From NCBI GenBank assembly GCA_028280455.1, contig JANQLT010000057.1, positions 62,001 to 126,000 of the forward strand: a DNA stretch of 64,000 bases, written 5' to 3'. The stretch's first letter is position 1. Each line of letters starts with the position of its first letter. Shown one piece after another: positions 1 to 64,000 of the stretch. The notes below the pieces were generated by a model. The model searched no databases and had not been told where the DNA came from. It was given only the letters and a program-made list of their open reading frames with translations. Both the position numbers and the translations under genes were made by a program. This DNA comes from Kiloniellales bacterium. GTDB lineage: Bacteria; Pseudomonadota; Alphaproteobacteria; Kiloniellales; JAKSDN01.

Positions 1-1
1 G

Positions 2-301
2 CGCTTGGACGAAATCGCCACGACGATCCGCAGCAAGAACGCGGGGCCCTGTCTCCTGACCCTCGACCTGATGTTCCCCTCCCGCGAAGGCTTCGAGTTC
101 GTGCGAGCCCGGCTCTCCGATCTACAACTCCAGGTATCGGAACGCTACGCCAAGCCGCTCGAGCAGGTGCGCGTCTTCGCCTACGAGCCGGCGCTGGCGA
201 TCAAGATCACCATGCCCCGGGACGTCGTGTCGGGAGACCTCGGCGACCGGGACGTCTACGGGGCGCAACAGCACGCGGCCTTGCTGGACGTCGCCCTGTG
301 A
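2..301 (+). CDS. DUF4387 family protein (5' end probably outside window)
   Basis: Small acidic protein with the RSKNAGP N-terminal motif and a C-terminal DVYGAQQHA motif typical of DUF4387. The frame is open to the window edge. Only about eight residues precede RSKNAGP from the TTG at position 5, slightly fewer than I expect for the family, so the true start probably lies just upstream of the window. It ends 7 bp before the AtuA-family gene, and DUF4387 and DUF1446 proteins commonly occur together. The biochemical function of the family is unknown. Confidence 0.8.
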   Translation, partial: RLDEIATTIRSKNAGPCLLTLDLMFPSREGFEFVRARLSDLQLQVSERYAKPLEQVRVFAYEPALAIKITMPRDVVSGDLGDRDVYGAQQHAALLDVAL

Positions 302-308
302 GGGCCCC

Positions 309-1703
309 GTGAGCGCGGCGCTGCGCTTGGCCGAGGCCTTCGCGCGCGGGGCCCGGCGCCCGCTGCGCATACTCGGCGCGTCCGGGCAGCTCGGCTACGG
401 CGTCCCCAGCCCGGCGCTCGAAGCGGGGCTCGAGCGCAAGCCCGACATGATCGGCTGCGACATGGGCTCGATCGACATCGGCCCGACCTACCTCGGCAGC
501 GGCACCATGGCGACCACGCGGGCCGGCGCGAAGCGCGACCTGCGGAAGGTGCTGCGCGCGGCGCGGTCGCTCGACATTCCCCTGGTCATCGGCTCCGCGG
601 GCTCCGCGGGCGCCGCGCCCCACCTCGGCGAGACCTTGGAGATCGTCCGCGAGATCGCTCGCGAGGACGGCCTCTCCTTCAAGCTGGCGAGCATCGCCGC
701 CGACATCCCCCGCGAGGCGGTGAAGCAGGCGATCCGCGCGCGCAAGGTGCTGCCCATGGACACCATGCCGGCGCTTCGCGAGGAGGAGGTCGACGCGGCC
801 AGCCATCTCGTCGCGCAGATGGGGCTCGAGGCGCTGCGGCGCGGGCTGGAGAGCGGCGCCGACGTGGTCGTCGCGGGCCGGGCTTGCGACACGGCGATCT
901 TCGCCGCCCTGCCCGCGATTCTCGGGTTCCCGCTCGGCCTGGCCACCCACATGGCGAAGATCGTCGAGTGCGCTTCGATCTGCTGCGTTCCGGGCGGGCG
1001 CGATTCCATCCTGGCCACGCTCGACGACGAGGGCTTCGAGCTGGAGAGCATGAACCCGGTCCGCGCCGCGACGCCCCATTCGGTCGCCGCGCACGGCCTC
1101 TACGAGCAGGCCGACCCCTTCGAGATTCGCGAGCCCGGCGGCCGCGTCGACCTCGGCCAGGTTCGCTACGAGGCGATCGATGCGCGCCGGACCCGGGTCA
1201 GCGGCGCCCGCTTCGAGCCGGCGACGGCCATCCGCGTGAAGCTCGAAGGCGCGCGCCTGGTCGGTCAGCGCAGCGTGCTGCTCTGCGCGACCACCGACCC
1301 CCGCTTCATCGAGCGGCACGAGACGATCTTCGCGGGACTGAAGGAGCTCGTCGGCAGCCTCGCCTGCGAGGAGGCGCCCGAGGACTACAGCCTGTTCTTC
1401 CGGCTCTACGGCGTCAACGGCGGGCACGACTGGAAGATGCCGGCGCCCGCCCCGCGCGAGGCCTTCATCCTGGCCGAGTGCATCGCGCCGACGGCGGAGC
1501 GCGCCGAGGAGGTGGTGCGGACGACCAAGCAATGCCTCCTGCACTACGGCTTCGAAGGCCGGCTATCGACGGCCGGAAACCTCGCCTTCCCCTTCACGCC
1601 GCCGGAAGTCGCGATCGGACCCGCCTTCCGCTTCAATGTGTTCCATCTCATGGAAGCGGACGACATGGAGCGGCTGTTCCCGGTGACCGTCGAAGCCCTC
1701 TAG
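309..1703 (+). CDS. Acyclic terpene utilization AtuA family protein (DUF1446)
   Basis: 464 residues from a GTG start, 7 bp after the DUF4387 gene. The N-terminal ILGASGQLGYG segment and the following CDMGSIDIGPTYLG stretch are typical of the DUF1446/AtuA family. The family is named for the Pseudomonas citronellol/geranyl degradation cluster, but most members have no proven reaction. A Gly/Ala-rich VIGSAGSAGAAPHLG stretch near residue 100 may be part of a nucleotide or CoA-binding fold. With the DUF4387 partner it is probably part of a carboxylic-acid or acyl-CoA catabolic operon beginning left of the window. It converges on the nitrilase gene 55 bp downstream. Confidence 0.85.
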   Translation: MSAALRLAEAFARGARRPLRILGASGQLGYGVPSPALEAGLERKPDMIGCDMGSIDIGPTYLGSGTMATTRAGAKRDLRKVLRAARSLDIPLVIGSAGSAGAAPHLGETLEIVREIAREDGLSFKLASIAADIPREAVKQAIRARKVLPMDTMPALREEEVDAASHLVAQMGLEALRRGLESGADVVVAGRACDTAIFAALPAILGFPLGLATHMAKIVECASICCVPGGRDSILATLDDEGFELESMNPVRAATPHSVAAHGLYEQADPFEIREPGGRVDLGQVRYEAIDARRTRVSGARFEPATAIRVKLEGARLVGQRSVLLCATTDPRFIERHETIFAGLKELVGSLACEEAPEDYSLFFRLYGVNGGHDWKMPAPAPREAFILAECIAPTAERAEEVVRTTKQCLLHYGFEGRLSTAGNLAFPFTPPEVAIGPAFRFNVFHLMEADDMERLFPVTVEAL

Positions 1704-1758
1704 GTCGCTCCCCGCTTGGGCGGAATCGGTAGCCGTCGACATCGAAACGAACCGCCTC

Positions 1759-3501
1759 CTAATGGTTGCCGCGGCCCAACAGGGGCTCGTAGTGGTGCGG
1801 CAGGCGCATGACCACCAGGTCCTTCCGCCGCACGATGTTCGTCGGATAGGGGGTGTCGAGGTTGCTCGTGTCGACCTTGGTCGAGACCACGCCGACCTCG
1901 TCGAGGATCGCCGACTCCTGCCGCGGGAAGGCGAAGGTGTCGGGGCCGAAGACGCCGCTCATACCGTGCATGTCGCGGGCCGGGTCGAGCACGTTGGAGA
2001 AGGCGAAGTAGACGTTGCTCTCGCCGCCCCTGACCCGGAAGGCATGCCAGTGGTAGGGGTCCGCGCCGGTCGGCGTCGGGTAGTTGTGGGGGATCACCGT
2101 GCCCGGATGGGAGCCGGTGAAGGTGCCCCGGATGGCCGAGGGCGCGACGACGAAGTCGCAGCCCTTGATGGCGAGACAGCGGATGGCCTCCGGATAGAGG
2201 GCGTCATGGCCGATCACCAGGCCGACACGCCCGATCGGCAGGTCGAACCACTTCCACTCGTCGCCTTGCGACGCCCAGCCGCGATCCTGCTGCGAGAGAT
2301 GCGTCTTGCGGTAGCTCCCGACCAGCCCCTCGGGGCCCGCCAGGACGGCGCTGTTGTAGAGCCGCTCGCCGTCCTGCTCGGCGAAGCCCGCGACCAGGTA
2401 CATGCGCAGGCGCATGGCGATCCGAACGAAGGCCGACACCGTCGGCCCGGTGATGACCTCCGCCGTCTTCGCGGGCTCGCCCAAGCCGGTCAGCGCCAGC
2501 TCCGGGAACACGAGAATGTCGGCGCCCTCCGCCTTCTTCGCCTCCTCGGCCAGCTCGCGCACGACCTCGAGATTGGCCGCAGCCTCGTCCGAGGGCGCGA
2601 ACTGGGCCACCGCCGCGGTCGAGACGCCGCCCTTGGGAATCGGCTTCAGCCCGTAGAGCTTGAAGAAGTCGGTGGGGTTCCAGGTGAAGCTGTTGGTCAT
2701 CAGGTCGGCGTACATGTCCGTCCGCCTGGCGGTGAAGACCGGCTCTCCGAGAACGTCGCGCTTGCGCGGCCAGGCCAGGTCGATCGTGCCGTAGATGATG
2801 CCGTCTCCCGCGTCCATCACGCTTTCGACGCTGCCGTCGGGGTTGATGATGCAGCTACCGCCGCTGAACTGCACCGTCCGCTCCAGGCCCCAGCGGTTGC
2901 TCTCGATGACGTAGCAGCAGTTCTCGAAGGCGCGGTTGATCCAGTAGGGCGCCGGCGTGCGCTCCTCGAGCCAGTTGCTGATGTGGCAGATCACGTCGGC
3001 ACCCTTGATCGCCTCGAGCCGGGCCGTCTCGAAGAAGTGCAGGTCCATGCAGACCAGCATCGCCACGCGGCCGATCTTGGTGTCGAAGACTTCGTGCGCG
3101 ACGTCGCCGTTGGCGGCCCATTTCGGCTCCGCGATATAGGGGTGGGACTTGCGGTGCTTGCCGACCACGCCCTCCGGACCGATCAGCACGGCCGTGTTGT
3201 AGTAGAGATCGGTGACCTGATCGACCTCGGGCATGCCGATGACGATGTAGCAGTCGTTGCGCTTCGCGATCTCCTGGAAATGCGCCGTCGTGTCGCCGGG
3301 GATGGTCTCGACGAAGGGCCGCACTTCCTCCCTGTTCTGCCAGCAGTAGCCGGTGGTCCCCATCTCGGGCGTGACGATGAGGCGCGCGCCCTCCGACGCG
3401 GCCTCCTCGACCAGAGCGGTGATCCGCGCGATGTTCCGCTCCTTCTCGAACATCGTCGGCTCGAATTGGACGGCGGCGGTCTTGTACTTGCTGTCCGACA
3501 T
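1759..3501 (-). CDS. Tandem-domain carbon-nitrogen hydrolase (nitrilase/amidase superfamily), second domain degenerate
   Basis: 580 residues, about twice a usual nitrilase, with two carbon-nitrogen hydrolase domains (about 5-285 and 295-575). Domain 1 has the full catalytic triad: Glu46 in TPEMG, Lys118 in HRKSH and Cys151 in VCMDLHF. Domain 2 keeps Glu334 (FPELA) and Lys399 (YRKTH), but the Cys position is Gly431 in VIGHDALYPE, where active members have ICYD. So domain 1 should be active and domain 2 is probably structural or regulatory. It is the last gene of the amiC-amiR-urt operon, 29 bp after the urtE-like gene, which suggests that it hydrolyses the amide, nitrile or urea-like compound imported by that transporter. 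The exact substrate cannot be read from sequence. Confidence 0.85.
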   Translation of the reverse strand: MSDSKYKTAAVQFEPTMFEKERNIARITALVEEAASEGARLIVTPEMGTTGYCWQNREEVRPFVETIPGDTTAHFQEIAKRNDCYIVIGMPEVDQVTDLYYNTAVLIGPEGVVGKHRKSHPYIAEPKWAANGDVAHEVFDTKIGRVAMLVCMDLHFFETARLEAIKGADVICHISNWLEERTPAPYWINRAFENCCYVIESNRWGLERTVQFSGGSCIINPDGSVESVMDAGDGIIYGTIDLAWPRKRDVLGEPVFTARRTDMYADLMTNSFTWNPTDFFKLYGLKPIPKGGVSTAAVAQFAPSDEAAANLEVVRELAEEAKKAEGADILVFPELALTGLGEPAKTAEVITGPTVSAFVRIAMRLRMYLVAGFAEQDGERLYNSAVLAGPEGLVGSYRKTHLSQQDRGWASQGDEWKWFDLPIGRVGLVIGHDALYPEAIRCLAIKGCDFVVAPSAIRGTFTGSHPGTVIPHNYPTPTGADPYHWHAFRVRGGESNVYFAFSNVLDPARDMHGMSGVFGPDTFAFPRQESAILDEVGVVSTKVDTSNLDTPYPTNIVRRKDLVVMRLPHHYEPLLGRGNH

Positions 3502-3530
3502 GCTGTCTCCTTTCCAGATCCCGCCGCCGG

Positions 3531-4226
3531 CTAGACGGCAAGATGCTTGTGCACGATCTCGTCCGAGAGCTCGCCGCTCTCGCCCTGCACCACCAGTTTT
3601 CCCTTCTCCATCACCGCGAAGCGGTGGGAGACCTCCCGCACGAATCGAACGTTCTGCTCCACGAGCAGGACGGTCAGGCCGAGCTCGCGGTTCAGCCGGA
3701 AGATCACCTGTTCGATCACCTCGACGATCGACGGCTGGATCCCTTCGTTGGGCTCATCGAGCAGAATCAGCTTGGGATCGGCGGCCAGGGCCCTGGCGAT
3801 CGCCAGCTGCTGCTGCTGGCCGCCGGAGAGCAGGCCGCCCGCCCGCTCCAGGTTCTCGACGAGATAGGGGAAGAGCTCCGCCACCAGGGCCGGGACCTCA
3901 CGCTTGCCGTCCCGCCGGGCGAAGGCGCCCATCAGGATGTTCTCGCGCACCGAGAAATCGGGGATGATCTCGCGGCCTTGCGGGACATAGGCGATGCCCG
4001 AGCGAGCCCTTTCGTGGGGCTCCGACGCGGAGATCTCGCGCTCCTCGAAGAGGATCGACCCGCTCGTCCGGTCGGTCAGGCCCATGATCGAGCGCAGGAA
4101 GGTGGTCTTCCCGGTGCCGTTGCGCCCGATGATGCTGGTGACCTCGCCCTTCTCGACCCGCAGCGTGATGCCCTGCAGGATGTGGCTGCGGCCGTAGTAG
4201 CTGTTGAGGTCGCCGGTCGCCAGCAT
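3531..4226 (-). CDS. urtE: Urea/short-chain amide ABC transporter ATP-binding protein, UrtE/LivF type
   Basis: 231-residue ABC ATPase. Walker A is GRNGTGKT, the signature is LSGGQQQQ, Walker B is LILLDEP and the EGIQPS stretch follows, as in UrtE/LivF proteins. The N-terminal LNSYYGRSHIL stretch is characteristic of UrtE. The ATG overlaps the urtD stop as TGATG, and this start gives the normal family length; the reading frame is open further upstream but inside urtD. It powers import through the two permeases upstream. Because the operon is under AmiC/AmiR-type control, the substrate may be a short-chain amide rather than urea. Confidence 0.88.
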   Translation of the reverse strand: MLATGDLNSYYGRSHILQGITLRVEKGEVTSIIGRNGTGKTTFLRSIMGLTDRTSGSILFEEREISASEPHERARSGIAYVPQGREIIPDFSVRENILMGAFARRDGKREVPALVAELFPYLVENLERAGGLLSGGQQQQLAIARALAADPKLILLDEPNEGIQPSIVEVIEQVIFRLNRELGLTVLLVEQNVRFVREVSHRFAVMEKGKLVVQGESGELSDEIVHKHLAV

Positions 4227-4972
4227 CACAGTATTCCCGTCGAGCCGAGGTAGGCGGCCCGCACCTCGGGATCCTTCTCGATCTGCTCGACCGGCCCTTC
4301 GGCGATGACCTTTCCGAGGTGCATGACGGTAATGACCTCCGCGATCTCGCGGACGAAGCCCATGTCGTGCTCGATGACGACGATGCTGTGGTCGCCCCTC
4401 AGGCGCTTGATGATCTCGGCGGTCTTGGACGTCTCTCCCTGGGTCATGCCGGCGGTCGGCTCGTCGAGCAGCACGACCTTGGGGTCCTGGGCCACCAGCA
4501 TGCCGAGCTCCAGCCACTGGGTCTCGCCGTGGCTGAGGTGGGCGGCGAGCTGCTCGGCGGAGTCCTGCAGGCCGGTCAGCTCGAGCACGTCGTCGACCCG
4601 GCGGCGATCGGCGGCCGGCAGCCGGAAGCGGAGGTTCTTGAACACCGACTGGCTGTGGCAGCGCGCCACCTCGATGTTCTTGCGGACGCTCAGGTTCCTG
4701 AACACGCTCGGGATCTGGAACTTCCGCCCGACGCCGGCCGAAGCGATCCTGTGCTCCTGCCAGTTGGTGATGGTCCGGCCGTAGACCTGGACATCGCCTT
4801 CCGCGCAAGGGATGCGACCGCTGATCAGGTCCATCAGGGTGGTCTTGCCGGCGCCGTTGGCGCCGAGCAGGACGCGCAGCTCGCCGTCGGAGACCGAAAG
4901 GCTGACCGAATCGACCGCCTTGAAGGCACCGAACTGGGCGGTGACATTCTCGACGCGCAGCGCGCTAGGCAT
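4226..4972 (-). CDS. urtD: Urea/short-chain amide ABC transporter ATP-binding protein, UrtD/LivG type
   Basis: 248-residue ABC ATPase. Walker A is GANGAGKTT, the signature region is LSHGETQWLE (the non-canonical LSHGE form usual for UrtD), Walker B is VVLLDEP and the switch region is VIEHDM. The C-terminal AAYLG motif is typical of the LivG/UrtD branch. Its start overlaps the end of urtC by 8 bp and its stop overlaps the urtE start, so the ATPases and permease are translationally coupled. It pairs with the UrtE-type ATPase to energise the UrtB/UrtC permease. Confidence 0.88.
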   Translation of the reverse strand: MPSALRVENVTAQFGAFKAVDSVSLSVSDGELRVLLGANGAGKTTLMDLISGRIPCAEGDVQVYGRTITNWQEHRIASAGVGRKFQIPSVFRNLSVRKNIEVARCHSQSVFKNLRFRLPAADRRRVDDVLELTGLQDSAEQLAAHLSHGETQWLELGMLVAQDPKVVLLDEPTAGMTQGETSKTAEIIKRLRGDHSIVVIEHDMGFVREIAEVITVMHLGKVIAEGPVEQIEKDPEVRAAYLGSTGIL

Positions 4973-6110
4973 GGCGCTTGACCTCCGCGCCGGCCGTGCC
5001 GGCCGCCGCGGCCTTCCGCGACTGGCGGCGGGCGAGACGGGCCGCCAGATCGTGCGCCACGCCGCCGAGGCCGCGCGGCAGGAACAGGACGACCAGCACG
5101 AAGATCAGCCCGATGATGGCCTTCCAGGCCTCGACCAGCGCCGCCGTCTCGCTCACCTCGGCCTCGATCCAGTTGATCGCGATCGCGCCGATGCAGGCGC
5201 CCAGAAGCGACGAGCGGCCGCCGACGGCAGCCCAGACCACCATGGCCACGGAGAAGGACAGGTCCATGAAGGTCGGCGAGGCGAACTCCGAGGCGACGAC
5301 GAAGAGCATGCCGGCGTATCCCGCGATCGCCGCCGAGACGACGAAGAAGAAGGTCTGGTACATCGGCACGTTGAAGCCGAGATGGCGCGCGCGCTGCTGA
5401 TCGTCCCTGATCGCCTGCAGGATGAGGCTCGCCCGCGTGTCGGCCAGCAGCCGCGCGGCTATCAGGACCAGCGCCAGGGAGGCGGCGCAGAGGTAGTAGG
5501 TGGAGCGGCTGTAGGGATCGAACTCGAAGCCGGCGATCGTCAGGAAGGCAAGGTCCGTCAGCCCGTTGAAGCCGTTCGTCAGCGGCTGGAGATCGATGAC
5601 GACGAGCCTGACCAGAAGCACCAGGGCCAGGGTGATGATCGAGATGAAGACGCCGGAGATCCGCTTCTTGAAGACGATCGTCCCCAGTATGCCGGCGACG
5701 ACCGCCGGCAGCAGCACGCCCATGAGCATGCCGAAGGAGACGCTCTCGAACGGCAGCCAAAGGTAGGAGCCGGGCGTGATGCAGCAGAGCTCGACGGGCG
5801 CGTCCGGCTCCGCGTTCCACAGCATGAAATCGGGGATCGGCCGGTCCGAGCCCTGTGCCAGGCTCGTGGGGCTCGCCAGCTTCAGCGACATCGCCAGCAT
5901 GTAGGCGCCGATGCCGAAGAACAGGCCCTGCCCCAGGCTGAGGACGCCGGCATAGCCCCAGGTCAAGGCGATCGAGACGCCGAGCATGCCATAGACCAGG
6001 TACTTGGACGCCCGGTTCAGCCAGAACTCGTCGCTGAACTCAGGAACGAGAAACAGGGCGACGATGAAGAGCGCGTAGGCGCCGAGCTGGATCTTCCTTT
6101 CCAAGCCCAT
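4965..6110 (-). CDS. urtC: Urea/short-chain amide ABC transporter permease, UrtC/LivM type
   Basis: 381 residues with roughly ten hydrophobic segments. The GYAGVLSLGQG motif near residue 55 is the hallmark of LivM/UrtC permeases. An insertion after it containing IPDFMLW is typical of UrtC rather than amino-acid LivM. The C terminus is basic. It forms the transmembrane channel with the UrtB-type subunit. One base separates its start from the urtB stop. Confidence 0.88.
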   Translation of the reverse strand: MGLERKIQLGAYALFIVALFLVPEFSDEFWLNRASKYLVYGMLGVSIALTWGYAGVLSLGQGLFFGIGAYMLAMSLKLASPTSLAQGSDRPIPDFMLWNAEPDAPVELCCITPGSYLWLPFESVSFGMLMGVLLPAVVAGILGTIVFKKRISGVFISIITLALVLLVRLVVIDLQPLTNGFNGLTDLAFLTIAGFEFDPYSRSTYYLCAASLALVLIAARLLADTRASLILQAIRDDQQRARHLGFNVPMYQTFFFVVSAAIAGYAGMLFVVASEFASPTFMDLSFSVAMVVWAAVGGRSSLLGACIGAIAINWIEAEVSETAALVEAWKAIIGLIFVLVVLFLPRGLGGVAHDLAARLARRQSRKAAAAGTAGAEVKRHA

Positions 6111-6111
6111 G

Positions 6112-7005
6112 TCAGCGCTCCTTGAAGGAGAAGAGCCCTTTGGGCTTGAGGATGATGACCAGGATGACGACGGCGAAGACGACCGCCCGGGCGATGATGT
6201 CGTTGCTCGCCAAGGCGACCAGCGCGTTGATCTCGCCGAGCAAGCCGGAGGACAGGATGGTGCCGTAGATGCTACCGACGCCGCCGGCCACCACGACCAT
6301 GAAGCCGTCGACCACGAGAGTCGCCCCCATGTCGGGGAAGACGGTCTTGAAGCCCGACATCATGACGCCCGCCACCCCGGCCAGGCCCGAGCCGAAAGCG
6401 AAGGTCAGCGAGTTGACGCGCTTGACGTCGATGCCGCTGGCCGCGGCCATTTCGGGATTGCGAATGATCGCCCGGACCTGCACGCCGAAGGCGGTGCGAT
6501 AGAGCAGGAACCAGGTCACGAACGTCAGCGCGATGGTGACCAGGATGATGAACATCCGGTAGCCGTTCAGCTCGGTATCGCCGAAGCTGATCGTGCCCCG
6601 GAGGAACTCGGGCACGTCGACTTTCTGCAGGCCGGGGCCCAGGCCTTCGATGTGAAGCCCGAAGAAGGAGAGGCCCAGCTCCAGCCGAACCGCCTGCTGG
6701 AGCAGGATCGAGATGCCCCAGGTCGCAAGCAGGGTATCGAGAAGCCGTCCGTAGAGCCTGCGAATGACGATCCGCTCGATCAGGAGGCCGATGAGGGCGG
6801 TGACGATGAACGCCAGCGGAATAGCGAAATAGAAGTCCAGCCCCAGCCAGATCTTCGACATGACCGTCACGTAGGCGCCGATCATGACCATGTCGCCGTG
6901 GGCCATGTTGATGACGCCCATGGCGCCGTAGGTGATCGCCAGACCCAACGCGATCAGAAGAAGGATCGAGCTCAGGCTGAGCCCGATGAAGAGCACTTCA
7001 ACCAT
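6112..7005 (-). CDS. urtB: Urea/short-chain amide ABC transporter permease, UrtB/LivH type
   Basis: 297-residue polytopic membrane protein with the LivH-family N terminus (LGLAITYGAMGVINMAHGD). It lacks the long N-terminal extension present in some UrtB proteins. An intrinsic-terminator-like hairpin separates it from the upstream binding-protein gene, which should lower permease expression relative to the binding protein, a usual arrangement in ABC operons. Confidence 0.87.
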   Translation of the reverse strand: MVEVLFIGLSLSSILLLIALGLAITYGAMGVINMAHGDMVMIGAYVTVMSKIWLGLDFYFAIPLAFIVTALIGLLIERIVIRRLYGRLLDTLLATWGISILLQQAVRLELGLSFFGLHIEGLGPGLQKVDVPEFLRGTISFGDTELNGYRMFIILVTIALTFVTWFLLYRTAFGVQVRAIIRNPEMAAASGIDVKRVNSLTFAFGSGLAGVAGVMMSGFKTVFPDMGATLVVDGFMVVVAGGVGSIYGTILSSGLLGEINALVALASNDIIARAVVFAVVILVIILKPKGLFSFKER

Positions 7006-7024
7006 CTGCGGCTATTCCGCTAGC

Positions 7025-7074
7025 AAAAAAAGGTGCCGATGCCCGCCGAGCGGTTGGCTGCCCGACGGGCACCG
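7025..7074 (-). terminator. Intrinsic terminator/attenuator between urtA and urtB
   Basis: Reading the minus strand, GGTGCC (7073-7068) pairs with GGCACC (7037-7032). Further GC pairing is possible inside, and seven T residues (7031-7025) follow at once. It lies after the urtA stop and before urtB. Partial termination here would favour binding-protein mRNA. Confidence 0.75.
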
Positions 7075-7088
7075 GCTAGCAGGCAGGA

Positions 7089-8339
7089 CTAGAGCTTCTC
7101 TTTCAAAAGACCCTTCGGTGTGCAGAAAAGATCGTCGGCGGTCTCGCCGTATGCCGAGTAGGGCAACGGCTTGATGTTCTCCGAATACTCATCGACGATC
7201 TTGCTTTGGCCGTCCGCCTGCCACTGGCCGATGCGCGGCGTCAGGGCGCAATGCAGGTTGTCGCCATCGATGGTCACCGGACCGCCCGGCGCATTGTAGC
7301 TCTGACCGCCGAGGACTTCGCGAACCGCGTCGACCTCCAGGCTGCCGGCCTGCTCGACGGCCTGCTTCCAGATGAAGACCTGGAAATAGGCCGCTTCGAG
7401 GGAGTGGTAGGTCACGATCCTCGGGTCGTTCACCTTCTTGCGGAAGTTCTCGATGAAGGACTTGTTCTCCGGCCGGTCGAGCGACATGAAGTAGGGGAAC
7501 GAGGTGTAGCTGCCGGCGGCGAACTCCGGCCCCATGGCGGCGATCTCGATCTCGGAGGTGACGGTGGCGCAGATCGGGATCTCGTCGTGCGAGAGCCCCT
7601 GGTTACCGAACTCCCGGTAGAAGGCGATGATGGAATCGCCGACCACGTTGGACAGCACGGCGTCGCAGCCGGAGTCCTTGATCTTCTTGACCATGGCGGC
7701 CCATTCCGAGTGACCCAGCTCGAGGTACTCGTCGGCCACCCACTCCGCGCCGTTGTCGTTCAGCAGCTTCTTGGTCACCTTGGCCATCTCGCGGGGATAG
7801 ACGTAGTTCGACCCGACGATGAAGACCTTCTTCTTGCCGAGCGTGTTGACCATCCAGGGAACCAGGTTGCCGAGCTGCTGGTTCGGCACGGCGCCGGTAT
7901 AGAGAACGTTGCGGGAGCACTCGAAGCCCTCGTAGTGGGTCTGGTAGTAGAGCATCGCGTTGCGTCGCTCGAAGACCGGCAGCACGGCCTTGCGGCTTGC
8001 CGAGGTGTGGCAGCCGAAGACCGTCGGGATCTTGTCCTTCAGGATCAGCTTGCGTGCCTTCTCGCTGAAGGTCTTGGGGTCGGACGCGCCGTCCTCGACG
8101 ACGACTTCCACCTGCTTACCCAGGACTCCGCCGGCTGCGTTGATCTCGTCGACGGCGAGCTCGACGGCGGTCGAAAGCAGCTTCTCGACGACGGAAAGCC
8201 CGCCGGTCTGGGAATAGAGGGCGCCGACCTGGATCTTGTCCGCGGCCAGGGCACGCCCAATGATCCCCGGCATCGCCAGGGCGGCTGTCGTGGCGCCCGC
8301 CGTCTTCAGTAGGTCTCGCCTGTTGATTCGCATGGACAT
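7089..8339 (-). CDS. urtA: Urea/short-chain amide ABC transporter substrate-binding protein, UrtA/FmdD type
   Basis: 416 residues from the ATG at 8339, which follows GGAGGAG; an in-frame ATG at 8333 is an alternative. The N terminus has a twin-arginine motif (RRDLLK) and a hydrophobic stretch ending near ALAADK, so it is exported, probably by Tat. The mature part is a periplasmic-binding fold close to UrtA, with VGALYSQTGGL, FGCHTSASRK, QTHYEGFECS and GSNYVYPRE. It is also clearly related to the upstream cytoplasmic sensor AmiC, which suggests that the two bind the same or similar ligands. The leader upstream contains an intrinsic terminator (8441-8473), as expected for AmiR-controlled antitermination. 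Family members bind urea or short-chain amides; the true ligand is not known. Confidence 0.85.
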   Translation of the reverse strand: MSMRINRRDLLKTAGATTAALAMPGIIGRALAADKIQVGALYSQTGGLSVVEKLLSTAVELAVDEINAAGGVLGKQVEVVVEDGASDPKTFSEKARKLILKDKIPTVFGCHTSASRKAVLPVFERRNAMLYYQTHYEGFECSRNVLYTGAVPNQQLGNLVPWMVNTLGKKKVFIVGSNYVYPREMAKVTKKLLNDNGAEWVADEYLELGHSEWAAMVKKIKDSGCDAVLSNVVGDSIIAFYREFGNQGLSHDEIPICATVTSEIEIAAMGPEFAAGSYTSFPYFMSLDRPENKSFIENFRKKVNDPRIVTYHSLEAAYFQVFIWKQAVEQAGSLEVDAVREVLGGQSYNAPGGPVTIDGDNLHCALTPRIGQWQADGQSKIVDEYSENIKPLPYSAYGETADDLFCTPKGLLKEKL

Positions 8340-8440
8340 CTCTCCTCCGTTCAAAGCACAACCGTCGCCGGCCTTCGAAAGAAGGCAGCGCGTTTGATCT
8401 GTTCGTTTGGGGAATTTCGGCGGCCCTGCCGAGGAACGAC

Positions 8441-8473
8441 AAAAGCCCGCGATGCCTAAAGAGCATGCGGGCT
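8441..8473 (-). terminator. Leader terminator upstream of urtA, probable AmiR antitermination target
   Basis: On the minus strand AGCCCGC-ATGC, a seven-base loop (TCTTTAG), GCAT, a one-base bulge and GCGGGCT form an 11-bp stem followed by TTTT. It lies in the 235-bp amiR-urtA gap, about 100 bases before the urtA start. AmiR/NasR ANTAR proteins act by preventing such leader terminators from forming. Confidence 0.8.
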
Positions 8474-8494
8474 GCGTTGCCATCCTAGCGCGAT

Positions 8495-8518
8495 GCGAGT
8501 AGCTCGCTCGCCACTCAC
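8495..8518 (-). promoter_or_regulatory. Leader hairpin with six-base loop, candidate part of ANTAR RNA element
   Basis: On the minus strand GTGAGTGGC and GCTACTCGC form nine pairs, two of them G-U, around the six-base loop GAGCGA. It sits just before the leader terminator. ANTAR targets are two hexaloop hairpins with A at loop position 1 and G at position 4. This loop does not have that pattern, so only the hairpin itself is secure. A CTCACCA/TGGTGAG pairing further upstream (about 8515-8557) is a competing structure. Confidence 0.4.
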
Positions 8519-8574
8519 CAATGGCCTCCCCAATGAACTCCAAGGAGGGGACTGGTGAGCGTATGTCGATTCAC

Positions 8575-9195
8575 TTAACCACGGTTCAGAGTCTTTCGCA
8601 AGTTGCCTTCGGCGCTGATGATGCACTCGGCGACGGCTTCGATGGTCATCTGCTTCGCCATCGCCATCTGTCTGATCTCGTTGTGCGCTTCCGACTCCGT
8701 CGCGCCGTTCGCGGCCATCAGGATAACCTTGGCGCGAGCGACCTGCTTGTCGCCGAAGACCTTGCGTTTGTATTTCCGGATGTCGCGCTGCATGTTCTGC
8801 TGGGCCAGCCAGGAGTTCCGCGCGATCGCCAGATTCGTGAGCAATCCGAAGGGCTTAATCGGCCGCTCGATGACCGCGAGCGCGCCGCTTTCGAGCACCA
8901 TTTGCAGCGCCGTCGGGTTCTCGTAGCTGACGATTGCCAGGATCGTCGGGCTGGGCTTGCGCAGGTTGCGAACGAACTGCCCGATCTCGTCGCGGGCGTC
9001 GTCTTCGATCGCCAGGAAAACGACATCGACGTCTTGCGGCGCCGCCGCCGGCACGGGCCAGTCCTGAACCGTGCTGCAGCCGATGCGTCGGAGGTGGTCG
9101 ACCAGGAACTCGCCCTCAGCGTCCGCCGGATTCAGAACCAGGACGTTGAGGTTCCGCAGGTCGGCTAGGCTGGCAAAGGACATCGCGCGACTCAC
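8575..9195 (-). CDS. amiR: AmiR/NasR-type antitermination regulator with ANTAR domain
   Basis: 206 residues. The N-terminal half (about 15-135) resembles a receiver fold without an obvious phosphorylation site. The C-terminal half has the ANTAR pattern: AKVILMAANGATESEAH, then RQMAMAKQMTIEAVAE, ending in a short helix. The GTG start overlaps the amiC stop (GTGA); an ATG four codons later is possible. In Pseudomonas, AmiR is held inactive by AmiC and, when an amide ligand is bound, is released to bind leader RNA and prevent termination. Gene order, overlap and the downstream terminator all fit this role. Confidence 0.88.
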   Translation of the reverse strand: MSRAMSFASLADLRNLNVLVLNPADAEGEFLVDHLRRIGCSTVQDWPVPAAAPQDVDVVFLAIEDDARDEIGQFVRNLRKPSPTILAIVSYENPTALQMVLESGALAVIERPIKPFGLLTNLAIARNSWLAQQNMQRDIRKYKRKVFGDKQVARAKVILMAANGATESEAHNEIRQMAMAKQMTIEAVAECIISAEGNLRKTLNRG

Positions 9196-10340
9196 CCGGA
9201 GCTGAGCTGCGGATCGGAAAGTCCTAGCTCTAGTCCGTGCTTCGTCATGAAAGGGTCCGGAGCGACTCTCGCCTTCGGCTCGAACACGACCTCGAAGGCG
9301 CCGCGCTCGTTCAGCTTGGCGACCCTCGGCCAGAGGAAGGTGTGGTTGGTCGAGGGATCGACTTTGACCGGCCCCTGCGGCGCGTGGAACTCGACCTCGC
9401 CCAGCGCCCGCAGTATGTCGGGCAGCCGGTCGCTGCCGCTCTTCTCGAGGGCGGCGGCGTAGAGGTGGACTTGGAAGTAGGCCGCCTCCGCCGGCGCCGT
9501 CGCCATCATCTCGTCGCCGAACTCCGCCTTGAGCTTGGCGACGAACTGCTTGGCGGCTGGAAGCTCCAGAGTCGAGAAGAAGGGCGCCGCGGTCACGTGA
9601 CCGGCGGCGACCTCGGGCGGCATGAGGCTGAAGTCGGCCTCGCTGGTCGACTGGCTGGCGATCGGCAGGGTTCGGGAATCGAAGCCGGCTTCCTTGAAGG
9701 CGTGGAAGAAGGGAATGATCCCTTCCCCGACCACCGTCGAGTAGATCACGTCCGGCTGGGCGAGGCGAATTCGCTCAATGATTCTATGGATATGGTGGTC
9801 TTCCAGCTCCAACGGGACGTAGAGCTCGTCCAACACCTCGCCGCCGATCTGCAGGAACAGCTCGGCGATGATCCTGTTGGATTCGTGCGGGTAGATGTAG
9901 TTCGACCCCACAAGGAACACGCGTTTCCCGTAGTTCGCGGAGAGATAGTCGACGAGCTGCACCGAGTTCTGATTTGGGGCGGCGCCCGTGTAGACGCAAT
10001 GACGCGAGTATTCGAAACCCTCATAGAGCGTCGGATAGAACAACAGTGCGCCCCGGGCTTCGATGGTCGGCAGGGCGGCCTTTCGGGTGCTGGACATATG
10101 GCAGCCGAAGACGACGTGGACGCGGTCCTCGTCGCAGAGGCGAAGCGCCAGCCGCTGATACAACGATGGGGTCGACTGAGGGTCGTAGATGACCGGCTCG
10201 ATCTTCCGGCCCAGAACCCCGCCGGCGCTGTTGATTTCATGTATCGCGAGAAGCGTCGCTGCTTGCTGGGTGCGCTCAATGGCGCGGGTCACCCCCGTCT
10301 CGGAAAACAGCACACCGACGCGCCAGCTTTCAGAAGCCAT
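9192..10340 (-). CDS. amiC: AmiC-type cytoplasmic amide sensor (periplasmic-binding fold)
   Basis: 382 residues with no signal peptide, as expected for AmiC. Segments GVLFSETGVTRAIER, FGCHMSSTRKA, YEGFEYS, GSNYIYPHESN, STVVGEGI and HAPQGPVKVD match the AmiC pattern and also resemble the exported urtA product. The C terminus overlaps the amiR start. Inferred role: bind a small amide (or urea-like) effector and release AmiR. The gene has its own leader with a strong terminator hairpin ending 12 bases before the start codon, so amiCR expression may be autoregulated by antitermination. Confidence 0.88.
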   Translation of the reverse strand: MASESWRVGVLFSETGVTRAIERTQQAATLLAIHEINSAGGVLGRKIEPVIYDPQSTPSLYQRLALRLCDEDRVHVVFGCHMSSTRKAALPTIEARGALLFYPTLYEGFEYSRHCVYTGAAPNQNSVQLVDYLSANYGKRVFLVGSNYIYPHESNRIIAELFLQIGGEVLDELYVPLELEDHHIHRIIERIRLAQPDVIYSTVVGEGIIPFFHAFKEAGFDSRTLPIASQSTSEADFSLMPPEVAAGHVTAAPFFSTLELPAAKQFVAKLKAEFGDEMMATAPAEAAYFQVHLYAAALEKSGSDRLPDILRALGEVEFHAPQGPVKVDPSTNHTFLWPRVAKLNERGAFEVVFEPKARVAPDPFMTKHGLELGLSDPQLSSG

Positions 10341-10351
10341 AGAGATCCACC

Positions 10352-10392
10352 AAAAAAATAGAGGCCCTCCCCCGGAACGGGTCGAGAGCCTC
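10352..10392 (-). terminator. Strong intrinsic terminator immediately upstream of amiC
   Basis: On the minus strand GAGGC-TCTC pairs with GAGG-GCCTC and CCCG pairs with CGGG around a TTC loop (10392-10361). A T-rich run with seven consecutive T (10358-10352) follows. It lies between the LysR gene and amiC, only 11 bases before the amiC ATG. It could end LysR transcription, but its closeness to the amiC ribosome-binding site fits a regulated leader. Confidence 0.8.
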
Positions 10393-10531
10393 CTTGCCCT
10401 TAGGATATGTCCGCGCGGCCGAAGCCGCAGGTCAAAATGTCACCATCCTCTGTTGCTGACAAGGCTGTCGTGCTCGCACGTTGGCGCCTGCCGAGAGTCC
10501 GGAGCCCGTCAGCGAGCGTCGCGACGCTTGT

Positions 10532-11437
10532 CTAGGCGTTTGGTCCCCGGAACAGCGGCCTGTCCTGCTTGACCAGCTTGAACAAGGCCCGGGACACCAG
10601 CTTTATCCGCACCAGCTCCCGGAAATCGCCGTGCACGGTCAGCCAGTAGCGCCGGGTCAGGCTTTCCCGCTCGAGCACGGGCCGCAGCCTGTCGGCCGCT
10701 TCCGACGCGACGAAGTGCGGCAGTATGCCGAGCGCGCAGCCGCTGAGAACGATGTCGCGCTGGGCGATCACGCTCGTGCTGCAGAGCTGCGTCGAGAGCT
10801 CGATCGAGCCAAATCGCAGGTAGTCGAGCTCGCGGGTATGGAGCAGAGACTGGATATAGCCGCAGAGGCGGTGCCGCTCGAGATCCTCCAAACGCTCGGG
10901 AACGCCGAAGCGGCGCAGGTAGTCTCGGGTCGCGTAGAAGCCGAGCCCGTAATCCGTCAGCTTGCGCACGACCTGGTTGCCGGACGTCGGCCGCTCCAGG
11001 GTGATCACGATGTCGGCTTCCCGGGCGGCGAGGGAGTATCGCTGCGGCAAGGCGATGAGCTCGATCGCGATATCGGGGTAGAGTTCGGCGATCCCGCCGA
11101 TCCTCTTGGCGAGGTAGCCGATCCCGAGGCCTTCGGGCGCGCCGATGCGCACGACGCCGGAGCGATCGGACATCGCCGCGCGGATCGATACCAGATCGGA
11201 GAAGAGCCTCGACTCCAGCGTCTCCGCCGTCTTCCGAAGCTGTTCGCCCGCCGCGTTGATCTTGAGCCTGCGGCCGGCCCTCTCGAACAGCTTGATGGAG
11301 AGCTTCTCCTCCAGCCCTGCGAGCCGGCGCGAGAGGGTCGTGTGATCCAGGTCCAGCGTTCTGCCGGCGCCGACAAGGCTGCCGGCCCGGGCAATGGCGA
11401 GGAACAGCCTGAGATCGTCCCAGTCGACGCCCTGCAT
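10532..11437 (-). CDS. LysR-family transcriptional regulator
   Basis: 301 residues from the ATG at 11437, which is preceded by AGGA at suitable spacing and gives the usual LysR start (VDWDDLRLFLAIARAGSL). The N-terminal winged helix-turn-helix includes TTLSRRLAGLEEKL and LFER. The rest is a LysR substrate-binding domain. It is divergent from the GMC oxidoreductase gene with a 104-bp shared gap, the classic arrangement for a LysR protein controlling its neighbour. It could instead influence the amiC operon lying downstream on the same strand. The effector is unknown. Confidence 0.88.
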   Translation of the reverse strand: MQGVDWDDLRLFLAIARAGSLVGAGRTLDLDHTTLSRRLAGLEEKLSIKLFERAGRRLKINAAGEQLRKTAETLESRLFSDLVSIRAAMSDRSGVVRIGAPEGLGIGYLAKRIGGIAELYPDIAIELIALPQRYSLAAREADIVITLERPTSGNQVVRKLTDYGLGFYATRDYLRRFGVPERLEDLERHRLCGYIQSLLHTRELDYLRFGSIELSTQLCSTSVIAQRDIVLSGCALGILPHFVASEAADRLRPVLERESLTRRYWLTVHGDFRELVRIKLVSRALFKLVKQDRPLFRGPNA

Positions 11438-11541
11438 GTATTCCTGCAAATGCACGTTGCGTTTCTGCACATTGTAACGGCGCGACCCCGGGCCTACTAG
11501 ACGCTCTCGAGGTCACGGAACCGAAACCGCGGTGGGACGAC

Positions 11542-13161
11542 GTGGAGACCCTGGACGGCGACTACGACTACATCGTCGCCGGTGGCGGAACCGCCGGCTG
11601 CATCCTCGCCAACAAGCTGTCGGAGGACCCCGGCACGCGAGTCCTCCTGCTCGAGGCGGGCGGCAGGGACAACTGGATCTGGTTCCACATCCCGGTCGGC
11701 TACCTCTTCACGATCGGCAACCCGCGCTCGGACTGGATGTTCAAGACCGAGAGCGAGCCCGGGCTCAACGGCCGCGCCCTCGCCTATCCGCGCGGCAAGG
11801 TCATCGGCGGCTCTTCCGCGATCAATGCCATGATCGCGATGCGCGGCCAGGCGGAGGACTACGACGGCTGGCGCGCCGAGGGCCTGACCGGCTGGGCCTG
11901 GGACGACGTCCTGCCGCTCTTCAAGGCGCTCGAGGATCACTTCCTCGGCGAATCCGAGCACCACGGTGTCGGCGGCGGCTGGCGGGTCGAGCCGCCGCGA
12001 CTCTCCTGGAAAGTCCTCGATCTGGTCGGCGAAGCCGCGACCCAGATGGGCGTCGCGCGGACGGGCGACTTCAACACCGGCCGCAACGAGGGCGTCGGCT
12101 ACTTCCACGTCAACCAGAAGCGCGGGCGCCGCTGGTCGGCCGCGCGCGGCTATCTCGAGCCGATCCGGTCGCGCTCGAATCTGCGCGTGGTCACCGGCGC
12201 CACGGTCGACAGACTCGCGCTCGACGGCAAAGTCGCGCGCGGCCTCAGCTACCGCGTCGGCGACCGGCAATATCGCGTCGAAGCGCGCCGCGAAGTCGTG
12301 CTGGCCGCCGGCTCCATCGGCTCGGTCCAGATCCTTCAGCGCTCCGGCATCGGCCCGGCGGACTGGCTGAGCGACTGCGGTATCGACGTCGTCCATCGCC
12401 TGGAAGGTGTCGGCCGCAACCTGCAGGACCATCTTCAGCAGCGGGCCATCTATCGCGTGTCGGGCGTGCAAACGCTCAACGAGGCCTATCACTCGCTCCT
12501 CGGCAAGGCCAAGATGGGGCTGCAGTACGCGCTCTTCAGGCGGGGGCCGCTGACCATGGCGCCCTCTCAGCTCGGCATCTTCACCTTCTCCTCGCCCGGA
12601 CACGCCAGGCCCAACATCGAGTTCCATGTCCAGCCGCTGTCGCTCGACAAGTTCGGCGATCCCCTGCACCGCTTTCCCGCGATCACGGCCAGTGCCTGCA
12701 ACTTGAGGCCGACGTCTCGGGGCATCGTGAAGCTCCGCGACCGGCATCCGGACTCGGCGCCCATCATAGCGCCCCGCTACCTCTCGACGGAGGCGGACCG
12801 GAAGGTCGCCGCCGACGCGATCCGCGTGACCCGCCGCCTGATGTCGCAGCCGGCCTTGGCGCCCTTCAAGCCCGAAGAGCATCTGCCGGGCCCAGCGGTC
12901 GGGGACGACGACGAGGCCCTCGCGAAAGCAGCGGGGGATATCGGCACGACGATTTTCCACCCGGTCGGCACGGCCCGGATGGGCACCCCATCGGATCCGA
13001 GCTCGGTGGTCGACGAGCGACTTCGCGTCATCGGGCTCGGCCAACTGCGAGTCATCGATGCGTCGATCATGCCGACGATCACCTCCGGCAACACCAACAC
13101 GCCGACCGCGATGATCGCGACCAAAGGCGCGAAGATGGTTCTAGAGGACAATCGGGCATGA
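11542..13161 (+). CDS. GMC-family FAD oxidoreductase (choline/alcohol dehydrogenase-like)
   Basis: 539 residues from GTG. The N-terminal Rossmann motif is DYIVAGGGTAGCILA. The first GMC signature is GKVIGGSSAINAM, the second is GSIGSVQILQRSGIGP, and the C-terminal catalytic region has HPVGTARMG and SGNTNTPTAMIA. The length fits choline or aliphatic alcohol dehydrogenases. It oxidises an alcohol using FAD. The substrate is not determined; choline cannot be assumed because many GMC paralogues act on polyethylene glycol or other alcohols. It is probably controlled by the divergent LysR gene. Confidence 0.9.
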   Translation: METLDGDYDYIVAGGGTAGCILANKLSEDPGTRVLLLEAGGRDNWIWFHIPVGYLFTIGNPRSDWMFKTESEPGLNGRALAYPRGKVIGGSSAINAMIAMRGQAEDYDGWRAEGLTGWAWDDVLPLFKALEDHFLGESEHHGVGGGWRVEPPRLSWKVLDLVGEAATQMGVARTGDFNTGRNEGVGYFHVNQKRGRRWSAARGYLEPIRSRSNLRVVTGATVDRLALDGKVARGLSYRVGDRQYRVEARREVVLAAGSIGSVQILQRSGIGPADWLSDCGIDVVHRLEGVGRNLQDHLQQRAIYRVSGVQTLNEAYHSLLGKAKMGLQYALFRRGPLTMAPSQLGIFTFSSPGHARPNIEFHVQPLSLDKFGDPLHRFPAITASACNLRPTSRGIVKLRDRHPDSAPIIAPRYLSTEADRKVAADAIRVTRRLMSQPALAPFKPEEHLPGPAVGDDDEALAKAAGDIGTTIFHPVGTARMGTPSDPSSVVDERLRVIGLGQLRVIDASIMPTITSGNTNTPTAMIATKGAKMVLEDNRA

Positions 13162-13488
13162 AAGGCACCCGGCGACCCGCCTCAGCCAGCCTGGCGCCAA
13201 CCAAATCTGTGTCACCGAAAGCGACGGACTGATCTACCGATGCGACAGGCGCTACGTCGGCAAAAGGACTGCCGTGGGCGGTAGTCGATGCGGACATCGC
13301 AGAGCCGCAACGGCTTGACGATCTTCACCCGGACGTGCCGATTCGAGAGGGATCGGATCGGTCCGGTCGCCAACGGACCACCCGCACCTGGGCGACACTT
13401 GTATAGACGGCGACAAGGCGGGGCGACGGCCGTCAAGCCCGGGCCTTCAAGCCCCTGCTTCGATCGCCGATGTCACCCTGTCTGCATG
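13162..13488 (+). other. Intergenic region without recognised feature
   Basis: 327 bases between the convergent GMC oxidoreductase and Crp/Fnr genes. I see no credible gene, RNA or clear terminator. Short open frames here have no family-like sequence. Confidence 0.6.
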
Positions 13489-14259
13489 CTATTCGGAAAC
13501 GACCAGGCCATTGCGCAAGCCGGCGCCGCCTCCTTCGGCCCAACCCGCCGGAGCGGAGGCACCAAAGGCGAGGTCCTCCAGGGCATGCCAATTGAGGACG
13601 ACGACCCTGCTTGGCCGCGGCATGGCGATGATCCGCCGGCGCTTCAAGCGCGAGAACTCGCGCGACACGGACTCCGTGGTTATGCCCAAGTACTCGGCGA
13701 TCTCGGAGCGGCGCATGGGTAGATGGATCTCGCGCGTGAGACTCGATGGCACCGCCGAGGGTCGGAAGAACTCCAGCATGAAGGAGGCGAGTCTCTCTTC
13801 CGTGGACTTGCAGCCGATGGTGAGGAGCCGGCCTTGCAGATTGGTGATCTCGTCGCTCGCTTGGTCCAATAGCGCCCGCTCCATCGCCGGATAGCGGCGC
13901 GTCAGCCGGTGCAGATCCTCCCAATCGATCTGGAGCAGCCGACAATCGGAAACCGCCTGGGCGGTTACCGGCCAGGGCGTGTTGCAGCGATGCATCGAGA
14001 CCAGGTCTCCGCTCGCGCGGAACGCGACGATCTGACGCCGTCCGTCCGAAAGGCCTTTCCAGAGCTTCAGGACGCCTTCCGAAACGACGAGCAAGTCTTG
14101 GCCGACATCGCCCGCCTTGACCACCACCTGTCCACGCGCGACGGCGATCACCGTCACGAGGCTTCGGAGCTGTCGCTTACCGCTTCTGTCAAGCAGCGAG
14201 TCGAAGAGCGGGAACTCGACGGCGGACTGCTGTCCGCCCTTGACCAACCGCAGAGCCAT
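13489..14259 (-). CDS. Crp/Fnr-family regulator, FixK/FNR-like without iron-sulfur cysteines
   Basis: 256 residues. The N-terminal half is a cyclic-nucleotide-binding-type beta roll (about 20-135). The C-terminal helix-turn-helix is RRSEIAEYLGITTESVSREFSRL. The recognition helix carries E196-x-x-S199-R200, the residues with which FNR-type proteins read TTGAT half-sites. Cys residues are at 92, 106 and 150 only, so the N-terminal 4Fe-4S cluster of FNR is absent and oxygen sensing would have to be indirect, as in FixK. The start overlaps the stop of uspA as TGATG, so the two are translationally coupled. TTGAT-N4-ATCAA-like sites upstream of uspA imply autoregulation. Confidence 0.88.
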   Translation of the reverse strand: MALRLVKGGQQSAVEFPLFDSLLDRSGKRQLRSLVTVIAVARGQVVVKAGDVGQDLLVVSEGVLKLWKGLSDGRRQIVAFRASGDLVSMHRCNTPWPVTAQAVSDCRLLQIDWEDLHRLTRRYPAMERALLDQASDEITNLQGRLLTIGCKSTEERLASFMLEFFRPSAVPSSLTREIHLPMRRSEIAEYLGITTESVSREFSRLKRRRIIAMPRPSRVVVLNWHALEDLAFGASAPAGWAEGGGAGLRNGLVVSE

Positions 14260-14804
14260 CAGCCGCGGGATTTGACGATGGTGACCGGCGCCCGAGATTT
14301 CCCAGCGACTTGATGCGCGGTGGAGGCGTGCAGGAGGCGCGACAGGCCGTTGCGGCGGCGACCGCCTAGAACCAGCAGCCTGGCATCCCTGGTCCGCTCC
14401 ATGTCGACGATGGTGGAGCCCGGCAGACCCTCTATGCAGTGCCGTTTCGCGTCCGCGAGCGCCTTCAGATCGGGGTGTTCGCGCGCTACGCGATCCAGGA
14501 CCTCGTCCAACCTGTCGCTGGCGACGTCGACCATCGGCTCCAGCGGATCGGCGTTGTCCGGCTTGTAGGTGCCGGGCGCATCGGCGGGGTCGTGGACGAC
14601 GTGCAGCACTTCAAGCGGCGCCCCGCTGCATTCGGCGTATTCCGCCGCCCAGAGCAGCGCAGCTTCCGACTCCGACGAGAAGTCGACCGCGACCAGGACC
14701 GGCGCCGAGCGCGCGCGCTCGGGCTCGACCAAGTCCGACTCGGGAGCATCGTGGGCCTCCGCCTTGAGGACTGCCCCTTCCATCCCTGACACGCTCCGAT
14801 CCAT
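14259..14804 (-). CDS. Universal stress protein (UspA family)
   Basis: 181 residues with a Usp domain from about residue 35: VLVAVDFSSESEAALLWAAEYA, then HVVHDPADAPGTY, and a C-terminal LLVLGGRRRNGLSRLLHAST...SRAPVTIVK stretch that corresponds to the nucleotide-binding loop. The about 30-residue N-terminal extension may reflect a downstream start (Met8 is an option). It is co-transcribed with the Crp/Fnr gene. It closely resembles the Usp at 28235-28738, including the HDPA(D/E)xPG segment, so these are probably local paralogues. The upstream region has two FNR-like boxes and a Pho-box-like repeat. The role is inferred to be low-oxygen, starvation or energy stress. Confidence 0.88.
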   Translation of the reverse strand: MDRSVSGMEGAVLKAEAHDAPESDLVEPERARSAPVLVAVDFSSESEAALLWAAEYAECSGAPLEVLHVVHDPADAPGTYKPDNADPLEPMVDVASDRLDEVLDRVAREHPDLKALADAKRHCIEGLPGSTIVDMERTRDARLLVLGGRRRNGLSRLLHASTAHQVAGKSRAPVTIVKSRG

Positions 14805-14870
14805 CCTTGCCGCCGGCCGACCTTGGGCAATCTTCTCTACCGGCCTGGATCGAGAGGCTAGAGAGTATGA

Positions 14871-14888
14871 ATGAATCTTTTATGACAG
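14871..14888 (-). promoter_or_regulatory. Candidate Pho box upstream of uspA-fnr
   Basis: On the minus strand this reads CTGTCAT-AAAA-GATTCAT: two seven-base half-sites with four-base spacing, close to the PhoB consensus CTGTCAT-N4-CTGTCAT. It ends about 67 bases upstream of the uspA start. The first half is perfect and the second weaker. Confidence 0.5.
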
Positions 14889-14910
14889 ACTTCAGAAGAT
14901 GACGTGACAT

Positions 14911-14924
14911 TTGATCGAGGTCAG
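14911..14924 (-). promoter_or_regulatory. FNR/FixK-like box (TTGAT-CGAG-GTCAG)
   Basis: Matches 8 of 10 defined positions of TTGAT-N4-ATCAA, about 107 bases upstream of uspA. The site is near-palindromic, so the strand assignment follows the nearest gene. Confidence 0.5.
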
Positions 14925-15037
14925 CCGATGGCAGCGACGGGGGGCGAGGCCCGCTGTCCTCTACCCTATTTCCCTTGGGGAACTGCCCTGCATCGGCTCG
15001 AGGGCGGCCGGGGCGGCCGGATCGGGCGCGGAAAAAT

Positions 15038-15051
15038 TTGATCCAGATCAG
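15038..15051 (-). promoter_or_regulatory. FNR/FixK-like box (TTGAT-CCAG-ATCAG)
   Basis: Matches 9 of 10 positions of TTGAT-N4-ATCAA. It lies in the 453-bp region shared by uspA (234 bases away) and phoB (207 bases away), so it could serve either. The rest of 14805-15257 shows no gene. Confidence 0.6.
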
Positions 15052-15257
15052 CGACAGGCTCCGTGCCCTGACCGACCATGAAGCGATTATCCGGGCGGAG
15101 CTAGGGGCGCTCGGCCCGATCGGGTATAGCCGTGTTCCGGCGCTCTGAAGGAGGGCTCGGGCGAGTACCATTCGGTGCGACATGAGTCGCCTGCCACGAG
15201 GGTGATCGAGGCCGAGTGGTCGCAGGGGATATCGGCCTGTGCCCCTGGAGGCGAGCG

Positions 15258-15953
15258 ATGGCCGGCAAGATCTTGCTCGTGGACGACGAAGCAAGCATCA
15301 GGGAGATGATCGGCTTTGCCCTTTCCCGGGCTGGCTTCTCCTACGTGGAGGCCGCCGACGTCGCCCAGGCGGAAGCCGAGATCCTGAGGGACGTCCCCGA
15401 TCTCATTCTGCTGGACTGGATGCTGCCGGGGCGCTCGGGCATCGATCTCGTCAAGTCCCTGAGAGGCGACATCAGCACCCGCTCGATCCCGATCATCATG
15501 CTCACCGCCCGCGGCGAGGAGGAGGACATGGTACGCGGCCTGAGAGGCGGCGCCGACGACTACATCACGAAGCCTTTCGCCCCCAAGGAGCTGGTGGCGC
15601 GGATCGAGGCGGTGCTCCGCCGCGCCAAGCCCGAGGCGACGAACGACGCCATCGACCTGGACGGGCTTCAGCTCAATCCCGTCAGCCATCGAGTCTCGGT
15701 CGACGGACAGGAGCTGGTCCTGGGCCCGACCGAGTTCCGCATGCTTCATGTCTTCATGACCCACCCGGAGCGGGTCTACAGCCGCGAGCAGCTCCTCGAC
15801 CTCGTCTGGGGCGCCAACATCCACATCGGCCCGCGCACGGTCGACATGCACGTCAGCAACCTGCGCAAGGCCCTCGAAGCCAGCGGCCATCATCGCCTGA
15901 TCCAGACCGTGCGCGGCAGCGGCTATCGCCTTTCCGCTCGAGGCCGGGCTTGA
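15258..15953 (+). CDS. phoB: Phosphate regulon response regulator PhoB
   Basis: 231 residues from the ATG at 15258, preceded by GGAGG at six bases. The receiver domain has the acidic pair (VDDE), the phosphoacceptor Asp in [10 protein letters not shown], Thr in MLTARGEE and Lys in ITKPF. The OmpR-type winged-helix DNA-binding domain ends with [10 protein letters not shown], and the [14 protein letters not shown] helix is PhoB-like. The stop overlaps the phoR start by four bases. Together with PhoR it should control the pst operon 1.5 kb downstream, which has phased Pho half-sites in its promoter. Confidence 0.92.
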
Positions 15954-17275
15954 TACGGGCGTGGCGCAACGAGATTGTCTGCGTCCTCGCCCTGGCCGCG
16001 GCACTGCTCCTGCCGGGCCTCCTACTGGGCAACTTTCGACTGCCATTCCTGCTGGGTTTCCTCGGATATCTCGGCTGGCATCTCTTCAACTTCCTGCTGC
16101 TGCAGACCTGGATCGCGCGCCGCCGGAGCTTTCGCCTCCCCGTCTCTCTGGGGGTTTGGGAGGCGGTGTTCGACGGCCTGCAGCGCGGTCAGCTAAGGAA
16201 ACGAAGGCGTGACCGCCGGCTGATCGCATCCCTTTCGGACTACAGGCAGGCCGCGGCCTCCCTGCCCGACGCCCTCGTCGTGATGTCGGAAGGCGGCCGT
16301 ATTCGCTGGTTCAACCCCGCCGCGCGCAAGCTCCTGGGCCTCAACTGGCCCGAGGATCTGGAACGGGACTTGAGCGGCCTGCTCAGGCATCCCGTGCTGG
16401 AAGACGACCTGGCCGGGGGACGGCCTTCGCGGCCGCTGGAAGTGCCGTCTCCAATCAATGGCGCCCTGATGCTCAGCGTTCAGGTGACGGCGCCTTTCGG
16501 GAACCAACGCGAACGGCTCCTGCAGGCGCGCGACATCACCTCGGTTTTCCGGCTGGAGCAGGTCCGTCGAGATTTCCTGGCCAATGCCTCGCACGAGCTG
16601 AGGACGCCGATCACGGTGTTTCGCGGCTACCTCGAAGCGCTCCGTGAAGCCTTCTCGGGCGATCCCGAATGGCAGAGACCGCTGGCTCAAATGGACCAGC
16701 AGGCGCAGCGCATGCAGGATCTTGTCGGCGATCTTCTGGAGCTGTCTCGTCTGGAGATGGCCGGACGGCTGGACGCCGACGCACCCGTGCCGATTCCGGA
16801 GATGTTGTCCGAGATCGTCGAGGAAGCGAGGGCTCTGAGAAGGGAGCCGCGGCACGACCTCCGCCTACGCGCCGACCCCAGTGCCTGGCTCCTCGGCGAG
16901 GAAGCCGAGCTGCGCAGCGCCTTCTCCAACATCATCTTCAACGCCGTGAGACACACGCGGCCCGGCACCCGCGTCGAGATCGAGTGGCGGACGGATGGCG
17001 AAGGTGCCAGCTTCTCGGTCCGCGACCACGGTCAAGGCATTGCCGCCTACCACCTGCCGCGGCTCTCCGAGCGCTTCTATCGGGTGGACGCCGGGCGATC
17101 GCGCGACTCCGGTGGGACCGGCCTCGGCCTGGCCATCGTCAAGCAGGTGCTCGACCGCTACTCGGCGGAGCTGAAGATCGCCAGCGAGGTCGGTGTCGGC
17201 AGCACCTTCATCTGCCAGTTCCCGGAGTCGCTCGTCCAGCTGGCACCGCCCGCAGACCTGCCGAAGGCCGGGTAG
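15950..17275 (+). CDS. phoR: Phosphate regulon sensor histidine kinase PhoR
   Basis: 441 residues if it starts at the TTG overlapping the phoB stop (TTGA), with GAGG six bases upstream; no ATG is available in frame nearby. There are two N-terminal membrane segments (about 6-50), then a PAS-like segment starting [22 protein letters not shown]. The dimerisation domain has the phospho-His in [13 protein letters not shown]. The ATPase domain has the N box ([10 protein letters not shown]), G1 (DHGQGI) and G2 ([10 protein letters not shown]). The short N terminus without a large periplasmic domain is the typical PhoR layout, in which signal comes through Pst and PhoU. This operon has an atypical PhoU. 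Confidence 0.9.
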
Positions 17276-17314
17276 CGACGCCCCGCGCCCGTGCAACGGC
17301 CACGGGCGGCATAT

Positions 17315-17343
17315 ATGACCGAGATTTTGCAGTTTCATGACAA
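17315..17343 (+). promoter_or_regulatory. Phased Pho half-sites in the pst promoter
   Basis: ATGACCG (17315-17321), TTTGCAG (17326-17332) and ATGACAA (17337-17343) recur every 11 bases with four-base spacers, matching the layout of ATGACAG-N4-ATGACAG, the reverse form of the PhoB box. They lie 105-133 bases upstream of the pstS start. The middle repeat is weak. Confidence 0.5.
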
Positions 17344-17380
17344 GACCGTAATAGTCGTACGGCAATCTCCCGGCCGAAAT

Positions 17381-17394
17381 TTGATACGTCTCAT
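17381..17394 (+). promoter_or_regulatory. FNR/FixK-like box (TTGAT-ACGT-CTCAT) before pstS
   Basis: Matches 8 of 10 positions of TTGAT-N4-ATCAA, 53 bases upstream of the pstS start and downstream of the Pho half-sites. It is a weak site alone but belongs to a set of similar boxes in this island. Confidence 0.35.
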
Positions 17395-17447
17395 TTTATG
17401 ACTGGGTGGGCAGGCAGATCCGCAGAGGCTCACCGCTGGGAGGAAAA

Positions 17448-18341
17448 ATGCAAAGAACCGTCACGTCGTCCCTCGGGACCGCCCTCGCCGTCGGCGCCCT
17501 CCTCTTGAGCATGCCCGCCGAGGCGCGCGAACTTATCCAGAACAAAGGCTCCGATACCCTGGTCAACGTCGCCCAAGCTTGGGCCGAGGCCTATCAGACG
17601 GTCAATTCGGACGTGGCCGTGGCCGTCACCGGCGGCGGCTCGGGCACCGGCATCGCGGCGATGATCAACGGCACGGTCGACATCGCCAATGCCAGCCGGG
17701 CCATGAAGCAGAAGGAGCTCGATCTGGCCAAGTCCAAAGGACAGAACCCGATCGAGCACATCGTCGGCTTCGATGCGCTCGCCGTCTACCTGCACATGGA
17801 CAACCCGGCCAAGTCACTGTCGATTGCCCAGCTTGCCGAGATGTTCGGCGAAGAAGGCGAAACCGAGACCTGGACCGACATCGGCCTCGAGGTGCCCGGT
17901 TGCAAAGACCAGGAGATGGTCCTCGTCAGCCGCCAGAACAATTCCGGCACCTACGCCTACTTCCGCAAGGCCGTGCTCGGCAAGAAACGGGACTACCGCA
18001 TGGGCACCCGCGATATGCACGGCTCGAAGGATGTCGTCGACCTGGTCGAGAAGACGCCCTGCGCCATCGGCTACAGCGGCCTCGCCTACGCCACCGATCA
18101 CGTGAAGATGGCGTGCATCTCCAAGGACGACGCCGAGGATTGCGTGATGCCGACCGTGGCTACCGCGTCGGACGGCTCCTATCCGATCGCCCGGCCGCTG
18201 TTCATGTACACCAATGGCGAGCCGGCCGGAGAGATCAAGAAGTACCTCGACTTCATCCTCAGTGACCGAGGCCAGTGCATCATCCTGAAGAAGGGCTATG
18301 CGCCGGTCCGCGACGTCAACTGCGCCTCCGAGACCGACTAG
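17448..18341 (+). CDS. pstS: Phosphate ABC transporter substrate-binding protein PstS
   Basis: 297 residues from the ATG at 17448, behind GGGAGGA. The signal peptide ends at about MPAEARE. The binding fold has the phosphate-contacting motifs NKGSDTLV, TGGGSGTGIAAM, ANASRAMK and SRQNNSGTYAYFRK. This is the short PstS type with two Cys in the C-terminal lobe (ACISK...EDCVMP), which may form a disulfide in the periplasm. First gene of pstS-phoU*-pstC-pstA-pstB1-pstB2. A long GC-rich hairpin follows the stop and may keep its transcript abundant. Confidence 0.92.
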   Translation: MQRTVTSSLGTALAVGALLLSMPAEARELIQNKGSDTLVNVAQAWAEAYQTVNSDVAVAVTGGGSGTGIAAMINGTVDIANASRAMKQKELDLAKSKGQNPIEHIVGFDALAVYLHMDNPAKSLSIAQLAEMFGEEGETETWTDIGLEVPGCKDQEMVLVSRQNNSGTYAYFRKAVLGKKRDYRMGTRDMHGSKDVVDLVEKTPCAIGYSGLAYATDHVKMACISKDDAEDCVMPTVATASDGSYPIARPLFMYTNGEPAGEIKKYLDFILSDRGQCIILKKGYAPVRDVNCASETD

Positions 18342-18349
18342 AGACCCAG

Positions 18350-18375
18350 GCCGGGCCGGCGGACGCCGGCCCGGC
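18350..18375 (+). promoter_or_regulatory. Perfect 11-bp hairpin after pstS
   Basis: GCCGGGCCGGC, the four-base loop GGAC, then GCCGGCCCGGC, nine bases after the pstS stop and with no T run. It probably acts as an mRNA-stabilising or processing element that raises pstS over the downstream membrane genes. It might also attenuate read-through. Confidence 0.65.
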
Positions 18376-18489
18376 GCCGTCCTGCACTGGCTGCGGTGGC
18401 CGGCCAGACGGCGCGCCGCGCAATAGGCCGTAGCCGACGACGAGCAGCCGCCCGAGGCGGGGACCGAAGCGAAGCCGGAGCATCCAGCC

Positions 18490-19581
18490 ATGCCACTCTA
18501 TGAAGAGCGCCTGTCCAAGGACATGACCTGGATTCGGGACGAGGTTGCTTCCTTGGGGGCGGCCGTGCAGAAGGCGCAAGAGGATGCCGTACGGGCCGCG
18601 CTGACCGGCAACAGGGAGCTCGCCAATCAGACAATTCTCCGTGACCACCCGATCAACCGTCAGACTCGGGAGATCAACCGCCTCTGCCACGCCTTTCTGG
18701 CGACTCACCTGCCCAGCGCCGGCCCCCTTCGCCTGATCTCATCGATTCTGAGGCTCGTCAACGAGCTGGAGCGGATCGGCGACTATGCCGCGACGATCGC
18801 GCGCGAAGGCATACAGCTACCGCACCTGCCAACCGGGCTGCTCAAGCAAGAAATGGGGGAGATGGCCGAGCAGGCTCAGACCTGTCTGCGCCAGGCCATG
18901 CGCTCTTTCAACGAAAAGGACGCCGAGCTCGCCCGCGAGACCAAGACGATCGCCGCACAAGGCAAGAGCCGCGGAGATCTGGCCTTCGAAGAGCTCGTCC
19001 ACGAGAGCGAGACCTCGCACGAGCAGATTCGCTACCTCTTCGATGCCCTTATCCTGGTCGGTCGGCTGAAGCGCGTCTGTGACCGTTGCAAGAACATCTG
19101 CGAAGAGACGCTGTTCACGGTGACCGGCGAGACCAAGCCGCCGAAGACCTACAGGATCCTGTTTCTCGACGACGAAAACACCTGCCAAAGTCAGATCGCA
19201 CAGGCCGTCGCCCGCAAGTCCTTTCCCAATAGCGGCCAGTACGACAGTGCCGGCAGGCGCAACGGTGTCGATCTCGAGCCCGGCCTCGTCCGCTTTCTGG
19301 AGAGGCACGGCCTGGTCTCAGGCGCGGCCGAGACCACCGCTCTGGACCCGGATCCGCACAAGGTCGCCAAGTACGACGTCGTCGTCAGCTTGAAGGGCCC
19401 CGTGAGCGACTACCTGCCGCAACAGCCCTTCCGGACCGTCTTCTTGGACTGGGATGTCGGAGACCTGCCGGAGGGCCTCGCGGCGACCGAAAGCGAAGAC
19501 CGCTACACCGAGATGTACCGCGAGATCGCCGCCAGGGTCCGCGACCTCATGGAAATCCTCCGCGGCGAGGGAGCGGACTGA
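18490..19581 (+). CDS. phoU: PhoU protein fused to a degenerate low-molecular-weight phosphatase/ArsC-like domain
   Basis: 363 residues, where PhoU is usually about 220-240. Residues 1-213 are PhoU: the metal-binding repeat motifs appear as NELERIGDYAATIA (91-104) and RLKRVCDRCKNICEE (192-206). Residues 220-363 resemble a low-molecular-weight protein tyrosine phosphatase or thioredoxin-type arsenate reductase: RILFLDDENTCQSQ aligns with the catalytic C-x5-R loop, then DSAGRRNGVDLEP. Nucleophilic Cys is replaced by Asp227 and Arg by Gln233, while Asn230 and Ser234 stay. A C-terminal FLDWDVGDLPEG stretch matches the acid loop. The second domain is therefore probably a binding, not catalytic, module, perhaps for phosphate or a phosphoprotein. 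It lies between pstS and pstC rather than at the operon end. Confidence 0.85.
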   Translation: MPLYEERLSKDMTWIRDEVASLGAAVQKAQEDAVRAALTGNRELANQTILRDHPINRQTREINRLCHAFLATHLPSAGPLRLISSILRLVNELERIGDYAATIAREGIQLPHLPTGLLKQEMGEMAEQAQTCLRQAMRSFNEKDAELARETKTIAAQGKSRGDLAFEELVHESETSHEQIRYLFDALILVGRLKRVCDRCKNICEETLFTVTGETKPPKTYRILFLDDENTCQSQIAQAVARKSFPNSGQYDSAGRRNGVDLEPGLVRFLERHGLVSGAAETTALDPDPHKVAKYDVVVSLKGPVSDYLPQQPFRTVFLDWDVGDLPEGLAATESEDRYTEMYREIAARVRDLMEILRGEGAD

Positions 19582-19582
19582 G

Positions 19583-20551
19583 ATGACGGAGGCATCGAGG
19601 CCTGTCTCCGGTCCGGTGGGGGGCGTCTCGGCTGCGAGCAAGAAGCGCGACGAGCTCGACTTCGACCGGCGGAACGCGGACTGGTACATCGACAAGGTCG
19701 TCCAGGTCCTGGTCTTCATCGGCGGCATCTCGGCGATCATCTTCATCATCGGGATCTTCGTCTTCGTGACGAAGGAAGGCCTCGGGTTCCTGATCGGCCC
19801 CTTCGATTTCGCCGAGTTCTTCGGCTCGCCGCGCTGGAAGCCGACCTCGGAGTACAAGACCACCTACGGCATCCTGGCGCTGATCGCCGGCACGGCCAGC
19901 GTCACCGGACTGGCAATGCTGGTGGCCATACCCTTCTCATTGGGCGCGGCCATCTTCATCGCGGAATTCGCCACCGGAAAGACCCGCGAGATCCTCAAGG
20001 TGCTCGTCGAGCTTCTGGCGGCGATCCCCTCGGTGGTCTGGGGCTTCATCGGCCTCTCGATCATGAACCCGCTGATCATCGAGCTGTTCGACGTGCCGGT
20101 GGGACTGAACGTCCTGAACGCCGGCATAATCCTCGGCCTGATGGCGGCGCCGATCATGACCTCTATTTGCGAGGACGCCCTCAAGGCCGTGCCGGACCGC
20201 TATCGCGAGGCCGCCGAGGCGATGGGCGCGACCCGCTGGCAGGTGGTCTACAAGGTGGTCCTGCCGGCGGCCAAAAACGGGCTGCTCGGCGGGGTGCTGC
20301 TCGGTGTCGGGCGCGGCTTCGGCGAGACCATGGCGGTGCTGATGGCCAGCGGCCACTCGATCAACCTGCCGGACAGCATCTTCGATTCGGTCCGCGCCCT
20401 GACCGCCACCATCGCTGCCGAGCTCGGCGAGACCGCCGTCGGATCCGACCACTATCAGGCGCTCTTCACGATCGGCATCTTCCTCTTCCTGATCACCTTC
20501 CTGATCAATCTGACCGCGGATCTCATCGTCCGCGGAATCCGCAAAGGCTAG
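19583..20551 (+). CDS. pstC: Phosphate ABC transporter permease PstC
   Basis: 322 residues from the ATG one base after the phoU* stop. A cytoplasmic N terminus of about 45 residues precedes the first membrane helix (VVQVLVFIGGISAIIFIIG). The inner-membrane permease loop motif reads EAAEAMGATRWQVVYKVVLP and a GRGFGETMAVLMASGH stretch follows, as in PstC. It pairs with PstA to form the phosphate channel. Confidence 0.92.
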   Translation: MTEASRPVSGPVGGVSAASKKRDELDFDRRNADWYIDKVVQVLVFIGGISAIIFIIGIFVFVTKEGLGFLIGPFDFAEFFGSPRWKPTSEYKTTYGILALIAGTASVTGLAMLVAIPFSLGAAIFIAEFATGKTREILKVLVELLAAIPSVVWGFIGLSIMNPLIIELFDVPVGLNVLNAGIILGLMAAPIMTSICEDALKAVPDRYREAAEAMGATRWQVVYKVVLPAAKNGLLGGVLLGVGRGFGETMAVLMASGHSINLPDSIFDSVRALTATIAAELGETAVGSDHYQALFTIGIFLFLITFLINLTADLIVRGIRKG

Positions 20552-20567
20552 GGGCGAGGAACGGGCC

Positions 20568-21437
20568 ATGTTCGCTGCGACGGAGAGCAACGTCCAAGAC
20601 CGGCGCCGGGAGACCCTCATCGGCCTCCTCTTCATGCTCATGACCGTCCTGCTGATCCTGCCGGTGCTGTTGATCCTGGGCACCTTGGTGTGGAAGGGCG
20701 GGCCGGCCATATCCTTCGAGTTCCTCTTCGCCGATCCGATCGACGGCATGACCGCCGGCGGCATCTTCCCCGCGCTGGTCGGGACGATCTGGCTGGTCGC
20801 CGTGGCACTTCTTGTCTCGGTGCCCCTCGGCGTTGCCGCCGCGCTCTATCTGAGCGAGTTCGCGCCGGACAACTGGTTCACGCGCCTGATCAACCTGGCG
20901 ATCATCAACCTGGCGGGCGTGCCCTCGATCGTCCATGCGCTCTTCGGGGTCGGCGCCTTCGTGATCTTCTTCGGCTTCGGCACCTCCATCCTGGCGGCCA
21001 GCCTGACGCTGGCGATCATGACCCTGCCGCTCATTATCGTGGCCACGCGCGAGTCGCTTCAGGCGGTTCCCCTGGCCTTTCGCGAGGCTTGCTGGAACAT
21101 GGGCGCCACCCGCTGGCAGACGATCCATCGTGTCGTCCTGCCCAACGCCGTCAGCGGCATACTCACCGGAGTCATCCTCGAGGTCTCTCGCACATCGGGC
21201 GAAACGGCGCCGATCATGTTCACCGGCGCGGCCTTCTTCCTGCCCTTCCTGCCGGAGAGCGTCTTCGATCAGACCATGGCGCTGTCGCTGCACCTCTTTG
21301 TCGTTTCCACCCAAGTCCCCGGCGTGCCCGAGCACCTGCCCTATGGCGTGGCCCTCGTGCTGATCGCCATGGTCCTGGCACTCAACGCGACATCGATCGG
21401 CTTCCGCATGTACCTGAGGGGCAAGAAGAAGTGGTAG
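20568..21437 (+). CDS. pstA: Phosphate ABC transporter permease PstA
   Basis: 289 residues with six or so membrane segments. The permease-ATPase contact loop is REACWNMGATRWQTIHRVVLP, followed by SRTSGETAPIMFTGAA, typical of PstA. It begins 16 bases after pstC and its end overlaps the GTG start of pstB1 by seven bases. The contact loops of PstC and PstA each dock one ATPase, which matters because the two ATPases here are not equivalent. Confidence 0.92.
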   Translation: MFAATESNVQDRRRETLIGLLFMLMTVLLILPVLLILGTLVWKGGPAISFEFLFADPIDGMTAGGIFPALVGTIWLVAVALLVSVPLGVAAALYLSEFAPDNWFTRLINLAIINLAGVPSIVHALFGVGAFVIFFGFGTSILAASLTLAIMTLPLIIVATRESLQAVPLAFREACWNMGATRWQTIHRVVLPNAVSGILTGVILEVSRTSGETAPIMFTGAAFFLPFLPESVFDQTMALSLHLFVVSTQVPGVPEHLPYGVALVLIAMVLALNATSIGFRMYLRGKKKW

Positions 21438-22258
21438 AGGCACCCACCGCCGTGCCAGTGGCACAGGACTTCTCGCCGATCGACCTGCCGGAGGCGGCGA
21501 CCGCGACGCCCAAGCTGGAAATCCGGAATCTCTCCATCAGCTATGGCGGGACGCCGGCCCTTGTCGGTGTCGACCTGGCGATAAGGGAGAACGAGATCTT
21601 CGGGATCATCGGGCCCGCCAACAGCGGTAAGACGTCGTTTCTCAAGGCCTTGAACCGCATGGACATGTTCAACGGCAGCATGAAGGTCAACGGCGAGATC
21701 CTGTTCAATGGCCGCAACGTTCGCGAGTGGCGCAACGTCTACGCCTTGCGCAGCCGGATCGGCGTCGTCTTCCCGCTGCCGGTCGGCCTGCCGATGACGG
21801 TCTACGACAACGTCGCGCTGGCGCCCCGCCTGGCGGGCATGTCCAAAAAGGCGGAGCTCGACGAGATCGTCGAGCGCTGCCTGACGCGCGCGGCGCTCTG
21901 GGACGAGGTCAAGGACCGGCTGCACTCGCTCGGCAGCCTGCTGTCCGGCGGCCAGCAGCAACGCCTGACCATTGCCCGCGCGCTCTCCCAGGAACCCGAG
22001 CTGCTCATGCTCGACGAGTTCTCGATCGCCGTCGATCCCGTCACCACGATGCGCATCGAGGACGTGCTCAAGGAGCTGCGGCGCGAGATGACGATCATCC
22101 TGGTGACCAACCTGACTCAGCAGGCGCGTCGCTTGGCCGATCGGACCGCTTTCTTCCTGATGGGAAGCTGCGTCGAGATCGGCGACACCGAGGCACTTTT
22201 CACCGGCGATGTCACGGACCAGCGGACGGCGGACTACATCGCCGGCCGCTTCGGCTGA
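21431..22258 (+). CDS. pstB: Phosphate ABC transporter ATPase PstB1 (Q-loop and switch His lost, signature intact)
   Basis: 275 residues from the GTG at 21431 (overlapping pstA); a GTG at 21452 is an alternative start. Walker A is GPANSGKTS (61-69), the signature is canonical LSGGQ (171-175) and Walker B is LLMLDE (191-196) with the catalytic Glu. The Q-loop Gln, normally GMVFQKP, is Pro115 (GVVFPLP). The switch His, normally VTHNM, is Asn227 (VTNLT). The Pro after the Walker B Glu is Phe. Alone it should hydrolyse ATP poorly. It can supply the intact signature to the composite site whose Walker motifs come from PstB2, encoded 39 bases downstream. The C terminus RTADYIAGRFG is normal for PstB. 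Confidence 0.88.
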   Translation: MVEAPTAVPVAQDFSPIDLPEAATATPKLEIRNLSISYGGTPALVGVDLAIRENEIFGIIGPANSGKTSFLKALNRMDMFNGSMKVNGEILFNGRNVREWRNVYALRSRIGVVFPLPVGLPMTVYDNVALAPRLAGMSKKAELDEIVERCLTRAALWDEVKDRLHSLGSLLSGGQQQRLTIARALSQEPELLMLDEFSIAVDPVTTMRIEDVLKELRREMTIILVTNLTQQARRLADRTAFFLMGSCVEIGDTEALFTGDVTDQRTADYIAGRFG

Positions 22259-22297
22259 GTGGCTTTGACCAGAGGCAGTCCCGAGAGGCCGTCGAGC

Positions 22298-23098
22298 ATG
22301 AACAAGTCCGCCAACGTGAACAGTGACCCGAACGGTCTCGCCATCCGGTCTCGAGACCTGAACCTCTGGTACGGCGACTTCCAGGCCCTCTTCGACGTCA
22401 ATCTCGACATCAAGAAGGGGCTCATCACCGCGCTCATCGGCCCTTCCGGCTGCGGCAAGACGACCTACCTGCGTAGCGTCAACCGCATCAACGAGCGGCT
22501 CGGCTATGTCCGGATCGAAGGCTCGATCGCCGTACTGGACCACGACGTCTACGACTCCGGGGTCGAGCTCGCCCAGGTTCGCAAGCAGATCGGCATGGTC
22601 TTCCAGAGGCCCAACCCCCTGCCGATCTCGATCCGAGACAACGTCCTCTTCGGGTTCGAGCTGCACGGCGATGGCCGCGGGCGCATGCATCGCAGCGAGA
22701 AGGACGAGATCGTCGAGCAGGCGCTACGCCAAGTGCTGCTGTGGGACTCGGTAAAGGACCGCTTGGACAAGAAGGCAACGACGCTCTCGCTGGAGGAGCA
22801 GCAGAAGCTCTGCATCGCCCGCCTGCTGCCGGTCAAGCCGCAGGTCCTGCTGATGGACGAGCCCTGCTCGGCGCTCGACCCGAAGGGGACCGAGGCTGTC
22901 GAAGAGCTGATCTGGGGGCTGCGCGGCCAGTACACGATCCTGATCGTGACCCACAACATGGCCCAGGCCCGGCGCGCCAGCGAAGAGTGCATCTTCATGC
23001 TCATGGGGCGCGTGGTCGAGCACACAGCCACGGAGGAGATGTTCGTCACCCCGGCCAAGCAGGAAACCGCCGACTACATCGAGGGCCGCTACGGCTGA
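22298..23098 (+). CDS. pstB: Phosphate ABC transporter ATPase PstB2 (signature degenerate, catalytic motifs intact)
   Basis: 266 residues from the ATG at 22298, behind GAGAGG; a GTG directly after the pstB1 stop is an alternative start. Walker A is GPSGCGKTT (49-57), the Q-loop is VFQRPNP (Gln103), Walker B is VLLMDEP (183-189) and the switch is VTHNM (His219): all canonical. The signature, normally LSGGQQQR, is LSLEEQQK (163-170), read directly from in-frame codons. It thus complements PstB1: one composite ATP site would be fully consensus and the other fully degenerate. It ends the pst operon and converges on the polyphosphate:AMP phosphotransferase gene 28 bases away. Confidence 0.88.
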   Translation: MNKSANVNSDPNGLAIRSRDLNLWYGDFQALFDVNLDIKKGLITALIGPSGCGKTTYLRSVNRINERLGYVRIEGSIAVLDHDVYDSGVELAQVRKQIGMVFQRPNPLPISIRDNVLFGFELHGDGRGRMHRSEKDEIVEQALRQVLLWDSVKDRLDKKATTLSLEEQQKLCIARLLPVKPQVLLMDEPCSALDPKGTEAVEELIWGLRGQYTILIVTHNMAQARRASEECIFMLMGRVVEHTATEEMFVTPAKQETADYIEGRYG

Positions 23099-23126
23099 GG
23101 CTGGGCATGAGAAGTCCTCGGGCGGC

Positions 23127-24671
23127 CTAGTGGTGGAGCGCCGCCTTCAATCGATCGCAGACCGTCTGCAGCACCCTGACTCGAGCAAACCTCTTGTCGT
23201 TGCCCTCAACCAGCGTCCAGGGCGCATGGTTGGTGCTGGTACGCTCGACCATGTCGTTGACCGCCTGCTCGTAGTGCTCCCATTTCTCCCGATTGCGCCA
23301 GTCTTCCTCGGTGAGCTTCCAGCGCTTATAGGGCGTCTCCTCGCGTGATTTGAAGCGGGCGAGCTGCTCGTCGGGCGTGATATGCAGCCAGAACTTGGAG
23401 AGCACGATGCCGTGGCTCGCGAGCTGCTCCTCGAAGTCGTTGATCTCCGCATAGGCCCGGCGCCATTCCGGCTCGCCGGCGAATCCTTCGACCCGCTCGA
23501 CCAGGACACGGCCGTACCAGCTCCGATCGAAGAACGTCATGCGGCCCGCCCGGGAGATATGCCGCCAGAAGCGCCAGAGGTAGTGTTGGGCGAGCTCTTC
23601 GTCGGTGGGAGCGGCGATGGGAATGACGCGGTAGTTCCTGGCGTCCAAGGCGGCGGTCATGCGGCGAATGGCGCCGCCCTTTCCGCCGGCATCCCAGCCT
23701 TCGAAGACGCAAATGCCGGAGACCTTCGCCTCGATGGCCTTGAGATGCAGCTCGTGCAACTCGGCCTGCAGCTCGGCGAGCTTCGCGTTGTAGGCCCTCT
23801 TGTTCAGCGACTGCTTCATGTCGAGGCCGCTGAGGATCGTCAGGCCGCTGGCCGATCGCAGGACGCCGACCGCGCTGTCGTCCGCCCCGTTGCCCTTCTC
23901 GGCAACCGCGACCTGCGTCTCCCTTGATTTCATCTCGGCCGCAAGTTGCTTCTTGACCTGGACCTCGGCCAGATGAGTCCGCAGGGCGTCCCGAATGGCC
24001 TTCGCCACGGTCAAGCCGCAGTAGCGCAGGTCCAAGCCCTCGACGATCTGCCAGGGCGCGCTGCCGGTGCTGGTGCGCGCAATGGCCCGCTCCGCCGTGG
24101 CGACGAAGTCCTCGTATTTCTCAAGGTTGTCCCAGTCGCTTTGGCTAACCCGCCAGGAGGTCAGCGGATCCGCCTCCAGCTCTTTGAAGCGCTTCTTCTG
24201 GGCTTTGTAGCCGAGGTGTAGCCAGAACTTGACGATCAAGGTGCCTTCGTCCGCCAGCTCCTGCTCGAAGATGGCGATATGCTCGAGAAGCTTGTCGAAC
24301 TGCGCCTCGTCGATTGCGCCGTGGACCCGCTCGAGAACCGCCTGCGAATACCAGGCGCTCATGAATAGGCCGATCTGGCCTTTCGGCGGCAGGTCACGCC
24401 AGTAGCGCCAGCCCTCTGGTCTCTCCTGCTCTTCTTCCGATGGTGGGCCATAGGCACAGGTGATGATCCAGCGCGGGTCCATCCACTCGTTCAGCAGGTT
24501 GATGGTCTCGCTCTTGCCGGCCGCATCGACACCCCCGAACAGAAAAATCGCAGGCACATTGGCCTTGCGCAGCGCCTGCTGCACCTCCAGCAGCTCCGTC
24601 CGCAGCTCGAGGACCTGCGCGTTGAAGTCCGATTTGCTGACTTTTCGCCCCAGTTCGGCTGTCTCGAACAT
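23127..24671 (-). CDS. pap: Polyphosphate:AMP phosphotransferase (two-domain PPK2 family)
   Basis: 514 residues from the ATG at 24671, behind GGGAGG. Two PPK2 domains are in tandem. The first (about 10-225) has GGVDAAGKSETINLL. The second (about 285-510) has EGWDAGGKGGAIRRM and FFDRSWYGRVLVERVEG, so the second domain keeps the more canonical PPK2 lid region. In Acinetobacter and Pseudomonas PAP makes ADP from AMP and polyphosphate. Its place beside pst suggests use of stored phosphate for nucleotide recharging under energy stress. A 9-of-10 FNR-like box lies 131 bases upstream. Confidence 0.9.
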   Translation of the reverse strand: MFETAELGRKVSKSDFNAQVLELRTELLEVQQALRKANVPAIFLFGGVDAAGKSETINLLNEWMDPRWIITCAYGPPSEEEQERPEGWRYWRDLPPKGQIGLFMSAWYSQAVLERVHGAIDEAQFDKLLEHIAIFEQELADEGTLIVKFWLHLGYKAQKKRFKELEADPLTSWRVSQSDWDNLEKYEDFVATAERAIARTSTGSAPWQIVEGLDLRYCGLTVAKAIRDALRTHLAEVQVKKQLAAEMKSRETQVAVAEKGNGADDSAVGVLRSASGLTILSGLDMKQSLNKRAYNAKLAELQAELHELHLKAIEAKVSGICVFEGWDAGGKGGAIRRMTAALDARNYRVIPIAAPTDEELAQHYLWRFWRHISRAGRMTFFDRSWYGRVLVERVEGFAGEPEWRRAYAEINDFEEQLASHGIVLSKFWLHITPDEQLARFKSREETPYKRWKLTEEDWRNREKWEHYEQAVNDMVERTSTNHAPWTLVEGNDKRFARVRVLQTVCDRLKAALHH

Positions 24672-24801
24672 GATCCTGGCCTCCCGGCATGGCTCGGCGC
24701 CAACACCCTGTCTCCGCCCCTTTCTTTTGCGGCCCGCCCTGAACGGCAAGGCGCAAGCTATGAGCTAAGCAAAGCGCTAGTGTTCAAATGAGTCCAGGAA
24801 A

Positions 24802-24815
24802 TTGATATTTCTCAA
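24802..24815 (-). promoter_or_regulatory. FNR/FixK-like box (TTGAT-ATTT-CTCAA) upstream of the PPK2-type gene
   Basis: Matches 9 of 10 positions of TTGAT-N4-ATCAA in the gap between the CNNM gene and the polyphosphate:AMP phosphotransferase gene, 131 bases from the latter's start. Confidence 0.6.
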
Positions 24816-24840
24816 AATCTGTTGGCACGACGCCGGCCGC

Positions 24841-26130
24841 TCACTCGGCAGGCTCGCCACGCTCGGCGAGAGATTCCGGCTCGGCGCGCAGCTTGGTAAT
24901 GGCTCTCTCGCTCGCTTCCACGACCGTGAAGCGGTAGCCGGCCTCGACGATGAACTCGCCCACGCCGGGAATATGCCGCAGGCGAGCAAGGACCAAGCCA
25001 CCGACCGTATGGACCTCGGCAGTCGGCAGAAAGATGCCAAGCACCTCGTTCGCCTCCGAGACGGAGAGCCGGGAGTCCATGAGATAGACGTCTTCCGCGA
25101 GCTTCTCGTAGACCCGCTTGCGCTTCGGCAGGTACTCCTCGAAGTCGTAGCCGACGTCGATCTCCCCGACGACCTCCTCGACGATGTCCTCCATCGTGAT
25201 CATGCCGATGGCGCTGCCGAACTCGTCGACCACGATCGCCATGTGGTCCTTGCGCCGGCGTAGCTGCAGCAAGACCTGATCGATCGTCTGCAGAGGCGAG
25301 ACATAGAGCGCGGGCCGGATGAGATCGGATAGCGGTCTGGCCGCCACGTCGCGATCCATCAGGTCCCACGTCGTCAGCGTCACGACCCCGATGATGTTGC
25401 TCGTGCTGCTCCGATAGACCGGCAAACGGTTGTATCCATGCCTGCGCACGAGAACGAGGGCTGCTTCGGTCGTCTGATCGTGGCTCAAGGTCGTGGCTTC
25501 CGCGATCGGGATCATCGCTTCAGCGACGGTCGTCTCCGCGAAGCGAATGACGCGGCGAATGCGGCCACGGCCGAAGGCGTCGATCGAGGCGCCATGCTCC
25601 GCCATCTCGACGACCGTTCGGAGCTGCTCTCTGGTGATGAAGAAGGGTTGCTCCGTCTTGCCGGCACCGACCATGCGCGCGGCCAGGCGGGCGACGCGCG
25701 AAAAGAGGAACACGATCGGATAGAACACGAAGGAGGCATACCGCAGCGGATAGATGATGATCGGCGTCAGACTCTCGGACTTCTGCTGGTAGACGCTCTT
25801 GGGGACGATCTCGCCCAGGACCAGGAGAAGCGGCGTCAGGATCAGAAAGGCGTAGAGCTCGCCCTGCTCCCCCAAGAGTCGAATCATGAGCAGAACGCCG
25901 ATCGTGGTCAGGACGACGGTGCAGATGTTCGTGCCCACCAGGGTCGTGCTGAGCAGGACATCCGGCGTCTGAAAGAGCTTCAGCGCGAGCTTCGCCCCGC
26001 GATCGCCCTGCTTGGCGCGGTGCCGGAGCTTGATCTTATCGGAATTGACGAGCGCGATCTCGGACCCCGAGAAGAAGCCCTTCAGCAGGAGGAAGACCGC
26101 CATCGCGGCGATCGCGAGAAGGATGTCCAT
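24841..26130 (-). CDS. CNNM/CorC-family membrane protein with CBS domains
   Basis: 429 residues. A DUF21 membrane domain (about 1-150) starts with hydrophobic helices and FFSGSEIALVNSDK, followed by a CBS pair (about 205-330; AEAMIPIAEATTL and HMAIVVDEFGSAIGMITMEDIVEE) and a C-terminal CorC_HlyC domain (about 345-425; TVGGLVLARLRHIPGVGE). Members are linked to Mg2+/Co2+ efflux and are often labelled hemolysins, but no hemolysin role is supported here. It follows the larger paralogue with a two-base gap, so they form an operon and perhaps a heteromer. Confidence 0.85.
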   Translation of the reverse strand: MDILLAIAAMAVFLLLKGFFSGSEIALVNSDKIKLRHRAKQGDRGAKLALKLFQTPDVLLSTTLVGTNICTVVLTTIGVLLMIRLLGEQGELYAFLILTPLLLVLGEIVPKSVYQQKSESLTPIIIYPLRYASFVFYPIVFLFSRVARLAARMVGAGKTEQPFFITREQLRTVVEMAEHGASIDAFGRGRIRRVIRFAETTVAEAMIPIAEATTLSHDQTTEAALVLVRRHGYNRLPVYRSSTSNIIGVVTLTTWDLMDRDVAARPLSDLIRPALYVSPLQTIDQVLLQLRRRKDHMAIVVDEFGSAIGMITMEDIVEEVVGEIDVGYDFEEYLPKRKRVYEKLAEDVYLMDSRLSVSEANEVLGIFLPTAEVHTVGGLVLARLRHIPGVGEFIVEAGYRFTVVEASERAITKLRAEPESLAERGEPAE

Positions 26131-26132
26131 GG

Positions 26133-27743
26133 CTAGCCGCTCCCCTTCTCGGGCTGCGCGGCCTCGTCTTTCGCCGCAAGCGCCGCCGGCTCGTCCTCTG
26201 TTCGGGTGCCTCCCTTGACGCCGGTGAAAGCCACGACTTCCGCCGACTTCCGCGCCTTGCGCGCCCGGCGCTTCGCCTTGCGGGAGCCTCCGGCCTTCTC
26301 GAGGCGCTTCTCCTCGGCTGCTGCCTCGTCGCTCGGGCCCCCGGCCGAAGCACCGTCGGGCTCGTCCGGCGGACGGTCCTCCGCTTCCTCCTCGTCGGTG
26401 AGCGAGCCTTTGGCGACACGGATGCGCGCCGGCCTAAGCCCCTCCATCTCCAGAACCGTGGCGACGATGCCGTCGTCCAAGGCCACCCGGTCGCCGGACT
26501 TCGGCAGGCGGTCCAGGAAGCGGAAGACGACTCCGCCGATCGTGGTCATGCGCGGATCTTCGATGCCGAAGTTCGTCAGGTCGTCGAAGTCGGTGAGCTT
26601 CATGTCGCCCGGCACTTCATAGGCGCTGTCGTCTTGCTCCATGTAGAGCTCTTGCCCGGCAACGGCATCGGAGATCTCGCCGAAGATGAAGTTGATAATA
26701 TCCCGCATCGTGATCAGGCCCTCGACCCCGCCGAATTCATTGAGGACAATGGCGGCGCGCGCGTTGTTGGCCTGAAAGAAGTCGAACATCTCGTCGACAT
26801 GCTTCGTCAGGGGCGCGACGATCGGCGGGTGCAGAATGTCCTCGGGCCGGAGCCGCGCGAGATCGACGTCGTCGAACAGCAACCTGACGATGTCCTCGGC
26901 ATGCAAGAAGCCGACCAGATTGTCGGGCTGCTCATGACATACCGGCACGCGCGGATGCTGGATCTCCCTGAAGGCCTCCAACATCTCCGGCACGCTCAGA
27001 TCGTCCTTGAGAAACCGGATCTTGGTGCGCGGCGTCATGATCTCGACGATCTCCGTCTCGCCGGCCTCGAGAAGGTTGTCGATAAGGACCCTCTCGGTCG
27101 CATCGAGAATCCCCTCGTCGGCCACGTCGGCCAGGAGCGTCCTGAATTCATCCACCTGCAGGATGTTGTCCTTGGCCCGCTCGTCACCGACGATCCAGGT
27201 CGTGATGCGGTCGGCACCGAGTCTGACGATACGGCGCAGTGGCGTGATCAGCTTGACCCAGAGATTGAGCGGTCCGGCGACGAGGTCGGCGCTGATGCGC
27301 ACGGGGTTGCTGACGGCGATGGTCTTCGGCGTCACCTCGCCCAGCAGTAGGAGCAAGGGAACCATGAAGAATATGTTGATCCAGCCGGCCCGCTCGTCTC
27401 CGAAGAGGTAGACCAGAATGCCGGCGAGGTTCGCCGTGGCCGCGATGTTCACCAGTTCGTTGCCGCAGAGGATCGAGATGATCAGGCGGCGCGGCTGATC
27501 GAGCAGGGCGTGCAGGGTCTCCGACTGGGGATGGCGGTCTCGGCGCAGCTTTTGCAGGTCAAGCCGGGAGAGGGAGAAGAGAGCCGTCTCCGAGCCGGAG
27601 AAGAAGGCTGAGCCGATGAAGAGCACGACCTGCAAGGTAAGGGCCGCCACGACGGCCGGCTCCAGGAGGCGCGCCGAGTCGAAGGCAAAGAAGCTGCCCA
27701 CGAGACCCGCGGCCTCCTCGAAAGCCTGGACCGCCCACTCCAT
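26133..27743 (-). CDS. CNNM/CorC-family membrane protein with long charged C-terminal tail
   Basis: 536 residues starting behind GGAGGAG. After a short N-terminal segment the DUF21 domain has FFSGSETALFSLSRLDLQKL. The CBS pair lies at about 225-350 (VEIMTPRTKIRF and AAIVLNEFGGVEGLITMRDI), and a CorC_HlyC domain follows (TTIGGVVFRFLDRLPKSGD). The last about 95 residues are a low-complexity, Glu/Ala/Lys-rich tail with a basic cluster (KAKRRARKARK). The tail is unusual for the family and could mediate protein or polyanion binding. It is divergent from the uspA/Na-Pi cotransporter unit. Confidence 0.85.
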   Translation of the reverse strand: MEWAVQAFEEAAGLVGSFFAFDSARLLEPAVVAALTLQVVLFIGSAFFSGSETALFSLSRLDLQKLRRDRHPQSETLHALLDQPRRLIISILCGNELVNIAATANLAGILVYLFGDERAGWINIFFMVPLLLLLGEVTPKTIAVSNPVRISADLVAGPLNLWVKLITPLRRIVRLGADRITTWIVGDERAKDNILQVDEFRTLLADVADEGILDATERVLIDNLLEAGETEIVEIMTPRTKIRFLKDDLSVPEMLEAFREIQHPRVPVCHEQPDNLVGFLHAEDIVRLLFDDVDLARLRPEDILHPPIVAPLTKHVDEMFDFFQANNARAAIVLNEFGGVEGLITMRDIINFIFGEISDAVAGQELYMEQDDSAYEVPGDMKLTDFDDLTNFGIEDPRMTTIGGVVFRFLDRLPKSGDRVALDDGIVATVLEMEGLRPARIRVAKGSLTDEEEAEDRPPDEPDGASAGGPSDEAAAEEKRLEKAGGSRKAKRRARKARKSAEVVAFTGVKGGTRTEDEPAALAAKDEAAQPEKGSG

Positions 27744-28234
27744 CGCCGTCTCCTCCGGAGAAACTGCGCCATTTCACCCCGGTTGCCGACGCCTTAGGCG
27801 TGATCTCGCCCGAGCCCATTGGTCAGCCGCCGGAATCGGTGGCCCCCTTTGGGCCCACCTGCAAATGCGGCGAGAAAGCCCGACCCGGGCACCATGCACT
27901 GCCCGCCGATCGCCTCGATAGCTAGCGGAGCGCCGACCTATCCGAGCGTGCTGCCCGAAGATGCAGGCTATGCCACGACACACCAGGGGTAATTGACGTG
28001 GCTCAAGAAACTCGCACGTTCCGGTAATTTTCTTGATCTAACGCAATTAAATATGGCGACGCCTTGGCTACCCTTTGTCTGGAGTTGATCTCCGCCCGAC
28101 CTGCTATGCGATTCGCCCGCGGAAAGGCCCGACGCTGAAGGGCCGGTCGGCGAATCCCGCAAACGTCGTGCCGCGGCGATCCATTCGGGGCTGGCGTCGC
28201 TTCGCTATCGAGAGGGGCGTGGGGAGGCGTTCGA
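27744..28234 (+). promoter_or_regulatory. Divergent promoter region between CNNM and usp/Na-Pi cotransporter genes
   Basis: 491 bases without a gene. It holds TTGAC-GTGG-CTCAA (27993-28006) and TTGAT-CTAA-CGCAA (28033-28046), each matching 8 of 10 positions of the FNR/FixK box, in a locally AT-rich stretch (about 27990-28065) likely to contain the promoter. Confidence 0.45.
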
Positions 28235-28738
28235 GTGTCCGAGCAGGATACGACAACTCATCGGCAAGCGCCGGCTGAAGCCGGTCCCATTCTCGTGGCC
28301 GTCGACTTCACCGCCGACTCCGAGGCCGCCTTGATTTGGGCCTGCCGCTACGCGGCTTTCCTCCACGCCCCCATCAAGGTGCTGCACGTGCTTCACGATC
28401 CCGCGGAATCGCCCGGGGCCTATTCGTCGAAGGAGAACGACACGCTTCGCCCGATGGAAGAAGTCGCCGGGGAGATGATGAGCGCGTTTCTCGAACGGAC
28501 CCTGCAGATGGCGGGCCCATCCGGCGCCTCCGCGGACGTCGAGCCGATCATCGTCAAAGGGCTGCCGCCCTCGCGCATCGTAGAGATGGCCGAGAAGATC
28601 GGTGCCGAGGTCATCGTCATGGGCAGCCGCGGCAGGACCGGGCTGCCGCACCTCCTCTTGGGCTCGAAGGCCGAGCGTGTCGCGCAGCTCGCGCCCATCC
28701 CGGTCACGATCGTCAAAGCGGATCGCCAAGATGACTAA
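28235..28738 (+). CDS. Universal stress protein (UspA family)
   Basis: 167 residues from a GTG behind GGGGAGG. A single Usp domain begins PILVAVDFTADSEAALIWACRYA. The nucleotide-binding motif is VIVMGSRGRTGLPHLLLGSKAERVAQLAPIPVTIVK split over the C terminus (G-x2-G-x9-G-S type), so ATP binding is likely. It resembles the Usp at 14259-14804. Its stop overlaps the start of the Na/Pi cotransporter gene by eight bases, implying co-translation and a functional link between stress signalling and phosphate transport. Confidence 0.9.
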   Translation: MSEQDTTTHRQAPAEAGPILVAVDFTADSEAALIWACRYAAFLHAPIKVLHVLHDPAESPGAYSSKENDTLRPMEEVAGEMMSAFLERTLQMAGPSGASADVEPIIVKGLPPSRIVEMAEKIGAEVIVMGSRGRTGLPHLLLGSKAERVAQLAPIPVTIVKADRQDD

Positions 28739-30590
28739 GCCGCGGAAAACCGGCCACGTCGGGCCCGCCTACTCCATGTGGTCTTCGTCGCCCGATCGCC
28801 TGTTGGGCCTGGACGCCAAGCGACTAGCGGGTCTGCTGATCGTCGCCCTGGCGGTCTGCCTGGCGGCCGCCCCGACGCTGGCGGCCGATCAGGAGAGCAA
28901 GGGGATCGACTGGTTCAAGATGGGCATGCAGCTCTTCGGCGGGCTGGCCATCTTCCTGCTCGGCATGGAGCAGATGGCCGACGCGCTGAAGAAGGTGGCC
29001 GGCCACCGCATGAAAGCGATCCTCGGGAAGCTCACGACAAGTCGCATCATGGGCATGATGACCGGCGCCTTCGTGACGGCCATCATCCAGTCCTCCTCGG
29101 TGACGACGGTCATGCTCGTCGGTTTCGTGACGGCCGGCCTGATGTCGCTGTCGCAAGCCGTCGGCGTCATCTTCGGCGCCAACATCGGTACCACCGTCAC
29201 CGCGCAGATCATCGCCTTCAAGGTCACGCACTACGCCCTCGTCCTCGTGGCGGTCGGCTTCGCCTTCGTGTTCACCGGCAAGACGAACCGGGTCAAGCAG
29301 TACGGCACCCTGATCATGGGGCTCGGGCTGATCTTCTTCGGCATGGGCATCATGAGCACGGGCATGAAGCCGCTGCGCAGCTTCGAGCCCTTCATCGCTC
29401 TGATGCAGGATGTCTCGGCGCCCGCGCTCGGCATTCTCATCGCCGCCGCCTTCACGGGCCTTGTCCAATCCTCCTCGGCGACGACCGGCGTGGTGATCGC
29501 CATGGCCTCGCAGGGACTGATCTCGCTGGAGGGCGGAATCGCGCTGATCATGGGCGCCAACATCGGCACCTGCGTCACCGCCGGCCTGGCGGCGATCGGC
29601 AAGCCGCGCGAAGCGGTGCGCGTCGCGGTGGCCCACGTCACCTTCAACGTCGCCGGCGTCGCCGTGGCCGTCTGGTTCATCCCCTACATCGCGGATTTCG
29701 TCAGGACGGTCTCGCCGGTCGCGGAAGGCCTCACCGGCATCGACAAGCTCGCGGCGGAGACACCACGCCAGATCGCCAATGCCCACACGGCCTTCAACGT
29801 CTTCTTCTCGCTGCTCTTCTTGCCCGCCGCGGGCCTGGTTGCCCGCTTTGCCGAGATGCTGGTCCCGGACCGGCCCTTGGTCGCGCCCGTCGTGATCGAG
29901 CCCAAGTACCTGGACAAGGAGCTGCTTTCGACGCCGCCCTTGGCTCTCGATCGGGCCCGGCGTGAGATCGGCAGGTTCGGCGGTCTGGCCCAGCAGATGC
30001 TCGAGGCGAGCCAAACCGCCGTCATCTCAGGGAGCCAGGAAGACCTCAATGCGCTCGCGGCGATGGATGCGGATCTCGACATCCTGCACGGTCACATCGC
30101 CCACTATCTGAGCGATCTCAGTGCCAGGGAGCTGGAGACCGAGGAGTCGGACCAGGTCATGGAGCTTCTGCTCGTGGCCAACAATATCGAGACGATCGGC
30201 GACATTATCGAGACGAACCTGGTGACCATCGGCCGCCGGCGGATCCAGGAGGAGATCACCGTCAGCAAGCCGACCGAGGCGGTGATCTTGCGGTACTACA
30301 ACGAAGTGGCGGTAGCGTTGAAAGAGGCCGTCCTGGCCATTCAGGAGGAAGACCAGGCGGCCGCGCTCAGGGTCAAGGCCATGAAGAAGAGCATGGCCGA
30401 GCTGGCCGAGGAAACCGCACGCCACGAGATGGAGCGTCTCTTGGCCAAAGAGCCCAATCGCTTGCAGACCTTTACGCGTGAGATGGAGATCATCGAGAAC
30501 CTCAGCCGGATCTATAGGCTTTGCCGAAAGATCGCCAGGGTGCAATGGACCCAGACTCCGAGCGACAGCCTGCCCGAGGCCGCGGAGTGA
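28731..30590 (+). CDS. Na/Pi cotransporter family protein with C-terminal PhoU-like domain
   Basis: 619 residues from the ATG at 28731. A hydrophobic segment (about 30-50) precedes two inverted NaPi-II repeats, each with the QSSS motif: IIQSSSVTTVMLVGF and LVQSSSATTGVVIAM, and GANIGT in both. The last about 200 residues are helical and PhoU-like, with VANNIETIGDIIETNL and YRLCRKIARVQW. Such NptA/YjbB-type proteins move phosphate with sodium; E. coli YjbB exports phosphate when internal phosphate is high. It overlaps the upstream usp gene. With Pst it gives this locus both ATP-driven and ion-driven phosphate transport. Confidence 0.88.
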   Translation: MTKPRKTGHVGPAYSMWSSSPDRLLGLDAKRLAGLLIVALAVCLAAAPTLAADQESKGIDWFKMGMQLFGGLAIFLLGMEQMADALKKVAGHRMKAILGKLTTSRIMGMMTGAFVTAIIQSSSVTTVMLVGFVTAGLMSLSQAVGVIFGANIGTTVTAQIIAFKVTHYALVLVAVGFAFVFTGKTNRVKQYGTLIMGLGLIFFGMGIMSTGMKPLRSFEPFIALMQDVSAPALGILIAAAFTGLVQSSSATTGVVIAMASQGLISLEGGIALIMGANIGTCVTAGLAAIGKPREAVRVAVAHVTFNVAGVAVAVWFIPYIADFVRTVSPVAEGLTGIDKLAAETPRQIANAHTAFNVFFSLLFLPAAGLVARFAEMLVPDRPLVAPVVIEPKYLDKELLSTPPLALDRARREIGRFGGLAQQMLEASQTAVISGSQEDLNALAAMDADLDILHGHIAHYLSDLSARELETEESDQVMELLLVANNIETIGDIIETNLVTIGRRRIQEEITVSKPTEAVILRYYNEVAVALKEAVLAIQEEDQAAALRVKAMKKSMAELAEETARHEMERLLAKEPNRLQTFTREMEIIENLSRIYRLCRKIARVQWTQTPSDSLPEAAE

Positions 30591-30757
30591 CGATCCGCCG
30601 AGAGCCCCACCCGAGAGCCATGATATGGCGCAGATTCCTGCCGGCACTAGCGGAGGCCGCCTCGAGCCGAGCCTGAGGCAAGGCATTGAAATGCCGGTCA
30701 GGGCGCGCCGGGCCAAGCTCCTAGGTCGAGATCCGCGCCATCCGGCGAATTCGATTG

Positions 30758-30771
30758 CTGATATAGGTCAA
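30758..30771 (+). promoter_or_regulatory. FNR/FixK-like box (CTGAT-ATAG-GTCAA) upstream of the CBS gene
   Basis: Matches 8 of 10 positions of TTGAT-N4-ATCAA, 112 bases upstream of the CBS protein start. Confidence 0.4.
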
Positions 30772-30883
30772 TGAAAGCGCCTCGGCCTAGTGAGAGCCTC
30801 GGGTAAGATCGAAAGCGCCGCCAAGTGCAGTGATGCGTTGAGATCGCCCGGCACCCCCTGCAAGCAGTGAGGAGACCGGACAG

Positions 30884-31345
30884 GTGCAGGTCGCAGAGAT
30901 CATCCAAGACAAGAGCGACCGAGTGGTCGCTACCGCCCCCGACACCAGGATCGAGAGCGTCACGAAGGTCCTGGAAGCCGAGGGCGTTGGCGCCGTCCTG
31001 GTTCGCGCGGAGGAAGGCACGACGCTCGGGATCCTCTCGGAGCGCGACATCGTGCACGGCGTGGCGCGCCACGGCCCAGAGGCCGTAAACATGCTCGCGT
31101 CGGACCTGATGACGAGCTCGGTGATCGACTGCCGGCCCGAAGACGACATCGAAGCCTTGATGCACAAGATGCTGGAGTCGCGCATTCGTCACCTGCCGGT
31201 CGTCGAAAACGGCGCGCTGATCGGGATCATCAGCATCGGTGACGTGGTCAACGCCGTCGTTGGAGAGTTCAAGTGGATGCGGGCCACGCTGCAGGATCAG
31301 TTGATGAAGTCGACCGTCTGGTCAACGGAAGAGGATCCGGACTAG
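30884..31345 (+). CDS. Stand-alone two-CBS-domain protein
   Basis: 153 residues from a GTG preceded by a GAGGAG-like site. Two CBS motifs: VATAPDTRIESVTKVLEAEGVGAVLVR (as two shorter motifs) at about 12-40 and EDDIEALMHKMLESRIRHLPVVE at about 88-110, each followed by a GIISIGD- or GILSERD-type strand. Such proteins bind adenine nucleotides and regulate partners or report energy charge. It stands alone between the Na/Pi cotransporter and the 2PGK-like gene. The FNR-like box upstream suggests it belongs with the stress set. Confidence 0.88.
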   Translation: MQVAEIIQDKSDRVVATAPDTRIESVTKVLEAEGVGAVLVRAEEGTTLGILSERDIVHGVARHGPEAVNMLASDLMTSSVIDCRPEDDIEALMHKMLESRIRHLPVVENGALIGIISIGDVVNAVVGEFKWMRATLQDQLMKSTVWSTEEDPD

Positions 31346-31492
31346 CAGCGCAATCGAATCAGGGCCTGGTCAGGCTCGATGGCCCGACTCGCCGGGCTTT
31401 GCTGGCGATAGCTCGGCCTTGAAGCGGAGGGCAGGCCGGATGGGCCCGATAGCAGGGTTGGGAGACAAACGCGTAGAGGGCTGAGCTGGTCC

Positions 31493-32680
31493 ATGGCCAA
31501 GACGTTGGTTGTCGGTGCCGACGGGCATCACACGCGCGTCCCCTTCCTGAGGGGCATCCTGACACGGTCTCTGCAAGACGCTGGCTTGTCCTTCGACGAA
31601 GCCTATGCCGTCTCATCGGAAGTCCGCGAAGACCTCGGCGAAACGCAGGAGGTCACGACCAAGGACCTGCACCAGATCGTCGTCCGGAAGCTTGCCGACA
31701 GATGCCCGGAGGCGGTTCTCCAACGCTACGAGACGCCAACAAGCAAAGCCAGGAGCCTTCTGATCCGGGACGCCGAGGGGCGAACGACGCTGTTCTCACG
31801 GGAGCAGCATCGGCGTCATCTGGAGTCGAGCGGGCTGTCCTATGAGGACTCCGTCGCTGTCACGACGCGGATCTTCGACCACCTCATGCACATCGCCGCC
31901 CCGGAGATCAGCTCGCGCAGGCTGGGCCTGCTCACCTACCGCTACCTGCATCGTGCCCTGGGCCCGGACACGGCAAGACGATACATGGTCCTCGTCGATT
32001 TCTTTCGCGGCAAGCGGCCCTTGATCCTCCTGATCGGCGGCACGCCGGGTTGCGGCAAGAGCGCGGTGGCCAGCGAGGCTGCGAACCGGCTGGAGATCGG
32101 CCGCACCCAGTCGACCGATCTCCTGCGCGAGGTGATGCGCATGATGATCCCGGAGCGCCTGTCGCCGGTCCTCCACACCTCGTCCTTCAATGCCTGGTGG
32201 ATGCTGCCGAGCCGGGACAAACCGGAATCCAGCCCCGACAGCCTGCTGCTGGACGGCTACCGTGCCCAGGCGGATCTCTTGTCCGTCGCTTGCGAAGCGG
32301 TGATCAGCCGTTCCTTGAGCGAGAAGACCTCGCTGACCCTCGAAGGCGTCCATATCCAGCACTCCCTGCTGGCCAGGATTCCCAAGGATACCAACGCCGT
32401 GATCGTCATGGCCATGCTGGCCGTGCTGAACCCCAATCGCCTACGCGAGCGAATCGCGCAGCGCAGAGGTCTCGGCGGTGGCCGCCGGGCCGAGCGCTAC
32501 CTGGAGAACTTCGACACGATCTGGCGCCTTCAGTCCTACCTGCTTTCGGAAGCCGACCGATGGCATGTTCCGATCATCGTCAACAACGACAAGGAACAGG
32601 TGATCGCCGACGTCATGCGGACCGTGGTCGACAAGCTCCTGGTCGATTCCGATTCCACGCCCAGCGAGGTCTTTCGCTAG
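31493..32680 (+). CDS. 2-phosphoglycerate kinase-like protein with two ATP-cone-like domains
   Basis: 395 residues. Two ATP-cone-like regions (about 1-80 with RGILTRSLQDAGLSFDEAYAV, and about 90-168 with HLESSGLSYEDSVAVTTRI) are followed by a P-loop kinase domain with Walker A GGTPGCGKS (182-190) and a TLEGVHI strand. The architecture matches archaeal 2-phosphoglycerate kinase, which makes 2,3-bisphosphoglycerate, precursor of cyclic 2,3-diphosphoglycerate, and also the plant LPA1 proteins that affect phytate levels. The reaction here is unproven. Its place in a phosphate locus suggests a phosphorylated storage or signalling metabolite. A zeta-toxin-like kinase is a less likely alternative. 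Confidence 0.7.
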   Translation: MAKTLVVGADGHHTRVPFLRGILTRSLQDAGLSFDEAYAVSSEVREDLGETQEVTTKDLHQIVVRKLADRCPEAVLQRYETPTSKARSLLIRDAEGRTTLFSREQHRRHLESSGLSYEDSVAVTTRIFDHLMHIAAPEISSRRLGLLTYRYLHRALGPDTARRYMVLVDFFRGKRPLILLIGGTPGCGKSAVASEAANRLEIGRTQSTDLLREVMRMMIPERLSPVLHTSSFNAWWMLPSRDKPESSPDSLLLDGYRAQADLLSVACEAVISRSLSEKTSLTLEGVHIQHSLLARIPKDTNAVIVMAMLAVLNPNRLRERIAQRRGLGGGRRAERYLENFDTIWRLQSYLLSEADRWHVPIIVNNDKEQVIADVMRTVVDKLLVDSDSTPSEVFR

Positions 32681-32740
32681 AGCGGATTCACGAGACTAGT
32701 TGGAAGCCCGGTTTGCTTCCACTTGATCCCGATCCGCTCT
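32679..32740. repeat. Nested inverted repeat between convergent genes, possible terminator or dispersed palindrome
   Basis: AGAGCGGAT (32679-32687) pairs with ATCCGCTCT (32732-32740), and inside it TGGAAGC (32701-32707) pairs with GCTTCCA (32715-32721) around a seven-base loop. It sits just after the 2PGK-like stop and 11 bases before the hemerythrin stop. It may be a bidirectional terminator or a copy of an intergenic palindromic repeat family. Confidence 0.6.
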
Positions 32741-32750
32741 AGGCAGGACC

Positions 32751-33305
32751 CTAGGTCCCCTGGAAGCCGCCTCGCCTCTTGGCAAAGCCCCTGGCCACGG
32801 CTTGCTTGTCCGCAGCCGTCAAGAGTCGCTCGGCCAAGGGCAGGACCACGCGGTTCTCCCAGAGCAGATGGCGACGCTGTGTTTCGACGAAGGCGCAAAC
32901 GTCCATGTAGAAGCGGGTACGCCGAAGCGGAACGCCTTCCCTGACAATGGCGTCGAGTTCGGTGAGAATCGGCTCGACCAATCCCCGGTCGAGCTCGTGC
33001 TCGGCGACTAGCTGCTCGAGGATGATCTCGACGTTGACATCGCCCTCGCAACGGCGGGCCAAGGCCGGATAGAGATCGACCTCTTCGTCCTCGATGTGCC
33101 GCGGGAGGTCTTCCGTAAGGAACGCCTGCAGCGACCGAGCCCGTTCGACAACCGGCTCCAGATCCAGGGCGTTGAAGATGTCGTCGAGCTCCCCGCAGAT
33201 CTCGAACTGGCGGTCATGCTCCCGGCGTATCGTCTCGATCGGGTCGTCGAGCAGGTCGGCCGACGCCTCCGAACCACCGGCGCTGAGTGGTTTCGGCGCC
33301 ATCAT
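32751..33305 (-). CDS. Hemerythrin-domain protein
   Basis: 184 residues. The four-helix hemerythrin ligand set is visible: His30 (RREHD), His70 and Glu74 (PRHIEDEE), His103 (AEHELD), His146 and Glu150 (RRHLLWEN), consistent with a di-iron site. Bacterial members bind O2 or NO or act in iron and redox homeostasis. The start overlaps the stop of an upstream unknown gene (ATGATG), so they are coupled. That gene has a perfect FNR-type box upstream, which suits an oxygen- or NO-related role. Confidence 0.88.
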   Translation of the reverse strand: MMAPKPLSAGGSEASADLLDDPIETIRREHDRQFEICGELDDIFNALDLEPVVERARSLQAFLTEDLPRHIEDEEVDLYPALARRCEGDVNVEIILEQLVAEHELDRGLVEPILTELDAIVREGVPLRRTRFYMDVCAFVETQRRHLLWENRVVLPLAERLLTAADKQAVARGFAKRRGGFQGT

Positions 33306-33940
33306 GACCCCTGCGCGGATCGAGAACCCTCGAGCAGGACGAGTTTCACTCTCTGCCTGGGGATATCGGGTTTGGCGCGGCCGTCGACGTCGGCGCCCGC
33401 CGATCCTCGATGCGTCGCGGCGATCCAGTCAGGAGAACATCTGGTGTGCTCCACGATGTCGCGAAGCAGTTGTTCCATGTGATCCTGGCGGCAAGCCTCC
33501 TCGATCTGCGCCAGGCCGTGAAGATCGTCGACGGCATCGCCCTCGGGCCACCGGCCCACTAGCTGCGCGCGCTGGGCCAGGTATCGCCAGGTCAGATCCT
33601 TGAACGGCCCGACGAGCGAGACATCCGTCTGCAGGGCCAGGAACGCCGTCCGAAGCCCCTGCCTGAGCTGCGCCTCGTCGTCGTGGCTCGGACCCGGTGC
33701 CGGCTCCGGTCCGCGGTCTCGGAACGGTCCTTGCCGGATCGGCCGACGGCGGCCCGAGTCCTCGGCGGCGCTCTCGCCGCGCGCGGCGTCCAGGTCGAGA
33801 TAGTCGAGGATCATGCCGAGGGGCTCGAGCAGCTCCTCGTGGCTGCCGACGTCCAGATCCTCGGCGATGCCGGCCAGACGGCGAAGCACGCTGTCGAGGT
33901 TGAAGCGCTCGATCCAGACCGATTGCTTCCACGCCCCCAT
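33302..33940 (-). CDS. Protein of unknown function coupled to hemerythrin
   Basis: 212 residues from the ATG at 33940; the frame is open further upstream but that part lacks coding character and would run over the FNR-type box, so the start is placed here. No family recognised. It has no signal peptide or membrane segment. The N terminus (WIERFNLDSVLRRLAGIAED) and middle (LRTAFLALQTDVSLVGPFKD) look helical; a Pro/Arg-rich, charged linker (about 70-95) joins them. Ends four bases into the hemerythrin gene. The overlap and the shared promoter suggest a hemerythrin partner. Confidence 0.65.
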   Translation of the reverse strand: MGAWKQSVWIERFNLDSVLRRLAGIAEDLDVGSHEELLEPLGMILDYLDLDAARGESAAEDSGRRRPIRQGPFRDRGPEPAPGPSHDDEAQLRQGLRTAFLALQTDVSLVGPFKDLTWRYLAQRAQLVGRWPEGDAVDDLHGLAQIEEACRQDHMEQLLRDIVEHTRCSPDWIAATHRGSAGADVDGRAKPDIPRQRVKLVLLEGSRSAQGS

Positions 33941-34013
33941 GGCAAGCACCCCGAGTCTCGCAGCGAACACACGATCGCAAGAGTGATTGGGCACCCGCGT
34001 CGGCGGCGATGCA

Positions 34014-34027
34014 TTGATGTTGATCAA
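34014..34027 (-). promoter_or_regulatory. Perfect FNR/FixK box (TTGAT-GTTG-ATCAA)
   Basis: Matches all 10 defined positions of TTGAT-N4-ATCAA. It lies 74 bases upstream of the chosen start of the unknown-hemerythrin operon, a suitable place for activation. Confidence 0.8.
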
Positions 34028-34149
34028 AAAAATTGGCCTATCGATCACCCCTTCGAGGCCAGGGCAGGGGAGAGCCCGGGGACGGCAACGCCAAGCGGCC
34101 GCATTGCCGGCTCGACGCCCGCCGTGGCGCAAGCACCTTGCGCTCGAGC

Positions 34150-34713
34150 TCAGAGGCTGACGGCGGATATGTGCCATCGCGCGCGGCTCTGCGACGGCGG
34201 CTCGAAGTAGACCAGGTCCGCGCTGCTGATCGACGTCGTGTCCTCGACCGAGAAGCCGAGGTAGCGGCCCAGGACACGAAAGACGCCGGAGTGCGCGACG
34301 ACGAGGACCGGCGGCGGGCCGTCGATCGAGTCCATGGCGTGAAGCACGCGCGCGGAAAAGGCATCCATGGTCTCGACGCCCTCCGGATCGCGTTCCTCCG
34401 GGCGCTCGCTCTTCGGCTTGCCCTCGTAGTCGCCCCAATGCCGCTCCATCAGGCCGGGCAAGGGAAACCTCGGCGCCCGCGTCATCACCGACACGATCGA
34501 CGCGGTCGTCCAGGCTCTCTTGAGCGTGCTGGCGTAGATCGATCCCAGCTCGCGATCCGCCAAGAGACGCCCCGCCTCTTCCGCGGTCCTCCGGCCGGAT
34601 GGGGTCAAGGTCGTGTCGGTCTGCCCCTGGAGCACCCCGGCCTGATTCTCAGGCGTCTCGCCATGACGCAGGAAGTAGAAGGGCGTCGACTCGAATTCGA
34701 ACGCAGGGCCCAT
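34150..34713 (-). CDS. Histidine phosphatase family protein (phosphoglycerate mutase-like)
   Basis: 187 residues from the ATG at 34713; an upstream GTG/ATG extension to 34749 is less likely. The catalytic RHGE motif (FLRHGETPENQAGVLQG) is near residue 17, the second Arg is in STLKRAW, the Glu is in MERHWGDYEG and the second catalytic His is in VVAHSGVFR. It is a phosphomonoesterase-type fold. Substrates range from phosphoglycerate to sugar phosphates. Two genes away is a 2-phosphoglycerate kinase-like protein, so a phosphoglycerate substrate is possible but not shown. Confidence 0.85.
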   Translation of the reverse strand: MGPAFEFESTPFYFLRHGETPENQAGVLQGQTDTTLTPSGRRTAEEAGRLLADRELGSIYASTLKRAWTTASIVSVMTRAPRFPLPGLMERHWGDYEGKPKSERPEERDPEGVETMDAFSARVLHAMDSIDGPPPVLVVAHSGVFRVLGRYLGFSVEDTTSISSADLVYFEPPSQSRARWHISAVSL

Positions 34714-34749
34714 TGCATAGCCTTCACGGCCAAGGAGAAAGCAAACCAA

Positions 34750-35406
34750 GGGAATCGCCTAGCCTCGCAGCTCAAGGTCGGCAATGGAAGTGGCTTCACC
34801 GAGGCGGCACTTGCAGGTCTCCCGGTGTCGCCCGATGAACGCGGAGCGACCTGGCGGCTCCGCGCCTGCAGGCACGAAAAAGCGCCCTGACCGGTTTGGG
34901 CTAGGCCCTTGGTTTGTTTGGTTTATTCAGAGCTGCGCAGCTTGCGCGCGGGCTATCGTCCGTGCTCGACCTGCGGGCCAGATACGCGCCATCCCGAAGG
35001 GATCCAGCATAGCTGGAGCGGTTCCTTCACGCCCTCGGCCTTCAAATTGTTCGCTGCCGGCATGATTGGCTTCCGGGCCCTCGGGCCGAGCCCGAGGGCA
35101 AGGCTGCACCCAAGGAAAGCCGCCTTGAGGGCGACCTTTCGAGTTTCGCGTTGGCTGCGGGGCGGGCCGAGCGGCTTGTCGGCGCCATTCCGGTCGCGTT
35201 GACAGGTGATAGAGCGCGCGCCATCCTCCTGCGGAGCGCTCGTCGTAGAGAGGTGTGCGCATGTGGCAGTGGCGAGACCGACACGCAGCGCTATGATGCT
35301 TGACCCTCGCAGGAGCGCACGACGAGCATGGTGCGATCCCTTTCGTCGTCATTGTTACGCCGCGTCCCCGTTCTCATGTGGAAGCTGTCTCTGAAGAGCG
35401 ACTGAG
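34750..35406 (+). other. Gene-poor intergenic region
   Basis: About 650 bases between the phosphatase and LysR genes. No convincing gene or RNA. It includes a perfect inverted repeat, GCCCTCGGGC (35077-35086), CGA, GCCCGAGGGC (35090-35099), with no T run. Promoters for the flanking divergent genes must lie here. Confidence 0.55.
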
Positions 35407-36255
35407 ATGGACGTCGACAAGCTGAGAACGTTCCTCGAAGTGATCTCCACAGGGAACTTCTTTCAAGCGTCGATCAACCTCAACGTCACTCAGTCCACGG
35501 TAAGCGCTCGAATTCGGGCGCTCGAAGAACGGCTCGGCCAGCGCTTGTTCGAAAGGCATGCCTCGGGTGTCACCTTGACGGATGCCGGCCGGCATCTGCA
35601 ACGCAACGCCGTGAGCATCATGCAGCTGTGGCAGCGCGCGGAGCGAGAGGCGAGCCTTCCGAGCACCTGCACGCACTCAATCGGCCTGGGTACGGTCTTC
35701 AGCCTGATGGATGACGTCGTCTTGCCTTGGATCGCTTGGATGGGCACCAGGAACCCGGCATTGGCGATTCATGTGGAGACGGACTTCTCCAACAACCTGA
35801 TGCGCCAGCTCGTGGATGGCGTCATCGATCTCGCGGTGATGTACGAGCCGAGGCGAATGCCTAGGGTGGTCGTCGAGGAGCTCCTGGCCGACGACCTCGT
35901 GCTGGTGTCGTCCTGTGCAGCGCAAAGCGACGCGGACTGGCGAACGGGATACGTCTACGTCGACTGGGGTGACGACTTCCGTCAGATGCACGAACTGGAG
36001 CTCGCCGGCCTGTCGCCAGCCCTTTCCTTCGGGCTCGGCAAGATCGCCTTGAACCATGTGCTGCTCAACGGCGGGAGCGGGTATTTCCCCTCGCGGATGG
36101 TCGCCGGCCATTTGCAGCAGGGACGACTGCACAGGGTGATCAACATGCCGGACATCTATCGCACCGGCTATGTCGTCTACAGCAAGGCTCACGGCGGTTC
36201 CGACCAGATCAGATTGGCGATCGAAGGGCTCAAGGACGTCCTGCGTAGCGGTTGA
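35407..36255 (+). CDS. LysR-family transcriptional regulator
   Basis: 282 residues. The N terminus is MDVDKLRTFLEVISTGNFFQAS with the helix-turn-helix NVTQSTVSARIRALEERLGQRLFER. The effector domain follows, ending with a KAHGGSDQIRLAIEGLKDVL helix. It lies upstream, on the same strand, of the glycosidase-like and hydantoinase genes and is the likely regulator of that cluster. No effector can be inferred. Confidence 0.88.
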   Translation: MDVDKLRTFLEVISTGNFFQASINLNVTQSTVSARIRALEERLGQRLFERHASGVTLTDAGRHLQRNAVSIMQLWQRAEREASLPSTCTHSIGLGTVFSLMDDVVLPWIAWMGTRNPALAIHVETDFSNNLMRQLVDGVIDLAVMYEPRRMPRVVVEELLADDLVLVSSCAAQSDADWRTGYVYVDWGDDFRQMHELELAGLSPALSFGLGKIALNHVLLNGGSGYFPSRMVAGHLQQGRLHRVINMPDIYRTGYVVYSKAHGGSDQIRLAIEGLKDVLRSG

Positions 36256-36605
36256 GAAGCTGCCGGCCGGCGCGTGCCTGCCCCCCTCCATCCAGCGATC
36301 CGGGCGACGCCAGACCTTGCGTTGAGCCGGCCGCGCCCGGCAAAGCCATCCCACCCCGGAAGCGAGCCGCAGCAGCTTCGATCCTTCACAAGGTCAGTCT
36401 GGACCTATCGAAGGATACGATAAGCCAAACTCAAATCTTTCGCTTCTCCGGCGCTTGGCCGGAACTATCATCCGGAATTCAAAGCTCTAGCCCCGCACGG
36501 CGTTCTGCCGTTGCATGCTGCCGTCTCGCCGCAACTCCTTGGCGACGAGGGCAATCGGGCGGCGCGAGAGCCGGTACGCGGAGCAGCCGGGAGGCTAGGT
36601 CAAGA
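36256..36605 (+). other. Intergenic region before the glycosidase-like gene
   Basis: 350 bases. The frame of the next gene is open through it but the translation is Arg/Ser/Pro/Ala-rich and not protein-like. The part around 36385-36450 is AT-richer and may hold the promoter. No box or RNA recognised. Confidence 0.5.
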
Positions 36606-39257
36606 ATGCCCTCATCCTCGCCCAGGACGCCGTCGAGCGTGGTCGTCGAGATCGATCCGCAGGATGCTGTCGCGCGTTCGGAATCCGTCCACTGGGCCCT
36701 CGGCGAGCTCGCCAGAGCGTTTGAAGAGAAGGGCGTGCCCCTTGATCGTGCTCCTGAGGGCGCAGCGCCGGCCGAAGGGATACAGCGCGTGATCGTCGCC
36801 GGCGGCGAAGCACCGGCTCGTGCGAAGGTGGAGAGGCTCGCCGGGCGGCCGCTGCCGAGCCAAGCCGAAGCCATCGAGCTCTCATGCCTGCCGGTCTCGC
36901 CCTCGCCCGCAATCCTCGTTTTCGGCGCCGATATCCGAGGCCTGGTCTACGCCGTGCTCGAGCTGGCCGATCGCGTGCGCCACAGCGATGACATCGGCGA
37001 TGCCCTGGCGTTCACTGAACCGCTCTCGGAGTCGCCGACCGCCAAGATAAGAAGCATCTCGCGCCCCTTCTCGTGCGAAGCCGAAGACAAGCTCTGGTTC
37101 CACGATCGCCGGATGTGGAGCGAGTACCTGACGATGCTGGTCAGCAATCGCCTGAACCGCTTCGCCCTTACACTGGGTATGCACTACAACTATCCCTACG
37201 GGAACGAGTTCCTGAACGACGTCTATCTGCACTTTCCCTATCCCTTCCTGGTCAATGTCCCGGGCTACGATGTCCGGGCCGAAGGGCTGCCAGACGCAGA
37301 GCAGCGCAAGAACCTCGAGACTCTGCAATTCATCGGCAAGGAGGCGGCGCGGCGGCAATTGGAGTTCCAACTGGCCATCTGGACCCAGCGCTACGACTTC
37401 GACCAGTGCCCCGATGCGAGCTACCGGATCACGGGCGTCGACCGGCAACGGCACGGGGCCTACTGCCGAGACGCGCTGCGCCTGCTGCTGGCGGCGGTTC
37501 CCGAGATCTCAGGCCTGACGCTGCGCGTGCATGTGGAGTGCGGCGTGCCGGAAGGCAGCTACGACTTCTGGCAGACCTACTTCAGTGCGATCAGAGAGGC
37601 CGGGCGGCCGATGGCGTTGGATCTCCATGCCAAGGGCATCGACGAGCGGCTCATCGAGCTTGCGCTCGACACCGGCATGGCGGTGACGATCTCGCCGAAA
37701 TCCACGTTGGAGCATCAGGGCCTCCCCTACCAACAGATGTCGATCCGAGCCGAGGAGCACCCGCCGAACGGCGAGGTCGACAGCAAGTGGCGCTTCAGCG
37801 AGGGATCCCGGAAGTTCTTGCGCTACAGCTACGGCGACCTGCTTTCGGAGCCGCGCTCGCACGGCGTCCTCTACCGCATCTGGCCGGGCACCCAGCGGGT
37901 CTTGCTCTGGGCAGACGCGGCGCTGGCCGGTGGCTATGGCTCTTGCTCGACTTTCTGTGGATCCTCGGGTGTCGAGCTCTGCGAGCCTCTGTCCTTCAAG
38001 GGGCGAATGGGCACCAGTCGAGAGGGCGGCCGGCGCATATACGCCGACCCTACTCTGGAGACGACCTATGACTGGCAGAAGTTCGAGCACCAGTACCGGG
38101 TGTGGGGCCGTCTGCTCTACTGCCCGGAGACCGATTCGGACGCCTGGCTGCGCTATCTGCGCACGAAGTTCTCCGACGCGGCCGAGGACATCGATCAGGC
38201 GTTGTCCGCGGCGAGCCGCGTCTGCCTCCTCTTCACGACGGCCCATGCCCCCTCGGCCAGCAACAACTCCTGGTGGCCGGAGATGTACGAGAACATGTCC
38301 CTCGTCGCCGATGCGCCGACCTTGCCCTACGGCTACGACATGTTGGGACCTGGCCGCTACGGCACGGTGGCCGGCAGCGACCCGCAGCTCTTCGCCTCGG
38401 CCCGGGATTTCGCGTCGGCCGTGATGGCGGACCGGAACCTGGAGAAGTACGTCCCCCTCACCGTCGCCAATTGGCTGGACGCCTGTGCCGCCTCTGCCGA
38501 GGCGGGCCTGGCGCGGGCCGAGAGCCGCCACGACGCGGCCGATCCTGAATTTCGCAGGGTGGCTATCGACATTCGCATCCAGGCGGCGATCGGTCGCTTC
38601 TTCGCCGCCAAGCATAGGGCGGCTTGCGCCTGGGAGACCTACCTCCTGACCGGCGCCGGGGATGCGGCCGAGCTGGCGCTGTACCACTATCGCGACGCCC
38701 GTGCGGCCTGGGACGTCGCCGCCGAGACCTCGCGCACGGCCTACCTCCCGGACCTTGCCTTCGGGCCGCATAGCTGGCTGCGGGGCCGCTGGGATGACCG
38801 GGTGGACAAGATCGACGCCGACATCGCGCTGATGGAGCAGACGATCGCGCAGGCCAGGCCGCGCGACTCGGCGCCGGGCAGTGCCGAGCGCATGCTGGCC
38901 TTCCTCGAAAGCTGGCCGCACAGCCAGCGGGCCTCGGCCGAGCACACATCGCCCGAGAGCTTTGCGCCCGGACAAGCCATCGAGCTTTCGCTCGTGCTGG
39001 GCGAGGGCGAGCGCAATCACCGGTCTGTGCGTCTCCACTACAGACACGTCAATCAGGCGGAAAGCTGGCTATCGGCGGAGATGGAGCAAGCCGACGGGCG
39101 TCTCATCGGCCTCATCCCCGCCGCCTATGCGGACGGCGCCTATCCGATCCAGTACTATTTCGCGGTCGCCGACGGCGCGGCATCGAGGCTCTACCCGGGC
39201 CTCAACGAGACCTTTTCCAATCAACCCTACTTCGTTCTTCGCCCCGATGACAGGTGA
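36606..39257 (+). CDS. Large glycoside-hydrolase-like protein of unassigned family
   Basis: 883 residues from the ATG at 36606, with GGGAGG some distance upstream. The N-terminal domain ends in ILVFGADIRGLVYAVLELADRV, a pattern found before the catalytic barrel in alpha-glucuronidases and beta-hexosaminidases. The next about 400 residues look like a TIM barrel (WSEYLTMLVSNRLNRFALTLGM, LQFIGKEAARRQLEFQLAIW). A helical region and a C-terminal beta-sandwich-like domain (VRLHYRHVNQAESW) follow. There is no signal peptide, so it is probably cytoplasmic. The catalytic residues and substrate cannot be fixed by eye. It is followed by the hydantoinase genes, so the substrate may be a glycoside of an amide or imide. 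Confidence 0.6.
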   Translation: MPSSSPRTPSSVVVEIDPQDAVARSESVHWALGELARAFEEKGVPLDRAPEGAAPAEGIQRVIVAGGEAPARAKVERLAGRPLPSQAEAIELSCLPVSPSPAILVFGADIRGLVYAVLELADRVRHSDDIGDALAFTEPLSESPTAKIRSISRPFSCEAEDKLWFHDRRMWSEYLTMLVSNRLNRFALTLGMHYNYPYGNEFLNDVYLHFPYPFLVNVPGYDVRAEGLPDAEQRKNLETLQFIGKEAARRQLEFQLAIWTQRYDFDQCPDASYRITGVDRQRHGAYCRDALRLLLAAVPEISGLTLRVHVECGVPEGSYDFWQTYFSAIREAGRPMALDLHAKGIDERLIELALDTGMAVTISPKSTLEHQGLPYQQMSIRAEEHPPNGEVDSKWRFSEGSRKFLRYSYGDLLSEPRSHGVLYRIWPGTQRVLLWADAALAGGYGSCSTFCGSSGVELCEPLSFKGRMGTSREGGRRIYADPTLETTYDWQKFEHQYRVWGRLLYCPETDSDAWLRYLRTKFSDAAEDIDQALSAASRVCLLFTTAHAPSASNNSWWPEMYENMSLVADAPTLPYGYDMLGPGRYGTVAGSDPQLFASARDFASAVMADRNLEKYVPLTVANWLDACAASAEAGLARAESRHDAADPEFRRVAIDIRIQAAIGRFFAAKHRAACAWETYLLTGAGDAAELALYHYRDARAAWDVAAETSRTAYLPDLAFGPHSWLRGRWDDRVDKIDADIALMEQTIAQARPRDSAPGSAERMLAFLESWPHSQRASAEHTSPESFAPGQAIELSLVLGEGERNHRSVRLHYRHVNQAESWLSAEMEQADGRLIGLIPAAYADGAYPIQYYFAVADGAASRLYPGLNETFSNQPYFVLRPDDR

Positions 39258-39349
39258 CCGCCGAAGAGGTCCAACATGAGGATCGCACGCGCCGGGCCGG
39301 CGCATGAGACAAGGGCATCTGGAGACCTGGCCGGGAGCTTCGACGAGTC

Positions 39350-41422
39350 ATGAGCGGGCGATTCCTGCTTGGATGCGATATCGGCGGTACTTTCACCGAT
39401 TTCGTCCTACTCGATCAGGAAAACGACGAGCTTCACCTCGTCAAATGTCCGACCACCGCAGAAGATCCGTCGAACGGCGTCATGGACGGCATCGCCGCCT
39501 ACGAGCAGCTCTTTCCCGAGTTCCTTGCTGAGACCGAGCGGGTCCATCACGGCACGACCCTGGTCATCAACGCGGTGATCGAGAGATCCGGCGCCAAGAC
39601 CGCCCTGATCACGACCAAAGGCTTCCGCGACGTGATCGAGATCGGCTCGGAACGACGCTACGACGTCTATGACTTGCAGCAGCAGTATCCGAGCCCGCTG
39701 GTTCCGAGGCACCTCCGCTTCGGCGTTACCGAGCGGATCCGCAGCGACGGCATGGTCCTGACCCCTCTCGACCTTCGGGAGCTTGAGGCGATCGCCAGGC
39801 ACGTCGCCGACATCGGCGTCGAGTCGGTCGCGGTCTGCCTGCTGCATTCCTACCGGGATGCCGCTCACGAGGAGCAGGTCGAAGAGCGCCTGGCTGCGCT
39901 CCTGCCCGAGGTCGAGTTGTCGATCTCCGCGCAGGTCCTGCCGGAGATCAACGAGTACGCCCGAGCCTCCACCACGGTGGTCAACGCCTACACCAAGCCG
40001 CTGATGCGAGGCTATCTGGAGCGCCTGGAGAGGCTCTTCACCGAGAAGGGCTTCGGCGGTCAGATCCTGATCATGCTGTCGAGCGGCGGCGCCACCTCTA
40101 TCGACACGGCCGTCAGGTTCCCCGTCCGCGTGATCGAATCCGGGCCGGTCGGCGGTGTCACGCTCTGCCAAGGGATAAAGTCCCGCTCGGGCCTAGGCAG
40201 TGCCATCGCCTTCGATATGGGTGGGACCACCGCCAAGGTCTGCCTGCTGCAAGGGGACGAGGTGCCGCTGGCGAACGACTATGAGGTCGCCAGGGTGCAC
40301 CGCTTCAAGCGAGGCAGCGGCATTCCGATCAAGGCCTCCTGTGTCGATCTCCTGGAGATCGGCACGGGTGGCGGCAGCATCGCCGGCATCGGCCCCCTGG
40401 GACTGCTGCAAGTCGGCCCGCAGAGCGCCGGAGCGACGCCCGGGCCGGCCTGCTACGGCTTTGGCGGGACCAAGCCGACGACCACGGACGCCGACCTGCT
40501 GCTGGGATACCTCGATCCGAGCTACTTCCTTGGCGGCACCATGCCGCTCGATCCGGACGCCAGTCGCGAGGCGCTGCGTGCTCATGTCGCGGATCAGCTC
40601 GGCATGACGCCGGAGCTGGCGGCCTGGGGCGTCCACGACCTGGCCAATGAGAGCATGGCGGCCGCGACGCGCGTCTTTGCCGCCGAGCGAGGCGCGGATC
40701 CGACGAAGATGACCCTGATCGCGACGGGCGGCGCAGGCCCGGTCCATGCTCGCGGCCTCGCGGCCAAGCTCGGTGTCGGCCGGATCATCGTCCCACCGGC
40801 AGCCGGTGTCGCTTCGGCGATCGGCTTTCTCGCCGCGCCGGTTTCCTTCGATCTCGTCCAGACCCACAAGCGCGCCCTGTCGGAGGCAAACCTGGCCCAT
40901 CTGGAGAGCCTCTTCGCGGAGCAAAGCCGGAAGATCGCGGAGACCCTCGAAGCCGCCGGCGGCGAAGTAGCGCGCTTCGATCGCTCCGTCGATGTCCGCT
41001 ACATCGGCCAGGGACACGAGATACGCATTGCCCTGCCCGACAAGCCCCTTGCCGAGCTCGGCAAGGCGGGCTTGCTCACGCTGTTCCAGCAATCCTACGA
41101 GCGATTGTACGGCAGCGCCTTATCCGGCAACGAGTTCGAGATCGTCAACCTGCGCCTGACCGGCCGCGGGCCCGAGACGGCTAGCCCGCTGCGCCCCCGG
41201 CAAGCGAGCGGCGACCCGATGATCAAGGGCGAACGGCCCGCCTTCTGCCCCAACGAGCAGGACTTCGTCCGCCATATCGTCGTCGACCGCTACGCCATCG
41301 ACCCGGGCGTCAGGATCGAGGGCCCCGCCATCATCGAAGAGCGGGAGTCGACCACCGTCGTGGACGCCAGGATGACGGCGGAGGTCGATGAGCTCGGCCT
41401 CTTGCATCTGCAGTTCGTCTGA
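39350..41422 (+). CDS. hyuA: Hydantoinase A/5-oxoprolinase alpha subunit (HyuA)
   Basis: 690 residues. The ATPase-fold N terminus has GCDIGGTFTDFVLLD and later IAFDMGGTTAKVCLL; HHGTTLVINAVIERSGAKTALITTKGFRD is the family hallmark, shown here as overlapping short motifs HHGTTLVIN and GAKTALITTKGF. Family enzymes hydrolyse N-methylhydantoin, hydantoins or 5-oxoproline using ATP, or carboxylate ketones. It is followed 20-35 bases later by the B subunit. Together with a LysR gene, glycosidase-like protein and a liv-type transporter it points to catabolism of a cyclic amide or a carboxylated intermediate. Confidence 0.9.
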   Translation: MSGRFLLGCDIGGTFTDFVLLDQENDELHLVKCPTTAEDPSNGVMDGIAAYEQLFPEFLAETERVHHGTTLVINAVIERSGAKTALITTKGFRDVIEIGSERRYDVYDLQQQYPSPLVPRHLRFGVTERIRSDGMVLTPLDLRELEAIARHVADIGVESVAVCLLHSYRDAAHEEQVEERLAALLPEVELSISAQVLPEINEYARASTTVVNAYTKPLMRGYLERLERLFTEKGFGGQILIMLSSGGATSIDTAVRFPVRVIESGPVGGVTLCQGIKSRSGLGSAIAFDMGGTTAKVCLLQGDEVPLANDYEVARVHRFKRGSGIPIKASCVDLLEIGTGGGSIAGIGPLGLLQVGPQSAGATPGPACYGFGGTKPTTTDADLLLGYLDPSYFLGGTMPLDPDASREALRAHVADQLGMTPELAAWGVHDLANESMAAATRVFAAERGADPTKMTLIATGGAGPVHARGLAAKLGVGRIIVPPAAGVASAIGFLAAPVSFDLVQTHKRALSEANLAHLESLFAEQSRKIAETLEAAGGEVARFDRSVDVRYIGQGHEIRIALPDKPLAELGKAGLLTLFQQSYERLYGSALSGNEFEIVNLRLTGRGPETASPLRPRQASGDPMIKGERPAFCPNEQDFVRHIVVDRYAIDPGVRIEGPAIIEERESTTVVDARMTAEVDELGLLHLQFV

Positions 41423-41457
41423 CGCCGCCTCCCGCGGCATGCGTGGAAGGAAGACTC

Positions 41458-43122
41458 GTGCCTAGGACCCACAGCCCCGTCGGACTCGAGATCGCCTGGT
41501 CGCGCATCACTTCGATCGCTGACGAAGCCGATGCGAACGTCGCCCGCACCGCCTTCTCCAGCATCATCCGCGACTCTCACGACTACTCCTGCGGTCTCTA
41601 CGACGCCCGAGGCAACCTGCTCTCGCAGCCCGCCAGCGTGGCACCGGCCCACTTGGGCGGCATGACGGCGGCGATGAAAGTCCTGGGCGACCATTTCCCC
41701 TTCGAGACCCTTCGAGAGGGCGACGCGATCGTCACCAACGATCCCTGGATCATGTCGGGCCACTTGCCCGACATCATGATCGTGATGCCGGTCTTCCACC
41801 GCGGCCGGCTGGTGGCCCATGCCGGCTCGGTGTTCCACCATCAGGACGTCGGAGGTCATCTCGGGACCGACACGCGCGAGGTCTTCGAAGAGGGGCTGCA
41901 GATTCCGCCTTGCATGCTCTACCGGGCCGGACAGGCCAACGAGGACATCTTCAGAATCATCGCCCAGAACGTCCGGGTGCCGGAGCTGGTGATCAACGAC
42001 CTGAAGTCGCAGGTCGCCTCGCTGCATTTCACCGCCGGCCGCATCCGCGGTTTCTTGGAAGAGCAAGATCTGGACGATCTGGAAAGCCTGGCCGACGAGA
42101 TCTACCAGCGCACCGAGACCGCCGTGCGGCGTGGCATCGAGAAGATCCCGGATGGCGTCTACAGCGCCGAGAAGCTCCTCGACCTGGGCCCCGACGAGCC
42201 GAACGTCCGGCTCAAGCTGCGCCTCGAGATCACCGGCGACGAGCTCTTCGCCGATTTCGCCGGCACCGGTCCACAGGTCGAGCGCGGCGTCAACTGCGTC
42301 TTCAACTACACGACCGCCTACCTGCTGTTCGGCATCATGAGCCTCGTTGCGCCCTTCCTGCCGTCCAACGCCGGGGCGGTGCGCCCCTTGCGGATCGCCG
42401 CCCCCGAAGGCTGCATCCTGAACGCGCAGCGTCCCGCGCCGGTGATCGGCCGCACCGCCATCGGACAGAACATCCCGGAGCTGGTCTTCAGCGCCCTGTC
42501 ATCGGTCCTGCCCGAGGAGGTCATCGCCGAGAGCGGCTCGCTGCCGCTCTGGTGGCTCACGCTTTCCGGCCAACGCGCCGGCGGCGAGCCCTTCGTCGTC
42601 GGGCCCATGTTCTCCGGCGGGCTCGGCGCGCGCAGCGGCTCGGACGGCGTCTCGACTCTGACCTTCCCGACCAACATCATGAACAATCCCGTTGAGGCCA
42701 TGGAATCGGAGAGCCCCTTGCTGGTAGAGCGCCGGGAGCTGCTCGAGGACTCGGCGGGCGCCGGCCGCTACCGCGGCGGCCTGGGACAGGCCTTCGTGGT
42801 CCGCGTTCCCGACGACGATACCGCCCCGGCGCGACCGGTGGTCAGCTTCCTCGTCGCCGGGCGCACCGTCATCGGCCCGAAGGGGCTTTTCGGCGCTACC
42901 GACGCGCCGCCCGCGGCCATCGAGGTGAACGGCCAGACCATCGGCTGGGGCCGCCCCTACCTGCTCAATCCCGGTGATCGCATCGCCTACCGAACCGCCG
43001 GCGGCGGCGGCTACGGAAACCCGAAGGAGCGTGACCGCGACAAGGTCCGGGAGGACCTGCTCAATGGCCTGATCTCGCCACAGGCCGCGCGGGACATCTA
43101 CGGCCTGGACGATCCTTCCTGA
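41458..43122 (+). CDS. hyuB: Hydantoinase B/5-oxoprolinase beta subunit (HyuB)
   Basis: 554 residues from the GTG at 41458, preceded by AAGGAAG; an in-frame GTG at 41443 would add five residues. The N terminus THSPVGLEIAWSRITSIADE and the segments FSSIIRDSHDYSCGLYD, GDAIVTNDPWIMSGHLPD and VFHHQDVGGH are the family core, the last two probably metal-binding. The C terminus GGGGYGNPKERD is typical. It forms the complex with HyuA. It converges on the binding-protein gene of the liv-type transporter. Confidence 0.9.
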   Translation: MPRTHSPVGLEIAWSRITSIADEADANVARTAFSSIIRDSHDYSCGLYDARGNLLSQPASVAPAHLGGMTAAMKVLGDHFPFETLREGDAIVTNDPWIMSGHLPDIMIVMPVFHRGRLVAHAGSVFHHQDVGGHLGTDTREVFEEGLQIPPCMLYRAGQANEDIFRIIAQNVRVPELVINDLKSQVASLHFTAGRIRGFLEEQDLDDLESLADEIYQRTETAVRRGIEKIPDGVYSAEKLLDLGPDEPNVRLKLRLEITGDELFADFAGTGPQVERGVNCVFNYTTAYLLFGIMSLVAPFLPSNAGAVRPLRIAAPEGCILNAQRPAPVIGRTAIGQNIPELVFSALSSVLPEEVIAESGSLPLWWLTLSGQRAGGEPFVVGPMFSGGLGARSGSDGVSTLTFPTNIMNNPVEAMESESPLLVERRELLEDSAGAGRYRGGLGQAFVVRVPDDDTAPARPVVSFLVAGRTVIGPKGLFGATDAPPAAIEVNGQTIGWGRPYLLNPGDRIAYRTAGGGGYGNPKERDRDKVREDLLNGLISPQAARDIYGLDDPS

Positions 43123-43176
43123 AGCAGCCTTGCGCGCTCGACCGCAGGTGCGATCGGGCGCGCAAGTGTCGTCCCG

Positions 43177-44391
43177 TCAGTCGAGACTGACGACCTCGCC
43201 GAACCGCTCGAAGGTCTGGCCGTTGAACCGGACGAGCTGCATGGACTCGATTGGGTAGAAGTCGTCGGGCGCCGTGTTGATCTTGACGCCCGGCAAGAGC
43301 ATGGGGACCTCGAGGTCCTCGATGTTCGCCGCCGATCTCATGATGCTCTCGCGAGACAGGTCATCCCCGGCCTGCTCCAGGACATGCGCAAGGGTGTGGC
43401 AGGCCGCGTAGGCATAGCCGTTGAAGACGTTCGTCTTGTCGCCTTCTGGGTAGTACTTGTCCATCCAGGCGTCCCATTCCTTGCGGTCCGCGTCGTCGGC
43501 GAATTGAGGATCCGTCGGGTCCTTCAGATAGACCGCGGTGATGATACCTTCGGACTTGTCCAGCCCCGCAGGCTCCAGGATCGAGCCGACCGAGGCCGAG
43601 ACGCTGTTCAGGAAGTGCAGCGGCTTCCAGCCGATCTCGTCGGCCTTGCGGATCGACTGGGTCGCGAACTTGGACAGCGAGATGTTGAGGAAGACATTGG
43701 CGTCGGACGAGGCCAGCTTGACGACCTGAGAGTCGATCGAGGGGTCGGCGCTTTCATAGGGCTCGGCCGCGACGATCATGTCATCGGCGGCATCGCCCAG
43801 GCCCTTCCTGAACTCGTCGTACCACTCCTTGCCGTAGTCGTCGTTCTGATAGAGCACGCCGATCTTGGGATTGTCGACGTTGCTCTTGATGTAGGCCGCA
43901 TAGACTCCCGCCTCCGCGGCATTGGTCGGCTGCCAGCCCATGCTCCAGGGATACTTGTCCGGCTGCCCCCACTTCTGATGGCCCGAGATCACGAAGAGGT
44001 GCGGAACGCCGCGTTGGTTGACATACTCGTGAATCGCCGAGTTGGTCGGCGTTCCGAGGATGTTGAACAGCAGGGCTACCCTTTCGCGCTCAACGAGCTT
44101 GCGCGTCTGCTCCACCGTCTTCGGCGGGCTGTAGGAATCGTCCAGGGTGACAAACTCCACCGTGCGGCCGTTGATCCCGCCCTTGTCGTTGATCATCTCG
44201 AAGCAGGCCGCACCGGCTTCGCCGATGTTGCCGTAGGCCGAGGCGGAGCCGCTGTAGGGCACGATGTTGCCGATCTTGATGGAGGTCTCGGTCACGCCCT
44301 CCTGTGCGGCGAGCGGGGACGCCAGGGCGACCATCCCCAGTCCCGCGACGAGCGAGAGCGGACACCTGAAGGCAAAGCTGCTTCTCTTCAT
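43177..44391 (-). CDS. Branched-chain amino-acid-type ABC transporter substrate-binding protein
   Basis: 404 residues from the ATG at 44391, behind AGGAGG. A Sec signal peptide ends near ASPLAAQEG. The mature part is a LivK-type binding fold: IKIGNIVPYSGSASAYGNIGEAGAA and GVLYQNDDYGKEW. It is last in its operon (livG-livF-livH-livM-binding protein), 48 bases after livM. The ligand is not certain. Convergence with hydantoinase genes suggests a ureido, imide or related compound instead of a plain amino acid. Confidence 0.88.
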   Translation of the reverse strand: MKRSSFAFRCPLSLVAGLGMVALASPLAAQEGVTETSIKIGNIVPYSGSASAYGNIGEAGAACFEMINDKGGINGRTVEFVTLDDSYSPPKTVEQTRKLVERERVALLFNILGTPTNSAIHEYVNQRGVPHLFVISGHQKWGQPDKYPWSMGWQPTNAAEAGVYAAYIKSNVDNPKIGVLYQNDDYGKEWYDEFRKGLGDAADDMIVAAEPYESADPSIDSQVVKLASSDANVFLNISLSKFATQSIRKADEIGWKPLHFLNSVSASVGSILEPAGLDKSEGIITAVYLKDPTDPQFADDADRKEWDAWMDKYYPEGDKTNVFNGYAYAACHTLAHVLEQAGDDLSRESIMRSAANIEDLEVPMLLPGVKINTAPDDFYPIESMQLVRFNGQTFERFGEVVSLD

Positions 44392-44439
44392 TTCTGGTTT
44401 CCTCCTCTTGAATTCGGAATTCGTCGACAAGGCGAAAGG

Positions 44440-45501
44440 CTAGTCTCCGGTTTGCCGCGGCTGAGCTGCGCGCATGACCAGCCAGCGGACCAGACCAGCG
44501 AGCCCGGAGGGCATGAGATAGACGATGGCGATCAGGATCGTCCCGTAGGCGGCCCAAGACAGTCCCTTGGAGAAGACGCCCGCGAATTCCTCAGCGAAGT
44601 TCGGAACGTAGAGGACGAAGAGGCCGCCGAAGATCGCGCCGGTGACCGAGCCGATGCCGCCAACGACCACGCCGACCAGCAAGGCGACCGAAAGGAAGAA
44701 GGTGAAGCTGTCAGGCGCCACGAAGCCGACGACAAAGGCGCTGATGGCCCCTGCCACGCCGGTGTAGGCTGCGCTGACCCCGAAGGTGAGCGTCTTGTAG
44801 AGCGGTGTGTTGATGCCCATGGCGGACGCCGCGATGGGGTTGTCGCGAATCGCCTTCATGGCCCGACCGGGACGCGCGTTCACCAGGTTGGCCGCCAGAA
44901 CGAAGAGCGCCAGCATCCAGGCAACGGTGAAGTAGTAGAGCCATGCATCGTCGCTCAAGCCGGTCCAGGCGGGCGCTTGCGGGCGGGGAACCACGATCCC
45001 CTGCACGCCGCCGGTGAAGTCCTCCAGCGCGCTGAACTTCAGGAGCTGAGGCGCCGCCACGGCGAGCGCGAAGGTGGCCAGCGCAAGGTACAAGCCCTCG
45101 AGACGCAGCGCCGGGAAGCCGAAGCCGAAACCGATGACGAAGGCGACCAGTGCCGCCACCGGGATCGTCAGGGCATAGTGCATGCCGAAGCTGGTCATCA
45201 AGATAGCCGAGGTATAGGCACCGACCGCATAGAAGGCACCGTGGCCCAGCGAGAACTGCCCGTTGAAGCCGGTCAGCAGGTTCAGGCCGAGGATGGCGAT
45301 GGCGTAGATGGCCGCCTTGGTGAGCTGAAAGACGCTGAAGTCCTCCATCAGGTGCGGTGCGGCGACGATCGCCAGCAGGCCGAGCGCCAGCATCGTCCGG
45401 TTCCAGCGGGAAAGACGGAGGCCGAACAGCTTGGGGTCCGGGGGAGACCGCCTCGCGAGGTCAGACTGCGGCATCCTGGCCGAGCTCCCGAGCGCGGTCA
45501 T
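44440..45501 (-). CDS. livM: Branched-chain amino-acid-type ABC transporter permease LivM
   Basis: 353 residues with about ten hydrophobic segments. The LivM hallmark is NLLTGFNGQFSLGHGAFYAVGAY near residue 80 (read as GFNGQFSLGHGAF). Its ATG overlaps the livH stop as ATGA. It forms the channel with LivH. Confidence 0.9.
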   Translation of the reverse strand: MTALGSSARMPQSDLARRSPPDPKLFGLRLSRWNRTMLALGLLAIVAAPHLMEDFSVFQLTKAAIYAIAILGLNLLTGFNGQFSLGHGAFYAVGAYTSAILMTSFGMHYALTIPVAALVAFVIGFGFGFPALRLEGLYLALATFALAVAAPQLLKFSALEDFTGGVQGIVVPRPQAPAWTGLSDDAWLYYFTVAWMLALFVLAANLVNARPGRAMKAIRDNPIAASAMGINTPLYKTLTFGVSAAYTGVAGAISAFVVGFVAPDSFTFFLSVALLVGVVVGGIGSVTGAIFGGLFVLYVPNFAEEFAGVFSKGLSWAAYGTILIAIVYLMPSGLAGLVRWLVMRAAQPRQTGD

Positions 45502-46370
45502 ACGCGCTTCACGACGCGCTTGCCGAACAGGCCGGTCGGCCTGAACATCAGGACGGCGACGATCAGGACCAGCGCAAAGGTAAGCTTCAGCTCATCGCCG
45601 GCGGGGACGAACACGCCGCAGAGATTGTCGATCACGCCGACCAGGAAGCCCCCGACGACGGCGCCCCCAGGGCTGTCGAGACCGCCGACGACGGCCGCCG
45701 CGAAGCCGTAGACGATGATGCTGTACATCATGTTCGGCTCGAGGAAGACCTTGTGCGCCACCAGCATGCCGGCCACCGCACCGATGGCGGCCGCGAGGCC
45801 CCAGCCGAGCGCCGTCACCCAGAGGATGCGGACGCCGCAGAGGCGCGCGGACGCGGGGTTCTGGGCCGCGGCCCGGACCAGCAGCCCCATGGTCGAGAAG
45901 CGAAAGAAGACGTAGACGGCCAGCAGCATGGCCAGGGTCACGCCGATCATTCCGAGGTCGTGTCCACTGACCAGCGAGCTGCCGATATTCCCTTCCGGGA
46001 AGGGGCTCGGAAAGGGCTTCACCGTGAAATCCCAGAGTGTCCCCGCGAGGCTGTTGAAGATGCAAAGCAGGCCGATGAAGACGACGATCTGGCTGAGGGC
46101 CGGCCCGTCGTGGATGGGCTTCAGGATCACCCGGAACAGGAACAGGCCTGCAACGAAGGAGACGGCGACGGTCAGGAAGAAGGCAATCCAGAAGGGCACG
46201 CCCCAGACGATCAGCTGCCAGGCGACGAAGGTCGAGAACATCGCCATTTCGCCCTGCGAGAAATTGAAGTGGTCGATGGCCTGATAGATCATGACCACCG
46301 CCAGAGCGATGCTGGCGTAGATGCCTCCCGTGGCGAGGCCGGTGATCACTTGTTGAACGAAGAGCTCCAT
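45498..46370 (-). CDS. livH: Branched-chain amino-acid-type ABC transporter permease LivH
   Basis: 290 residues. The N terminus QQVITGLATGGIYASIALA and HFNFSQGEMAMF are typical LivH features; the protein has about eight membrane segments. It overlaps livM by four bases and follows livF with a 13-base gap. Confidence 0.9.
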   Translation of the reverse strand: MELFVQQVITGLATGGIYASIALAVVMIYQAIDHFNFSQGEMAMFSTFVAWQLIVWGVPFWIAFFLTVAVSFVAGLFLFRVILKPIHDGPALSQIVVFIGLLCIFNSLAGTLWDFTVKPFPSPFPEGNIGSSLVSGHDLGMIGVTLAMLLAVYVFFRFSTMGLLVRAAAQNPASARLCGVRILWVTALGWGLAAAIGAVAGMLVAHKVFLEPNMMYSIIVYGFAAAVVGGLDSPGGAVVGGFLVGVIDNLCGVFVPAGDELKLTFALVLIVAVLMFRPTGLFGKRVVKRV

Positions 46371-46383
46371 TGTCGACTCGCTC

Positions 46384-47094
46384 TCAGTATCCCAGGTAGG
46401 TGCGTCTCACTGTCTCATCGGCGCGGAACTCATCCGACGTTCCGGACATCACGATCCTGCCGGTCTCGATGAGATAGGCACGGTCGGCGAGCTCGAGCGC
46501 CACCGCGGCGTTCTGCTCGACCAACAGCATGCTGGCCGATGCGTTGCGGGCGATCTCCGCCAGGATGTGGAAGATGTCGCGCGTGATTTGCGGCGCGAGG
46601 CCGAAGGAGGGCTCGTCCAGCAGCATCAAGCGAGGCGAGAGCATCAGCGCTCGCCCGATTGCGAGCATTTGCTGCTCTCCGCCGCTCAGGGTTCCGGCCT
46701 GCTGGGACTTGCGTTGCTGCAGGCGGGGGAAGTAGCCGTAGACCCGCTCGAAGTCGCCCTTCACGTCGCCGTTGCTTCGCCGGGCGGTCGCCGCCACCCG
46801 CAGGTTCTCCTCGACGGAGAGGCGATCGAAGGTTCCCCGTCCCTCGGGAACATGGGCAACGCCGAGCCGAACGATGTCCTCGCAGGAGAAGCGGTCGACC
46901 CTCTGACCGTCGAAGCGGATCTCGCCCGAACGCCTGATCATGCCCGAGACGGCGCGCAGCAGTGTGGTCTTGCCGGCGCCATTGGCGCCGAGGATTGCCG
47001 TGACGCTGCCCTCCTCCAACGTGAAGTCGCAGCCGTGCAGCACGTGCGTGTGCCCATACCAGGCGCGCAGGTCTCGGACTTCAAGAAGCGCCAC
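46384..47094 (-). CDS. livF: Branched-chain amino-acid-type ABC transporter ATPase LivF
   Basis: 236 residues from the GTG at 47094, which overlaps the livG stop as TAGTG. Walker A GANGAGKTT, signature LSGGEQQ, Walker B LMLLDEPS with the FGLAP stretch typical of LivF, and LLVEQNA. A longer open frame upstream lies inside livG and is not coding. Confidence 0.9.
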   Translation of the reverse strand: MALLEVRDLRAWYGHTHVLHGCDFTLEEGSVTAILGANGAGKTTLLRAVSGMIRRSGEIRFDGQRVDRFSCEDIVRLGVAHVPEGRGTFDRLSVEENLRVAATARRSNGDVKGDFERVYGYFPRLQQRKSQQAGTLSGGEQQMLAIGRALMLSPRLMLLDEPSFGLAPQITRDIFHILAEIARNASASMLLVEQNAAVALELADRAYLIETGRIVMSGTSDEFRADETVRRTYLGY

Positions 47095-47900
47095 TATTCC
47101 GTCCCCAGGTAGGCACGTATCACCTCGGGGTCGCGCTGCACCTCCTCGGGCCCGGCGTCCGCGATCTTCTTGCCGAAGTCGAGGACGGCAACCCGATCGG
47201 AGACACGCATCACCAGGCCGACGTTGTGCTCGACGAGAAGAATGGTGATGCCGTGTTCGTCGCGGATTCGACGAATCAGTCGCTCCAGCCCCGAAATCTC
47301 GTCGTGGGCGATGCCGCCCGCGGGCTCGTCCAGTAGCAAGAGGTCCGGACCAGAGGCTAGCGCCCTGGTCATCTCGACCTGCTTCTGTGTGCCGAAGGGC
47401 AAGTCGGAGACCGCTTCGTAGGCGACTTTTTCCAGGCCCAGCTCCGAGATCCAGCGCCAGGCCACGTCGATCAGCTCGTCTTCTTCCCGTCGCGCCCAGG
47501 GCAGCCGCAAGGCGGCACTGACGTAGTCGCTGCGCGAGCGGACGTGACAACCGACCAGGACGTTGTCGACCACGTTCATCGACGAGAAGAGCGCAAGGTT
47601 CTGAAAGGTGCGGCTCAAGCCGAGCGTGGTGACCTGGTGCGGTGCCAGGGCGAGCACATCCTGTCCCTTGAACTCGATCCGTCCGCTATTGGGCGTATAG
47701 AGTCGGCTCAGGCAGTTGAATAAAGTCGTCTTCCCGGAGCCGTTCGGGCCGATGAGGCCGAAGATCTCCCCCGGTGCGATGTCAATGGTTACGCCATCCA
47801 GCGCGACGATGCCCCCGAAGTTGATGGACACGTCTTGGATATTCAGAATTTGTTCCTGAGGTCGGTCTGGCAAGGACTTGACCCCACCGAAGGAATTCAC
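47094..47900 (-). CDS. livG: Branched-chain amino-acid-type ABC transporter ATPase LivG
   Basis: 268 residues. Walker A GPNGSGKTT, the LivG-specific GLSRTFQNLALFSSMNV stretch, signature region LPFGTQKQVEMTRAL, Walker B LLLLDEPAGGI, switch LLVEHNV, and the C terminus AYLGTE. First gene of the operon. Its N-terminal about 15 residues before the conserved domain are unremarkable and the start could be a little downstream. Confidence 0.9.
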   Translation of the reverse strand: MNSFGGVKSLPDRPQEQILNIQDVSINFGGIVALDGVTIDIAPGEIFGLIGPNGSGKTTLFNCLSRLYTPNSGRIEFKGQDVLALAPHQVTTLGLSRTFQNLALFSSMNVVDNVLVGCHVRSRSDYVSAALRLPWARREEDELIDVAWRWISELGLEKVAYEAVSDLPFGTQKQVEMTRALASGPDLLLLDEPAGGIAHDEISGLERLIRRIRDEHGITILLVEHNVGLVMRVSDRVAVLDFGKKIADAGPEEVQRDPEVIRAYLGTE

Positions 47901-48615
47901 AAAAGCAAAAGCAAAGGTATGCCAACGCCGTCGAACAGGAAGCGAATTTTTTTTGTCATTCTTATCTGGTTCTTCGATGAGACCCTATTTGCGGTGCCTG
48001 CAGGGTCGGCAATTTGGCTGGGGCGCGGAGCCGCACGCGCTAGGCACTCAAAAGTAGTTGGCCTGCGCAGTCTGCGCGCAGGCTCCGCCCCTTCTCGGCC
48101 TTGGAGTCATCAGATGACTCAGCCGCACAGAAGCACACAGCCTCGGAGCCCGACCTGCAGAGGTGCCGTAGAGATGTTCCGGCAAACCGGTCTTGAAGCC
48201 GAGTGGTCATGGCATGCCGGTGATGTCCAAGGTCACCAGCCCCATGGGAAAGACACAACCGTCGTCGGCGGCGCGCGTTTCGAGCAGAACGCACGGCAGC
48301 CCGATGTGCGACGGCGGAGCCGGCCCCAGCGCCAAGATATGAATGCCCGTTTGCGCAGGGGCCGGCATCGGCTTGGCCGCGAACACAAGGCGCTGCCGCC
48401 GTCCTGCAAATGCCGTGTCCGGCGATAGGCTTGTCTGGCGCGGCAGTGCGTCGGACCGACGTATCCCGCCAATCCCACCGATCAACTCGGATGCGTTTGA
48501 CCCCATTTGAGGACCGTTGAGTGCTTTTAATCTATGTTTATGGTTGTTGATTGATCTGAATCATGCCTCAGTGGGATCGAATGCGTTCTAAGTGATCTGG
48601 CACGTGGATCAGCCC
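47901..48615 (+). other. Gene-poor region between liv operon and kef cassette
   Basis: About 700 bases with no recognised gene. It contains an eight-T run near 47950, the perfect inverted repeat GAGTCAT-CAG-ATGACTC (48104-48120) and an AT-richer stretch at 48520-48590 that includes an FNR-like box. A 99-codon minus-strand frame at 48207-48506 has no family resemblance. Confidence 0.5.
48551..48564 (+). promoter_or_regulatory. FNR/FixK-like box (TTGAT-CTGA-ATCAT)
   Basis: Matches 9 of 10 positions of TTGAT-N4-ATCAA, 51 bases upstream of the HTH protein start. It probably drives the whole HTH-unknown-kef-usp cassette. Confidence 0.65.
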
Positions 48616-48831
48616 ATGTTGAGCAAACCATTCATGACGACCCAGGAAATCGCAGACCTCCTGAAGGTGCGGGAGCAAACCGTTCGGAACTGGATCCATA
48701 AGCAGGAGCTGCGGGCCGTGAAGCTCGGCCGGGAGTTCAGGGTGGCGGCAAAGGACCTCGAGGCGTTCGTGAACGAGCACGCCACGCGGGAACCAAGCTG
48801 GCAAGACCCCGACCCATCCCGCCGCCCATGA
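48616..48831 (+). CDS. Small excisionase/MerR-type helix-turn-helix protein (HTH_17)
   Basis: 71 residues from the ATG at 48616; a GTG at 48592 and an ATG at 48634 are alternatives, and none has a clear ribosome-binding site. The core TTQEIADLLKVREQTVRNW followed by ELRAVKLGREFRV and an FVNEH helix is the HTH_17/excisionase fold that binds DNA. It opens a four-gene cassette in which every stop overlaps the next start (ATGA). It may be the local regulator of the antiporter. Confidence 0.85.
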   Translation: MLSKPFMTTQEIADLLKVREQTVRNWIHKQELRAVKLGREFRVAAKDLEAFVNEHATREPSWQDPDPSRRP

Positions 48832-49082
48832 GCCACTGCCCGCGCCATCACCGATCCGACGAGCCTGCGCCGATGGATCGCACTGACGTCCCTTCTGCCA
48901 GCGTGATTTGGCATGCGCGAGCGATGGCGGAGACGACCGATGCCCTGGGCAGCGCCCCGGACACCAACAATGCGTCCGAGGCGAAGAGACGTCTCGACAA
49001 GCACGGCCTCAAACGGCTGCCCGAATCGCCGCGGCGCAGCCCGGTCCTGCGCTTGATCGAGGCGCGGAAGCTGCGCGCATGA
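48828..49082 (+). CDS. Small protein of unknown function in the kef cassette
   Basis: 84 residues, start overlapping the HTH gene stop (ATGA) and stop overlapping the antiporter start (ATGA). No family recognised. The N terminus is His/Pro/Arg-rich. The C-terminal 35 residues (SEAKRRLDKHGLKRLPESP, then RLIEARKLRA) are basic and probably helical. Position and overlaps support translation, and it may be a soluble accessory of the antiporter. Without comparison, a spurious frame cannot be excluded. Confidence 0.5.
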   Translation: MSHCPRHHRSDEPAPMDRTDVPSASVIWHARAMAETTDALGSAPDTNNASEAKRRLDKHGLKRLPESPRRSPVLRLIEARKLRA

Positions 49083-50803
49083 CCGCCGCGGTCGAGGGCT
49101 ACCTTTTCTACGAGATCGCCGCGCTACTTGTGCTGGCCGCGGGCGTGGGCTTCGTCGGTCTGATCCTGCGCCAGCCGCTGATCGTCAGCTTCATCGCGGT
49201 GGGCATCCTCGCCGGGCCGTCCGTCCTCGACATCGCGCGGTCCGACGAACAGATCGACCTTTTGGCCGAGCTCGGGATCGCGCTGCTTCTGTTCCTCGTG
49301 GGCCTCAAGCTCGACTTCAGTCTCGTGCGGACGCTGGGCCCCGTGGCGCTGGTGACGGGCCTGGGCCAGGTCGTCTTCACCACGGTGTTCGGTTTCGTCA
49401 TCGCGCTGGCGCTGGGGCTCGACGCCCGCACGGCGATCTATGTCGCCATCGCGCTGACCTTTTCCTCGACGATCATCATCGTGAAGCTCCTGTCCGACAA
49501 GCGCGAGATCGACAGCCTGCACGGCCGGATCGCGCTGGGCTTTCTGATCGTGCAGGACGTGGTCGTGGTGGTCGCGATGATCGCGCTCTCGGCCATCGGG
49601 GTGGGCGGCGCGGCTACAGGCGACGGCGCGGTCGGCGACGTGCTGCGCGTTCTGGCCTATGGCCTGGCCATGCTCGCCGCCGTCGTCTTCTTCATCCGCT
49701 TCATCGCCAGCCCGCTGGTCGAGCGTCTGTCCCGCGCGCCGGAGCTGCTGGTATCCTTCGCCATCGGCTGGGCGGCGCTTCTGGCGGCCGTGGGCCACTA
49801 CCTCGGCTTCGGCAAGGAGCTGGGGGGCCTGCTGGCCGGCGTCTCGCTCGCCTCCACCCCGTTCCGCGAAGCCATCGCCGCGCGCTTGGCGAGCCTGCGC
49901 GACTTCCTGCTCCTGTTCTTCTTCATCGCGCTCGGCGCCTCGCTCGACCTTTCGGTTCTCGGCACCAGCGTCGGGCCGGCCATCGTGCTGTCGCTCTTCG
50001 TGTTGATCGGAAACCCTCTGATCGTCCTCATCATCATGGGCGTGATGGGCTATCGCAAGCGCACCGGCTTCCTCGCCGGGCTGACGGTGGCGCAGATCAG
50101 CGAGTTCTCCCTGATCTTCATGGCGATGGGCGTGGCGATCGGCCATGTCGCCGAGGAAGCGCTCGGCCTTGTCACGCTGGTGGGCCTCGTGACCATTGCG
50201 ACCTCCACCTACATGATCACCTATTCGCATCAGCTCTATGCCCTTTTCGAGCCGGTCCTGGGCATCTTCGAGCGGCGCGGCGGGACGGCGGAGCCCGAGA
50301 GCGACGTCGAAGGCGAACGCCCGCATGACGTGATCCTCTTCGGTCTCGGCCGCTACGGCCTCGGCATCGCCGCCGTTCTGCGAGACAGCGGCAAGCGCAT
50401 CCTCGGAGTCGATTTCAGCCCCGAAGCGGTGCGCTATGCGCGCGCGCAAGGCTACGATGTCGTCTTCGGCGATGCCACGGACCCGGAGTTCCTCGCCCAT
50501 CTGCCGCTGCAGCAAGCCCGCTGGCTGGTCATGGCCGTGCCGGAGCACGACATCGGTTTGACCCATGACGATCCGCGCCAAGGCCTGCTCCGCGCCGCAA
50601 AGGACCTCGGCTTCACGGGCAAGGTCGCCGTGGCCGCACATCGCGAGGCGACGGCCGATGTGCTGGCCGCGGCGCGCGCGGATCTCGTGCTCATGCCCTA
50701 TCGGGATGCAGCCTTTGCCGCCGCCCGCATGATCGCGGGCGACGCGGCCGCACCCGGGCCGGCAGCGTCCGACCCCGAAGGACAGAAGGAGCTCCCCGCA
50801 TGA
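49079..50803 (+). CDS. Kef-type cation:proton antiporter (CPA2) with RCK/TrkA-N domain
   Basis: 574 residues. The about 12-helix CPA2 membrane domain (about 10-395) includes LGIALLLFLVGLKLDF, ALTFSSTIIIVKLLSD and LIVQDVVVVVAMI. A cytosolic TrkA-N domain (about 415-545) begins DVILFGLGRYGLGIAAVL with the nucleotide-binding G-x-G-x2-G pattern. The role would be K+ (or Na+) efflux coupled to proton uptake, gated by a dinucleotide. It overlaps both neighbours and is co-expressed with a tandem Usp. Confidence 0.88.
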   Translation: MTAAVEGYLFYEIAALLVLAAGVGFVGLILRQPLIVSFIAVGILAGPSVLDIARSDEQIDLLAELGIALLLFLVGLKLDFSLVRTLGPVALVTGLGQVVFTTVFGFVIALALGLDARTAIYVAIALTFSSTIIIVKLLSDKREIDSLHGRIALGFLIVQDVVVVVAMIALSAIGVGGAATGDGAVGDVLRVLAYGLAMLAAVVFFIRFIASPLVERLSRAPELLVSFAIGWAALLAAVGHYLGFGKELGGLLAGVSLASTPFREAIAARLASLRDFLLLFFFIALGASLDLSVLGTSVGPAIVLSLFVLIGNPLIVLIIMGVMGYRKRTGFLAGLTVAQISEFSLIFMAMGVAIGHVAEEALGLVTLVGLVTIATSTYMITYSHQLYALFEPVLGIFERRGGTAEPESDVEGERPHDVILFGLGRYGLGIAAVLRDSGKRILGVDFSPEAVRYARAQGYDVVFGDATDPEFLAHLPLQQARWLVMAVPEHDIGLTHDDPRQGLLRAAKDLGFTGKVAVAAHREATADVLAAARADLVLMPYRDAAFAAARMIAGDAAAPGPAASDPEGQKELPA

Positions 50804-51786
50804 CAGATGGAGCCGTTCGGCCGCGACGAGTTCTCGCGGTCGTGGATGACAGTGAAGCGCAGGTCGCGCTTCGAAGCGCCGCGGCTCTGGCCGACCGGCA
50901 CGGCGCCGCGCTCGAGCTTCTTGCTTGCGTGGAGCCGCCGCACGACCTCAAAGCCCTGGCGCGGCTGGCAGGTCGCGACCCGGCGCGCCTGCTCGATGAG
51001 CTCCGCGACCGCACGCGGGACGAGATGCAGAAGCGTATTGCAGCGCATCTGGATGACCGTCGGATCGAATTGCAACTCGCGATCGGAAAGACCTTTGTCG
51101 AGATCATCCGCCACGTCATCGCCACGGGATGCGACTTTGTTGTCAAGGCAGCCGAACCGCTGTCAGGCCTGGACCGGTTTCTCTTCGCCAGCACGGATCA
51201 ACACCTGCTGCGCAAATGCCCCTGCCCGGTTTGGCTCCAGAGATCGAACGCCAGTATCGTTCCGCGGCGTGTGCTCGCGGCGGTCGACGTCGACGACTGG
51301 GACGCCGCCGAGCCCGAGACGCTGTTTTCACTGAACCGTCGTGTCCTCGAAACCGCCCGCAACGTCGCGGCGTCGACAGATGCGCAGGTCGTCGTCCTGC
51401 ATGCTTGGGAAGACCTATGCGAGGGCCTTGTCTGGGCCTTTTCCTCCGAATCGGATGTGCGCAGCGCGGCCGACCGCTACGTGGACCAAGTGCTCGACGC
51501 GCGCCAGAAGGCGATGAACAGCCTCATCGGCCAATGCAGGGCGGATACTTCCGACAAACACGAAACGCCCCTTGTCTCGCGGCTGGTCCGTGGGGCCCCT
51601 GAACGCGTGATCGAGGAGCAAAGCCGGGAACTCGGCGCGGACCTGGTCGTGATGGGGACGGTCGCTCGTACGGGGCTGAGTGGCGTGTTCATTGGCAATA
51701 CGGCCGAGAACATCATCAACAGCCTGGAGTGCCCGGTGCTCGCGGTGAAGCCGGACGGCTTCATCAGCCCACTGGATCCGCGCTAG
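50800..51786 (+). CDS. Tandem-domain universal stress protein
   Basis: 328 residues with two Usp domains (about 8-150 and 155-322). Only the second has a good nucleotide-binding motif: VVMGTVARTGLSGVFIGNTAENI. The first, ending PCPVWLQR, lacks the G-x2-G-x9-G-S pattern. This asymmetry resembles UspE-type proteins. The start overlaps the antiporter stop (ATGA). Inferred role: stress-linked control of the ion antiporter or its cell. Confidence 0.88.
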   Translation: MTDGAVRPRRVLAVVDDSEAQVALRSAAALADRHGAALELLACVEPPHDLKALARLAGRDPARLLDELRDRTRDEMQKRIAAHLDDRRIELQLAIGKTFVEIIRHVIATGCDFVVKAAEPLSGLDRFLFASTDQHLLRKCPCPVWLQRSNASIVPRRVLAAVDVDDWDAAEPETLFSLNRRVLETARNVAASTDAQVVVLHAWEDLCEGLVWAFSSESDVRSAADRYVDQVLDARQKAMNSLIGQCRADTSDKHETPLVSRLVRGAPERVIEEQSRELGADLVVMGTVARTGLSGVFIGNTAENIINSLECPVLAVKPDGFISPLDPR

Positions 51787-51884
51787 GTGCCGCTACGCGT
51801 CCGGACGGCGCGAACTACGGACTCTCTGGTGGATTCCCAAATCGGGGCTGAGTGTGATTCAAGATTTGGCGAAGGAGCTTCGCC

Positions 51885-52031
51885 ATGGGATCGAGGATTC
51901 AGTTTCGAGACGACTATGATGCTACCGTGCTTCGCGCATTGGCCAAGCGCAGCCGAGATAGCCGCCAGATCCGCCGGCTTTTGGCGCTGGCGGTGGTCGG
52001 CACCAGAGACTGGGCTCAGGTCGGTCAGTAG
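51885..52031 (+). pseudogene. IS630-family transposase N-terminal remnant
   Basis: A 48-codon frame starts MGSRIQFRDDYDATVLRAL and continues with KRSRDSRQIRRLLALAVV, the characteristic N terminus of IS630-type transposases, in which ALARRS-D-x-RRLLALA precedes the first helix-turn-helix. It breaks off at VVGTRDWAQVGQ and stops, so the DNA-binding and DDE catalytic parts are lost. No intact terminal inverted repeat pair was found. It lies between the Usp gene and the next operon, within 300 bases that are otherwise empty. Confidence 0.7.
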
Positions 52032-52092
52032 CTCGTGCCGTTGGTGTCATTCTTGGGGATCGGTTGCGGGGCGGTATTCGGACTTTACAGAC

Positions 52093-53811
52093 TCAGCGAA
52101 ACTGAAGTGCCGATCCCACCGCGGCATCGAAGGCGTCGGCGATCGCTTCCTTGCTCTTTCCCGCACGACGGGCATCGCCGATGACGATCACCGTCTGCCC
52201 GGGCTGCGCCAAGCCTGACATACCATCGCCCGTCGCGACCCGCGCCCGGATGTAGAACCAATTCCGCACCGCGCTGGACCTGAATAGGGGTCGTATCAAG
52301 GGCCACCGGCCCCAACCGGCATTCAGCAACCAGCGGACCGCCCCCGACAGGCCGTGGCGATAGCGCGCGCCGGTCGCAAAGACGACGCGGTCGAAGCCCG
52401 CCAAAGCACCGGGATCCCTGGTCACGTCGATTCCGTAACGAAATGCGACACCCTTGTCCCGGCAGTCGCGCTCCAGGTCGGCGATGAAACGATCCAGGCT
52501 CGCTTGAGACGCCTCGACCTCCTGGAAGAGCGGTGCCTTGCCGGCATAGCGAAACGCGCCGCCGGCACGGGGCTCCCGTTCCAGCACCGTCACGCGATTG
52601 CCAACAGCCACAAGACCGGCGTACGACAGCCCGGCCGGACCGCTTCCCACGACACATATCCGCTCGCCCTCGGGTCGTTGGCTTCCGCCACACTCGGCTT
52701 CATGGCCGGTAAGAGGGTTGACCAGGCATCCGAGCCGGTGCCCGCCGCGCATCTCATCGACGCACGTGTTGCACGCGATACAACGACGGACGGCTCGGCC
52801 ACGTTGGACCTTGGCGACCCAGTCCGGGTCGGCCAAGAGCGGCCGGCCGAGAGCGACGAAATCGGCCTTGCCTCCATCGATGGCGTCCTTGGCTGCCTCC
52901 GGGTCGCCGAGCCGGCCCACGGCGATCACCGGAACGGAGACGGAGGCCTTGATGCGCGCCGCGTAGTCGAGGAACAGGCCGTCAGGATAGGCCATGGGCG
53001 GGATCATGATCTCGGCCGAGGGCTGCGAGCGATAGTGCCCCGCCGTGACATGAATCGCGTCCGCACCCGCAGCCTCGGCCCATCGTGCAAGTTGAAGCCC
53101 TTCCTCGAACGGCATTCCGCCCGGGAAGAGGTCGTCGGCGCTGATCCGGAAGACAACCGGGAAATCCGGCATCTCGGCCTTCACGCGTCGCAGAATGTCG
53201 AGACCGAAGCGCGCCCGGTTTTCGAACGAGCCGCCGAATTCATCCGTCCTTCGGTTTTCTGCCGGACAGAGAAACTGCGAGAGCAGGTAGCCATGGGCGA
53301 CGTGCATCTCGACCATGTCGAAGCCGGCGCGCCGTGCACGCTGCGCCGCGTCGACAAAGGCTTCTGTCGTCTGCGCGATCCGCGATCTGGACATCTCCAG
53401 CGGCACGATGGTCTCGCCGGTCACCTCGTACACGAAATGCGGCACGGCGGAAGGCGCGATCGGGGCCTCGCCGCAGATGTCCATGCGGGTATGCCCGCCA
53501 CCGTGGCCGAGTTGGATCGAGGCCCGTGCGCCGCAGCCATGCAGGGCCTCGACCAAGCGCTCCAGACCGGGCAGAAAGCGGTCGTCATAGATGCCGAGCT
53601 CGCGCGCCCGATGCCGCCCGACCTTTTCCGGTGAGGCCATTTCCACGGTGACCAGCCCCACGCCGCCAGCCGCGCGGGCGCGAAAGTAGGCGATCGTGGT
53701 GTCCGTGACTTTGCCTTCATCGTCGGCAAAGCGCGTCGTCATGGGCGGCATGACGACGCGGTTGCGGATCTCTATCCCGCCGATCTGTCCCGGCGAGAAC
53801 AGCTTGGTCAT
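52093..53811 (-). CDS. 2,4-dienoyl-CoA reductase-like flavin/iron-sulfur oxidoreductase (OYE family fused to FAD/NAD domain)
   Basis: 572 residues from the ATG that overlaps the DHDPS-family stop (ATGA). An old-yellow-enzyme FMN barrel (about 1-345; RNRVVMPPMTTRF, HVAHGYLLSQFLCP, ENRTDEFGGS-type motif) is followed by a cysteine cluster (RCIACNTC and GCLVNP) for a 4Fe-4S centre, and an FAD/NAD-binding domain (ICVVGSGPAGLSYAGL). This matches FadH, trimethylamine dehydrogenase and related NADH:flavin oxidoreductases. The last about 100 residues of the nucleotide-binding half look shorter and more divergent than usual. It is the last gene of the big catabolic operon and would reduce an unsaturated acid, enone or CoA ester. 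Confidence 0.85.
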   Translation of the reverse strand: MTKLFSPGQIGGIEIRNRVVMPPMTTRFADDEGKVTDTTIAYFRARAAGGVGLVTVEMASPEKVGRHRARELGIYDDRFLPGLERLVEALHGCGARASIQLGHGGGHTRMDICGEAPIAPSAVPHFVYEVTGETIVPLEMSRSRIAQTTEAFVDAAQRARRAGFDMVEMHVAHGYLLSQFLCPAENRRTDEFGGSFENRARFGLDILRRVKAEMPDFPVVFRISADDLFPGGMPFEEGLQLARWAEAAGADAIHVTAGHYRSQPSAEIMIPPMAYPDGLFLDYAARIKASVSVPVIAVGRLGDPEAAKDAIDGGKADFVALGRPLLADPDWVAKVQRGRAVRRCIACNTCVDEMRGGHRLGCLVNPLTGHEAECGGSQRPEGERICVVGSGPAGLSYAGLVAVGNRVTVLEREPRAGGAFRYAGKAPLFQEVEASQASLDRFIADLERDCRDKGVAFRYGIDVTRDPGALAGFDRVVFATGARYRHGLSGAVRWLLNAGWGRWPLIRPLFRSSAVRNWFYIRARVATGDGMSGLAQPGQTVIVIGDARRAGKSKEAIADAFDAAVGSALQFR

Positions 53812-54770
53812 GCCGCTTCGGCCACGGCACCTTCGGGGCGGATTCCTGCACGCTCCAAAGCCTCTCGAATGCGCGCGATCTCCGCGTCGCCCAGCTTGAC
53901 GAGCGGCGGGCGGACGGCCGCAGAGGGAATCCGGCCGAGCATGACCAGGGCCTCTTTCATGCGGTTGTGCATGTCGACGAAGGGATCGGCGTAGAAGACC
54001 TCGACCGTCGCGCGGACCCGGTCGTTGAGCCGCCGCGCCGTCGCCAGATCGTCGGCCTGCACGGCCCGGAACAAGGCCATCTGCAAGTCGGCGATCACGC
54101 TTCCGGAGCCGGAGAGCAGGCCATTGCAGCCCAACACGAGGGAGCTCAGAAGCCAAGCGCTGTGCGTGGTAAGCACGTGGACCGGCCGTGGAAGGCTCTG
54201 CAGCACCTGTATGTGCTGTTCGTGCTGCGCCACGTCGTTGCACCAGTCCTTGATGGCCCGCACCGCGGGCACGGCCTCGACGATCTTCAGCAGGGTAGCC
54301 ATGCGGTAGCCTTGTCCACCGGCCAAGGGATACTGGAAACAGATGATCGGCAGGTCGGTCGCATCGGCGATCGCCTTGAAGTGGGCGACGGCCATCTCTG
54401 GTCGGCTCTGTGCGCCGAGGATGAAGGGGTTAGGCGGAAAGACCAGCAGGCAGGACGCACCGCCCTGCTCCGCCATCCGGGCGAGGCGCGCGGCCTCCAG
54501 GCCGCCCTCGGCGTAGATACCTTGGACGACCGGCACCCTATCGCCGATCTCGTCCATGGTCAGATCGAGAACGCGGGTTTGCTCCTCGAAGGTGCAGGAT
54601 GCCACCTCGCTGGCGTGAGCATTCACGGTGATCGCGGAGATGCCCGTGACGCCGGCAACGTCGCGAAGGTGCTTTCGATAGGATGCCTCGTCGATGCTCA
54701 GATCGTCATGGAAGGGCAACAGGCAGGCCGGGATTACGCCCTTCGGGTCATAGTCTTTGAATCTTGCCAT
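53808..54770 (-). CDS. Dihydrodipicolinate synthase/N-acetylneuraminate lyase family protein
   Basis: 320 residues. An N-terminal GVIPACLLPFHDDLSID strand and RAIKDWCND, in which the Lys corresponds to the Schiff-base residue, place it in the class I DHDPS/NAL aldolase superfamily. The usual GTTGE loop appears as VNAHASE, as in several non-lysine members. So it is more likely a catabolic aldolase or dehydratase for a keto acid than a lysine enzyme. It overlaps the reductase gene by four bases. Confidence 0.85.
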   Translation of the reverse strand: MARFKDYDPKGVIPACLLPFHDDLSIDEASYRKHLRDVAGVTGISAITVNAHASEVASCTFEEQTRVLDLTMDEIGDRVPVVQGIYAEGGLEAARLARMAEQGGASCLLVFPPNPFILGAQSRPEMAVAHFKAIADATDLPIICFQYPLAGGQGYRMATLLKIVEAVPAVRAIKDWCNDVAQHEQHIQVLQSLPRPVHVLTTHSAWLLSSLVLGCNGLLSGSGSVIADLQMALFRAVQADDLATARRLNDRVRATVEVFYADPFVDMHNRMKEALVMLGRIPSAAVRPPLVKLGDAEIARIREALERAGIRPEGAVAEAA

Positions 54771-54804
54771 CGCTCTTTTTCCTCATGCGTCTAGGCTCGG
54801 GTAT

Positions 54805-56067
54805 TCAGGGGTACATGACCGGAGCTGGAGCGGGATCCAGCCACGTCTGGTCGCCGCGCGCCGCAACGATCCCCCGGTCGATCAGGCTCTCGATTTCCTG
54901 CGTCCCGAAGCCACCCTCGGCGAGCACGGCGCGGCCACCAGCCCCCAGGTCCGGCGGCAGCCGTCTCGGTTCGGGGACCTCGCCGTCGTAGCGAAGCGGA
55001 TGGCTGACCAGGCGCAGCGGGCCATCGGCGCGATCGACCGCCACAACGGTCTGGTTGGCCGCAATCTGCGGATGGCGCTCCAGCGCGTCGTAGCCGGATA
55101 CGCGCGCAAACCAAATGCCATGCTCGGTGAAGGCAGCCGACACCTCCTGATGGCTCAGCGTCGCGAGGACAGCGGCAAGACAGCGAGCGAAACTGTCCCT
55201 GTCACGATAGGGGTCGAGCGCTTTCAGCGTATCAAGCTCGGGCCGCTTCAGTGCGGCGCAGAGCTGCTCGGCCGTGACGATCGACAGCGCAATCACGTCA
55301 TCGGCCAGCGCGTAAACGCCGTAGGGCGCGGGGTGATACCAGTTGGCCAGGCGCGCGTCGCGCTCCATCCCGCCGGGCGATGAGGCCGGCGCTCGGTTCA
55401 GGTACGTCGTGAAGGCCTCCATCTGAAGGTCGACGGCGGCGCTGAACAGGTTGCCTTCGACGAGCCCGCCCTGCCCCGTCGCCAGGCGTCGCCCATAGGC
55501 GCCGGCGACACCCAGCGCGAGGAGCGCCGCCGCATGCTGGTCCGTCACCGCCGCGCCGACCGCCGCCGGCGCAGTGGCGAAGGGCCCGGCCGCCGCGATC
55601 AGGCCGGACTCGGCCTGGGCGAGAATGTCCTGGTTGGGCGCCGAGGCCTTCGGCCCGACCGGGCCGTAGCCCGAGGCCGATGCATAGATCACGTCCTCTT
55701 TGACCGCTTTGAGGGCCTCGTAGCCGATCCCGAGCTTGTCCATGACGCCGGGCCGATAGTTCTCGATGACCACGTCGTGCCGCCGCACGAGCCGCAGGAT
55801 GGCGTTCCGTCCATCCGGTTGCTTCAGGTCAATGGCCAGGCTTCGCTGGTTCCGGTTCGCGGCCAGGAACAGCGCACTGCGGCCTTCGGGCAGGAGATCC
55901 GGCGCCAGAGGCTTGCGCTCGAAGGCGCCGCCTAGAGGCTCCACCTTCACGGCATCGGCCCCCATGTCGGTCAGGTACTGGGTGGCCGCCGGCCCCTGAA
56001 GATAGTGGCCGAAGCTCAGGATCCGCATTCCCGCAAGGGGAAGCCGGGAGTCGGCTGGCCCTGTCAC
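54805..56067 (-). CDS. CoA-transferase family III (CaiB/BaiF)
   Basis: 420 residues from the GTG at 56067, just after the ABC ATPase stop; the ATG at 56028 (MRILSFGHYLQGP) is an alternative. The N-terminal LAGMRILSFGHYLQGPAA, the KVEPLGG strand and the IDLKQPDGR region are typical. The catalytic Asp is expected in NQDILAQAESGL. It would move CoA between carboxylates to activate the pathway substrate for the reductase and other enzymes of the operon. Confidence 0.87.
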   Translation of the reverse strand: MTGPADSRLPLAGMRILSFGHYLQGPAATQYLTDMGADAVKVEPLGGAFERKPLAPDLLPEGRSALFLAANRNQRSLAIDLKQPDGRNAILRLVRRHDVVIENYRPGVMDKLGIGYEALKAVKEDVIYASASGYGPVGPKASAPNQDILAQAESGLIAAAGPFATAPAAVGAAVTDQHAAALLALGVAGAYGRRLATGQGGLVEGNLFSAAVDLQMEAFTTYLNRAPASSPGGMERDARLANWYHPAPYGVYALADDVIALSIVTAEQLCAALKRPELDTLKALDPYRDRDSFARCLAAVLATLSHQEVSAAFTEHGIWFARVSGYDALERHPQIAANQTVVAVDRADGPLRLVSHPLRYDGEVPEPRRLPPDLGAGGRAVLAEGGFGTQEIESLIDRGIVAARGDQTWLDPAPAPVMYP

Positions 56068-56068
56068 C

Positions 56069-57241
56069 CTAGCGGACGGCACGTTGCCCACGCTCCGCCT
56101 GCTCGATGGGGACAACCCGTTCGGGCGCAGTGCCGTCGTCGGGCACGGCAACCACCTCCGACGTCTCCGCGTCGATCAGGTGCATATGATCCAAATCGAT
56201 CGTCACGGCGGCCGACTTGCCGGCCAAGCCGGTATCGCGCGGCGAACAGCGGGCCGACAGCTCCACGCCTTCGAACGTGAAGAATGCCAGCGCCTCGGTG
56301 CCGGTCGGCTCGACGACCTCCAGCAAGACCTCGAAATTAGGCGACGCCGGGTCATCGGGCTGCCCGACAACCAAGTGGTCGGCCCGAATGCCGAGCTCCA
56401 CCGGCTTGCCCACGTAGAGTTCGTAGATGGCCGCCCGCGACGCCGGAATCGGCAAGGCGACGCTAGGCGATAGCCGCAGCAAGAGCCCGCCGCCTCCTGC
56501 CTCCAAGCTGGCCGGCAGGAAGTTCATTTTCGGTGTGCCGATGAATCCTGCAACGAACTTGGTCCGCGGCCGCTCGAACATCGCCATCGGCGAGTCCACC
56601 TGCTCGACCTTGCCGTCCTTCATGAGCACGATGCGGTCCGCCAAGGTCATGGCCTCGATCTGATCGTGCGTGACATAGACGATCGTCGTCCCGAGTCTGC
56701 GGTGCAGCTTCTTGATCTCGACCCGCATCTGGGCGCGGAGCGCGGCATCGAGGTTGCTCAACGGCTCGTCGAACAGGAACGCCTTGGGGTTGCGCACCAG
56801 CGCGCGCCCCATGGCGACGCGCTGCCGCTGGCCGCCGGACAGTGCCCGCGGCTTTCGGTCCAGCAGTGCCGATATGTTCAGCATCTCAGCGACATCCCGG
56901 ACACGCCGGTCGATGGTCGCGCGATCGGCGCCCTTCATCTTCAGGCCGAAGGCCATGTTCTTGTAGACCGTCATGTGCGGATAGAGCGCGTAGCTCTGAA
57001 ACACCATGGCTATATCGCGGTCTTTCGGGGCTAGTGTGTTGACCACGCGGCCATCGAGCTTGATGTTGCCGCTGCTGATCGGCTCCAACCCGGCCAGCAT
57101 GCGCAAAGTCGTGCTCTTGCCGCAGCCGGACGGCCCGACCAGGACGACGAACTCACCGTCCTCGATCCTGAGGGTCACGTCCTCGACAGCCACGACCGGC
57201 CCGAAGCGCTTGCACAGGCCTTCGAATTCGACGGTCGCCAT
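56069..57241 (-). CDS. Sugar-type ABC transporter ATPase (UgpC/MalK/MsmX family) with TOBE domain
   Basis: 390 residues. Walker A GPSGCGKSTT, Q-loop VFQSYALYPHMTV, signature LSGGQRQRVAMGRAL, Walker B FLFDEPLSNLD, switch VTHDQ, and a C-terminal TOBE/MOP-like region (about 240-365) with GIRADHL. The usual partner is a CUT1 transporter of the kind encoded at 59.7-62.9 kb in the same operon. It is separated from the permeases by the SDR and FAD oxidoreductase genes. The 120-base gap upstream holds no feature that I recognise. Confidence 0.9.
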   Translation of the reverse strand: MATVEFEGLCKRFGPVVAVEDVTLRIEDGEFVVLVGPSGCGKSTTLRMLAGLEPISSGNIKLDGRVVNTLAPKDRDIAMVFQSYALYPHMTVYKNMAFGLKMKGADRATIDRRVRDVAEMLNISALLDRKPRALSGGQRQRVAMGRALVRNPKAFLFDEPLSNLDAALRAQMRVEIKKLHRRLGTTIVYVTHDQIEAMTLADRIVLMKDGKVEQVDSPMAMFERPRTKFVAGFIGTPKMNFLPASLEAGGGGLLLRLSPSVALPIPASRAAIYELYVGKPVELGIRADHLVVGQPDDPASPNFEVLLEVVEPTGTEALAFFTFEGVELSARCSPRDTGLAGKSAAVTIDLDHMHLIDAETSEVVAVPDDGTAPERVVPIEQAERGQRAVR

Positions 57242-57361
57242 CTATTTGCCCTCTTTCTTCACAGAAGCTGGCGTGACAGTCACCGAGATCACTGGAGCAG
57301 GCGGAGCCACTTCGACGGCGTCCGCCCTAGTCCGATCTCCGTTCATCTCTCTCGACCTCTC

Positions 57362-58918
57362 CTAGCCGGCCGCGGCAACGCGGTCCGATGCCGGCTCTGT
57401 CTCTCCTTGCGTGCCCACGGCTGCGTTGCGCGCCGCATGGCCTCCTGCTAGTCGCCCTGAAGTCAGGGCCCATCCGAGATGGTGGCCGTGCCCTTCGAGC
57501 AGCAGGCCGCCCTGGCCGTTCGAACCGGCGGCGTAGAGGCCCGGGATGACCGCGCCGCTCTTGTCCAGAGCCTCAAGTTGTGTCGTGACCTTGAGGCCGC
57601 CGTCGGTCAGCACGATCCAGCTCTTCGCCGGACCGAGTGCATGGAAGGGCGGCCGCTCGATCGCCGGCCGGCCTTCGGGCCGTGTGGCGTTGTAGTCATC
57701 GATGCTGTCCTGCAGAGCGTCGGCCGGCACGCCGATCTTGCCGGCCAGATCCTCCACCGAGCGGCCGCTCGCGTAGATATCCTTCCGATTCCGCCGGTAG
57801 TCCGGCAGGTAGGCGTAGGCAACCCCGGGCGCCGTGGAGATGAAGTTCGGCCAGGCATGGAACCGGCGCCCCACCGCGTCATCCATCAGGATGTAGGCGA
57901 TCCGGTCCGGCTGCTTCGGGATGGCGAACTGAGGCTCATCGCGCTCGTCGACGAAGCGCTTGCCGTCCTTGTTGACCAGAATCGCCCCTTCCTCGAACAG
58001 CTTGTGCGCCGGGGCCAGGTTGGTCGTCACGAACATCATGAGGAATGGCCGCAGGAGCCAGCCCGGCAGCAGCGACATGGAGAGCTTCATGAGCTGGGCG
58101 ACCGGTTTCACTGGCGGCAAGAGGTCGACGATCTTCTTGCGAGGCGGCGCAACGAAGCGAATCTCCGGGCCCAGCATCACCTGTCCCATCACGACCTCGG
58201 CGCCGACACCCATCGCCAAGAGCTGGCCTTCGCCTTTGCTGTTCGGATTGATGCCCTCGACCCCGGCCATCTCCTCGCCAATGAAACGCGCTTTGACCTC
58301 CCGGCTGGAGCTGTAGTCGCCCGCGGCCATCACCACGCCGCGACGGGCGCGGAAGCGAAGCGCTCGGCCGGCCTGTTCGGCGTCCACGCCGACCACGCGC
58401 CGGCCCTCGGTGACGAGGCGCGTCGCCCGCGTGTTCAGCCGGATCTCGACACCGGCCTTGCGACAGGCTCGCGACAGGTGAAAGAGGTAGGAGCGGGAGT
58501 GGGGCAGCACGTTGTGCATGCGTGGCTTGCGGTGCGGCGGCTCCGGCATCGGGCCGAAGAAGACCACGCCGAGGTCCATCAGCTCCCGGATCGTGTCGGG
58601 CACGTTGTCGACCAGGACACGACGCAGGTCCAAGTTGTCGCCGCGCGCCGCCTCGGGCTGCGCCAGATCGGCGAACAGCGCCATGTCCTCGAAATGCTCG
58701 TCCGGCGTGTCCTGCACGCCGGCCTTGGCTTGCAACGGCGTACGGGTCGCGGTGATAGAGCCAACCGAGCGGCCCGTGGTTCCGGCAAGTTGCGGCATCT
58801 TTTCCAGAAGGACGACCTGCCGCCCGGCGCGCCCCGCCTCCAGAGCCGCGGACAGGCCGGCGCCCCCGCCACCGACCACCACCACGTCTGCTTCTGCCGC
58901 AACCGTCCTCGCCGCCAT
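57362..58918 (-). CDS. FAD-dependent oxidoreductase, fumarate reductase/ketosteroid dehydrogenase-like
   Basis: 518 residues. The N-terminal FAD motif is DVVVVGGGGAGLSAALEAG, then VLLEKMP. The middle has RARRGVVMAAGDYSSS and a C-terminal GLYAAGSNGQGGLLLEGHGHHLG FAD motif, as in the FAD_binding_2 superfamily (fumarate reductases, tricarballylate dehydrogenase, 3-ketosteroid dehydrogenases). No signal peptide or heme motif. It probably oxidises or reduces a C-C double bond in the pathway substrate. Confidence 0.85.
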   Translation of the reverse strand: MAARTVAAEADVVVVGGGGAGLSAALEAGRAGRQVVLLEKMPQLAGTTGRSVGSITATRTPLQAKAGVQDTPDEHFEDMALFADLAQPEAARGDNLDLRRVLVDNVPDTIRELMDLGVVFFGPMPEPPHRKPRMHNVLPHSRSYLFHLSRACRKAGVEIRLNTRATRLVTEGRRVVGVDAEQAGRALRFRARRGVVMAAGDYSSSREVKARFIGEEMAGVEGINPNSKGEGQLLAMGVGAEVVMGQVMLGPEIRFVAPPRKKIVDLLPPVKPVAQLMKLSMSLLPGWLLRPFLMMFVTTNLAPAHKLFEEGAILVNKDGKRFVDERDEPQFAIPKQPDRIAYILMDDAVGRRFHAWPNFISTAPGVAYAYLPDYRRNRKDIYASGRSVEDLAGKIGVPADALQDSIDDYNATRPEGRPAIERPPFHALGPAKSWIVLTDGGLKVTTQLEALDKSGAVIPGLYAAGSNGQGGLLLEGHGHHLGWALTSGRLAGGHAARNAAVGTQGETEPASDRVAAAG

Positions 58919-58939
58919 TCTCAGCTCCCTTGTGCGCCT

Positions 58940-59692
58940 CTATTGCGCCGTCATTCCGCCATCGACCGTGAGCATCGAACCGGTCGCAAAAGAAGAGTCG
59001 TCGCAGGCCAGAAACAGCATGCCCTTCGCGATCTCCTCGGGCGCGCCGAGTCGCCCCATCGCCTGCCGCTGGGCGAGCGACCGATCCAGCGCTTCAGGAT
59101 CGCCGCTCTTCGCGCGCATGGCTTGGAAGTAAGGCGAGTCGACGGTTCCCGGCGCGATGCAGTTGACGCGGATGCCGTCCGCCGCGTGGTCCAGGGCCAT
59201 GGCCTTGGTCAGCGCGGCGACACCGCCCTTCGAGGCGCAATAGGCCGCCCGGTCGGGAATGCCGACGATCGCGGTGGTCGAGGCGGTGTTGACGATAACC
59301 CCGCCGCCCTGACGTTGCATGACGGGGATCGCATGCTTGCAGCCGTAGAACACGCCGGTCAGGTTGACGGCCATCAGCCGGTCCCATGCGGCCTCGTCCG
59401 TCTCGACGACCGATCCGGCGATACCGTAGCCGGCGTTGTTGACCAGCACGTCGAGTCGCCCGAAATGCTCGACCGCCCCGGCGATCATGGCTCGAACGCT
59501 TCGACTGTCGGCGACATCGGTCTCTATGGCCAAGGCCGCAGGGCCGGCCTCCTCGGCGACCGCATGCGCGCCGGCCAGCGATTTGTCCGCCACCAGCAAC
59601 GAGGCCCCCTCGCGGGCAAACAGCAGGCAGGTCGCGCGCCCGATTCCCGAAGCACCGCCGGTGACGATGCAGACCTTGTCCCGGAGCCGCAT
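58940..59692 (-). CDS. Short-chain dehydrogenase/reductase
   Basis: 250 residues of classical SDR. The cofactor motif VTGGASGIGRATC, NNAG in VLVNNAGYGIAG, Ser in NTASTTAIVG and the catalytic YCASK follow the usual spacing. The Asp after the second strand (LLVADKS) suggests NAD rather than NADP. It oxidises an alcohol carbon of the imported compound. It ends 21 bases before the FAD oxidoreductase. Confidence 0.9.
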   Translation of the reverse strand: MRLRDKVCIVTGGASGIGRATCLLFAREGASLLVADKSLAGAHAVAEEAGPAALAIETDVADSRSVRAMIAGAVEHFGRLDVLVNNAGYGIAGSVVETDEAAWDRLMAVNLTGVFYGCKHAIPVMQRQGGGVIVNTASTTAIVGIPDRAAYCASKGGVAALTKAMALDHAADGIRVNCIAPGTVDSPYFQAMRAKSGDPEALDRSLAQRQAMGRLGAPEEIAKGMLFLACDDSSFATGSMLTVDGGMTAQ

Positions 59693-59701
59693 CTCTCGCC
59701 C

Positions 59702-60541
59702 CTAGCCCTTCACCGCGCCGGCGCCCCAACCGGCGACCAGGTAGCGCTGAACGGCGATGAAGAAGACGAGGGCCGGCAAGGTGATCATGACGCCCGCCGC
59801 CATCACCATTCCCCAGTCCGTGACCGTGGACTCGTAGAGGTCCTGAATGCCGACCGGCAGCGTCTTGAGACTGTCGCTGCCGATCAGCACCCGGGCGAAG
59901 AGATAGTCGTTCCAGGCGACGATGAAGGTGAAGATCGAGACGGCAATGAGACCGGGAAAGGCCATCGGCAGGATGACCCGGATCACGGCCTGCGGGCGCG
60001 AAGCGCCATCGACCATGGCAGCCTCCTCCAAGTCGATCGGGATCGACTGGAAGAAGGACCGCAACAGCCACATGCTGAAGGGCAGCGAGAAGGTCGTGTA
60101 CGACAGGATCAAGCCGAGATGCGAGTTAACCAGGCCGAGGTTTCTCATCACGATGTAGAACGGCACCACGATCATGATCGGCGCGAACATGTAGGTGAAG
60201 AGCATCGTCCCCGCGACCAGCTCACGCCCACGAAAGCGAAAACGGGTAATCCCGTAGGCAGCCAAAGCGCCGATGAAGACCGTCAGGACGGTGGCGCTGC
60301 CGGCCACGATCAGGCTGTTAGCGAAGTAGGTCGGGAAGTTCGTCGTTTCGAACAGACGCTCGAAGGCCCCGAGGTGGGGGTTGGCGGTCCAGAAGGTGGG
60401 CGCTGCCGAGAGGATCTCCTGGTCCGGCTTGATGGAGGTCAGGACCATCCAGACCAAGGGGAAACCGCAGAGCGTGACCAGGACCAGGGCAGCGCCGTAG
60501 ACCAGGAGGCGCGCGAGGATCATCCGATAGTCGAGGCTCAT
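59702..60541 (-). CDS. Carbohydrate-type ABC transporter permease (MalG family)
   Basis: 279 residues, six membrane segments. The ATPase contact loop is EEAAMVDGASRPQAVIRVILPMAFPG. The start overlaps the previous permease stop (ATGA). It pairs with the MalF-type permease. Confidence 0.9.
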   Translation of the reverse strand: MSLDYRMILARLLVYGAALVLVTLCGFPLVWMVLTSIKPDQEILSAAPTFWTANPHLGAFERLFETTNFPTYFANSLIVAGSATVLTVFIGALAAYGITRFRFRGRELVAGTMLFTYMFAPIMIVVPFYIVMRNLGLVNSHLGLILSYTTFSLPFSMWLLRSFFQSIPIDLEEAAMVDGASRPQAVIRVILPMAFPGLIAVSIFTFIVAWNDYLFARVLIGSDSLKTLPVGIQDLYESTVTDWGMVMAAGVMITLPALVFFIAVQRYLVAGWGAGAVKG

Positions 60542-61476
60542 AGCTGCTCGTCCCGGCGGAAGATCGTGAAATAGAAGATCGAGAAGACCACCAGCATCAG
60601 AAAGAGCGTGACCGAGAGCGCCGCGCCGGCACCGACCTGCAGCTCGCCGAAGGTCCGCACGTAGGTGTAGATCGGCAGGGTGCGGACGTAGTAGCCGAGC
60701 CCCCCGGCGCCCGCGAAAAGCCAGATCAGATCGAACTTCGTGAACATGAACATGAAGCGCAGCAGCACGATCACGAAGAGCACGTTGCGGATCTGCGGCA
60801 GCGTAACGTGATAGAAGCGCCGCAGCGGGCCGGCACCATCGACCTTGGCCGCCGCGTAGAGCTCGGGGTCGATCGTCTGCAACCGGGCCAGCGTCCCGAT
60901 GACCACGAAGGGAAAGAAGGTCCAGGTGCTGACCAGGATCAGAGTCAGCATCACGTTGTCCGGACTGAACCAGACGATCGGGTCATCCACGATGCCGGAA
61001 GCCTGCAGCAGGTATTTCAAGACGCCGTAGCTGTCGTTGAAGATCCAGCGCATCAGGATGACCACGACGATCATCGGCACCATGTAGGGAAACAGCGCGA
61101 CACCCCGCGCGAAGGTCCGGCCTATGAAAGACTCGTTCAACAGCATCGCTGCCGAGACGCCGACCACGAGCTGCAGGCCGACCGAGCTGACCGCGAAAAT
61201 GGCGCCGAGCTTGAGCCCTCGCCAAAAGCCTTCCTGGTCATCCAGGAGAGCCGCATAGTTGTCCAGGCCGATGAAGTTCTCGATCGGCAGATAGGCATGC
61301 TTGGCATGCAGGCTGATCCAGAAGGAATAGATGACCGGGTAGAGGATCAGGCCGAGCACCAGGATCACGGCGGGCGCGAGCAGCACGTAGCCCCACCAGT
61401 GTTCCGGGATGCGCCGGCCGCGCGGCAGCGGCTCGCTATGGTCGATGGTCTGAGCTTGGGTGACGGCGTCGTGCAT
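60538..61476 (-). CDS. Carbohydrate-type ABC transporter permease (MalF family)
   Basis: 312 residues from the ATG at 61476 (an upstream extension is inside a hairpin region and unlikely). Six membrane segments; contact loop YAAAKVDGAGPLRRFYHVTLPQI. Separated from the binding-protein gene by a strong hairpin. Confidence 0.9.
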   Translation of the reverse strand: MHDAVTQAQTIDHSEPLPRGRRIPEHWWGYVLLAPAVILVLGLILYPVIYSFWISLHAKHAYLPIENFIGLDNYAALLDDQEGFWRGLKLGAIFAVSSVGLQLVVGVSAAMLLNESFIGRTFARGVALFPYMVPMIVVVILMRWIFNDSYGVLKYLLQASGIVDDPIVWFSPDNVMLTLILVSTWTFFPFVVIGTLARLQTIDPELYAAAKVDGAGPLRRFYHVTLPQIRNVLFVIVLLRFMFMFTKFDLIWLFAGAGGLGYYVRTLPIYTYVRTFGELQVGAGAALSVTLFLMLVVFSIFYFTIFRRDEQL

Positions 61477-61504
61477 GGTCCCGATCCTTCGTGCGCTCCA
61501 GGAG

Positions 61505-61536
61505 CCCCACCGGTCGTTGCCGCGACCGGTGGGGCA
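61505..61536 (-). promoter_or_regulatory. Perfect 13-bp hairpin between binding-protein and permease genes
   Basis: GCCCCACCGGTCG (61505-61517), six-base loop, CGACCGGTGGGGC (61524-61536). There is no T run on either side. Its place after the binding-protein gene suggests mRNA stabilisation of the upstream message or partial termination, the same strategy as after pstS. Confidence 0.7.
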
Positions 61537-61572
61537 GCCTGTCCCTAGCACTCAGGCAGGTGTCAAGGACAC

Positions 61573-62937
61573 TTACCAGGTCTTGTACCCTAGATCGGTG
61601 ATCAGCTTCTCGGCGCGATCCTGGGCGCGCTGAGCGGCATCCATCGGCGCTTTTCCGCCCTGCACGACCTCGGTGACCATGTCGACCAGAATGGTCGAGC
61701 CTGCGATCTCGGCGATGAACGGCAGATCGAGGTCGTCCCATTCGGTCACCATCACCGGTTTCGGCTCGTGGTTGGCGATGATGTTGCGCTGCGCGTCGGT
61801 CCAGAACTTCCAGGACGCGAAGTCCGGTGTTGCCAGGTAGTCGGGATCTTCCTGAAGCGACTTCGTGATCGGAAAGAAGTGGACCGGGACGGTCTGGATG
61901 TATTTCCGGTAGTTGTCCTTCTGATAGAAGAACTTGAGGAAGGCGGCCGCTTCCTCCGGATGCTGACCGTCCTTGAAGATCATCCAGGGCTCACAGTCGA
62001 GCTGAGTCAGAAAGTTCTGACCGGACGGCCCGACAGGCTTGGCTGGGAAGACACCGATATCGCCGGCAGCGACGGCGTCCGGGGCATACTTCTCGAAATA
62101 GCCGGTGCCACGGCCCCAGCCCAGAATCGTCGCGGCCTTGCCCGTCGCCAAGTCGGCGAAGGTGTCGAGATAGCCGCGGCTCAGCCAATCCGGCGCCAGG
62201 CAGCAGTCGGCAAGCTCTTTCCAGAACTCGAGCACCTCGATCACCGGCTTTTCGGTGAAGGTCGGACGGCCCTTCTCGTCGAACAGCCGCCCACCGTTCG
62301 ATCCCGTCCACATGTAGAGGTCTTCGTTGATGAAGAAGCCCGGCCCGGCCAAGCTCAGGCCGTAGCGGTCGATCTTGCCATCTCCGTCCGTATCGACGGT
62401 CAGCTTCTTGAGCTGGTCCAGCCACTCGGCCCATGTCTCGGGCGGCTGATCGACCGACAGACCTGCCTCGCGGTAGAAATCCTTGCGGTAGACGGTGACG
62501 TCGGTGCCGATCGCGTGCGCCAGGCCGTAGTAGTGGCCGTCCTTCGGGTTGTAGTTGAGCTTCTTGACCACATCGTAGATGTCGTCTTCGCCGACCGAGG
62601 CCACCACGTCGTCGAGCGGCCGCAGCAGCCCCTTGGCGGACAGCGAACGCTCCACATAGGCCTGCCCATGAACGGCGTCGGGCAGGGCGCCAGTCGCCAG
62701 GGCCGTCTGCATCTTCTTGTCCAGGTCGCCCCAGCCGATGGCTTCCTGATTCACCTTGATCCCGGGGTTCGCCTTCTCGAAGTCGGCGATGATCTCCGCC
62801 ATCGCGCCCTTGGTCGCCTCGTTCGGCTCGGTGTGCCAGATCGTTACGACCTTGTCGGCGGCCTGGGCGGTGCCGACCGCCGCCAAGATGGTCAGTGCCG
62901 CCGCTCCGGCACGGAGCCACTGTTGTGTCGGTGTCAT
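61573..62937 (-). CDS. Extracellular solute-binding protein (family 1, sugar type)
   Basis: 454 residues from an ATG behind GGGAGGAAA. The signal peptide ends near GTAQAADK. The mature part has the MalE/UgpB-like fold: VVTIWHTEPNEATKGAMAE and FEKANPGIKV, and a WGRGTGYFEKY stretch. The ligand is probably a sugar, sugar acid or polyol, but acid-type downstream enzymes keep this open. Confidence 0.88.
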   Translation of the reverse strand: MTPTQQWLRAGAAALTILAAVGTAQAADKVVTIWHTEPNEATKGAMAEIIADFEKANPGIKVNQEAIGWGDLDKKMQTALATGALPDAVHGQAYVERSLSAKGLLRPLDDVVASVGEDDIYDVVKKLNYNPKDGHYYGLAHAIGTDVTVYRKDFYREAGLSVDQPPETWAEWLDQLKKLTVDTDGDGKIDRYGLSLAGPGFFINEDLYMWTGSNGGRLFDEKGRPTFTEKPVIEVLEFWKELADCCLAPDWLSRGYLDTFADLATGKAATILGWGRGTGYFEKYAPDAVAAGDIGVFPAKPVGPSGQNFLTQLDCEPWMIFKDGQHPEEAAAFLKFFYQKDNYRKYIQTVPVHFFPITKSLQEDPDYLATPDFASWKFWTDAQRNIIANHEPKPVMVTEWDDLDLPFIAEIAGSTILVDMVTEVVQGGKAPMDAAQRAQDRAEKLITDLGYKTW

Positions 62938-63012
62938 CGCTTTCCTCCCTAATCTTTCGGTTGATTGACGCTGGGGTCCTTCTTCAGCTCCCAGTCTTGA
63001 CGCCTGCTCGTA

Positions 63013-64000
63013 CTAGGGGTCGGCGCCGGTTGTGACAGGGCGAGGGCCGATCTCCGCCAAACAATCCGCGGAGGGCATTCCAAGCTCGATCCAGCGGCCG
63101 AGGTGCGCGCTGCGCTCCATGGCATCGATCAGCTCCAGCGGCCGCAGGGCCTCGGCAGCGACGAACTGACTGGGCACTGGACTGTGCTCGACCGCCTTCA
63201 ACGCCGCCGAGAGAAACCGGCGATGATCGTCGTGGGGGAAGTCCATTGGATGCGCCGGCGGGCCGTCGCCGGGCGCGCTGCCGTGTTCTTGCAGGTCGCC
63301 CCTTTCGTCCCAAACCCGGAGGTGACAGCCTTCGAGCAGGGCGGTGCCGTCGCGTCCAGCTACCCTGATCACGTCGCTGAAACCGGGGCGATGGGCCGTG
63401 CTCGCCAGTATGGTGCCGAGCGCGCCGCCATGCCATTCCACCGCGGCCACGGCCAGGTCCTCGGCCTCCATGCGGTGGCAGGCGGTCGTGCGGGTGCGCG
63501 CGCAGACGGCCGAGACCGGGCCGCAAAGGTGCATGGCCAGGTCGAGCACATGGATGGCCTGCGTCATCAGCACGCCGCCGCCGTCGCGCCTGTAGCTTCC
63601 GCGACCCGGCTCGTCGTAGTAGCTCTGGTCTCGCCACCACGGCACCTGAATCTCGACCGCATGGATCGGACCCAGGTCGCCGCGATCGATCATGTCCTTC
63701 AACAGCGGGGTCACGGTCCGATGGCGGTGTTGGAAGACGACCGCCAAGGGGACGCCCGCGCGATAGCAGGGGGCAACGGCCTGCCGCGCCCGTTCGACCG
63801 AGATCTCGAGGGGCTTCTCGACAATGACCGCCTTTCCGGCGTCGGCCGACATCGAGATCAGGTCGAGGTGAGTGTTCGCGGGTGTCAGGATCAAGGCGGT
63901 CCCGACCTGCGGATCGGCAAGCGCCTCTTCGACCGAAGCCGTGACCCGCGCGCCCGGCAGCCTATCGGCGGCCCGCGCGGCGCGCTCTTCATCGCCCGTG
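63013..64000 (-). CDS. Gfo/Idh/MocA family oxidoreductase (5' end beyond window)
   Basis: The frame is open to the right window edge; the visible C-terminal 328 codons include the family signature VIVEKPLEI (the EKP motif near the catalytic Lys) and GGGVLMTQAIHVLDLAMHL in the C-terminal substrate-binding domain. The missing N terminus should hold the NAD(P)-binding Rossmann motif. It lies 75 bases upstream of the binding protein and is probably the first or an early gene of the operon. It oxidises or epimerises a sugar or cyclitol. Confidence 0.85.
   Translation of the reverse strand, partial: TGDEERAARAADRLPGARVTASVEEALADPQVGTALILTPANTHLDLISMSADAGKAVIVEKPLEISVERARQAVAPCYRAGVPLAVVFQHRHRTVTPLLKDMIDRGDLGPIHAVEIQVPWWRDQSYYDEPGRGSYRRDGGGVLMTQAIHVLDLAMHLCGPVSAVCARTRTTACHRMEAEDLAVAAVEWHGGALGTILASTAHRPGFSDVIRVAGRDGTALLEGCHLRVWDERGDLQEHGSAPGDGPPAHPMDFPHDDHRRFLSAALKAVEHSPVPSQFVAAEALRPLELIDAMERSAHLGRWIELGMPSADCLAEIGPRPVTTGADP

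Follow-up and report, generated by a model that had tools for sequence, protein, structure and literature searches.

A phosphate-transport operon in the window, as we call the whole stretch of 64,000 nucleotides analysed here, encodes a PhoU protein of unusual architecture, in which a complete PhoU is joined to a C-terminal domain resembling low-molecular-weight (LMW) phosphatases and ArsC, with a degenerate catalytic loop. We read this fusion PhoU as the dedicated PhoU of a subtype of the Pst system and its tail as a non-catalytic docking or regulatory module, a reading to which we give a probability of roughly 45%. A search of openly accessible papers turned up no description of a PhoU–LMW-phosphatase fusion.

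The fusion gene occupies positions 18490–19581 of the forward strand and encodes 363 aa, as established from the open reading frame and its translation, Pfam, NCBIfam, and 32 aligned homologues. Residues 1–215 (18490–19134, forward strand) make up the PhoU part, which contains two PhoU repeats and the motifs ELERIGD (residues 92–98) and KRVxDRxKNICEE (residues 194–206). This part is matched by Pfam PhoU (PF01895; 96 bits, E 1.8e-27, cut-off 23.5), by PDB 4q25 (9.6e-20), and, over residues 7–214, by the full-length PhoU model TIGR02135 (phoU_full; E 5.2e-37), the latter with 127.5 bits and thus below its cut-off of 130.25. The family alignment comprises 32 full-length proteins; their 28 source genomes fall into two classes of a single phylum, and the PhoU domain was matched in every protein (best 1.4e-45). 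Because there are 32 full-length homologues, an assembly or sequencing artefact is ruled out.

The C-terminal domain spans residues 222–355, approximately (19153–19554, forward strand). Taken alone, the tail of the window's protein is matched weakly by Pfam LMWPc (residues 223–354; 22.3 bits versus a cut-off of 23.2) and at 3.1e-5 by the ArsC model TIGR02691. A profile of the 32 tails matches ArsC entries of the PDB (5.3e-13, with 131 of 145 positions covered); the 46 matches listed for this profile are nearly all ArsC or LMW-PTP, and LMWPc is matched individually by 26 of the 32 members. Judged by these profile comparisons, the tail belongs to the LMW-PTP/ArsC fold family. AlphaFold2 runs with two-sequence alignments gave very low pLDDT values for the C-terminal domain and the full protein (45.2 and 46.7), and searches of Pfam, NCBIfam, and PDB profiles returned no HAD or receiver match to the tail.

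At the site of C-x5-R in the enzymes, the tail carries a degenerate P-loop (residues 227–233, D-D-E-N-T-C-Q; 19168–19188, forward strand), which together with its neighbours reads L226-D227-D-E-N230-T-C232-Q233-S234-Q. A preliminary description of this DNA had proposed that PhoU is joined here to an LMW-phosphatase/ArsC-like domain devoid of catalysis, with Asp227 replacing Cys, Gln233 replacing Arg, and Asn230 and Ser234 retained; the exact open reading frame, the domain matches, and the loop of the window's protein agree with it on every one of these points. A survey for relatives with an intact loop, suggested in the same description, found C-x5-R in none of the 32 members, the loop being degenerate throughout. 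The accompanying statement that the acid loop is kept stands for Trp321, which is invariant, but not for the general acid, since position 325, aligned with the general-acid Asp, varies (Glu in 8, Asp in 5, Ser in 4, Gln, Pro, and Ala in 3 each, and others) and the Asp-Pro pair of the general-acid loop is absent from the family.

Conservation within the tail is uneven. The nucleophile site, 227, is Asp in 31 members and Glu in one; position 229 is acidic (Asp or Glu) in 28 of 32; position 230 is Asn in 26, and the SAG motif is mostly kept. Position 233, where the enzymes have their anion-binding Arg, is Leu in 18 members, Gln in ten, Lys in two, and Phe and Arg in one each. Five positions are invariant (F225, A237, A254, F314, and W321), and the fused domains (1.8e-46 or lower) are cleanly separated by score from stand-alone relatives (5e-11 or higher); the tail is therefore maintained as a distinct module. 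On the tree, one change is required at position 227 and six at position 233, and C-x5-R is intact in all 11 stand-alone relatives found in the fetched loci. These tree changes, the intact stand-alone loops, and the score gap point to an early replacement of Cys by Asp that goes with the fusion and has been retained, whereas the Arg position drifts. Such a pattern speaks for a docking surface or a new acidic site rather than for a pocket that binds oxyanions.

Distribution was surveyed within the window's own phylum by searching genomes according to kinship; the one contig scan used peptide patterns whose reach is close relatives only. Among 61 genomes of the window's order, 5 have a full-length fusion gene. 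Such genes also occur in three other orders of its class (4 of 385 sampled genomes, the window's own genome included) and, in a second class of the phylum, probably Magnetococcia, in 22 of 48 genomes. The proteins align over their full length between the classes, with a mean identity of about 44% in the PhoU part and about 34% in the C-terminal domain, the tail thus diverging faster. In six genomes of the second class (G480, G498, G551, G565, G576, and G580), all PhoU-domain matches fall inside the fusion protein. Genomes in which no other PhoU-domain protein was found thus number at least six, and in these the fusion protein must do the work of PhoU. Viral contigs contained no relative, and plasmids contained ordinary PhoU only. 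The one plasmid record with 82% query coverage was rejected as a candidate fusion, as its match, at 24% identity, starts in phoU and extends into the gene of a response regulator.

In the window, the fusion gene stands in the order phoB-phoR-pstS-fusion phoU-pstC-pstA-pstB1-pstB2, all on the forward strand. The assignments of phoB (15258–15953; TIGR02154, 332.9 bits), phoR (15956–17275; TIGR02966 phoR_proteo, 390.9 bits), pstS (17448–18341; TIGR02136, 234.6 bits), pstC (19583–20551; TIGR02138, 280 bits), and pstA (20568–21437; TIGR00974, 252.6 bits) all score above cut-off; pstC starts one base past the stop codon of the fusion gene, and by NCBIfam the transporter set of pstS, pstC, pstA, and pstB is complete. 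The preliminary description had taken phoU to be displaced to between pstS and pstC; the placement is real, but it is a family-wide feature rather than an isolated displacement. Both classes retain the six-gene block that extends from pstS through the fusion gene to pstB2, with pstB1 and pstB2 present in complete primary loci. Genes of the pst set flank the fusion gene at every locus read, pstS and pstC lying on either side except at L064, where the second copy is partial and lacks pstS. Close homologues of phoB and phoR occur at some of the loci only. Given its presence in two classes, the same unusual operon, and the conserved acidic motif, the fusion protein looks like a working part of a regulator and not like a decayed enzyme.

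Several observations concern the surroundings of these operons. A search of the window for Pho boxes found seven against 6.1 expected from shuffles, i.e. no excess; a Pho-box-like direct repeat with two mismatches, CTGTCATAAAAGATTCAT (14871–14888, reverse strand), lies upstream of a universal-stress-protein-like gene and is at chance level window-wide. Adjoining the pst operon is a gene for a two-domain PPK2-type polyphosphate kinase-like protein of 540 aa (23127–24749, reverse strand), and PPK2-like genes are also found near the homologous loci L057, L066, L076, and L080. A second copy of the fusion gene in genome G512 (L078, 2056–5900) is arranged as pstS-fusion phoU-pstC-pstA, with no adjacent pstB, and is followed downstream by a TonB-like gene, a Pit-type phosphate transporter gene, and two DUF47-like genes.

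The window's genome also contains a second, distant, and conventional Pst locus (identities of 24% for pstS, 33% for pstC, and 40% for pstA). There, on contig C156 (L002, 627–3487; L117, 6800–9675), pstA-pstB-phoU-phoB precede a stand-alone gene of the ArsC/LMW-phosphatase-like type, in which C-x5-R is intact (loop CTGNSARS). A phoU/arsC neighbourhood of this kind may plausibly have given rise to the fusion; in arsenic islands, ars genes are known to be linked with pst genes (PMC3834237).

The two ATPase genes of the operon differ in their motifs. PstB1 (21434–22258, forward strand; TIGR00972, 283 bits) retains LSGGQ, with Pro in place of the Q-loop Gln (GVVFPLP) and Asn in place of the H-loop His (VTNL); PstB2 (22259–23098, forward strand; TIGR00972, 324.5 bits) retains the Q-loop and the H-loop, with LSLEE in place of LSGGQ. 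TIGR00972 is the best match for both, though each falls below its cut-off of 343. This complementary loss is uniform in both classes in the primary loci where the motifs are readable, the PstB2 signature being LSLEE or a close variant. A PstB1/PstB2 heterodimer is accordingly predicted from the motifs to have one normal and one degenerate ATP site. In Escherichia coli, the signal is set by PstB conformation: the Q160K variant, predicted to face inward, reports phosphate sufficiency, and E179Q, predicted to face outward, reports starvation (PMC5775613); motif loss at one site could thus bear on signalling. The complementary degeneracy of the pair may be of no less interest than the fusion.

The PstB1 type and the fusion gene occur in nearly the same genomes of the phylum (24 and 23 of 398, respectively). 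An obligate coupling of the two was considered and rejected: G509 (two copies, L112 and L113) and G587 (L115) have the asymmetric pair with no PhoU between pstS and pstC, which shows that the two ATPases can occur without the fusion. In a tree of PstC-PstA-PstB1-PstB2, the alphaproteobacterial set forms one clade with full support. The same tree, in which rooting is weak, places the PhoU-less sets beside a fusion-bearing copy of G561, a position that fits loss of the fusion gene there. The PhoU-domain matches listed for G509 and G587 lie in open reading frames of about 600 aa, the size of Na/Pi cotransporters. In the second copy of G467 (L064, 6064–8697), the fusion gene is accompanied by genes for a PstC-like protein and for an ATPase of the PstB2 kind, the latter being without the Q-loop Gln, LSGGQ, and the H-loop His and having Asp at the position of the catalytic Glu; this Pst-derived set may be only regulatory.

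PhoU links PstB with PhoR (PMC9239213, PMC4423584), and under our preferred reading, the PhoU part of the fusion protein would do its usual job of reading the state of the transporter and restraining PhoR. The tail would have descended from an LMW-phosphatase/ArsC enzyme, would have lost both catalysis and oxyanion binding, and would have been kept as a protein–protein docking or regulatory module. We infer that its partner is most likely the asymmetric PstB1/PstB2 pair and, less likely, PhoR. In Salmonella, Arg184 of the MEDPR loop of PhoU contacts the PhoR kinase domain (PMC9239213). The MEDPR loop (residues 180–184 of E. coli PhoU) is missing from all 32 fusion proteins, none of which has Arg at the position of Arg184, although the alignment of this loop is uncertain; the PhoR-contact residues mapped in enterics (R148 and R184) are likewise not kept. 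The absence of MEDPR hints, at the level of sequence, at a changed PhoR interface in this family. An argument for loss of PhoR binding from Ala147 and Arg148 was dropped, as conventional alphaproteobacterial PhoU proteins are also without them.

Several findings count against this preferred reading. Docking at the PstB pair has to contend with G509 and G587, which have the pair without the fusion, and with L078, which has the fusion with pstS, pstC, and pstA but no neighbouring PstB. The faster divergence of the C-terminal domain also counts against it, as does the coexistence of a conventional PhoU in the window's genome. The tail might instead be a structural appendage, a non-catalytic remnant whose only role is to stabilise PhoU or its oligomer, with no part in signalling. 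Its rate of divergence and the free drift of the loop, save at the two acidic positions and Asn230, would agree with that; it is nevertheless unlikely, as the tail is full length in all 32 members, from both classes, residue 227 is almost always Asp after a single change on the tree, and F314 and W321 do not vary.

Less probable again is a new acidic site, in which Asp227-x-[Asp/Glu]229-Asn230 would bind a divalent metal or Asp227 would accept a phosphoryl group in place of the Cys nucleophile. The near-fixed Asp227 and the prevalence of an acidic residue at 229, amid loop positions that are mostly variable, speak for it. So does the pattern hhhhD-x-[DE] at the end of the first strand, which resembles HAD motif I by convergence and not by homology. 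PhoU proteins are moreover reported to bind metals, in work cited by PMC4423584. Against this stand the lack of any HAD or receiver match in the libraries searched and the four members without the acidic residue at 229. The more specific version, in which the rebuilt P-loop is an acidic metal or phosphoryl site acting as PhoU's own input and gating one side of PstB1/PstB2, is a long shot; if true, the Pho system would gain an extra point of signal integration. The preliminary description's own reading, in which the tail gives PhoU a built-in sensor of an oxyanion (phosphate or arsenate) or of a phospho-residue, fares poorly and is very unlikely: the fold family binds phosphate and arsenate, Asn230 and SAG are largely kept, and Arg or Lys is found at position 233 in one and two members, respectively, but Arg is gone from 31 of 32, residue 227 is acidic in all and residue 229 in 28, and the general-acid position is not conserved, the loss of Arg and the gain of two acidic residues being expected to repel an oxyanion.

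How PhoU relays the state of the transporter to PhoR is still unsettled. The fusion protein offers a way to ask which side of the PstB dimer is read by PhoU and whether separate ATP sites serve transport and signalling, as the two ATPase subunits of its Pst partner appear to differ in role. It is also a case of a pseudo-enzyme maintained within a core bacterial nutrient-sensing pathway.

Among known systems, the tail can be compared with the thioredoxin/glutaredoxin-coupled ArsC proteins (PDB 1jl3, 2ipa, and 2l17) and LMW-PTP, with which it shares the fold family by profile, the loop Asn, the SAG motif, and the Trp ahead of the acid loop; it differs in that the catalytic Cys, Arg, and general-acid Asp are gone, that D-x-[DE]-N and PF[HR]T are newly conserved, and that it is fused to PhoU. 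The pseudophosphatases, of which STYX is an example, are similar in using a phosphatase fold with a dead P-loop in regulation; STYX is from another phosphatase superfamily, however, and phospho-binding pseudophosphatases such as STYX retain the Arg that the tail has lost as well. Conventional PhoU proteins (TIGR02135; PDB 4q25, 1t72, and 2i0m) share with the fusion protein the full two-repeat PhoU, ELERIGD, and a place in the pst operon, which in the window has phoB and phoR adjacent, but they are without the extra C-terminal domain of about 140 aa, and their genes follow pstB rather than standing between pstS and pstC. Tandem PstB1/PstB2 proteins of Firmicutes, such as those of Enterococcus faecalis, are also encoded by adjacent pstB genes in one pst operon, and those of E. 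faecalis have unequal roles (PMC12096839); in E. faecalis all ATPase motifs of both PstBs are intact, whereas the partners in the fusion-bearing operon each lack different motifs, so the situation is a different one. In this respect, the pair resembles the heterodimeric exporters with a degenerate site (PMC12038006).

Follow-up and report, generated by a model that had tools for sequence, protein, structure and literature searches.

In methanogens, 2-phosphoglycerate kinase (2PGK) catalyses the first step towards cyclic 2,3-diphosphoglycerate. Passages of two papers describe it as feeding this synthesis (PMC12136491, PMC10690619). Part of a further paper lists COG2074, the family of archaeal 2PGK, together with the phosphoglycerate mutase family COG3635 among the archaeal-like genes that Thermus and Deinococcus possess (PMC1274311). 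In plants, rice LPA1 (low phytic acid 1) affects seed phosphorus and is called a 2PGK homologue in a portion of a paper that treats a role as InsP1 kinase as unproven and leaves the substrate open (PMC4844318). A bacterial 2PGK phosphate module is not described in the literature among the matches listed, which does not prove its absence from print. This analysis concerns a 2PGK-like kinase gene in a 64,000-nucleotide stretch of DNA (the window) from an alphaproteobacterium of the Kiloniellales. It newly describes a link between such kinases and phosphate genes, a recurrent ApgM-type neighbour and a fusion with it, an exchange of ApgM for a histidine phosphatase, and a Thr-type subclass of ApgM.

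The window kinase gene (31493..32680, plus strand) is an ORF of 395 amino acids with an ATG start, and is present as a single copy in its own 5.9-Mb genome. An earlier note on this DNA had described ATP-cone-like regions and a P-loop kinase domain, and this layout is borne out. The first ATP-cone (31529..31729, +; residues 13-79) matches Pfam PF03477 at 1.7e-8, and the adenylate-kinase-like P-loop kinase domain (32012..32641, +; residues ~174-383) carries the Walker A motif GGTPGCGKS at residues 182-190. Between them lies a second ATP-cone-like region (31757..31954, +; residues ~89-154), where the kinase-family profile matches the ATP-cones of NrdR/NrdD (E 0.11-0.46, weak alone). The AlphaFold model of the kinase (58-row alignment; pLDDT 89.9, pTM 0.74) shows the element order of a cone twice before the kinase domain, and the weak match and the repeated order together suggest two ATP-cones. 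G183, G188, K189, and S190 are invariant in the 58-row alignment, as are many other residues of the kinase domain; the constancy of these residues and of the P-loop Lys and Ser suggests catalysis.

Like the window kinase, archaeal 2PGK (PRK04220/COG2074) combines an ATP-cone with a P-loop kinase. The window kinase differs from it in that its gene is bacterial and surrounded by Pi and polyphosphate genes, in that one more ATP-cone lies N-terminal to the region covered by the 306-position model, and in a score some 115 bits short of the curated cut-off (1.8e-67, 227.9 bits, cut-off 343, ~280 positions aligned). The bacterial 2PGK model PRK12337 aligns over residues 13-385 (2.5e-74), but its score of 250.6 bits is about 350 bits below the cut-off of 603. 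The kinase thus has a full-length 2PGK profile match and falls short of both equivalog cut-offs, so it is named here a 2PGK-like kinase and not a proven 2PGK. Two other NCBIfam models score lower: PRK12338 at 122 bits, and PRK12339 (mevalonate-3-phosphate 5-kinase) at 54 bits, below its cut-off of 250. Since one of the related models is a mevalonate-3-phosphate 5-kinase, substrate drift among 2PGK-like kinases is evidently real. The likeness to plant LPA1 is by description only.

On profile scores the kinase is, as previously claimed, a 2PGK homologue, despite lying below the two cut-offs, and it is not closer to zeta toxins or uridine kinases. The zeta-toxin domain (Pfam PF06414) reaches 21.5 bits, under the gathering threshold of 22.3, over residues 172-221 only, and the 2PGK profiles score far better; identity as a uridine kinase is also ruled out by profile scores. 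No solved structure of the kinase family was found by sequence search. Most Foldseek matches of the model are adenylate-kinase-like kinases, and ATP-cone ribonucleotide reductases also appear. In the structural comparison (50 matches listed), adenylate, UMP/CMP, and gluconate kinases score so close together (Z 15.4 to 13.4) that the fold alone picks no substrate. Zeta toxin is not among these 50 listed matches, which excludes nothing.

The phosphate island around the window kinase is real: the Pst genes, PPK2-type enzyme, and Na/Pi symporter that the earlier note had placed in the kinase locus are all confirmed. A gene for a PhoR-type sensor kinase (15239..17275, +) is followed by a Pst cluster (17406..23098, +) encoding PstS, a PhoU-LMWPc fusion, PstC, PstA, and two PstB-like ABC ATPases. 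In the fusion (18490-19581, +), PhoU domains are joined to a low-molecular-weight phosphatase-like (LMWPc) domain that scores just below the Pfam cut-off. The polyphosphate:AMP phosphotransferase (23127..24749, -) is a tandem PPK2 protein (TIGR03708, 686 bits, cut-off 547.65). Two neighbouring CNNM/CorC genes occupy 24841-27743 (-), and CNNM relatives recur at many kinase loci. Next are genes for a universal stress protein (28235..28738, +), the Na/Pi symporter with a PhoU domain as its tail (28602..30590, +; a mechanical ORF whose true start is probably later), and a CBS-pair protein (30884..31345, +), which lies directly upstream of the kinase here and in the same place in 12 loci. On the far side, a hemerythrin HHE gene (32751..33305, -) is convergent to the kinase, and an ORF of 212 amino acids without a Pfam match (33302..33940, -; start inferred) separates it from a histidine phosphatase gene. 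PPK1 is encoded elsewhere in the genome, outside the island. Pho-box-like sites are not enriched in the window (11 against 13.8 expected), and none is near the kinase gene.

Kinase matches occur in 7 of 58 relatives' genomes, including the window's own (one is a 43-residue contig end only), and in 4 of 385 genomes drawn from the class, of which two are full-length (including the window's own) and two weak and partial. A scan of genome contigs, from which the best 80 of 149 were kept, is biased to near relatives and Thiodiazotropha; a draw of 303 genomes from one class gives a fairer frequency. By record title, the best 80 of 149 are mostly Gammaproteobacteria (e.g., Thiodiazotropha, Sedimenticola, tubeworm symbionts, and Thiomargarita), many hosts being marine symbionts, and the rest are Planctomycetota, some Alphaproteobacteria, and one Anaerolineae bin. 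Many host genomes are MAGs, some of them probably misbinned. Among viral contigs, 29 pattern matches included no relatives of the kinase. Two plasmid records have partial matches; the Deinococcus and Meiothermus copies align with only 31-36% of the query, with identities of 33-35%.

The ORFs of 86 kinase loci (85 fetched plus the window; L011, L013, and L014 repeat contigs of L023, L064, and L024) were clustered and probed with 20 proteins. A phosphate gene (PstS/C/A/B, PhoU, Na/Pi, PPK1, or PAP) is present at 62 of 81 kinase loci, a count that leaves out the window, L011, L013, L014, and also L010, which needed no exclusion, versus 0 of 18 control stretches (Fisher 7e-10), and the link therefore recurs far outside the window genome. 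The controls are iPGM neighbourhoods from 17 host genomes and span 6.6 to 19.9 kb, and the test loci span 4.2 to 21.2 kb. The remaining 19 loci are without a phosphate gene. Two kinase loci from the 303-genome draw (L158 and L159), with ApgM not over the cut-off, lie near a PstC-PstA-PstB-PhoU-like row on the same strand. In 20 loci, as in those of Thiodiazotropha (e.g., L063, 8139-9875, +), the gene before the kinase encodes a response regulator that also has SpoIIE phosphatase and HATPase domains.

The most frequent partner is an ApgM-type gene (PF10143/PF01676), which neighbours the kinase at 58 of 86 loci. In 49 of the 58 its ORF starts no more than 100 bp from the kinase stop, with a 4-bp overlap in 11 (mechanical ORF starts). 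All three partners tested pass TIGR00306 (341.6, 322.2, and 326 bits; cut-off 320). At L083 the two proteins form a natural fusion, a single 843-aa frame with 2PGK (PRK04220, 2e-76) preceding ApgM (326 bits, cut-off 320). Of the 303 genomes drawn, the kinase exceeds 300 bits in 11, ApgM is over the cut-off in 4, and 3 have both (Fisher 1.4e-4), with the two genes adjoining in all three. Because 8 of the 11 kinase genomes lack ApgM over the cut-off and 3 of the 4 ApgM genomes are linked, the tie is specific and not universal. Neither ApgM nor a histidine phosphatase is near the kinase at 14 of the 86 loci, and at two of these (L085 and L088) ApgM over the cut-off is encoded elsewhere in the genome.

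The ApgM partners depart from described ApgM (TIGR00306) at the nucleophile position, where they have Thr-His-Thr-Gly instead of the Ser-Asp motif. The nearest solved chain to the partner at L032 is archaeal ApgM 2zkt (7.9e-74), in which we take the Ser of GSDTAH to be the catalytic nucleophile; all 55 aligned partners have Thr in its place. The partners keep the DRRAGR and HR motifs, which 2zkt also has, and metal-site-like Asp and His residues are conserved, with roles that we presume to be those of the superfamily. Among distant ApgM relatives unlinked to the kinase, Ser is kept in L181, L183, L186, and L187, and L182 and L184 have neither motif; an unlinked Thiomargarita ApgM (L188), 50% identical to a partner, has the Thr motif. 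As judged by their aligned residues, the partners are a subclass with Thr for the catalytic Ser. Plain mutase activity is thus not assured: the partner may have stayed a mutase, or its activity may have shifted to that of a phosphatase. The ApgM neighbour at 58 loci and the one natural fusion give a comparative context that favours phosphoglycerate as the compound handled.

A histidine phosphatase (branch 1), the putative counter-enzyme, takes the place of ApgM at 14 of the 86 kinase loci (11 without duplicate contigs), and the two occur together at none. In the window it lies at 34150..34713 (-; start at 34713 inferred), which agrees with the earlier report of such a gene three genes from the kinase: it is the third gene downstream, convergent, with two genes between, so that the link is weaker here than in the ApgM operons. 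The phosphatases keep the catalytic residues (RHGET and the second Arg, Glu, and His positions). The window phosphatase matches CobC, PhoE, and PGM alike and lies below all cut-offs, including the curated ones of TIGR01258 (42.5 against 81.7 bits) and TIGR03162 (CobC; 76.1 against 162.9 bits). The solved chains nearest to it are a bacterial phosphatase (1ebb/1h2e), CobC, and phosphoglycerate mutases. The suggestion that it is the reverse enzyme gains weight from its recurrence, its absence beside ApgM, and its intact catalytic residues, and it may act on the product of the kinase.

The exchange of partners follows the kinase phylogeny. On a quick IQ-TREE tree of 93 rows with SH-aLRT support, built without archaeal or plant sequences and with L010, L011, L013, and L014 left out, the labels for ApgM versus phosphatase need one change. 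The alphaproteobacterial clade of the window comprises 11 rows (SH-aLRT 100); the phosphatase accompanies the kinase in ten of them, and L012 is without either partner. Loci labelled 'Binatia' or 'Hyphomicrobiales' (L019, L020, and L027) sit deep in this clade, probably through binning errors; L019 and L020 encode identical proteins.

Homology, an intact P-loop, a recurrent neighbourhood, a partner swap, and one fusion form the observed basis of a functional proposal. Chances are about even, as we see it, that the kinase and its partner make or handle 2,3-bisphosphoglycerate, or a near analogue, within phosphate storage or sensing. The two ATP-cones would probably let the kinase sense the adenine-nucleotide state. 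When ATP is plentiful, the kinase would add a second phosphate to 2-phosphoglycerate or a near relative and yield 2,3-bisphosphoglycerate. The partner, ApgM-type in most relatives and a histidine phosphatase in the window clade, would supply the substrate or take the phosphate off again. The product might serve as a soluble organophosphate buffer or a phosphate-status metabolite beside polyphosphate, tuned with Pi uptake.

PFK-2/FBPase-2 unites a P-loop kinase with a phosphatase of the histidine-phosphatase fold and thereby controls how much of a bisphosphorylated metabolite is present. The kinase and partner described here resemble it in logic only; they are encoded by separate genes, would act on another substrate, and are not members of that family, and the PFK-2/FBPase-2 structure 1bif is a weak fold match to the window kinase (Foldseek rank 36). 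By analogy, a tentative and rather doubtful extension of the proposal is a toggle in which an ATP-gated kinase would be paired with either of two exchangeable counter-enzymes, a Thr-type ApgM or a histidine phosphatase. Between them they would control the amount of 2,3-bisphosphoglycerate, which would serve as a soluble reserve of phosphate or as a phosphate-status signal, in the Pst and polyphosphate islands of symbionts that oxidise sulfur, of Planctomycetota, and of Alphaproteobacteria. If so, tubeworm and lucinid symbionts and Planctomycetota would have an organic phosphate pool beside polyphosphate. The module also bears on the role of 2PGK-like proteins outside methanogens, plant LPA1 included.

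Several other roles would account for parts of this pattern. 2,3-Bisphosphoglycerate is the cofactor of cofactor-dependent phosphoglycerate mutase (dPGM), and the kinase could make it solely for this housekeeping purpose; this is very improbable, as only 1 of 24 host genomes has dPGM (TIGR01258) over the cut-off, whereas a separate iPGM is over the cut-off in 20 (G239 and G438, counted among the 24, are evidently the same genome). From these counts, the module in most hosts provides neither the principal mutase of glycolysis nor a cofactor supply. In the Planctomycetota hosts G450 and G451, where iPGM is not over the cut-off and there are several ApgM relatives, ApgM may also serve glycolysis. 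It is possible, on a minority estimate, that the substrate of the kinase is a different small phosphorylated molecule, such as inositol monophosphate or a sugar or polyol phosphate, with partners that act on the same compound. The missed 2PGK cut-offs, the related mevalonate-3-phosphate 5-kinase model, and the altered nucleophile motif of the ApgM partners all point this way, as does the passage in which rice LPA1 might be an InsP1 kinase (PMC4844318). Against it, the partners belong to two unrelated superfamilies that both contain phosphoglycerate mutases, and DRRAGR and HR are kept in the ApgM partners.

Synthesis of a compatible solute (cyclic 2,3-diphosphoglycerate or a glucosylglycerate type), with the place among phosphate genes reflecting phosphate demand only, is unlikely: the neighbour families scanned at kinase loci brought no cyclising enzyme to light, even though many hosts are marine symbionts by record title and methanogen 2PGK feeds such a pathway in the passages cited above (PMC12136491, PMC10690619). 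Similarly improbable is a purely regulatory protein, in which the ATP-cones and kinase fold would bind phosphoglycerate without turnover and signal to Pho proteins. Such a role is suggested by a diverged paralogue that precedes sensor genes at three loci, and is opposed by the invariant P-loop Lys and Ser and kinase-domain residues.

At L144 (7184-8353, -), and also at L145 and L149, this paralogue (about 30% identity) comes ahead of an ORF for a CHASE sensor or HK and of a response regulator gene. At L144 a histidine phosphatase gene is found 12 bp upstream of it on the same strand. Another diverged paralogue, at L146 (6570-8242, -), has a CYTH-domain gene directly after it and CNNM and PPK1 genes nearby. 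Large ORFs of 820-990 amino acids with a weak 2PGK-like P-loop region are found at L152 (1320-3839, -), L154 (6693-9149, -), and L153, the last of which adjoins a pyrimidine/AMP-phosphorylase-like gene.
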